A stretch of 28,462 nucleotides of DNA, from positions 1-28,462 of IMG/VR virus record IMGVR_UViG_3300025759_000514; one strand, given 5' to 3'. Every line of letters starts with the position of its first letter. The stretch's first letter is position 1. Below the pieces are notes generated by a model. That model saw only the letters and a list, made by a program, of their open reading frames with translations. It was not told the DNA's origin and searched no databases. Positions 1-28,462 of the stretch are shown one piece after another. The translations under genes and the position numbers were made by a program. The DNA comes from a virus.

Positions 1-3000
1 TTACTAGACCTAATTGTACCATTTTAGGCGAGCCGTCGGTGGTCGTAAGTGGTCTACCAACTGTTTCTGGGTCTATTAGTATATCAGCTATTTGAACACC
101 TCTAGAGCTATCAACGTCTAGTGTATTACCGTCAGCCGACACGTGAGCTCCATTAGCTTTCGCTCTCGCCCATTTTGAAAACCCTACAAACCTGTCTTGC
201 CACTCAATTCGGTTTTTAGTACTTATGTAAAGTGTTTCGTTATTAGTAATTGCTACACTAGCGCTAATTTGTATTTCTTTTGTGTTATCACTATCAGGGT
301 TTAAAGCGGTAACAGTACCATGTAGAGTACCGTCGCTATCATGTACTAAGTCGCCAACACGTATTTGATCAGAGTCACTAACGTAGTTTTCTTGGTCAAA
401 TATTATTTTGTTTGTAGTTGCGTTAGCTTGATTCACTGTACGCTCTTTATCTTTTACAAACAGTACATTACTAGATGGTGTAACCTTAAACTCAAAAGGA
501 ATAATAGATGGACAATCTTTTACAAACTTTACCTCCGTGTAAATAGGTACAGTAGCAGCGGCGCTAAGAGTTACAACGCGATCTATTATGCTATCAACTT
601 TAGTTAAATGAGGTATACCTTCTCCTATAGCGTAATAACCTCTTTTAATGTAATTAAGCTGTCTAGACTTTTCTAAAAGTAATCTGGTTGAATTAGAAGA
701 CGCCTCGTCTGTCGCTACGTCAATTTGCCTATATTTAACGCTTGTGTAAAGATCGCCGTCAAACCTCTTAGGGCGTTTTACCACTTTGTTTGTTGCCGAG
801 CCATCTGACAGGTTAGCTGTTGTATAGTCTGAACTAGACGGCGCTTGTGGTGTACATGCTAGCGTAAGTGTATTAACACCGTATTGCGTAATACTTAAGT
901 CACCCGCTTTAATAGGTACTCTTGAGTTTAACTTAGAAATCTTACCAGTTGTTAAGTTAACTTTCTCAATATATATATCGTATCTAGTGTCTGAAGTTAC
1001 TTGTGGAAAACTAACTCTGTGTATGGCTTTTCTAGTTTTATCTAACTTATTCGACTGAAGATTTTCGTCTTTTGTTTTTTCAGTAGTAAAACGCTTAGCC
1101 ACCCAGTCGTAATAACCACTTGTTGCTGGGATTCCACTGCTAGTGCTGGTTGTCTGTACAATACGTATATTATAATCAGTATCCTTAGTTCCCTTAACAA
1201 TAATAGGATACTCTCCTCCATTGTACGGCAGGGCAGAAACCGGCATAGAAACACCCTGTAAGGTTGGTTCCTCTTCCACTACAACCGAACCTACTTTAGT
1301 TCTTAAATTGTAGTTAATAATAAAGTGATGATTCATTTTACAAAAATCACTAAGAGCTGGATCTGGGTATAACTCAGGTATATTTGGCGGATGATAGTAA
1401 ACTCTTACGATAAAAGAACTTACATTACCATCAGCGTCAAAAGTCTTTTCAATATCGGTTGAATAATATTCGTCATAAGGAAAGGCTTGTCCCGGATTGT
1501 AGTTAGCGGAAACATAATCATCTACAGACATGTTATTACTGTAGTAGTAATTTGTAGCTGCCGTAAATGTATATTTAGCTAACAAATTCGTAGTATCACT
1601 TTGAACAACCTCACTTTGGTGAACAGTTATATAGTGACCTTGACCTCCAGACGTAAGACCTGCTTGTATAGCTGCCGTACCATCGTTCTGAACAGTTTCT
1701 GTTATAACTGGATCAGTTATATTTTCAACAGTTATTGTTTGATTAGAATTAATTGAATCGTGATATGTATATGGAGTAATAACTTTAAAACAAGCAACTC
1801 TATCTTCTGTAGCAGAAGGTGGTCTAGTGCCTTCGTCAATATCAACGTAAAGTGTGTTTAAATTAGCAGGTGTGTACGCGTCTAAATAAACCTTAGCATT
1901 TACAGTGTTATTCGGAGCGTCGTTAACTGGATCTCCATTACCACCAGTCCAAGTGTTTGTAGGGCTTTCAGTAGCACCACCGATTTTAAAATTACTTGCT
2001 TGTACAAGTATTCCATCTGAAGTAGAACCTGTTATCGTTAAGTCAACTTGCTGAGCTGATTCTGCTACACCTATTGTAGCGTCAAAAGTATTTGAAGTTA
2101 CAGTCCAGTTACCGCTATCCGCAGTAGAATCCCACGCCCCTCCAGATCCGTCAGAGCCTTCGTATGTGGTAGAAGTATTATTTGCAACGGTTATAGCACC
2201 TGATGCTCCAAGACTAGGGTTGCTATGTAGTATTGTTGCGCTACCTAAACCTTGCACGCTAAACTCCCTTTCGTCAAGATTACCTAAAGTAGTTGTAACA
2301 CCAGCTATTTGACCGTAGTATTTACCCTCTTTGTTTTTAAACTCTATCGTACCGCACTCTTGTAAGTTCGTGTTTATGCTTTCTACATACCACCCATTTA
2401 CAGTGTCTTCTATATTATAGTATTCACCGTCAGTAACTGTTCTGCCGGCTTCAATACCATTGTTAGAGCTATATACTCCAGTAAGCCAGTTATCATTTGT
2501 AGTACCTTCAGCATGTGCATCTTCTGTATCAAAGTTAGTTATCTTCGCGATAGAACCCTCATAGTTTATGGCTGTAAACCCTTTAACAGACTCGGGCTCT
2601 GCGTTAAACGGTATTGTGATATTAGAAGTATACTGAGTTCCATAGAAATTATTTCTAGGTACAGTAGTACTATCTTCAGCGGTTTCAGCATGATGCTTCC
2701 ATACGTGACCATTGTAAAACGTAAAGAACTTATTGTTTATAGTTACGCCGTCTTCTGGTACATACGATCTAAAACTTGCCCAGCCACTAGCCATTTCAGA
2801 CCAAGCTAATGTAGTGCTTGAAAAAGCACTGGTACCCGGGTGGTGATTGTAACCTGAGTACTTCTTTTTTATAGATAGGTTATACTCTTTTTTATTTTCG
2901 TCATATAAGCCTAAGCATTGATATACATCTTCGTCAAATATATCACCAAAATAATCTATCATACCTTGGCTTGATATAGGCGTTATACCCTCTGTTGTGA

Positions 3001-6000
3001 GTTGTAATACTACTCCTCTGCGTCTATCAGTGAAAAAACACCTGTATGGAGTTACGGCTAACGATTCAGGATTATCAGATATACCGTAGTTACCTTGGTA
3101 AGCAACTACATCACCTATAACCGCGTTACTTGCTACGACTTGTGGATTACCATCCGCATTATACAACAAGTCTCTATTTGTCTCTGCTCTAAGTACTCGG
3201 TCTTCACAGAATATAGCTACGCGAGTTTCTCTATTTACAAGAGCCTGAATACTACCGTGTGCAGGGTTCAAGTCTTTCGTTATGTTCTCGCCTGCGATAA
3301 ACTGGTTTAAGTTGTTTACATTGGCTGTATCGTTATACATACCAGACCATATTAAACCGTTTTTCTTATTTTCTCGTCTAATAGGTTCGGCTATAGTGGC
3401 AGAGGCCTTAACACCATTGTCTAATTGAGGCTGATTAAAATCATCTCTAATCCTGTCCGACTCTACGCCATTACCAAAGCTCCAACAATTACTCCAGTCT
3501 AAATATTGTTTACTATATATAGGGTTGTATTGTATATCGTCCCAAGTAGAGCCAGTAGAGCGTAGCGTGATACTCGTATCATTCGCTGAAGCTGTGTTAA
3601 TGTCTAATATTCGCGTGTACCTACCTCTTCTAGTAAGAGCTATTTTCGACATTCCCTCGGTTAAACCATATTGCGAGCTTGGACCACTAGGCCAATTTTC
3701 TATTGTTGTAAAATCAAATGTATGAGAGTCGGCGCTTCCATTACTCCATCTTAACACCTTGTAAACTTGAGCTTCTGGATTGTTTATGTCCGTGTGCTTT
3801 ACAAATGTATCTCCTCGCTGTACAAAGTTTTCTTTTGTCTCTGGTGTTAGGTACAAAGGACATTTTGGACTAGCCTCCCAGTATATGTCTAACTCTACAT
3901 CTTCTTTTGGCTCTGTCTCCCATATAGCAGGGTTTTTAGAGAAATGCTTACCAGACTCAGGATCATAATACCTCTCTACTATCTCTATAACATCCGCGTC
4001 CCAAGCATCGTGCTTTAATGCTGGTACTTGAGTCTCAGCATTGGCGTTTGTACCCGTAGTAGGCATATACCCACTAGGACCACTACCTATTTCCGGTGTA
4101 ACCATAATAGTCCAACGCTGTCTTATATTATGACCGTAATATTGTTTTTTATCACTACCCGCAGTACTCCAATTACGAATACCAAACGCGCCACTTAAGT
4201 AATTAGTTCCTGATTTAAAAAACGAATTAGCAGTACCAGGAGCAGGGTATCCAAAAGTAGGGTAGTTAGCAAAGTCTTCGCTTGTATAAACTACTTCGTC
4301 AGGATCTTTTTGGAATCTCCACATAGTACCTGGTGTAGCTAATAACTCTATAAACCTTGCAGCAGCTTCGTATATATCCCCACCAACATCTTGAAGTCTT
4401 TGTGGGAAAGGTTTGTCACTCCAATTACTACCGTCATAACCTTCACCCATACCAGTCCACGATATATCTATGCAACTACCACCGTTCCATATACCTCTAC
4501 TAGGCATACCATGGTCTTTTTTCATATTTGCAAAACACGTGTCGTGCCCCTCCCAGTCCGGAGCGCCTTCCTCTTTGTCGTTAGCCACGTCGGCATTACT
4601 CCAAGTAGATGGATAGTTACTACCTCCGCCATCTACAAATATGTTACCTCCAAAATAACCGCCAGGAGTTTTATGACCCTCCCATGAAAAAGCGGTGCAA
4701 GCGTCAATAAAGAAATCTTGCTTACCTGCCATATGCAGCCAAAACTCATCAGCTTGATCACCATCAGCATTACCATCATTTATTGATAATATTGGACTCA
4801 TGTGCATGTGCTTGTTTTTGAGTTCTCCGTGCGCGTTATTTCCTGGTACGCTGCCTTCTGATTGATCAGCCCACCAGTAGTTTCCATGATGAGAATATTG
4901 GGTAGGGTGTTTAGCGGCGCTTTCCCCAAGCACGTTATCAAACTCTCTTACTTGAGCACCGGTTGTACACCACCAGTCATAGACTCTAAAGTCCCCGCCG
5001 TCGTCGTGGTAAACGTGTTGAGCGTTAGTTGCGTAAGACGGTGAAAAACCCCACTCTTTTGCGTCTTCAGGTATTGGGTAAATTTGTTGGTAACCTGGGC
5101 TATCTTCGGCCCAGTATGCGTTTCCATATCCATTATTGCAAAGATACCTAAGTTGCCAGCTAGCTTTAACTATATAGTCCGCTTCTTGATTGGCTGATAA
5201 AACGTATTGTTGTAAAACGTGATCTCTTCTTATTTTAACAAAAAACCTACCTACATACTCAGGTTTATTTTCTATTTTTTTCTCCAACAGTTCAACACCT
5301 AAACCAACTATTCTACCTGACCAAGTGTCGTCTGTAGACGCGAATCCTGCGTCGTCCTCAAACTTGCCTTCTATTTTTATTTTATAATCACTACCTATTT
5401 TTGCTAGATTAGTTACTAGGTATTCTTCAGATACTTGACCCGCGCCTAGTAATCTTACGGTCATTTTGTCTGGATAACTTATCCACGTTTCTGTATCTCC
5501 AAAAGCGTCTTCAAAAGCTCCGCTGTCCACCAGTATGAATGTGTGATCTTGTAATGGATAACCTCTAGTTGAGTTACCTATATCAGTCTTATCAGCGTTA
5601 TTCCATACTATACCCAAGCTCTTAGTTTGCTCTTTAATAAAATCAGGAGCTTCGTTTTCTATAGCTATAACTTTGTATCTAGCTCTATCATGCACTATTC
5701 TATCTGAACCATGAGCTTTTTTCAGCGTGATATAAGACTCTTCGTCAATCTTATTTCTTTCACAAGATGGAAATGAAATCCACACATTACCGTCTTCAGC
5801 ATCGTACCAACGGTCCATAGCCATATTGTAGTACTCCGTGGTAGTTTCTTTTACATACCAAGAGTAAAACTCCGCCCAACTAGGTATTTCTGAGCCGTTT
5901 GGAGGATCCCACGAGCTACCAGAATTAAGTTGCACTGTAAGCCTATTCGAATAGTGAGAATGCTCCTTAGGTACATGCACTGACGCCCAGCTGTTAGTGT

Positions 6001-8149
6001 CCTCATCACCCGCTTTATGCGCTGTTAATACCGGTGTTTCTCTACCATATCTATCACTCCACACTAATCCAATTTGATACGTACGCATTGTTTTAACTGA
6101 CGGCCAAGCAAAATCACTGCCCACAGAATCTTCGCGAGCAATTTGCCTACCACCTCCGTCATAAACATTGTCTAAACCTTTACTTGAATATCCAACTGTA
6201 AACTGTGGCTCTTTACGCACGTCATAACCAGATCTGTAGTTTCCAAAAACAAGTCTATTAGCGGTTATTTCTTGCGCAAGAGCATTTACAGGTACGTTAT
6301 CCCAGGGTCTTAGTATTTGATTAGAAGGTAATACCGCGTGTATAAGATCAGTTTCTAAAACATACTCTCCACGTTCGTCATTATCGTAATAGTAACCCTC
6401 AACAACTGGCCATAATTTCCCAGCGTCTTCAGGCGTTATAGTTCTAACACTGTATACGGTCGGATTGTTAGTTTCTTTATAAAGTATATCTACAGCTACA
6501 ACATCCTCAGGCATATATAAGTCAGCTGGTATATAATCGCGAATTACTAGCTTTCTTATTTGATTTGTCATACCTATGTTATATCCTTCCTTAGGTTGAT
6601 ATTCAAACCTACCTGGTAGAAAAGCTATTTCAGACCACGGAGCAAATGTAGAATATTCTCCATCTTCGTATTTATATCTATAAGAAAACCTTGGAAACTT
6701 AAATTCAAATAGAGGTTCAGCTTCCTCTAGCCTTACGTACCACTTAGTGTCAGAGGCAAGTAAGCTTGAAGATATCGATAGAATTTCAAGATTAAATGGT
6801 CCAGTCTGTAAATCCCAAGGCTCTGCGCCACCGTCTGATGTAACTAAACATCTTACGCTATAGTCTTCAAATGTGGTTGCGTTAGGCGCATCTTCTTGTC
6901 TTGCAAATAATATTGTGTCACCTTCTCTAAAGTCTACAGGTGAATCGAAATACACATCTTCTATCGGATCGCCAGGTACGTACAGTTCCTCTGTGTCTTC
7001 ATTTATAAAGCTTAAAGTATCGTGCTCAGTGTGCACGGGGTTAACTTCACCACCAGAAGATCTATTTTCCTTGGACCTGTACATATCCAGGCTTAATGGC
7101 TCGGTAGGCGCTTTTTTAATAACAGTAACGTGACTTTCGTCCATCCAAACAACTCTCTTCCTATCTTGCTGGAACGCTATTCTGTACATACCGTCCTCAG
7201 GCATACTCGTGTCGTCATCCACGGAATTGAAGCTATTAAACTTTTCAACTAACCTTGTGTGGAAAAAAGGAGTATCTCCTTGAAATGTCTGCCACGTGTT
7301 TTCAGTTGATGTTGAGCTCCATCCATCAACCCCACCTCCGACAGCGTACTCCGTACCTCCTGTACCTAGTATACATCTAGTGATATTAATTTTCTTTGGT
7401 TCTGATCTACCGTCAGTCCAATAAATCATATCGTCAACTATATTTATAGCGCTAATGTTTTCGCCTTCGTGAGAGCTAAAGTTTAGCACTTGACCTCCAA
7501 AGAAGTTAATTTGAGCGCTTTCAGCCACTCCGTTAGCAGGAGTAAATGAAGCGCCGTCTTGCTCTAAGTATATTTTATATCTATTTTGACCAGAGTCAAA
7601 TATAATATCCGACACGCGTACGTCATCATCTAAATTATATGATAACGAACCTGAGTCGAAAGTGACTTTCATACCTATCCTAACACCAGTAATATTTTGA
7701 TTACTACTAGTTACATCGGCAATAGTTAAAACGGGTATATATAGGAAATTATCTGATGAAGAACTAGCCGCGGCAGTTTGCTCTGTAACCTTCCATATAT
7801 CAACAAATACGTATTTAATTTTTTCTGTTACTAAGTCATACTCTAATATATAATCCTTCTTAATATCAGTAGCACCGTCAGTTACAAAGTAGTATACTTT
7901 ATCGGTAGCAGCGTTAGCTATAGAGCCAACCACTGTAGCAGTATCAGGTATACCATAATACCCAGACCCACTAACCATAGTGTCGTGCTTGGTGTTACCA
8001 CGTAAAGTCTGAGCAGCACCAACATCAGATCCATCTGACGTATTTATTTGTATGTTTAAAGCATCTCTATATTGCCCGTCGGGTACAAGTCTTTCATCGA
8101 AGTCCTTGTTCATCTTACCCGCAGCAAAGCCGCGTTTTAATTCTGCCAT
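1..8149 (-). CDS. Giant phage tail/virion structural protein (partial, C-terminus outside window)
   Basis: One reading frame stays open from the ATG at 8149 to the left edge, at least 2,716 codons. I checked the frame at several points (residues around 243, 535, 1215, 1880 and the last codons) and met no stop. The N-terminus carries KDLDERLVPDGQYRDALN, a signature I associate with large structural proteins of uncultured marine phages and which resembles the start of crAss-like stabilisation/muzzle proteins (recalled, not searched). YWTDG at residues 243-247 and a segment at about 1598-1730 (WSGMYNDT, then FFTDRRRGVVLQL) look like beta-propeller blades. Residues about 1055-1245 are rich in Gly, Trp and His. 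The last roughly 850 residues are Ser/Thr/Asn-rich and look beta-sandwich-like. It starts 4 bases after the stop of the preceding connector gene. A role in neck or tail, possibly with receptor-facing domains, is inferred. Confidence 0.85.
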   Translation of the reverse strand, partial: MAELKRGFAAGKMNKDFDERLVPDGQYRDALNIQINTSDGSDVGAAQTLRGNTKHDTMVSGSGYYGIPDTATVVGSIANAATDKVYYFVTDGATDIKKDYILEYDLVTEKIKYVFVDIWKVTEQTAAASSSSDNFLYIPVLTIADVTSSNQNITGVRIGMKVTFDSGSLSYNLDDDVRVSDIIFDSGQNRYKIYLEQDGASFTPANGVAESAQINFFGGQVLNFSSHEGENISAINIVDDMIYWTDGRSEPKKINITRCILGTGGTEYAVGGGVDGWSSTSTENTWQTFQGDTPFFHTRLVEKFNSFNSVDDDTSMPEDGMYRIAFQQDRKRVVWMDESHVTVIKKAPTEPLSLDMYRSKENRSSGGEVNPVHTEHDTLSFINEDTEELYVPGDPIEDVYFDSPVDFREGDTILFARQEDAPNATTFEDYSVRCLVTSDGGAEPWDLQTGPFNLEILSISSSLLASDTKWYVRLEEAEPLFEFKFPRFSYRYKYEDGEYSTFAPWSEIAFLPGRFEYQPKEGYNIGMTNQIRKLVIRDYIPADLYMPEDVVAVDILYKETNNPTVYSVRTITPEDAGKLWPVVEGYYYDNDERGEYVLETDLIHAVLPSNQILRPWDNVPVNALAQEITANRLVFGNYRSGYDVRKEPQFTVGYSSKGLDNVYDGGGRQIAREDSVGSDFAWPSVKTMRTYQIGLVWSDRYGRETPVLTAHKAGDEDTNSWASVHVPKEHSHYSNRLTVQLNSGSSWDPPNGSEIPSWAEFYSWYVKETTTEYYNMAMDRWYDAEDGNVWISFPSCERNKIDEESYITLKKAHGSDRIVHDRARYKVIAIENEAPDFIKEQTKSLGIVWNNADKTDIGNSTRGYPLQDHTFILVDSGAFEDAFGDTETWISYPDKMTVRLLGAGQVSEEYLVTNLAKIGSDYKIKIEGKFEDDAGFASTDDTWSGRIVGLGVELLEKKIENKPEYVGRFFVKIRRDHVLQQYVLSANQEADYIVKASWQLRYLCNNGYGNAYWAEDSPGYQQIYPIPEDAKEWGFSPSYATNAQHVYHDDGGDFRVYDWWCTTGAQVREFDNVLGESAAKHPTQYSHHGNYWWADQSEGSVPGNNAHGELKNKHMHMSPILSINDGNADGDQADEFWLHMAGKQDFFIDACTAFSWEGHKTPGGYFGGNIFVDGGGSNYPSTWSNADVANDKEEGAPDWEGHDTCFANMKKDHGMPSRGIWNGGSCIDISWTGMGEGYDGSNWSDKPFPQRLQDVGGDIYEAAARFIELLATPGTMWRFQKDPDEVVYTSEDFANYPTFGYPAPGTANSFFKSGTNYLSGAFGIRNWSTAGSDKKQYYGHNIRQRWTIMVTPEIGSGPSGYMPTTGTNANAETQVPALKHDAWDADVIEIVERYYDPESGKHFSKNPAIWETEPKEDVELDIYWEASPKCPLYLTPETKENFVQRGDTFVKHTDINNPEAQVYKVLRWSNGSADSHTFDFTTIENWPSGPSSQYGLTEGMSKIALTRRGRYTRILDINTASANDTSITLRSTGSTWDDIQYNPIYSKQYLDWSNCWSFGNGVESDRIRDDFNQPQLDNGVKASATIAEPIRRENKKNGLIWSGMYNDTANVNNLNQFIAGENITKDLNPAHGSIQALVNRETRVAIFCEDRVLRAETNRDLLYNADGNPQVVASNAVIGDVVAYQGNYGISDNPESLAVTPYRCFFTDRRRGVVLQLTTEGITPISSQGMIDYFGDIFDEDVYQCLGLYDENKKEYNLSIKKKYSGYNHHPGTSAFSSTTLAWSEMASGWASFRSYVPEDGVTINNKFFTFYNGHVWKHHAETAEDSTTVPRNNFYGTQYTSNITIPFNAEPESVKGFTAINYEGSIAKITNFDTEDAHAEGTTNDNWLTGVYSSNNGIEAGRTVTDGEYYNIEDTVNGWYVESINTNLQECGTIEFKNKEGKYYGQIAGVTTTLGNLDEREFSVQGLGSATILHSNPSLGASGAITVANNTSTTYEGSDGSGGAWDSTADSGNWTVTSNTFDATIGVAESAQQVDLTITGSTSDGILVQASNFKIGGATESPTNTWTGGNGDPVNDAPNNTVNAKVYLDAYTPANLNTLYVDIDEGTRPPSATEDRVACFKVITPYTYHDSINSNQTITVENITDPVITETVQNDGTAAIQAGLTSGGQGHYITVHQSEVVQSDTTNLLAKYTFTAATNYYYSNNMSVDDYVSANYNPGQAFPYDEYYSTDIEKTFDADGNVSSFIVRVYYHPPNIPELYPDPALSDFCKMNHHFIINYNLRTKVGSVVVEEEPTLQGVSMPVSALPYNGGEYPIIVKGTKDTDYNIRIVQTTSTSSGIPATSGYYDWVAKRFTTEKTKDENLQSNKLDKTRKAIHRVSFPQVTSDTRYDIYIEKVNLTTGKISKLNSRVPIKAGDLSITQYGVNTLTLACTPQAPSSSDYTTANLSDGSATNKVVKRPKRFDGDLYTSVKYRQIDVATDEASSNSTRLLLEKSRQLNYIKRGYYAIGEGIPHLTKVDSIIDRVVTLSAAATVPIYTEVKFVKDCPSIIPFEFKVTPSSNVLFVKDKERTVNQANATTNKIIFDQENYVSDSDQIRVGDLVHDSDGTLHGTVTALNPDSDNTKEIQISASVAITNNETLYISTKNRIEWQDRFVGFSKWARAKANGAHVSADGNTLDVDSSRGVQIADILIDPETVGRPLTTTDGSPKMVQLGLV

Positions 8150-8152
8150 GTG

Positions 8153-9097
8153 TTAGTGCTTAATTATTTTAGAGGCTCCTCTAAGTACTTGAGTTAATTC
8201 TTCTAGCTTAATATTTGAAAGCCTAAGCTTAGCTTTTCTAGTTTCTGCTGCCCTTCTCTTTTTAACCTCTGCTAATAAAGGACCTGGAGAATCTTTTCTT
8301 GCAGACAGAATACCTAATAGTATATGTTGGTATATAGCTTCTTCAGCAAGTTTAGGTACCATACTGTTAGCTAAACTCGGTGTTTGAGAATCAGGGCTAG
8401 ATGTTCCTATACCATCACTTATGTATCTTAATACAACCGTTTTACCGCTAATGTTTGAGCTAAAGTGAAACTTACCTTGGGTTTCGTCAATATAAAAAGT
8501 ACCATTACCTTGTGAGTGCTGTGGATCGATACCGTATCTACCACCCACTAGCTCTCCATATTCATCATCCATATCGTCTGAATCAACAGAACCTAGATCA
8601 GAGCTAGTAGCTTGTGCGTTGTAGTTTGCTGCTGTTGATGATGTGTAGTTGCCATTAGCATCTGCTGCTGTTCTGTCTAAATCTTGGCCACTACCGTCTG
8701 TAGTAAAACCACCCCACGATTCTACAGACTCTTGAACATCAAATGGGTTAGAAGTCTTGCGTGCAGGATATAGTATCCTTTCAATACCGTTACTATCTGA
8801 CCAAGAAACCTTAACATAATTAACGTAATCTACGGGCATAACTAAAACTAAAGAGCTAGGAATCTCAACCTCCCAATCTTTTGTACAACGCAGAGTATCA
8901 TAACTCAACTCTTGCAACGCTCTAATAGCGTGAAATGTTATATCATTAGCAGATACATTTTCACATATCTTGTTTTTACCCACATAAGTTGCGGAAAAAG
9001 AATCTATTATTTCACTCAACGGTATGTACCTATAACTCCCAAAGTCTGGCCCTGAGTTGTCATAATACGTAAACGGATTTGCTCTTTGTATTCCCAT
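8153..9097 (-). CDS. Putative head-tail connector / ring protein (314 aa)
   Basis: The protein has a compact helical N-terminal part (residues 1-120, with FHAIRALQELSYDTLRCTK and VMPVDYVNYVKVSW), then a Ser/Thr/Ala/Asp-rich linker at about 150-195. A short beta segment (about 200-230) follows, and the C-terminus is a long basic helix with KKRRAAETRKAKLRLSNIK. This composition, and its place between a capsid-adjacent gene and the giant tail gene, suggests a neck or ring component that binds the portal or DNA. I recall similar proteins downstream of the capsid gene in marine phage contigs. It follows the 243-aa gene by 3 bases. The assignment to a specific ring position is inference. Confidence 0.6.
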   Translation of the reverse strand: MGIQRANPFTYYDNSGPDFGSYRYIPLSEIIDSFSATYVGKNKICENVSANDITFHAIRALQELSYDTLRCTKDWEVEIPSSLVLVMPVDYVNYVKVSWSDSNGIERILYPARKTSNPFDVQESVESWGGFTTDGSGQDLDRTAADANGNYTSSTAANYNAQATSSDLGSVDSDDMDDEYGELVGGRYGIDPQHSQGNGTFYIDETQGKFHFSSNISGKTVVLRYISDGIGTSSPDSQTPSLANSMVPKLAEEAIYQHILLGILSARKDSPGPLLAEVKKRRAAETRKAKLRLSNIKLEELTQVLRGASKIIKH

Positions 9098-9100
9098 TTA

Positions 9101-9832
9101 TTATACTGCTTGAAGACCTAGCTCCTCACCTTTTAATCCTTTGGCGATGTTTGCTATGCCTGCTTTGTTAATTATTATACCTGCCATTTCTAATATCAAG
9201 TTAACTAAAGTGTCCTCTTCAGCCGGGTGTAATTCGAAATCAACAGCTAAGTTTGCGTTGTAAAGTGCCTTACCGTTAACTACTACATACGCCCACTCTA
9301 CAGTCACAGGTTTTCTAAAACACTCAACAGTTACCATTGAGGTTTGTGCCGTGGAGCTTCCTGCGTATACTAGTATATCTCTACCACTAACTATATTGTC
9401 TGTATATATAGGAGCAGTGGATGGCGCTAGCATATGCCTCGTAGAGTTTATATATCTTCTTGCTTCACCTATATTTATTCTCTGACATAGTTCATTACCA
9501 TAAAAAACCCTACCCGTTTGATAAATTGGATATGAAGCACCGTCTACGACTATATCTGTAGGATACGTGTGACCACTACCTACGTTTTCAAAAGACACAA
9601 ACGGCCCTAGCTTTTTGCTTATTAGTTCAGATATATCCGTCTCGTCAGTTTCAATACCAACGTCCGGCTCTAATCTATCTCTTTGGTTTCTTGAGTAAAA
9701 GTAAGACTCAAATATACTTAATTGAGCCTGATTGGCTAGCAAGTTAAATTCTTGCGGAGTAATATAACCTCTTTGCTCTTTATTAGCAAGAGCTAAAACT
9801 CTTTGATAAACTGTATCTACACTTACTGCCAT
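9101..9832 (-). CDS. Putative head-completion / adaptor protein (243 aa)
   Basis: The start chosen is the ATG at 9832, giving MAVSVDTVYQRVLALANKEQ. An in-frame upstream start at 9880 exists, but it would translate straight through a stable hairpin (9853-9876) and give an unlikely Gly/His-rich leader. The N-terminal helices contain a pattern (YITPQEFNLLANQAQLSIFE) that I recognise as recurrent in marine phage structural genes. The rest is mixed beta. Location between the capsid block and the 314-aa connector supports a head-tail joining role, but no residue-level signature proves it. The stop lies 4 bases before the next start, so the pair is almost certainly co-translated. Confidence 0.6.
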   Translation of the reverse strand: MAVSVDTVYQRVLALANKEQRGYITPQEFNLLANQAQLSIFESYFYSRNQRDRLEPDVGIETDETDISELISKKLGPFVSFENVGSGHTYPTDIVVDGASYPIYQTGRVFYGNELCQRINIGEARRYINSTRHMLAPSTAPIYTDNIVSGRDILVYAGSSTAQTSMVTVECFRKPVTVEWAYVVVNGKALYNANLAVDFELHPAEEDTLVNLILEMAGIIINKAGIANIAKGLKGEELGLQAV

Positions 9833-9852
9833 AATTCGTTTTTTATAGTTTA

Positions 9853-9876
9853 GTGACCACCCCGAAGGGTGGCCAC
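9853..9876 (-). terminator. cUUCGg hairpin between 280-aa and 243-aa genes
   Basis: On the minus strand the arms GTGGCCACCC and GGGTGGTCAC form a 10-bp stem with one G-U wobble, closed by the extra-stable C(UUCG)G tetraloop. On the plus strand the same wobble becomes an A-C mismatch and the loop becomes CGAA, so the structure is built for minus-strand RNA. No uridine run follows on the minus strand. I therefore favour an mRNA-stabilising, processing or weak pausing element over a full intrinsic terminator. It sits 15 bases beyond the 280-aa stop codon and 20 bases before the next start. Confidence 0.6.
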
Positions 9877-9891
9877 CCAACTAAGTGATTA

Positions 9892-10734
9892 TTATTGTAA
9901 TCGTTTTTCGATATTCTTAAATACCTCCATACCTTCGTCAGTCTTAAACCAGGCGGCAAGCGCTGAGTAAGGGTGTTCGTCAAAAGGAACTGTTATTAAC
10001 TTTCTATCGTTAGAAGCCCACTTAAACGTTCTTTGATCGGAAGATAACTTAATAAGCCCTCTTTCCGTAGCTCTGATACCAACGTTTCTTAACTGAACGT
10101 TATCATCATTAACTAATTCTAAGAACAAACCAGGGTTTCTCTTAGCGTATAGTAGTAAATCACGTTTAAGTTCCTTAGAACTCATCTCTGATACTCTAGA
10201 ACCAATCTCTACACGTAATACAGCCTCTGCCAAGTCAATATCTAGCTGTTGAGCGGTATTAAGCGCTTCGATTTCTAGCTCTATACTTGCAACCTGGTCT
10301 ACTGCTACGCTAACTGGATTGTATTCGTCATATACGTTGCCCTTCCATGGATGGTATAAAGAAAGTAATTTTTGTAAAGCTACTTTATTTCTAGGTACAC
10401 GTAGAACACCGTTTCTAAAAACAATATGCTCTAATCTTTGGTCACCTTTCATTTCATCAACAAAACAAGTTCGTTGATTGGAAGTATTCTTTAACTCTCT
10501 TTCATATCCCAACTCCTCGTCAAAGTAATATATGTTAGATGATTTAATCGAATACGTTAAGGGTTTTGCTTTACCTACAAGATAGTAATCTCTATCTTTA
10601 ATTTCCCACTTCTTGTTAACATCGGGTTTAGAGTCTTTTGGAGTAGAAGCTACTTTAACTTCATTTTCAAACGACTGTTCCATAGCTGCCACAGTTTCTT
10701 GTGCAACAGCTGGTGTTGGTTTTTTCTTTGCCAT
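9892..10734 (-). CDS. Conserved structural-type protein downstream of capsid (280 aa)
   Basis: I do not recognise a named family. The first 50 residues are Lys/Pro/Ala/Glu-rich and look disordered. A beta-like segment follows with DRDYYLVGKAKPLTYSIKSS, then RTCFVDEMKGDQRLEHIVF and VPRNKVALQKLLSLYHP. The C-terminal half is helical (about 130-200) and ends in a compact motif with HPYSALAAWFKTDEGMEVF. No membrane segment or signal peptide is visible. It is the first gene after the terminator that follows the major capsid gene. Its position suggests a head-associated or head-completion role, but this is inference from context only. Confidence 0.55.
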   Translation of the reverse strand: MAKKKPTPAVAQETVAAMEQSFENEVKVASTPKDSKPDVNKKWEIKDRDYYLVGKAKPLTYSIKSSNIYYFDEELGYERELKNTSNQRTCFVDEMKGDQRLEHIVFRNGVLRVPRNKVALQKLLSLYHPWKGNVYDEYNPVSVAVDQVASIELEIEALNTAQQLDIDLAEAVLRVEIGSRVSEMSSKELKRDLLLYAKRNPGLFLELVNDDNVQLRNVGIRATERGLIKLSSDQRTFKWASNDRKLITVPFDEHPYSALAAWFKTDEGMEVFKNIEKRLQ

Positions 10735-10759
10735 AATATAATAAAATAAAAAATAATAT

Positions 10760-10793
10760 AAAGGGCCGGGACGCGTTAGCGCCCCAGCTCTTT
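10760..10793 (-). terminator. Intrinsic terminator after the major capsid gene
   Basis: Minus-strand arms AAAGAGCTGGGGCGC and GCGTCCCGGCCCTTT pair over 15 positions with one A-C mismatch and two G-U wobbles around a TAAC loop. A T-rich tract (ATATTATTTTTTATTTTATT) follows directly. This is a textbook Rho-independent terminator, 14 bases past the capsid stop codon. Because the same operon appears to continue downstream, it probably terminates only a fraction of transcripts and so raises capsid mRNA over the tail genes. Confidence 0.8.
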
Positions 10794-10807
10794 ACGAAAT
10801 ATACATG

Positions 10808-12289
10808 TTACCCTTTAAGTAGCATAAAGTTATTAGCGCCTTGAGTAATTAAGCACCTTTCAGATAGGTAGTTAATTGTCATAGCGTCAAGATCAGATGT
10901 AGCAGCTCCTACAGAACCAGTAACCCAAGTCTTGAAACGACGGTTATCAGTTTGAGAAGCTCTGTAACGTACGTGTAAGAACGGACGCTTAAGGTTTCTA
11001 CCTAACATTTGATCGTATACTGAAGACACTCCTGCTGGAATGAAACATCCGCGAATTGCATTAGTAGGATCTTTCTCGTTGATAGCTCCTCTAGTTCCAC
11101 GGTCGTTCAAGTACTTCATGTCTGACTTGTAGAAGTCGTATGACCCACGGCGGAATCCAGAGAATCCTAGGTTAAGAGCCATATCTTCGTCATTATCAAA
11201 CACTCCGTAAGAACTTCCACCTGAACCGTAAGAGTTCATTGATGCAAGCATATCATCTACCGCTAGAGAAACGCTTCTGTTGCAGAATAGCATGTTCTCC
11301 TCAATAGCGCCTTGCTTATCAAACTCAGCTAGAATTAAATCGAATTCAGCTAAGTCAGTAGCAGCGTTAACGCCGTCGATACCAGTAGACACGTTACCAC
11401 GAGAAGTGATAGCAGCCCATAGACCTTCGTGACCAGAGTTAGTACCAAGAGAATCAGCTACAGAGCTAGCAGCTCCTGCGTCAATAACGTGAGAGTTAGT
11501 TGAATCAGGAAGAACAGACTCAAGCATAGCCATTTCTAAGTAATCTGTGAAACGCATACGAGTTTCACCTTCTGCCTTAAGGTACCATAGGTAACCTCCA
11601 GTTCCATCTTCTCCAGAAACTTCTACCCAACCAATCTGAGCTGTGTCAGATCCGTTAACCGTGTACTTATCCTTAAGGATAATAGGCTTTTGAGTAAACG
11701 TCTTGTGCGCTGGAGAGTTTGAAGAAGCTGGTCCATCAGTACCTTTTCCGTATTCAGAACCAACAACTAGAACTGTACAAGTTGTACCAGTACCAGTTTC
11801 AGTAGCAATAGAAGTGTGATCATCCCAGTTTTCGTATCCGTAAGGAGTTGCTGTGATATCATCGCCGTCTACGTACTGTACGTGACACATTAAAGTATTA
11901 GTAACACCTGAATCATCGATCGCAACTAGAACCTGATCGTTAACACGGATAGGTTGGTTAGCTGCTGGATCACCAGTTCCATCAATATCATTATTGATAT
12001 GAATAACCGAACTTTGGGTGTTAATAGTACCTGTAAAACATAGGTGCAAACGACCCTGCTCAGACCAAATAACTTGGTCAGACATCATTGCCTCTTCTGC
12101 GCCTACTTGCGAAAGGAATCCTGCGATTGTTCTGTTACCGAACACCTCAGCTTCCTTTTCCATAACTTCCGGTAGGTATTGTTTAGCCCAACCGTCGTTT
12201 GCTGTTGTAAAATCTAGGTAGTTTTGAGCTGTAGCTACTTTGTTTGGTAAAGCTACGCTGTTTAAACTACCTCCTGCTGTAATAGACAT
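10808..12289 (-). CDS. Major capsid protein (493 aa)
   Basis: Identified from position (terminase, portal, acidic scaffold, then this gene), length, and a pattern I recall from marine phage capsid proteins: an N-terminal helix with NDGWAKQYLPEVMEKEAEVF, a TRMRFTDYLEMAML helix near residue 240, and a C-terminal NYLSERCLITQGANNFML. A beta-rich region between about residues 85 and 235 could be an insertion or decoration domain on an HK97-type core. Arginine codons here are mostly CGT/CGC, whereas the portal mostly uses AGA, fitting a very highly expressed protein. It starts 19 bases after the scaffold stop in an A/T-rich gap without a Shine-Dalgarno site. A strong terminator follows. The HK97 fold is inferred from tailed-phage biology. 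Confidence 0.85.
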   Translation of the reverse strand: MSITAGGSLNSVALPNKVATAQNYLDFTTANDGWAKQYLPEVMEKEAEVFGNRTIAGFLSQVGAEEAMMSDQVIWSEQGRLHLCFTGTINTQSSVIHINNDIDGTGDPAANQPIRVNDQVLVAIDDSGVTNTLMCHVQYVDGDDITATPYGYENWDDHTSIATETGTGTTCTVLVVGSEYGKGTDGPASSNSPAHKTFTQKPIILKDKYTVNGSDTAQIGWVEVSGEDGTGGYLWYLKAEGETRMRFTDYLEMAMLESVLPDSTNSHVIDAGAASSVADSLGTNSGHEGLWAAITSRGNVSTGIDGVNAATDLAEFDLILAEFDKQGAIEENMLFCNRSVSLAVDDMLASMNSYGSGGSSYGVFDNDEDMALNLGFSGFRRGSYDFYKSDMKYLNDRGTRGAINEKDPTNAIRGCFIPAGVSSVYDQMLGRNLKRPFLHVRYRASQTDNRRFKTWVTGSVGAATSDLDAMTINYLSERCLITQGANNFMLLKG

Positions 12290-12308
12290 TTTAAGTAATT
12301 TTTAATTG

Positions 12309-13508
12309 TTATTTTTTTCTTTTAATTTTGAACTTTAAAGAATCAGAATCATCACCTAGAACTCTAAACTTTAACCCGCTAGTTTGAGCCTCGTTATGAG
12401 TTGATCTTGCTGACGTGTTAATGTTTTTTGCTTTTGCCATACTTTCTTTAATAGCATCCGCTTTTCCTTGTTCATAAAAATGCTGAGCTACGACATCCGG
12501 ATTCATGGCTGTAAACAAACCTTTATGGTAACCTTTAGCATCACTCATGTTTTGATTTTCATCAAGAAACTTTCCGATGAAATTATTCATATCACTTTGT
12601 GATTCCTTTACCCTATCCGCGTCTTTAACGTTAAATCTATATTTTTTATCTCCGACGTTATATTCAAAACCTTTGAACTTGTCATTAAAAACCTGATCGG
12701 TTTTTTGTTTAAAAATAGATTTACCTTTTTCAGCTATCTTACGAGTCTGCTCTGACTCTTTATTGTATCTGTTGAAAAAATCAATTGCCTTCTGTTGATC
12801 TTCTGTCAACTTACTTCCAGCTTTAATTTCTTCGTAATATTTAGACTTTTGCCCGTCTAAGTAGGCTTTAGCCTCTGCAACTTGCTCTTTTCTGGCTAAC
12901 TTCTTTCTTTTAATATCTCTCTCGCCATCTACGTCTTCATCATAAGAGAATTTATCTTCTAATAAAAACTCTACTTCTTCAGTAGATAAATGAGGTTTAG
13001 TAACTTTATAGTATTCTCTAAGAGCGTCTTGATCATCAATATCCTCGACATTCCTATTTAACCTAACGTAATCTTCGAGATCTCCTCCAGTATCAGCCAT
13101 AAAGTCAATAAGCTTTTGAACGTTTTCTGGAAGTGGCTCGCCAGAAGCTTTGGCTTCATCTATAGCTTCGCTAACCTCTTCTTTAAACTCTTCAACTTCT
13201 TCCTCTGTTACTTCCTCTAGTACTGGTACTTCTCCTTGTACTTCTCCTTGCGGTTGTACTTCTTCTTGTTCTTGTGTGGGCTCGGGACTTTCATCGACTC
13301 CAGCCACTCCTGAGTCGTCAGGGTTACTTTCTTTAGTTTCATTGGTTGGTGGTTTGCTTAAATCAACTTTAATAACATCTGGGTCATCTTTGCTGTCAAA
13401 TTTTTCTAAATCAAGTTCAGGCGTTTGTTCTACAGCCTCTTCTTGTGGTGTTTCGTTTTCGACCTCTTGGATCACCTCCTCAAGATCTGTTTGATTATTT
13501 TGTTCCAT
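12309..13508 (-). CDS. Probable capsid scaffolding protein (399 aa)
   Basis: It sits directly between portal and major capsid, the usual place of a scaffold. Residues 1-130 are extremely Glu/Asp-rich and low complexity. The middle (about 190-300) is charged and probably coiled coil, with runs of Lys/Glu/Gln. The C-terminus is basic (LKFKIKRKK), as in scaffolds that dock to the capsid protein by a positive tail. No protease motif is visible, so any head protease must lie elsewhere. The Glu-rich stretch creates a Ser-rich antisense shadow frame on the plus strand that is not a gene. Confidence 0.7.
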   Translation of the reverse strand: MEQNNQTDLEEVIQEVENETPQEEAVEQTPELDLEKFDSKDDPDVIKVDLSKPPTNETKESNPDDSGVAGVDESPEPTQEQEEVQPQGEVQGEVPVLEEVTEEEVEEFKEEVSEAIDEAKASGEPLPENVQKLIDFMADTGGDLEDYVRLNRNVEDIDDQDALREYYKVTKPHLSTEEVEFLLEDKFSYDEDVDGERDIKRKKLARKEQVAEAKAYLDGQKSKYYEEIKAGSKLTEDQQKAIDFFNRYNKESEQTRKIAEKGKSIFKQKTDQVFNDKFKGFEYNVGDKKYRFNVKDADRVKESQSDMNNFIGKFLDENQNMSDAKGYHKGLFTAMNPDVVAQHFYEQGKADAIKESMAKAKNINTSARSTHNEAQTSGLKFRVLGDDSDSLKFKIKRKK

Positions 13509-13525
13509 AATAAAATATTATATAA

Positions 13526-15901
13526 TTAATTACCTATTTGTGGGGTAAACTTATCTAAACCCATTCCGCCTCCTAATACATCATTACCTGAAGATTCAAA
13601 TCTTTTAGCAGTTGCTTTCGCTTTTTCTCGCTTATCTTTACCCTGCTCCTTCATTGTCTCCATTCTTTCGTTGGAAGCTCGCTCTTGTTCTCTTATCTGA
13701 TTGTTAAGTTGGAACTCGTAAGCCATTAACTCTTTCTTTAGTTTAACTTCCTCTTGAAGATGAGCTATCTTGTTTTGAGACTTAAGAGTTTCTATTTGGA
13801 TGTCCGCTTGAGTTTTTGCCTGATTTTTTTGTATCTCAGCTTGAGCAGCGGCTTGTTGAGTTTGCGCATTTGCTTGTGCTTGCGCTTGCATGTTCTGCTC
13901 TTGAATTTTCTGATCACGCTCTTGTTTTTTCTTACGCTTTACTTTTAATAGTTGATTTGCTAACTTAATGTTTCTTATTTCACGTATATCTATAGCATCG
14001 TCTAAATCTATTAACTGTTGTGCAAGAGCTGTTTGTATGTTGTTTTCTAATAGCTGTTTATCTTCTTCGTCAGGTTCAAGCTCAATAAATATACCGAAAT
14101 CATACAAGTATAGCTCCGCCATATCTTTTAATGTAGCTACGTTGTGAGCACCTATAGCTTGCACAAATGCATCGGCCGTTGGCGAGTATTCTAGTATATC
14201 AGATATTCTAAGAGATAAAGCTTCAGCCGCCTCGGTAGTTAAGAACATTGATCCTAGTAATATATGGCGCGTTGCAACATTAGAGTTTGCTGCTGCTAAT
14301 TTTTGAACGCCAACTAAAGACCTTTCATCTGGCATACTACCGTCTCTAGCCTCATTTAAACCCGTTACATCACGGATCATTTGTAAGTAATAATTGTAAT
14401 TACCAATTAAAGCTTGTAGCTTAGCTCCAGCCCCTTGACCGTTGGATATCTGTTGAATAGGTATTTTACCAGGGTTTGGATCGCCGTCTTGTGTAAACGA
14501 TCTACCAATTACACTACCAGTTTGGAAGAACATATTAAGTGCCTCCTGTGGATTATAGTTTGTGCCGTTACCTAAATCTACTTCAGCAAGTCCGTCAGCA
14601 TCAAGGTATACTCCATCCGGTACCATGCGCGACATCACTTGCTGCAGCTTTAAGTGTGTAAGCTGAATCATATCAGCAAACCCCGTAATTCTACTAACTA
14701 AAGATTCTATTTTACCATTGTACATCCTTGGTGCAACTAAAGAGTAGTTCATTTTAACTTTGTTAAAATCACTCTTTGCTCGCATCATGTTTTCAGCCTT
14801 GTTCCACTTTAGTAATTTATCTGTACCTAAAACGACAGCGCCCTCAAAAACACATTCTACGGCTCTTTGTACTTTAGAGTAGTTACCTACTACTTGAGCA
14901 GGAGGGTTAAATGAGTCGCTTTTTTCTATAGCTTTATAACCTCCGGTAGTAGTTTCTTTAATTTTATAAACCTCGTTCATGTGTGTTCTATAGTTAAAGT
15001 ATAGAACTTGAACTTTGTTTTTATCAGACTCATGTATACGCCTAGCCCCTATATATCTATTGCTTGAGCTTTCGTGTATCTCTTCTAAATCTAGTTCAGT
15101 TAAGTGATCAAACTCTCTAGCCAACTCATTAATAGGTATTGTTTTTACTTCACCAATATAGTATATATCTTCAAAATAAGGTGAATCAGTATAAGAGTAA
15201 ACAATGTTAGCTGGATCTACGTATTCTACTTTTGCGCCATCACTCCAGTTAAAAGTTGTTTTTATACAACCAATACCAAGAACAGTAAGATCATATAAAA
15301 ACCTCTGTCTAATGTTATTATAGTTGCTACCTTCAAGCAACACATTTATAGCCTGTTCTTCAGCTAACTCTACAGCTTGCTTATAATTGAGCTGCATGTG
15401 TAATGCTAGTTCTTCTTCGGTGTCTGGTAGTTGTTCTTTATCGTTTTTATATAAATCGATTTGAAACATCTCTTGTGCCTGATCGTTGAACTCTCTAGAC
15501 TTCATGTCAAATAAAAGAGAATCCATGTACTCAGTACGCTTACTTACACCGTATTGATCTTGTGAATAAGCTTTAATAGTAAACATTCTATTAGCCATAC
15601 CGTTAACTACGATATCCACAAATTTAGGTATAATTGGTACTGGCTTCCAATCTAAATTAAGATAAGATAAATCACCGTTAATAGATAACTCATCTTTATA
15701 TTTTTGAATAGATTGTTCCCCTCTAGCATACAGTCTTAATCTATGGAAACTATTTTTAGTATCCATATATCTATTAGAGTTGGCGTCTGTGAACCACTCT
15801 TGTTCAATTGCTTTCGCTACCTTAAGCCCATACTCAGGCGTCATCTTTTCTAGGTCAGGTACTGCTTGAGAAGGAAAGTTAACGTGTACGTTTTCCGCCA
15901 T
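13526..15901 (-). CDS. Portal protein (791 aa)
   Basis: The length, and the place directly after the large terminase, indicate the portal ring protein through which DNA enters the head. The N-terminal third has RLRLYARGEQSIQKYK and PIIPKFVDIVVNGMANRMF, resembling portals of the large Bacteroidota-phage (crAss-like) type as I recall them. The middle is mixed alpha/beta with RDVTGLNEARDGSMPDE near residue 510. From about residue 660 to 775 it becomes a Gln/Ala/Lys/Glu-rich coiled coil, a long tail seen in this portal type that may project into the head or barrel. It starts 2 bases after the terminase stop. The function is secure; the closer family link is inference. Confidence 0.85.
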   Translation of the reverse strand: MAENVHVNFPSQAVPDLEKMTPEYGLKVAKAIEQEWFTDANSNRYMDTKNSFHRLRLYARGEQSIQKYKDELSINGDLSYLNLDWKPVPIIPKFVDIVVNGMANRMFTIKAYSQDQYGVSKRTEYMDSLLFDMKSREFNDQAQEMFQIDLYKNDKEQLPDTEEELALHMQLNYKQAVELAEEQAINVLLEGSNYNNIRQRFLYDLTVLGIGCIKTTFNWSDGAKVEYVDPANIVYSYTDSPYFEDIYYIGEVKTIPINELAREFDHLTELDLEEIHESSSNRYIGARRIHESDKNKVQVLYFNYRTHMNEVYKIKETTTGGYKAIEKSDSFNPPAQVVGNYSKVQRAVECVFEGAVVLGTDKLLKWNKAENMMRAKSDFNKVKMNYSLVAPRMYNGKIESLVSRITGFADMIQLTHLKLQQVMSRMVPDGVYLDADGLAEVDLGNGTNYNPQEALNMFFQTGSVIGRSFTQDGDPNPGKIPIQQISNGQGAGAKLQALIGNYNYYLQMIRDVTGLNEARDGSMPDERSLVGVQKLAAANSNVATRHILLGSMFLTTEAAEALSLRISDILEYSPTADAFVQAIGAHNVATLKDMAELYLYDFGIFIELEPDEEDKQLLENNIQTALAQQLIDLDDAIDIREIRNIKLANQLLKVKRKKKQERDQKIQEQNMQAQAQANAQTQQAAAQAEIQKNQAKTQADIQIETLKSQNKIAHLQEEVKLKKELMAYEFQLNNQIREQERASNERMETMKEQGKDKREKAKATAKRFESSGNDVLGGGMGLDKFTPQIGN

Positions 15902-15903
15902 AT

Positions 15904-18120
15904 CTATTTAATTATTTGAGACATAAATCCCTCATTGTCATATTTTGCTATATTCAAATTCAAAGGTGTTTTTTGAGTCTTAGCGTTTGGTGCGTATAAA
16001 TGTCTATTGCAAGCCATGATGGCTAAGCCAGAACTTATAGACGCATCAAACTTTGTTCTTTTGTTTATATCAAACCTGCTCCAATCCAGTAATGTATCAT
16101 TAAAATACATCGTGCCAAAATCACCGTCCCCTAAATGTCCTACATAGTTCTGTATGTACATTTCAATAGCGGCTGCGTGAGCCTGTTTAATATCTTCACT
16201 TGAGTTTGGTATACCTCCAACCTCTCGTTCGGCTACAGATAACTTTCTCAAAGTTTTGTCTGGTCTGTTCATACTGTATCCTCTATAGCCTCTGCGGCGT
16301 AGATAGTATAGTAGTCTAGGTTTATTGTTCTCTGCGAGTAGCGGCATACCGTAAAACACTAGTGCCATTAAAACATCTTCAAAGAACATCTCTGCGGTTT
16401 GTGGTCTAGCTATATACTCTAAGAAAAAAGTGCTTGATGGCGCTTCTTCTAAAGAAAACTTTGTTAGTCCGTGTAATGCACCTTTCGAACCACGACCGTC
16501 AACAGTACCACTAATGTCGTAACTATCACAGCCAAAGGCTCCGATATGCTCATTTGCAGGGTATCTAACTCCATTTTTTACAATCTGTTTATTTTGTAAA
16601 TGACCTGGAGGAACCCAGCTCACTTTAAATCTACCTGATGGATCAGGGTGGAAAACAACTTGTGTGTCTCTTACCCCGTTTACCCAACCAAAACTACCAG
16701 TAGTAACATGAGCGCTATGTCTGCTAGCTTCGTTAAAATCTATTTGCTCGTATATTTTAATTAAATTAAATATACTGTTTTTAGTCTCATCTCTAAACGC
16801 ATGCTCTTCAGTTCTAGGAAATTGACGATAAAACTCATTTAACGCGTCTTGATCATCTTTTAAACCTTCCGCTTCGTTTTCCCAACTTGTTATTACACCT
16901 ACGTCTATTAATTCACCGTCTGGTCCATATCGTACATCATCACCTGGATTATCAAAGACTGGAAGTCCGTACTCGTCAATAAATCCTTCATAGTTCCATT
17001 CCATTGGGATAAAGAGAGAATAAAGGCCAGACTTCGTTTGTCCATTAGCATTTCGTCTTGATACGTCAGAATCATTGTACAGTTTTTTAAAGTTATCCCC
17101 ACCTTTATCAAGCGCGTTGCTGGTACTACCCATCATGCACTTACCGACGATTCTACTACCTAACCTTAGACAGGTCTTAGTAACTCGCCAGTTGTTTAAT
17201 ATGTTATCAGGTCTCTCCCACTTACCACTCTCATCATGTACTAGCAAATTTAGCTTTTCACCATCATAGCTATTATCACCCGTGTTCTTCCAGTCAATTG
17301 TAGTATCAAGACCCGCTATCTCCTCGAGCTGTTCGTTTACTTGTATTTTTTTACGAGTAAATTTACTAGCTGGAACTCTATACGCAAGTTCGGATTTTGG
17401 ACGATCCATACCATCTTGTATAGGTTTAAAGAAGAATGGGTAATTTATTGATATAGGTACTACTTTATCAGTAAACATCTTCTTTGCATCGGCACCAGAC
17501 TTAGAAAGGATCCCATATCTACTATCACTTGATATAGTGGCTAAGTTAACTGTTTCAGCTGATGACATAAACGAGAAACCTGAACGACGGTTTTTAAGGT
17601 AGCACATCCCATAGCATCTCTTGTCAGCTTTACAGGCTTCCCAAAATATAAAGAATAGTCTGTTCGCCTCTCTAAAGTCTGGAGCTCCAACGTCAATCTT
17701 ACTCCATTGTAGGTACATATAGTGTGTACCCGTTATGTATGTTGGCACTCCGTTATTAGTGAACCAGAACCCTTCTTCTCTACGTCTAAATTCTTCGTCA
17801 ATATAGTCGTGCCAGTTTTCTTTCTGCTCGTCTGGATAGTTTCTCCAGTCGAATATATTTTTAATACGAGATAGCTCTTTAGGATACTCTTGTTTAACCC
17901 ACTTATTTTTCTCGTGTTTAAATACGTTTTTTGGTGCTTTGGGCAAAGCTATCTTTAATCCTTGTATTTCGTATATATCACCTATAACCCCGTTATTTGC
18001 AAGAACTACTAAGTCGTGCTCTTTGTTATAACCGTACTTCCACTTCTTACCTCTATTTAATCTAGTAAGAGTTGTTTTCTTTATAGGTTCTATTATCTTA
18101 TATAAAGTCTGCTCGTACAT
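15904..18120 (-). CDS. terL: Terminase large subunit (738 aa)
   Basis: This is the DNA-packaging motor, ATPase plus nuclease. A Walker A-like element, KNRRSGFS, lies at residues 176-183 in the Arg-rich degenerate form seen in some phage terminases. Walker B is LLVHDES at 292-298 with the catalytic Glu. A likely coupling motif, GSTSN, lies at 331-335, followed by GGDNF. The RNase H-like nuclease domain begins near residue 525, with acidic residues in GAFGCDSYDISG (Asp532) and LLAENN (Glu597), and a third candidate near TKFDASISS. It is longer than common T4-type terminases because of an N-terminal region of about 110 residues. The start overlaps the small-subunit stop as TAATG, indicating translational coupling. 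Confidence 0.9.
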   Translation of the reverse strand: MYEQTLYKIIEPIKKTTLTRLNRGKKWKYGYNKEHDLVVLANNGVIGDIYEIQGLKIALPKAPKNVFKHEKNKWVKQEYPKELSRIKNIFDWRNYPDEQKENWHDYIDEEFRRREEGFWFTNNGVPTYITGTHYMYLQWSKIDVGAPDFREANRLFFIFWEACKADKRCYGMCYLKNRRSGFSFMSSAETVNLATISSDSRYGILSKSGADAKKMFTDKVVPISINYPFFFKPIQDGMDRPKSELAYRVPASKFTRKKIQVNEQLEEIAGLDTTIDWKNTGDNSYDGEKLNLLVHDESGKWERPDNILNNWRVTKTCLRLGSRIVGKCMMGSTSNALDKGGDNFKKLYNDSDVSRRNANGQTKSGLYSLFIPMEWNYEGFIDEYGLPVFDNPGDDVRYGPDGELIDVGVITSWENEAEGLKDDQDALNEFYRQFPRTEEHAFRDETKNSIFNLIKIYEQIDFNEASRHSAHVTTGSFGWVNGVRDTQVVFHPDPSGRFKVSWVPPGHLQNKQIVKNGVRYPANEHIGAFGCDSYDISGTVDGRGSKGALHGLTKFSLEEAPSSTFFLEYIARPQTAEMFFEDVLMALVFYGMPLLAENNKPRLLYYLRRRGYRGYSMNRPDKTLRKLSVAEREVGGIPNSSEDIKQAHAAAIEMYIQNYVGHLGDGDFGTMYFNDTLLDWSRFDINKRTKFDASISSGLAIMACNRHLYAPNAKTQKTPLNLNIAKYDNEGFMSQIIK

Positions 18121-18395
18121 TATTTAGATCTACCCTCAGCAAAACCCTTAAATACTCTCTCTTTCTTTTCTTCAGGTGCTTTACCTTCTAAAAGATTTTC
18201 TTCTTCTTGGATTCTGTTTAATATCTCGAAGGCGTCGAAGATAGCAAGCTTCTTTGTGGCAGCGGCGTTTTTAAGTCTGTCAGCTGATATATCATCGTCT
18301 GAATCAACAATAGCTTCTTTAGCTACCTTGATCAACTCTTCAACTGCTCTGTGCCCAGCTTGGATTATACTCTTCTTCGTCTCCTTGATATTCAT
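18120..18395 (-). CDS. terS: Probable terminase small subunit (91 aa)
   Basis: The start chosen is the ATG at 18395 (MNIKETKKSIIQAGHRAVEE). A longer in-frame version from 18482 would add a Leu/Cys-rich leader that only mirrors the overlapping upstream gene. The protein is small, highly charged and entirely helical in appearance, with repeated Lys/Glu and a basic C-terminus (VFKGFAEGRSK). This and its position directly before terL, joined by a TAATG stop-start overlap, point to the small terminase, which binds DNA for packaging. Its first 56 bases overlap the end of the GroES-like gene in another frame. No helix-turn-helix is obvious, so the role rests on context and resemblance to similar small genes before marine phage terminases. 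Confidence 0.65.
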   Translation of the reverse strand: MNIKETKKSIIQAGHRAVEELIKVAKEAIVDSDDDISADRLKNAAATKKLAIFDAFEILNRIQEEENLLEGKAPEEKKERVFKGFAEGRSK

Positions 18396-18930
18396 ATTTA
18401 ATTGTAATATATTTAGATAACACTCTGTACATTCTTTGCCCATCAACAACGAATTCAAATTCACTGCTAGGGTTAAAACCAACTAGATCCCCAACGTTAA
18501 CAGTTCCGTCAGAATACTTAACAACACCTATTAGCGGTCTCTCAGTTTCTACGTCAAAGTTGTCATTACTTTTTATAGGTTGTATGAAACAATAACCATT
18601 AGGACAAATCCAGTCTTTATCTTTTTTATACAAAAATATTTGATCTGGAGCTACAAAGTATTGATTTTCCTTAAAGTAAGATCTACTGTTCTTTTCTTTG
18701 CTTTTTATATTGTGCCATCGTCTAAAGACGTTATGGTGCAATATAACTTTATCTCCAACATCAATATCGTTACAGCCTATACGAGGTGTTATTTTAACTT
18801 CGGCCTCTCGATTTATATATTGATGGTTAAATATTTCTGTGTTAAGTATTAGTTCTTTATCACCTACTTTTTTATTATTGTTGTATCTTTCACCTATAGG
18901 TTCTACAACAAAATTATAGAGTGCTTGCAT
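18340..18930 (-). CDS. Tandem GroES-like (Cpn10-fold) protein (196 aa)
   Basis: The protein reads as two Cpn10-like halves. Half one: LYNFVVEPIGE (residues 4-14) as the first strand; a loop with ELILNTE at 26-32, matching the mobile-loop hydrophobic triplet of co-chaperonins (LIL, also in this phage's GroES); VGDKVIL at 58-64; and YFVAPDQIFLY at 91-101 as the closing strand. Half two: GYCFIQPIK at 112-120, VGDLVGF at 146-152 and VDGQRMYRVLSKYITIKY at 162-179, the usual GroES ending. Half two shows no clear mobile-loop triplet. An Arg/Lys/Asn-rich insert (about 70-90) interrupts half one. The arrangement recalls chloroplast Cpn20. It could be a second co-chaperonin or a repurposed scaffold or neck protein. 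It is joined to the upstream gene by TAATG. Confidence 0.65.
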   Translation of the reverse strand: MQALYNFVVEPIGERYNNNKKVGDKELILNTEIFNHQYINREAEVKITPRIGCNDIDVGDKVILHHNVFRRWHNIKSKEKNSRSYFKENQYFVAPDQIFLYKKDKDWICPNGYCFIQPIKSNDNFDVETERPLIGVVKYSDGTVNVGDLVGFNPSSEFEFVVDGQRMYRVLSKYITIKYEYQGDEEEYNPSWAQSS

Positions 18931-19151
18931 TAATACTCAAGATTATACTCAACTGATATAGCCATGTTCTTATTAAAGTCTTTCCACGGAATTACAGCTT
19001 CACCCTTTCTAATATATACTGAGTATTTTTCTTTTTCCTCTAGTATATCACAAATGGTATGACCACCATACACTTCCTGTCCAACAGAATAGTGCATGGC
19101 ATCATTTTTATAATCTTTACCTATCGTTATCTTACGAATCAGATGGCTCAT
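18930..19151 (-). CDS. Conserved small phage protein (73 aa)
   Basis: I cannot assign a function. It has a beta-rich, SH3-like look (RKITIGKDY, MHYSVGQEVYGGHTICDIL, KYSVYIRKGEAVIPWKDF) with no membrane segment. Similar proteins (MHYSVGQ followed by a WKxFN element) appear, as I recall, before terminase genes in marine phage contigs. It overlaps the end of the coiled-coil gene by 20 bases and its stop overlaps the next start as TAATG. This ties it tightly to the GroES-like and terminase genes and suggests a packaging- or assembly-related role. Confidence 0.6.
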   Translation of the reverse strand: MSHLIRKITIGKDYKNDAMHYSVGQEVYGGHTICDILEEKEKYSVYIRKGEAVIPWKDFNKNMAISVEYNLEY

Positions 19152-19410
19152 CTTCTTTGTAATTTATAGTACCATCCTGAATATTCACATCACCAGTACC
19201 GTACTCTTCATTAAATTTATCTTGCATTGCATTTAGCTTATCATTACCTTGAAACAACGCGTGTAAAGCGTTATGCTTTTGAACTTCCATTGTTCCAATA
19301 TCAAACTGCAACTTATTAATAGCAGCTACAACTTGCTGTAATTCTTTAAGCTCTTCTTCAGAGATCTTCTCTGGCTTTAGGTCAATGACCTTTTCTTTCT
19401 TTTTTCCCAT
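19132..19410 (-). CDS. Coiled-coil protein with conserved C-terminus (92 aa)
   Basis: After a Lys-rich start (MGKKKEKVIDLKPEK) there is a helical, probably coiled-coil stretch (about 18-75: EEELKELQQVVAAINKLQFD and onward). It ends in a conserved-looking element, VNIQDGTINYKEDE. No catalytic motif is visible. I recall the same architecture and ending in small genes near marine phage terminases, but the function is unknown. An oligomerising assembly factor or internal head protein would fit. It begins 35 bases after the 259-aa structural gene in an A/T-rich gap. Confidence 0.6.
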   Translation of the reverse strand: MGKKKEKVIDLKPEKISEEELKELQQVVAAINKLQFDIGTMEVQKHNALHALFQGNDKLNAMQDKFNEEYGTGDVNIQDGTINYKEDEPSDS

Positions 19411-19444
19411 AATTAAATTGTATTAAATTAAAATTGTTTATTGT

Positions 19445-20224
19445 TTATTGCTCAAATCCAAGCACGAATGTAAGAGGAGTCGTATTGAAAACCAGCTTAT
19501 CGTCTGCGCTTGCGTTGGCTAAATTATCTTCTAACGTTATTTGAGTAGCGCTATCCACACGTTTAACCGTACCAAGTAAATTGTCATCTTCGTCTCTTAA
19601 AATATCACCAGGCGCTAAAGCTATTGTTGCGTCTAGATCAGCAACAGTAAGTATTGGACTATCTGTAGACATCGTGCCATCAACAGTCATTGTTGAAGGT
19701 CCCCAGTTATGATTACCCTTAGATATACCAGCCATGTATAAACTGGTGTAACCCGTGCCTGAACCTGTGTTAGGTACTCCCTGGAAAATAGGTGTAACTA
19801 CTAGATCTTGCATTGTTGAAGATGTAGAAGCACCACCAGAGGCCTCTATCAAAATTGTGTTGCCATATATTAAACTAGTGCCATTACTAGCCACGCTTGC
19901 GTCAACGTAAGTTCTACTTTGAATTAAATCCGCAGCACCGCATTGAGTTAAGGTTGAATCTACACTACCACGTCTATCAGCCGAAAGAAATGGAGCTGTT
20001 CCATTTTTGTCTGACTTTGCAAAATATACTTCAAAATCAACTGGAGTGTAATCTGCTCCGTTTTTACCTCTATACAAACAGTGACCACCTAAAAATCTAG
20101 CAGATCCATTAGGTATATCAAACTGAGCGAAGTCAAATAGAATTTGTCCAGCGGTTATGTTGCCAGCGTTTAAAGCCGTAACAGTCATTTCAGGCCTAAC
20201 TACTGCTTGAAAAAATTTACTCAT
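19445..20224 (-). CDS. Beta-rich virion protein, possible decoration protein (259 aa)
   Basis: The composition is Ser/Thr/Gly/Asp-rich with alternating hydrophobics, typical of phage surface or decoration proteins. The N-terminal two thirds contain GSARFLGGHCLYRGKNG and a DFEVYFAKSD strand region. The C-terminal part holds a discrete module, GDILRDEDDNLLGTV at residues 206-220, that closely matches a module in the giant protein. No signal peptide or membrane segment is seen. It follows the holin by 2 bases. A head-decoration or fibre role is inferred from composition and from its operon of structural genes. Confidence 0.55.
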   Translation of the reverse strand: MSKFFQAVVRPEMTVTALNAGNITAGQILFDFAQFDIPNGSARFLGGHCLYRGKNGADYTPVDFEVYFAKSDKNGTAPFLSADRRGSVDSTLTQCGAADLIQSRTYVDASVASNGTSLIYGNTILIEASGGASTSSTMQDLVVTPIFQGVPNTGSGTGYTSLYMAGISKGNHNWGPSTMTVDGTMSTDSPILTVADLDATIALAPGDILRDEDDNLLGTVKRVDSATQITLEDNLANASADDKLVFNTTPLTFVLGFEQ

Positions 20225-20226
20225 AA

Positions 20227-20619
20227 TTATTTTTTTACTTTTTCTAGTGATCTACCACCGAAGTATGCACCGATCACTGTTATTAATACTAATTGAAGAA
20301 GGTCCACGTAAGAATCCTTCACGTTAAAATTGATTGCACCAGCATCAATGAATATCAATAGCATCGTGCATACTATTAAGAATATAAGAACCATAGGCCT
20401 TACGTTCTTTGAAAGCCATGAGTCAGATTTTGCATCCGCCTCCCATCGAGATGTAATATTCTTTTCCATCTCAACTTCGTAGTTGGCTACTAATTCTTTT
20501 ATCTTTTGTTCTGCTTCAAGCTTTTCTTCTTTAGAAGTAGTGAGGTTATCTAATACACCACCTACACCTTTAACCAGTTCAGTAGCTCCAGCGGAAAATA
20601 AATTAGTTAAAAAGTTCAT
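20227..20619 (-). CDS. GTA_holin_3TM-type holin (130 aa)
   Basis: The start chosen is the ATG at 20619, which overlaps the upstream stop as TAATG; a TTG two codons earlier is less likely. The N-terminal FSAGATELVKGVGGVLDNL could be an amphipathic helix. A charged helix follows, then the hallmark RWEADAKSDSWLSKNVRP. Two strongly hydrophobic segments (about 73-96 and 103-121, ending AYFGGRSLEK) complete the pattern of the 3-TM holin family known from gene transfer agents. Holins permeabilise the inner membrane at lysis time. A second small membrane protein lies two genes upstream, so this is probably a lysis cluster, although no endolysin is visible here. Confidence 0.8.
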   Translation of the reverse strand: MNFLTNLFSAGATELVKGVGGVLDNLTTSKEEKLEAEQKIKELVANYEVEMEKNITSRWEADAKSDSWLSKNVRPMVLIFLIVCTMLLIFIDAGAINFNVKDSYVDLLQLVLITVIGAYFGGRSLEKVKK

Positions 20620-20849
20620 TACCAAGATGTGTTAAGTGTATTCGCAAACTCCTCGAAACTGTATATAGTTTTACCTGATAAAAATGTAGGTGTCTTACAA
20701 CCAGAGCATGTAGAAAATGATCCAAACGCTTTAGATCTGTCTGCGTTATATATAAGATCATCCGCAGAGTTTTCGTGCATCTTATTATACATTATAGAGC
20801 TAATCTCGTTAGCTTCAAATAACACCCAGTTTCTATCAATAAAATCCAT
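20619..20849 (-). CDS. Unknown small protein between two membrane proteins (76 aa)
   Basis: This soluble-looking protein has a single CSGCK (CxxC) element in its second half and an acidic, Asn-rich first half (DFIDRNWVLFEANEISSIM). There is no membrane segment. It overlaps both neighbours by the TAATG stop-start arrangement, so it should be made in step with the two membrane proteins that flank it. A lysis-timing or accessory role is possible on context alone. I do not recognise a named family. Confidence 0.6.
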   Translation of the reverse strand: MDFIDRNWVLFEANEISSIMYNKMHENSADDLIYNADRSKAFGSFSTCSGCKTPTFLSGKTIYSFEEFANTLNTSW

Positions 20850-21061
20850 TACTTTGCAAACTTTTCTACACCACTAATTCCAAACGATCCCAAAACCACC
20901 CACACAAAAGAGTTGTATACAAATTCGTTAATTATTAAATCTTTACCTACGGCCCCAGATACAGTATCCACAAGCATCACCACCACCATAAGGGCAAAGG
21001 CTACAAAGCCCACTATTGCTTTTTCGTTCCATTCGTTATTGTCTTTAAATATTTCAAACAT
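20849..21061 (-). CDS. Small two-TM membrane protein, holin-like (70 aa)
   Basis: A short polar N-terminus (FEIFKDNNEWNEK) is followed by a hydrophobic segment at about residues 15-38 (IVGFVAFALMVVVMLVDTV) and a second at about 44-66 (FVYNSFVWVVLGSFGI). It ends in a short basic tail. Size, topology and proximity to the GTA-type holin suggest a second holin, an antiholin or a pinholin-like protein. The stop overlaps the next gene as TAATG. Confidence 0.65.
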   Translation of the reverse strand: MFEIFKDNNEWNEKAIVGFVAFALMVVVMLVDTVSGAVGKDLIINEFVYNSFVWVVLGSFGISGVEKFAK

Positions 21062-21062
21062 A

Positions 21063-21209
21063 CTATAATAATTCTAACTTTGATTTATCAACCTCGCCAG
21101 CTGGCGCAGGTTTTTTTGGCGCTTTAGCATCAACGTGCTTGTGCCCACTAGCTGTAACCGCGTGTTTAAACGGTGATTTTTTACAAAATCTTTTTGCGAA
21201 TTTAGACAT
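21063..21209 (-). CDS. Short basic protein (48 aa)
   Basis: The ATG at 21209 opens a short frame ending in TAG at 21063-21065. The product starts MSKFAKRFCKKSPFKHAV and is rich in Lys, Ala and Pro (KAPKKPAPAGEVDK). It overlaps the end of the HEXXH gene by 8 bases. The KSPFKH element loosely recalls the P-x-H-[KR] element after the MAFK tag of neighbouring genes. A longer overlapping frame (21074-21271) is rejected because it would run across two better genes. The function is unknown; it could be a small nucleic-acid-binding or internal head protein. Confidence 0.55.
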   Translation of the reverse strand: MSKFAKRFCKKSPFKHAVTASGHKHVDAKAPKKPAPAGEVDKSKLELL

Positions 21210-21576
21210 ATTTTTCTGCGTTCATAGCTCGTTGCTCCCAAGGAAATACTTCGCTTCCCTCTTCGTGCCACTCGCCGTTATACTTTATCTTACCGTCTTT
21301 TCTAGGGTAAGTCTTACCGTCTGATCTAACCCAGTCTTTTCCATAAGCTATTCTGCCCTCAGCCATTTCTTTACAATGAACAGCCTCATGAGCTACGGCT
21401 TCTTTGTATAATCTACTGTCTTTAGGTACGTCTTTGTCTATTACCATTTCGTTGCCATTAACAGCCTCTGCTACAGTGCCTTCTTCAAGATCTTTGTGCT
21501 TAATGTTAAGTTTCTTATTTAGTTGACCGTTGTGAGCAATGCCAGGTAAAGGTTTACGACCGAGTTTAAAAGCCAT
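21202..21576 (-). CDS. MAFK-tagged putative zinc metalloprotease (124 aa)
   Basis: The protein begins MAFKLGRKPLPGIAHNG, a variant of the shared MAFK tag. A HEAVH motif (residues 63-67) matches the zinc-protease HEXXH signature inside a helix-like context (YKEAVAHEAVHCKEM). Downstream, SEVFPWEQRAMNAEK provides Glu114 as a plausible third zinc ligand in a minimal gluzincin arrangement. No signal peptide or membrane segment is visible. If the tag marks virion proteins, this could be a head-maturation or entry protease. The scaffold and capsid genes nearby show no protease. Its start overlaps the upstream stop as TAATG. The activity is inferred from the motif. Confidence 0.6.
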   Translation of the reverse strand: MAFKLGRKPLPGIAHNGQLNKKLNIKHKDLEEGTVAEAVNGNEMVIDKDVPKDSRLYKEAVAHEAVHCKEMAEGRIAYGKDWVRSDGKTYPRKDGKIKYNGEWHEEGSEVFPWEQRAMNAEKYV

Positions 21577-21746
21577 TACTTTACGACTGTTTTCTCTTTT
21601 GAAGAACCTCCTTTTTCAATAGTCATACTCCATCCTTCGTTTTCTTTGGACTTATGCTTAACTTTTTTATAAGGTTCTTCATTCATACCTGATTTACCAA
21701 CGTTTTTAAAAGCCTTGTGGTAAGGCCCTTTCATTTTAAAAGCCAT
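21576..21746 (-). CDS. MAFK-tagged small basic protein (56 aa)
   Basis: This frame is short but well supported: the ATG at 21746 starts MAFKMKGPYHKAFKN, the same tag as in the array upstream, and the stop (21576-21578) overlaps the next ATG as TAATG. The rest is Lys/Glu/Ser-rich (KVKHKSKENEGW, EKGGSSKEK) and probably disordered. It starts 1 base after the winged-helix gene. The function is unknown. It is a compact member of the tagged family. Confidence 0.65.
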   Translation of the reverse strand: MAFKMKGPYHKAFKNVGKSGMNEEPYKKVKHKSKENEGWSMTIEKGGSSKEKTVVK

Positions 21747-21747
21747 G

Positions 21748-22188
21748 TTATCTGTCTTTATCTCGTATCATATCGTCTATAGCTTTGTTATAGACTTTAT
21801 CTGTATACGATTTATTGTTGTAAAAAATACTACGTTCAGAAGTTGGCATATCTTCTTCGCCTAGTAATATGCGATATATTCGTGTTACTAGCTGTGAGCA
21901 TTTAAACGACGTTTTAAATACAGAGTATTTAATACTCGTTCTATTTCTATGTCGCCAAACTTCTATCCAGCCAGCTGATCGAAGTTTCTCCCACCTTTTC
22001 TTATCCCAAGAATATGTGTAAGCACCCTCGATAAATTCGTTGCGGGTAAATCTACCCTTGTGATCTAGATATATAAGTAACTCTAGATCAGCATCAGTTA
22101 ATCCATAAGTCTTACAGGCCCACTTACGCGTGAGCCTGTAATACTTAAGGATATTCATATCACGCAAATCTTGCGCTGTCAGTCTCAT
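21748..22188 (-). CDS. Winged-helix (MarR-like) protein (146 aa)
   Basis: The N-terminal 100 residues read as a winged-helix domain: YYRLTRKWACKTYGLTDADLELLIYL (residues about 16-41, quoted in part), then an Asn/Glu-containing helix (TRNEFIEGAYTYSWDKKRW) and a basic wing (WRHRNRTSIKYSVF). This is a MarR-type layout. I recall close relatives in late operons of marine phages. The C-terminus (SYTDKVYNKAIDDMIRDK) is helical and could be an oligomer contact. It may regulate late genes or be a DNA-binding packaging factor. It follows a structural-type gene by 1 base. DNA binding is inferred from fold resemblance. Confidence 0.65.
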   Translation of the reverse strand: MRLTAQDLRDMNILKYYRLTRKWACKTYGLTDADLELLIYLDHKGRFTRNEFIEGAYTYSWDKKRWEKLRSAGWIEVWRHRNRTSIKYSVFKTSFKCSQLVTRIYRILLGEEDMPTSERSIFYNNKSYTDKVYNKAIDDMIRDKDR

Positions 22189-22189
22189 C

Positions 22190-22576
22190 TTACGTGTTCC
22201 AGAAGTATCCAGACATAGCTTCGATACTAATTCCAGTCACAAAGTTTAAACCTGGTGTTTTAACGTTATTGTCAAAATCAAGTACATCTACCACAACTGA
22301 GTGTGGGCCAGCAGAAGCTGCTTTAGTTAATACCTCAGCAATTTCTCTAACTCTATGACCTGACGCGCCACTTTCTACAGCGTGCGTATCGTCGTGAGTA
22401 AAAACGACTCTTGTAGTGTTAGGTGCGTAACCGTTGTCAGTTCTAAAAATTGCCTCTGTAGTAGTAGCGCTTACTGGCATTACACCTATAAGTTCACTTC
22501 CATCTACTGAGCATGCGTCTATCGTTCTTCCTGTAGCGTCAATTCCAGCGCCGCTTGCAAATAATAATCTTGCCAT
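22190..22576 (-). CDS. Putative virion-associated protein (128 aa)
   Basis: The protein starts MARLLFASGAGIDATGRT and has alternating beta strands with one helix (VREIAEVLTKAASAG), followed by SVVVDVLDFDNNVK. The layout resembles part of the 305-aa neighbour (KEVVKAMDSIVYANASQGK then ITVYDAEAGTVK), hinting at a shared fold. No catalytic motif, signal peptide or membrane segment is seen. It is flanked by structural-type genes, so a minor capsid or decoration role is plausible. I do not recognise a named family. Confidence 0.5.
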   Translation of the reverse strand: MARLLFASGAGIDATGRTIDACSVDGSELIGVMPVSATTTEAIFRTDNGYAPNTTRVVFTHDDTHAVESGASGHRVREIAEVLTKAASAGPHSVVVDVLDFDNNVKTPGLNFVTGISIEAMSGYFWNT

Positions 22577-22603
22577 AATTTCTTTATTTTTTAAATGTTA
22601 TTA

Positions 22604-23521
22604 TTATACCCAGTATACTCTTACGACATACTTACCCGCCGTAAACGTGTTAGCGCCACTGTGAGTCGCACCTGCGGCTAGATAAAGAGGTTTGTTTAAA
22701 ACCGTATCGTTTACATTGTCTTCTTGAACTAAAGTCTTACCTTTTGTCCAAGTTCCACTGTTAATTAGTTGATCACCACCACCGCCATCAACAGCGCCGT
22801 CATACTCAATGTCAGCAGAAGAGTTAGCGTAAAGATCAATATCCGTCAAGTTGTTAGATCCAGATGTTGGAACAACAAGGCAAGTCATTTCCACTTTATA
22901 TGGAACTACAGCCGCGGCTTGCGGTTTACCTACTGAGAAAAAAGCTCTACCACCAGCAGCGAGTCCAATCGCATCACCAGCGTCATTAGCACTACCAAGA
23001 CCCGTTATATCAATAAACGTTTCTGTTATGTAACCAGAACCATGTCGCCAAGTGTAGTTTAGCGGAGTTGGTTGAGTAGCGCTAGTGCCTACTACACCGG
23101 CTCCGTAGTTTCCAAAATCACTAGCAGTAGTGCTCACCTTGTTTTCAATAGGACCTACAGCCCTACAACTAAACCCAGCAACGCTTGTCACAAGACCTTG
23201 TAGGGCTTTGTTGATTCTAGCTTCTTTAACTGTACCAGCCTCAGCATCATACACAGTGATCATCTTTCCTTGAGACGCGTTAGCGTACACGATCGAATCC
23301 ATAGCCTTAACAACCTCTTTATTCTTACCGGTGTTAGTGCCCATGATTAAACTGTACTGATAACCGCCAGCCTCTGCTTTTACAAGGACTGAAGTAGCAG
23401 TTCTAGGGAAAGTGCCAATGTATGCGCTTGCAGGAAAACAAATAGCTTCTGGCTCACCATCAATGTGGCCACCAGTCTCTACGTCTGATTCCGCAAAATA
23501 CAAAAAATTTCCGTTTGTCAT
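22604..23521 (-). CDS. Putative structural / head-fibre-like protein (305 aa)
   Basis: The N-terminal domain (residues 1-125) holds CFPASAYIGTFPRTATSVLV and a helix with KEVVKAMDSIVYANASQGK. The C-terminal two thirds are Gly/Ala/Ser/Thr/Asp-rich beta structure ending in FTAGKYVVRVYWV, a kind of strand ending I associate with phage surface proteins. No signal peptide or membrane segment is seen. It starts after a 98-base regulatory-looking gap behind groES. Its size, composition and place suggest a capsid decoration or head-fibre protein. This is context-based inference. Confidence 0.5.
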   Translation of the reverse strand: MTNGNFLYFAESDVETGGHIDGEPEAICFPASAYIGTFPRTATSVLVKAEAGGYQYSLIMGTNTGKNKEVVKAMDSIVYANASQGKMITVYDAEAGTVKEARINKALQGLVTSVAGFSCRAVGPIENKVSTTASDFGNYGAGVVGTSATQPTPLNYTWRHGSGYITETFIDITGLGSANDAGDAIGLAAGGRAFFSVGKPQAAAVVPYKVEMTCLVVPTSGSNNLTDIDLYANSSADIEYDGAVDGGGGDQLINSGTWTKGKTLVQEDNVNDTVLNKPLYLAAGATHSGANTFTAGKYVVRVYWV

Positions 23522-23619
23522 TTTTAAATTTTTATTTATTAATTGTTTAAGATTTACCGTTTAGGGTTTGTGATTTAAGGTTTAGGTCTAATATATATAT
23601 CACACGTTTAGCGAAGTAG
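23522..23619 (-). promoter_or_regulatory. Intergenic region with 21-bp-spaced repeats and TA tract
   Basis: This is the largest gap inside the operon apart from the leader. On the plus strand, GATTTAnnGTTTAGG occurs at 23551-23565 and 23572-23586, spaced by exactly 21 bases (two helical turns). A further GTTTAG lies at 23606, and an ATATATATAT tract at 23591-23600. A promoter or operator for the downstream structural genes is plausible. No consensus promoter can be proven by eye and there is no terminator hairpin. Confidence 0.4.
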
Positions 23620-23877
23620 TTACTCCACTAACACAACATCTCTTGCTCGGATCACATGGTACATTGTATCTGCCCAGGTTATACCATGCCCAGCGTGTTT
23701 GTCGTAATATATAACATCGTTATCTTTTAAGCCTTCAACTAAGTTTCCTGTAGATATAATTGTAGCCTTAACATATCTATTGTCTTGATCTAGATCTTCA
23801 GTGAGAATAAGACCTCCAATCTTTTTAGGCCCTGCTTTCTGCTTATCTACCACTATATAATCATTGATTGCTCTCAT
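23620..23877 (-). CDS. groES: Phage co-chaperonin GroES (85 aa)
   Basis: This is a clear Cpn10 protein. MRAINDYIVVDKQKAG forms the first strand, GGLILTE (residues 21-27) is the mobile loop with the hydrophobic LIL triplet that docks GroEL, and the closing strand is YHVIRARDVVLVE. At 85 residues it is shorter than E. coli GroES (97). The missing part is the roof hairpin, replaced by a short NLVEGLKDND turn, similar in spirit to T4 gp31, which enlarges the folding chamber. It overlaps the end of groEL by 17 bases, the reverse of the usual groES-groEL order. It should cap the phage GroEL for folding of virion proteins. Confidence 0.9.
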   Translation of the reverse strand: MRAINDYIVVDKQKAGPKKIGGLILTEDLDQDNRYVKATIISTGNLVEGLKDNDVIYYDKHAGHGITWADTMYHVIRARDVVLVE

Positions 23878-25432
23878 CTGCTCTAGCGTTTGAAATTACA
23901 CAATCAGCTGATATAATAGTTGATACTACTGATACAGCATTTTTCAGCGCCGATTTTGTTACCAAAACCGGATCTACTATTCCTACGTCTAGCATATCTG
24001 TACATTTACCAGATATAACATCAATACCGCAATAGTCTTTACCATCACACTTAGCATTAGTAAGACCTGCGTTATCTAGGATAGTCAGCATTGGAGACTT
24101 AATAGCCTCAAGGAGAATCTCCTCACCCACGTTAGTGGGTTTAATTTTTTTAGAAGCCCACCATAACGCCGAACCTCCACCAGGAATAATACCTTCTCGC
24201 AGCGCGGCCTTTGTAGCATATATAGCGTCTTCGACTCTATCTTTCTTTTCCTTAAGCTCTACTTTTGAAGCAGCACCTACTTTAACAATACCTACTGAAC
24301 CTGAAAGAGTCGCTAGACGTTGTTCTAGCTTTTTCTTAATAAAACCGTTTTTCTCTTCAGCGATTTTGTTATTAACCTCTTTAATCCTATTTTCTATATC
24401 CTCAGTTACACCATCTAATGTTATAACTGTATTAGTATCGCTAGTAACGGCGTATTCTACTTCTCCTAAATGATCTACACTAATAAGATCTAGATCATCA
24501 CCTAGTTCTTCGTTAATAATAGTAGCGCCTGTTAATATAGCTAAATCTTCTGTAGCATCTTTTCTAGTAGGTCCAAAGCCAGGTAGGTCAATAATATTAA
24601 CTTTGATATTGCCTTTAACCTTGTTCATCATCAACGCGGCTTTCACTTGCTGATCTACTGGAGCTATGATAAGTAAAGCTCGTCCAGTCTTGATGACATG
24701 CTCTAACACGTTTTGTATTTTGCGTACGTTAGGTATTAAACTAGATACTACTAATACGTAGGGATTATCTAGTTCTGCTAAATGCTTATCAGTGTTAGTG
24801 ACAAAGTGCGGAGACGTAAGCCCGCAATCAACCTGCACTCCGTCAACTAACTCCACATGCGTGTCTTCGGTGTCACCTTCCTCCATAAGTACGACACCAT
24901 GCTTACCTACTTTTTCGTAAGCCTCTGCAATAACGCTTCCAAGGGCTTTATCATTATTGCAACTAATCGCGCTAACAGCGCTAAGCATGCTCCCTTCAAC
25001 TTCAATAGCCCTGTCTTCAAGATGTTTAACAACTTTCTCCAAGCCTGAACTAATACCTGCTTTGATTTCTCTAATAGATTCATCAGCATATTTTTCTTTG
25101 TTTACCTCTTTAAGTAGTGCTTCAGCAAGGACGGTAGCCGTAGTGGTACCGTCGCCTGCTTCTTTCACTGTATTGTTAGCTGCTTCTTTAATAAGGGTAG
25201 CACCTATGTTTTCAACCGGATCATATAAGACTACGCTTTGGGCAACGGTTACTCCGTCTTTTGTGATCACCGGTCGGCCGCGAGCATCCTCGTATATTAC
25301 GCATTTACCCGATGCGCCTAATGTGCTCTTTACGGCTTGTGCTAGCTTATGTACGCCAGCTATTACTTTTTCTTTAGCGGTTTGACCAAAGTCTAAACGT
25401 TTGATCAACTCACTAGGTAAGTTGTATTCCAT
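23861..25432 (-). CDS. groEL: Phage chaperonin GroEL (523 aa)
   Basis: A full-length group I chaperonin. ATP-site elements are present: ITKDG at 56-60, GDGTTTATVLA at 93-103, and RVEDA with the catalytic Asp at 402; GIIPGGG follows at 414-420. The apical domain is complete (LLIIAPVDQQVKAALMMNKV, LPGFGPTRKDATEDLAIL). Oddities: the usual LGPKG after the first helix is LGASG, the first 12 residues are an atypical extension, and the protein ends without the Gly-Gly-Met tail. It is therefore a divergent but probably active ring chaperonin. It follows the MAFK-tagged array and is translated just before groES. Phage-encoded GroEL is uncommon; its likely client is the capsid, tail or giant protein. 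Confidence 0.95.
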   Translation of the reverse strand: MEYNLPSELIKRLDFGQTAKEKVIAGVHKLAQAVKSTLGASGKCVIYEDARGRPVITKDGVTVAQSVVLYDPVENIGATLIKEAANNTVKEAGDGTTTATVLAEALLKEVNKEKYADESIREIKAGISSGLEKVVKHLEDRAIEVEGSMLSAVSAISCNNDKALGSVIAEAYEKVGKHGVVLMEEGDTEDTHVELVDGVQVDCGLTSPHFVTNTDKHLAELDNPYVLVVSSLIPNVRKIQNVLEHVIKTGRALLIIAPVDQQVKAALMMNKVKGNIKVNIIDLPGFGPTRKDATEDLAILTGATIINEELGDDLDLISVDHLGEVEYAVTSDTNTVITLDGVTEDIENRIKEVNNKIAEEKNGFIKKKLEQRLATLSGSVGIVKVGAASKVELKEKKDRVEDAIYATKAALREGIIPGGGSALWWASKKIKPTNVGEEILLEAIKSPMLTILDNAGLTNAKCDGKDYCGIDVISGKCTDMLDVGIVDPVLVTKSALKNAVSVVSTIISADCVISNARADESNQ

Positions 25433-25433
25433 G

Positions 25434-25463
25434 AATTATAGTAAATTAAATTAAATTATAGTA
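25434..25463 (-). promoter_or_regulatory. Possible groEL promoter: tandem TACTATAATT
   Basis: In the 37-base gap before groEL the minus strand carries TACTATAATT twice, spaced by exactly 20 bases, each containing the -10-like TATAAT. The upstream copy would start RNA a short distance before the ATG. No matching -35 box is visible, and the gap is so A/T-rich that chance is a real alternative. Confidence 0.3.
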
Positions 25464-25469
25464 GTTAGC

Positions 25470-25754
25470 TTATGCGCTAGCTTTAGTCTTTTTTTTACGC
25501 AAGTCGTGAGTTGCGTCGTCGTCAGCAGCCTTAGCGTCTAATGTTAGCATACCACCGCCTCCAACGTTAACTGTCACCATGTCGCCTGCTTGAATTTCAG
25601 CGATACCTGCAGCGCCGCCTTTAACTTTACGCGGGCCTTCATTCGTATTTACCCATAAGGTTCCACCATCAGATCCTACGCGATCAACTTCTACGCGCAT
25701 AGTTTTAGGGTCTTCTTTATCAAAGGCTGAGTAGCCTGTCATTTTAAATGCCAT
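25470..25754 (-). CDS. MAFK-tagged small beta-rich protein (94 aa)
   Basis: The start, MAFKMTGYSAFDKED, is a variant of the shared N-terminal tag. The middle looks like a small beta barrel (TMRVEVDRVGSDGGTLWVNT, then AEIQAGDMVTVNVGGGGMLTL). The C-terminus is charged and Lys-rich (DLRKKKTKASA). No membrane segment is seen. It is the last gene before groEL and starts 1 base after its tagged neighbour. The function is unknown. Confidence 0.6.
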   Translation of the reverse strand: MAFKMTGYSAFDKEDPKTMRVEVDRVGSDGGTLWVNTNEGPRKVKGGAAGIAEIQAGDMVTVNVGGGGMLTLDAKAADDDATHDLRKKKTKASA

Positions 25755-25755
25755 A

Positions 25756-26025
25756 TTAGTTTGTTGGATTTTTGTAGTAGAGTCTTCCTCTACCAGGATA
25801 AGTTATATATTTACCGTTCTTGTCTGAACTAGGCTTAAGTGGCATCTCCCCTTCGTCTAAGCTCTGACTTTTCACAGCTTTACCGTCTGTGGTATACAAA
25901 ACTTCAGGAAAACTAGGGTTTTGAGAGCCAGGGGCGCTAGTCGGTATGTTTTCTATTTTACGCTCTTCAGCCTCAACGCCACCTACACCTGACTGTTTTG
26001 GGAAGCCTTTCATTTTAAATGCCAT
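25756..26025 (-). CDS. MAFK-tagged small protein (89 aa)
   Basis: It begins MAFKMKGFPKQSGVGG, then becomes a Pro/Ser/Glu-rich, apparently unstructured chain containing DEGEMPLKP and a basic ending with YPGRGRLYYKN. A GEMP element is shared with the tagged 242-aa protein of this array. No fold or catalytic motif is visible. The flexible character suits an internal or decoration protein of the head. It starts 2 bases after the previous tagged gene. Confidence 0.6.
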   Translation of the reverse strand: MAFKMKGFPKQSGVGGVEAEERKIENIPTSAPGSQNPSFPEVLYTTDGKAVKSQSLDEGEMPLKPSSDKNGKYITYPGRGRLYYKNPTN

Positions 26026-26027
26026 GA

Positions 26028-26321
26028 TTACTTGTTTTTTCTCTTTCTTTTTTTCTTTTTGTCAGTACTTACAGTATCAGCTACAGTAGATCCGCCCGTC
26101 TTAAGACTTTTATCAGCGCCAATGGTTGTATCAGTCTCTTGCTGTAGACTAATTGCTGCTTGCCAGTTCTTACCACTTCCCCCTGTACCGTCTCCCTCTG
26201 GATCAAACGCAGCGGTAGCGTCTATTTTCTCCATCTCTTCCATATCTTCGCCACGCTTTTTTGTTGCGCTGCCAACACCGAAGTTACGGTGCATAGGGCT
26301 GCCTTTCATTTTAAATGCCAT
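26028..26321 (-). CDS. MAFK-tagged small protein (97 aa)
   Basis: The start, MAFKMKGSPMHRNFGVGS, is the fullest version of the tag, including the P-x-H-[KR]-x-F element. The middle is acidic and Gly-rich (AAFDPEGDGTGGSGKNW). The end is strongly basic (DKKKKRKRKNK), suggesting contact with DNA or with an acidic partner such as the scaffold. It lacks predicted strands or membrane segments. The function is unknown. Confidence 0.6.
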   Translation of the reverse strand: MAFKMKGSPMHRNFGVGSATKKRGEDMEEMEKIDATAAFDPEGDGTGGSGKNWQAAISLQQETDTTIGADKSLKTGGSTVADTVSTDKKKKRKRKNK

Positions 26322-26331
26322 ATTTCTTATA

Positions 26332-26622
26332 TTAAAAAGTTTTTACTACTTTCGGCCCTTTTGTAGCCTCTAATTTTTTAGAAAAGTAGTCGATACTGCC
26401 GTCAATCGCGGATTCTGCACCTTCCATGGTCTCTCTACGGGTTACAGAGTGCCAATTATCGTCAATTGCAGGGTGAGAAACCTCTGTTTGGTAGTATCCG
26501 TTAGGTAATTGGGTAATTCGCCAGTTAGATTTGTCAGACATGTGCGTCCATTGCTCAATTTCTTGTTTACTTGGCTTCATTGTGTGCGTCGAAGTCGACG
26601 TCTTGTAGTATAAATAGGTCAT
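26332..26622 (-). CDS. Conserved small phage protein (96 aa or 82 aa)
   Basis: The core reads MKPSKQEIEQWTHMSDKSNW, then PNGYYQTEVSHP, TRRETMEGAESAIDGSI and a helix ending. I recall this pattern from marine phage contigs, without a known function. Two starts are possible: the ATG at 26622 or the ATG at 26580. The shorter form begins at the remembered family start and leaves a small hairpin (26587-26600) untranslated in front of it. The spacing to the upstream gene favours neither strongly. It carries no MAFK tag although it sits inside the tagged array. Confidence 0.6.
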   Translation of the reverse strand: MTYLYYKTSTSTHTMKPSKQEIEQWTHMSDKSNWRITQLPNGYYQTEVSHPAIDDNWHSVTRRETMEGAESAIDGSIDYFSKKLEATKGPKVVKTF

Positions 26623-26645
26623 TATTTATGGTTTTATGTTTGGTA

Positions 26646-26660
26646 TAGGGATTTTCCCTA
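26646..26660 (-). terminator. Small hairpin after the 242-aa gene
   Basis: TAGGGA-TTT-TCCCTA on the plus strand gives a perfect 6-bp inverted repeat beginning 2 bases after the stop of the 242-aa gene. No uridine run follows on the minus strand, so it is more likely a pause or mRNA-protecting hairpin than a strong terminator. TAGGG arms also appear in the leader dyad near 28305. Confidence 0.35.
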
Positions 26661-26662
26661 CT

Positions 26663-27391
26663 TTATTTACAGTTTTTCATAGTATATCCACGTCCTTTTG
26701 TAGATTTACCGTATTTTTTAGCAAAAGCGGGGTCATCACCTGTTTCCGTTGTGCTTTGAGGCATCTCTCCTTCGTAACAGCCGTATGCGTCGCACCATTT
26801 TCCAACACCTTTGCCAATGTTTTTGATGAATTTCCCTACATCAGTGCCAATTTGCTTAGCCCCGTGTTTAATTCCTTTCCCTACCTGCTTAAGTTCGTAC
26901 TTAAGATTACCGCCAGTTTTACTTTCTTTTTCTTCTTCTTGTTTACCAGCGTATTCTTTGATGCTAGAGGTTGAGGGTTTCAATTCAAAATCTCTTTCTG
27001 GAGACGGTAGAGTCCCAACTCGTGGAGTTATAGGCTCTATTGTTTCACCACCCGCGTCCTCTAGCGGTATGAATTGAGAGGATCTTGCTATTTGCCTTTC
27101 GTCTGCAGCTTTTTTCTCCTCATCTGATAAACTAGCATAGTAAGCATCTCCCTCTGGTGTATGCGGGACTTCAGTCGTTTCTACACGACCTCCTTTTTGC
27201 GTCCAGCCAGATGCGTCACCTTGCTTCTCGAACCAGAAGTCACCACCTGTGTGTGCTCCACCCTCCTTGTTATAGTGAGGCGTATCTTCAGGAACGCCTT
27301 TTCCTAAGTTATGTCCGCCGTGCTTAAATGACGTTGAGAAATTTTTATGTATTGGGTTGCCTGAATTACCGGCTTTTAGTTTAAATGCCAT
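26663..27391 (-). CDS. MAFK-tagged protein with amphipathic helix (242 aa)
   Basis: The start, MAFKLKAGNSGNPIHKNFST, carries the tag plus the P-x-H-K-x-F element. Residues 20-80 are Gly/His-rich, 80-160 are charged and probably disordered. Residues about 165-199 form a Lys/Gly-rich segment with hydrophobics every 3-4 positions (QIGTDVGKFIKNIGKGVGKW), like a cationic amphipathic helix able to bind membranes. Two Cys follow (WCDAYGCYEGEMP). The tail is basic. It lacks enzyme motifs. An ejected or membrane-active virion protein is one reading; a DNA-binding internal protein is another. Confidence 0.6.
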   Translation of the reverse strand: MAFKLKAGNSGNPIHKNFSTSFKHGGHNLGKGVPEDTPHYNKEGGAHTGGDFWFEKQGDASGWTQKGGRVETTEVPHTPEGDAYYASLSDEEKKAADERQIARSSQFIPLEDAGGETIEPITPRVGTLPSPERDFELKPSTSSIKEYAGKQEEEKESKTGGNLKYELKQVGKGIKHGAKQIGTDVGKFIKNIGKGVGKWCDAYGCYEGEMPQSTTETGDDPAFAKKYGKSTKGRGYTMKNCK

Positions 27392-27395
27392 TTAA

Positions 27396-27803
27396 TTATG
27401 CTTTCACCCACCATCCGTACTCTGCGACAATAGAGCCAGACGATGCTTGTAGTTGTACTCCTAACGAATGGCCACCACAAGGCAGAAAACAGAACTCATC
27501 AGCAGCAAGTTTTGCAAATGGTACGTCACCTGTTAGCTCTACGTTTAAAGTTTCTGTTGTTGCACTAGTTCCATCAGACGTGCCAGTGTGCTTTACGTAT
27601 ATATAGTACGTCTGACCGTCTGTACGAGGCTGTACAATATTATTTGCGCCTGTAGTTGACACGGTAGTTCTAGATATACCGTGTGTCTCTTGTCCAATAG
27701 AAAGTGTGTCGGTAACGGTTAGACTTAGAGTTTCGTCTTCGCTAACTCCACTTGATCCGCCAGTGCTCGATAATGTTAGTGTTGGTGTTAATGTTATAGC
27801 CAT
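27396..27803 (-). CDS. Beta-rich putative virion protein (135 aa)
   Basis: The product is Thr/Ser/Gly-rich with alternating strands from the first residue (AITLTPTLTLSSTGGSSG), then DGQTYYIYVKHTG and TTETLNVELTGDVPFAKL, ending SSGSIVAEYGWWVKA. It looks like a single beta-sandwich domain of the kind used as head decoration or tail spike insert. No signal peptide or membrane segment is visible. It sits second in the operon. The function is not recognised; a structural role is inferred from composition and company. Confidence 0.55.
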   Translation of the reverse strand: MAITLTPTLTLSSTGGSSGVSEDETLSLTVTDTLSIGQETHGISRTTVSTTGANNIVQPRTDGQTYYIYVKHTGTSDGTSATTETLNVELTGDVPFAKLAADEFCFLPCGGHSLGVQLQASSGSIVAEYGWWVKA

Positions 27804-27814
27804 TGTTTAATTCT

Positions 27815-28225
27815 TTATATTTCCATAGCCCCGACGTTGGATTCTTCGTAGCCTGATTCGAATATTTTTCTTTTCTTTACTTCCTGAAGATGCTTTACAC
27901 CCTCGATCGCCATTTTTGTTACTGGATTGTATAAGCCTCCAGAAAGAGCCATTAACGCGTGATTTTTTAATTCGTCTTTTACGATGTCTCCAAGATCATC
28001 GCCAGCCGCGTATCTCGCGATACCACCGGTCAAACCTCCATGCGCTTCGCCCCACGTACTAAGAGCTTTATCCTTATCTTGTTGTTTTGCAGCGTCAGAT
28101 CCAGCAAGTGGGCTACCGTCCTCCTGAACGTACTTCATAGGAGAACTAGAGGCCATCTCCATAGGAGAGCACTCTGTACACTTTTTTCTTTTTCTGCGTC
28201 TTCGCGTTATTCCGTGTCGTCTCAT
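27815..28225 (-). CDS. First gene of operon: basic small protein (136 aa)
   Basis: Residues 3-15 are almost all Arg/Lys (RHGITRRRRKRKK), followed by a CTEC pair and Met/Ser-rich SPMEMASSSPMKYV. The second half is helical and Ala/Gly-rich (GGLTGGIARYAAGDDLGD; NHALMALSGGLYNPVTKMA). The basic head suggests nucleic-acid or scaffold binding. It starts directly downstream of the structured leader, with an A/T-rich sequence and no Shine-Dalgarno site before the ATG. No family is recognised. Confidence 0.5.
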   Translation of the reverse strand: MRRHGITRRRRKRKKCTECSPMEMASSSPMKYVQEDGSPLAGSDAAKQQDKDKALSTWGEAHGGLTGGIARYAAGDDLGDIVKDELKNHALMALSGGLYNPVTKMAIEGVKHLQEVKKRKIFESGYEESNVGAMEI

Positions 28226-28304
28226 ATAATATAGTATTACACACTTAATTAACTTTTTACTTGTGACACTAGCCTGCTACTATTAATCCTTATACCTTAT
28301 GTCA

Positions 28305-28340
28305 TACCCTAGATATTAGGGACTAATATCCTTAGGGGTA
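28305..28340. repeat. Long inverted repeat (dyad) in leader
   Basis: Perfect arms GATATTAG (28312-28319) and CTAATATC (28323-28330) flank a GGA loop. The symmetry extends outward through TACCCTA and TAGGGGTA with a small bulge, giving an arm of about 15 bases. It can fold as a hairpin in RNA or serve as a dimeric repressor site in DNA. Confidence 0.65.
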
Positions 28341-28397
28341 CCCATATATAGAGGTACCTCCAAAAAAGGACGTTGCGTATATATAACTAAAGTGTAG

Positions 28398-28426
28398 CCC
28401 CCCTCCCCTCCCCCGCCCCCTCCCCC
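28398..28426 (-). other. G-quadruplex motif on the minus strand
   Basis: The plus strand reads C6-T-C4-T-C5-G-C5-T-C5, so the minus strand has five G runs of 4-6 separated by single bases. This exceeds the usual quadruplex rule (four G runs of three or more, loops of 1-7). It stands out sharply in an AT-rich phage. It lies about 170 bases upstream of the first gene, on the strand that would be the RNA sense. Confidence 0.75.
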
Positions 28427-28462
28427 TGGGAAAGTCGCGACTCTAACCCAGCCCCCGCCTCC

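Follow-up and report, generated by a model that had tools for sequence, protein, structure and literature searches.

Tagged genes among head and chaperone genes

The window, that is, the whole stretch of 28,462 nucleotides of viral DNA analysed here, contains six open reading frames (ORFs) whose products start with MAFK[ML] from an ATG, and all of them lie on the minus strand. Their starts, as well as the P-x-H-[KR]-x-F element in three of them, agree with what the initial annotation had reported. The features are as follows.

26663..27391, minus strand: tagged ORF 1, 242 aa, MAFKLKAGNSGNPIHKNF..., ATG at 27391, MAFKL; tag codons 1-7 at 27371-27391; PIHKNF
26028..26321, minus strand: tagged ORF 2, 97 aa, MAFKMKGSPMHRNFG..., MAFKM, end rich in K/R; tag at 26301-26321; PMHRNF
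25756..26025, minus strand: tagged ORF 3, 89 aa, MAFKMKGFPKQSG..., MAFKM; tag at 26005-26025
25470..25754, minus strand: tagged ORF 4, 94 aa, MAFKMTGYSAF...; tag at 25734-25754
23861-25432: GroEL gene, among the tagged genes
23620-23877: GroES-like ORF after GroEL, by our reading of the ORF list
21576..21746, minus strand: tagged ORF 5, 56 aa, MAFKMKGPYHKAF..., MAFKM; tag at 21726-21746; PYHKAF
21202..21576, minus strand: tagged ORF 6, 124 aa, small zinc-protease-like domain, MAFKL; tag at 21556-21576; HEAVH at 21376-21390; conserved E114 at 21235-21237
15904..18120, minus strand: terminase large subunit (phrog_6681, E 1e-172), marker of the tag-bearing clade
13526..15901, minus strand: portal protein (phrog_6547, E 4e-149)
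12309..13508, minus strand: scaffold-like protein (399 aa), its gene lying between those of the portal and the major capsid protein; tail ...DSLKFKIKRKK with the tag-like core FKIK at 12321-12332
10808..12289, minus strand: major capsid protein (phrog_13704, virion structural protein)

If positions are treated as independent, the probability that a gene begins with MAFK[ML] is 7.7e-5, as estimated from eight related contigs with 467 untagged genes, and that of finding six such genes among the 30 ORFs of the window by chance is about 1.3e-19. A record of 54,765 bases (G001), which shares 100% terminase identity with the window, has the same six tagged ORFs and a seventh at position 43346, some 31 kb downstream from the terminase gene. 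Tagged ORFs 1-5 have no match in Pfam or PHROGs, and ORF 6 weakly matches PHROGs of unknown function. The bodies behind the tag had been described as completely different from each other; according to family searches this holds for the six proteins of the window, but not across the clade, where homologous bodies exist too. The gene at 22190-22576 was also considered as a relative of phi38:1 gp77, to which it has no significant similarity.

As to the head genes, the positional homologue of the major capsid protein is annotated as such in Calle_1, and the top fold match in the PDB is a phage capsid protein; this match comes from a low-confidence model (mean pLDDT of 54.6, too weak for a search of docking sites), and the sequence matches none of the solved structures. 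The scaffold-like protein has homologues, with no match in PHROGs or Pfam, and its positional homologue is annotated as structural in Elemovirus and phi38:1. Its position and its composition, an acidic N-terminal part followed by a basic C-terminal tail, point to a scaffold.

The tag in a clade of uncultivated viruses

How widely is this tag used? A DNA form of it matched 70 stretches of viral contigs from 68 records, several of which are near-duplicates, and the terminase family of this phage is present in 67 of the 68. The clade consists of uncultivated viruses of bacteria. The whole set comprises 225 non-redundant tagged proteins, 60 of which are matched by the DNA pattern used to fetch loci. 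Single-linkage BLAST of their bodies from residue 13 gives about 96 clusters, a number that is approximate because short disordered proteins may stay unlinked, K/M-rich repeats may join falsely, and a few ORFs are perhaps spurious. Since M[AGPSTV][FY]K[MLI] was required for the 225-protein set, only positions from 6 onward are unbiased by selection. The conserved core of the tag is F-K-[ML]-K/G; G, P, S, T or V can take the place of A at position 2, and Y that of F. In 25 of the 96 body clusters, P-[MLYI]-x-[RKQH]-N-[FY] follows the tag; 'P-x-H' is a local form of this element, and its H is unconserved. AFKM is the commonest string at residues 2-5 in the eight related contigs (3 to 8 genes each), tied in G003 with ATTT at 3, and strings outside the tag family reach at most 3. 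The gene lists behind these strings, the chance estimate above, and the start contexts, core rates and 520 proteins below are uncurated greedy ORF calls, and that of G003 lacks the last 1.6 kb.

The tagged bodies are rich in lysine (median 0.155 vs 0.089), have a median pI of 9.0 and, by composition, tend to be poorly ordered. Ninety-four tagged proteins, comprising 92 of the 96 cluster representatives plus two other proteins (two representatives shorter than 55 aa and two on the opposite strand, perhaps spurious, were excluded), gave two unrevealing matches in Pfam, one protein each, and matched ten PHROGs without a name. At 80 loci selected by terminase, 45 tagged ORFs share the strand of the terminase gene and 2 are on the opposite strand. 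Among the 39 such loci with at least 3 kb upstream, many of which end inside the relevant region, 10 have no tagged ORF, 20 have the tagged protease-like protein alone, and 9 have other tagged proteins; thus, an array of many cargoes is not seen clade-wide.

Outside the clade, 42-49 kb was read from each of seven isolates whose terminases are more distant, some of them phages with virion proteins listed in their records, and no tagged ORF was present there. The nearest terminase in the phage collection is 63.7% identical, in a search that may omit records very near the window; of the closest isolates by terminase, those of known host infect Flavobacteriaceae. A tblastn search of 50,697 phage records with a 24-aa tag, the protease-like protein of the window and another tagged protein as queries gave no match, nor did a pattern scan of genome contigs for prophages.

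The most widespread tagged body is the small zinc-protease-like protein. Its family has HExxH and a downstream Glu, as do small zinc proteases (SprT/IrrE-like, minigluzincin); both His, the Glu of HExxH and the downstream Glu are found in 64 of 64 aligned members, and the last of these residues is probably a metal ligand. The best fold match has a VIA Z of 5.5 to IrrE 3dte (83 residues, 3.6 A), the best PDB match of Foldseek has an E of 0.6, and a SprT-like phage protein was matched in the viral library with an E of 7e-5; the IrrE/SprT assignment of the modelled domain, based on such low fold scores, is to be taken as a weak one. F3 and K4 of the tag are nearly as conserved as the catalytic residues, across a variable linker: the F3 column of the 64-member alignment has F in 61 and Y in 3, the K4 column has K in 62, and these columns carry about 4.1 bits vs 0.85-2.7 bits for the linker columns. 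Of 29 distinct members at loci selected by terminase, 28 bear the tag and the remaining one starts with MFKLP; at all loci, many of them fetched by the tag, 57 of 64 are tagged. The family profile for these counts omits residues 1-27 and was built from tagged members. Three members have a damaged or hard-to-recognise tag (MAFEL, MAFKR and MPNFQK). In the AlphaFold2 model, residues 1-20 have pLDDT below 50 and lie outside the domain.

Protein motif, gene start and scaffold-like tail

Is the tag a property of the protein or of the beginning of its gene? Comparison with related genomes shows conservation at the level of the protein, not of codons. MAFKMKG is spelled in 31 ways in DNA among 108 carriers, TTT and TTC are used for its F at.87 and.13 as in the bodies, and the residues persist although third codon positions vary. 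Furthermore, the motif can stand behind extra leading residues (MSGPFKMKG, MGKFKMKG and MKKASGFKMKN), it is shifted within a homologous pair (MAFKMRKPNPKG / MSKFKMRKPNPKG), and shifted forms occur in the protease-like family as MPRKCKGSFKMKYN and MFKLPR. The initial annotation had offered an alternative in which an A/T-rich beginning of the gene aids translation initiation, and some features of the tagged genes are in line with it: their upstream regions are A-rich and have a Shine-Dalgarno sequence in 2 of 225 cases, A is commoner than in untagged genes at -3 (.86 vs.66) and somewhat commoner at -12/-13, GCA is preferred for Ala at codon 2, and this codon and the Lys codons of the tag favour A more than the bodies do. 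However, untagged genes also have A-rich upstream regions and prefer GCA at codon 2 (62 of 95 Ala), nucleotides 4-21 are slightly poorer in A+T in tagged genes (0.68, 50 genes) than in untagged ones (0.72, 437 genes), and the tag is absent from the window's capsid and portal proteins and from the 31 capsid starts listed. Tags located away from the start codon and the variety of codons lead us to reject a translation-start effect, to which we assign next to no probability. The tag, F-K-[ML]-K/G, is a motif of the proteins themselves.

A similar core is found at the other end of the scaffold-like protein, whose conserved tail is F-K-F-K-I-K-x-K or near variants (FKFKIK/FKIK/FKIR-like). Among 520 ORFs of eight long contigs, the core F-[KR]-hydrophobic-[KR] falls within the C-terminal 18 residues in 8 of 8 scaffold-like proteins and in 1 of 512 others, and none of 35 other K/R-rich C-termini has it; its rate per residue is.0061 at N-termini,.0014 at C-termini and.0001 elsewhere. 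The last 20 residues contain it in 54 of 60 distinct scaffold-like proteins, against a mean of 2.75 and a maximum of 10 in 2000 shuffles, with residue classes broadened after inspection of the scaffold tails; strict FK[MLI]K is matched by 40 of the 60. It is to be noted that the likeness consists of four residues at opposite protein ends, and that the presence of the tag and that of the tail motif have no significant association over 25 loci (16, 4, 2 and 3; P=0.11).

Proposed docking and packaging, and possible delivery

That the tag is a sorting signal on varied cargo, as had been proposed at first, is well supported at the protein level by the sequence comparisons, the motif being conserved across relatives and the scaffold-like protein ending in the same core. 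The likeness between tail and tag suggests that the role of the label is to bring proteins into the virus particle. In our main reading, with a probability of roughly 0.6, the tag would be a short linear docking motif modelled on the basic C-terminal docking tail of the scaffold-like protein, by which small late proteins are loaded into the procapsid. Because the tag resembles the scaffold tail, cargo and scaffold would share one receptor during shell assembly, with the inner face of the capsid protein as the likeliest candidate, and the remainder of every cargo protein, mostly small and basic, would be free to vary. This receptor, the entry into the capsid and a delivery into the host alongside the DNA are predictions. 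As for the other part of the original proposal, cleavage of the tag after packaging, the proteins scanned in the window and G001, which represent part of their genes, match no family named head-maturation protease, and cleavage draws no support from them.

A wider reading, which we hold to be possible rather than probable, is that of an open cargo code: the product of any late gene that begins with F-K-[ML]-K/G would be packed via the docking site of the scaffold, sit beside the genome, and be injected into the next host. Such a code would permit a fast-changing set of injected proteins, as many as the approximately 96 body clusters, and the zinc-protease-like protein would act either as an injected effector or, in the procapsid, as a protease of a type new to phages.

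Could the motif dock on something other than the capsid? The GroEL of the phage, encoded inside the array together with the GroES-like ORF, phage DNA, or a component encountered in the host after infection might each be its receptor, and the lysine-rich bodies with their high pI would also fit nucleic-acid binding. Such a receptor leaves unexplained the scaffold-like C-terminal core in 8 of 8 contigs; moreover, the tag is found with one terminase clade, yet the related tagless phages MW202828 and Elemovirus carry GroEL as well. We regard a non-capsid receptor as unlikely. Still less probable, to the point of being doubtful altogether, is that new small genes arose by copying the start of an older gene, with the tag as a functionless leftover. 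The close spacing of tagged genes and the occurrence of two members of one body cluster at some single loci (e.g., L005 and L038) would suit such gene birth, whereas a relic would hardly be held at F3 and K4 almost like catalytic residues across a variable linker, keep its residues while third codon positions vary, or be retained behind extra leading residues.

The docking proposed for the tag at a scaffold site of the capsid has partial parallels in known phages. In T4, the CTS is an N-terminal propeptide of 10-20 residues that takes the internal proteins IPI-III and Alt into the prohead and is proteolytically removed (PMC5694885, as far as its accessible part describes). The tag is likewise a short N-terminal sequence common to otherwise unrelated small proteins (225 in about 96 clusters here), but no such protease is among the scanned proteins, the tag resembles a scaffold tail, and prohead entry, known for T4, is predicted here. 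The scaffold of 80alpha and CpmB of SaPI1 have a common C-terminal RIIK motif for the same capsid site, according to the part of PMC5644958 available to us. There, as here, a second protein bears a short terminal motif of the scaffold, in our case of a putative scaffold; unlike RIIK, the present motif is F-K-hydrophobic-K, stands at the N-terminus of the cargo and has many phage-encoded carriers, while CpmB is one satellite-encoded competitor that alters capsid size. In P22, Arg and Lys contacts tie the C-terminal segment of the gp8 scaffold to the inside of the coat, and loss of 11 C-terminal residues abolishes the binding (PMC9965877, in the portion accessible). The coat-binding domain of P22 is a helix-loop-helix, whereas the tail here has about 10 residues and is known as a sequence. 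Fusion of cargo to the P22 scaffold is a product of engineering, while a scaffold-cargo link here would be natural. The cargo proteins of crAss001 (gp45, gp46 and RNA polymerase-associated proteins) are stored in the virion and thought to exit before the DNA; they are large (60-277 kDa), unlike the small tagged proteins here, and the accessible part of the source describes no common loading tag for them (PMC10172136). A full-text literature search for the string MAFKMKG found no paper, and one on N-terminal motifs common to internal proteins gave nothing relevant among the matches listed.

To our knowledge, only for a few phages is it understood how small internal proteins come to be selected for packaging. 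A label of about five residues, common to dozens of unrelated proteins, together with its echo in the scaffold-like protein would give a predictive rule, by which reading the label lists the proteins that are packaged and probably injected, and this rule would serve a clade of which the phage collection searched yielded no isolate. The tag would also offer a very short natural label for loading proteins into shells.

Tagged genes in the window and in related viruses

The window is a virus record of 28,462 bases, and among the products of its long minus-strand ORFs are the terminase, the portal, the major capsid protein, a scaffold-like protein and more virion proteins. The six ORFs on this strand for which the initial annotation claimed a MAFK[ML]-type start (the tag, with the core F-K-[ML]-K/G) are all present and begin where it placed them, at 27391, 26321, 26025, 25754, 21746 and 21576. 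Since residue frequencies in 467 untagged genes of eight related contigs give MAFK[ML] a probability of 7.7e-5 per gene, six of them among the 30 ORFs of the window are not a matter of chance. The same six tagged proteins and a seventh are found in G001, a 54,765-base record with an identical terminase. Genes and stretches mentioned here or noticed besides are as follows.

12309-13508 (minus): scaffold-like protein, 399 aa
18340-18930 (minus): co-chaperonin GroES-like protein near the terminase (phrog_13932, E 4e-17)
20227-20625 (minus): holin-like protein (phrog_3427, E 9e-31; Pfam GTA_holin_3TM)
21063-21209 (minus): ORF beginning MSKFAKRFCKKSPFKH, immediately downstream of the gene for the tagged protease-like protein; its start may be a degenerate form or a further variant of the leader
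21202-21576 (minus): tagged protease-like protein
within 23620-25432 (minus): GroEL, inside the tagged array, and beside it what we read as a GroES gene
28380-28462: G-rich low-complexity stretch at the right end of the window, possibly an assembly edge
G001, 32089-42033 and 20280-28727 (late strand): two giant ORFs of 3,314 and 2,815 aa, lying wholly or in part beyond the window; in the larger one, residues 1-2,637 match no PHROG

How widely does the tag occur? When 2.9 million viral contigs were scanned with a DNA pattern encoding MAFKMKG and then Pro-Met, 70 stretches in 68 records matched. A terminase of the window's family is present in all 20 long records among them, where alone identity to the window's was measured (78-100%), and in 47 of the 48 others, the sole exception being a 7.1-kb fragment. 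A second set was chosen by terminase and not by tag (80 loci, 75-87% identical), and 39 of its loci have at least 3 kb upstream. Among these 39, the protease-like protein alone is tagged in 20, it and other proteins in 8, other proteins alone in 1, and none in 10. Thus, it is the protease-like protein that is widespread as a carrier in terminase-selected loci; the array of many cargoes has been seen in part of the clade, and a large number of loci stop within the region. In the ten loci lacking a tagged ORF, the place is mostly taken by other genes, and some of these have variant starts (MAYKQK and MGYNMRG, for example). The terminase strand holds 45 of the 47 tagged ORFs in the full set of 80 loci. 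Seven isolates whose terminases are less closely related (Manatee Spring phage, Elemovirus, phi38:1, Panino, phi18:3, Gundel_1 and Calle_1) yielded no tagged ORF in the 42-49 kb examined for each.

Protein motif or codon effect

The 225 non-redundant tagged proteins fall into about 96 clusters of bodies alike behind the tag. The ORF search left positions 6 and 7 free; of the 96 cluster representatives, 87 have K or R at position 6 and 74 have G at position 7. Among the 165 tagged proteins outside the fetching pattern, 97 have K, 40 have G and 11 have R at position 6, and 78 have G at position 7. Could an A-rich gene start account for this? The Lys and Ala-2 codons of the tag lean to A, and A at -3 is somewhat commoner in tagged genes than in untagged ones; the A-rich upstream region and the preference for GCA at codon 2 are common to both. 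The tag draws on both F codons in the same way as the bodies do, and MAFKMKG has 31 DNA spellings among 108 genes. Furthermore, the tag is kept when displaced from the start codon, as in MPRKCKGSFKMKYN of the protease-like family, in MSGPFKMKG, MGKFKMKG and MKKASGFKMKN, and in one homologous pair where an inserted residue shifts it by one. As judged from these sequences, the tag is a protein motif and not a codon effect.

The protease-like family, the most widespread tagged member, was gathered with a profile beginning after the tag. Its small domain has an invariant HExxH and downstream Glu and is weakly similar to SprT/IrrE-type folds. In terminase-selected loci 28 of 29 distinct members are tagged, the remaining one starting MFKLP; over all loci the count is 57 of 64, the seven others starting MFKLP, MPRKCKGSFKMK (two), MSFKFK, MAFKR, MAFEL and MPNFQK. 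In the alignment, the information content is about 4.1 bits at F3 and K4, 4.3 at the catalytic residues and 0.85-2.7 in the linker columns; in the AlphaFold2 model, residues 1-20 stand apart from the folded domain and have very low confidence. Such conservation on a predicted flexible arm is typical of a functional short linear motif. Counting the 39 loci and these 28 of 29 members made tag conservation on the protease-like protein firmer and an array across the whole clade less well supported; the odds of the readings did not change.

The bodies of 50 tagged proteins differ from untagged proteins of the same contigs (60-350 aa) in being lysine-rich (median 0.155 vs 0.089), basic (median pI 9.0 vs 5.5) and low in order-promoting residues (0.21 vs 0.32). 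Behind the tag, elements like P-M-x-R-N-[FY] and S-[PA]-x-K-[KQ] recur in 25 and 28 of the 96 clusters. A second family of starts (MAYKQKRSM, MAYTQKNNP and MAYKQKPPLFFKTS, further MAYRQKKPTFFGSALKQ and MGYKQSPFPMQQ; L147:248-463, L161:8478-9191 and, in L096, an ORF starting near base 2017) appears to be a sister form of the tag. One body, recognised by a KVCLPxAKI...NPSKKCGEK-like stretch (L023:2435-2797, minus; L032:7763-8218; L168:750-1115; ORFs of L117 and L103), follows the tag in some records and other starts, e.g. MYDIKSKF...NSPLPCW, in others; on sequence comparison this is N-terminal shuffling.

The tail of the scaffold-like protein

The portal and capsid genes flank one for a protein of about 400 residues, which by position and composition is scaffold-like, its acidic N-terminal part fitting what is expected of a scaffold. 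Its C-terminus, ...FKFKIKNKK or a close variant, is conserved across the clade. In 520 ORFs of eight long contigs, the core F[KR][MLIFV][KR], whose residue classes were set after the scaffold-like tails had been seen, is most frequent in the first 16 residues (0.0061 per residue), less so in the last 18 (0.0014) and rare elsewhere (0.0001). Of the 520 proteins, nine contain it within the last 18 residues, namely all eight scaffold-like proteins and one other, and it is absent from all 35 other K/R-rich C-termini of this set. It is present in 54 of 60 distinct scaffold-like proteins, while shuffles of the same residues reached at most 10 in 2,000 trials; the strict form FK[MLI]K is found in 40 of the 60. 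Tag presence and type of scaffold tail showed no significant association among 25 loci. The Elemovirus protein at the scaffold position (L076:22876-23895) starts MFKMKLEG, so that a tag-like string stands at its own N-terminus, and ends TGTKFKLV.

A putative route into the procapsid

The best reading, by analogy, is that the tag would use the docking site of the scaffold and tagged proteins would thereby enter the procapsid. The P22 scaffold is described as binding the inner coat surface with its C-terminus (PMC9965877), scaffold and CpmB of 80alpha/SaPI1 as sharing a C-terminal RIIK bound at the same capsid site (PMC5644958), and T4 internal proteins as having an N-terminal capsid-targeting sequence (PMC5694885). 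The present case would merge these features, a scaffold-like motif being placed N-terminally on many phage proteins; the tag would work like a capsid-targeting sequence, whether of the T4 system or of another. The suggestion that the tag is cleaved afterwards found no support. One gene away from the protease-like gene of the window is an ORF with homology to phi38:1 gp78 (E 2e-15), which we read as helix-turn-helix. Small basic proteins are listed as structural in phi38:1 (gp80 near gp78, gp69 further off); because the notes of that record cite similarity to phi18:1 proteins, the listing supports virion proteins in this region indirectly. A full-text search, outside which most subscription journals lie, returned no paper containing the string MAFKMKG. 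What is new is the likeness of the tag to a scaffold tail. As suggested by the virion-stored proteins described for crAss001, P22 and T7 (PMC10172136), tagged proteins may eventually be delivered into the host.
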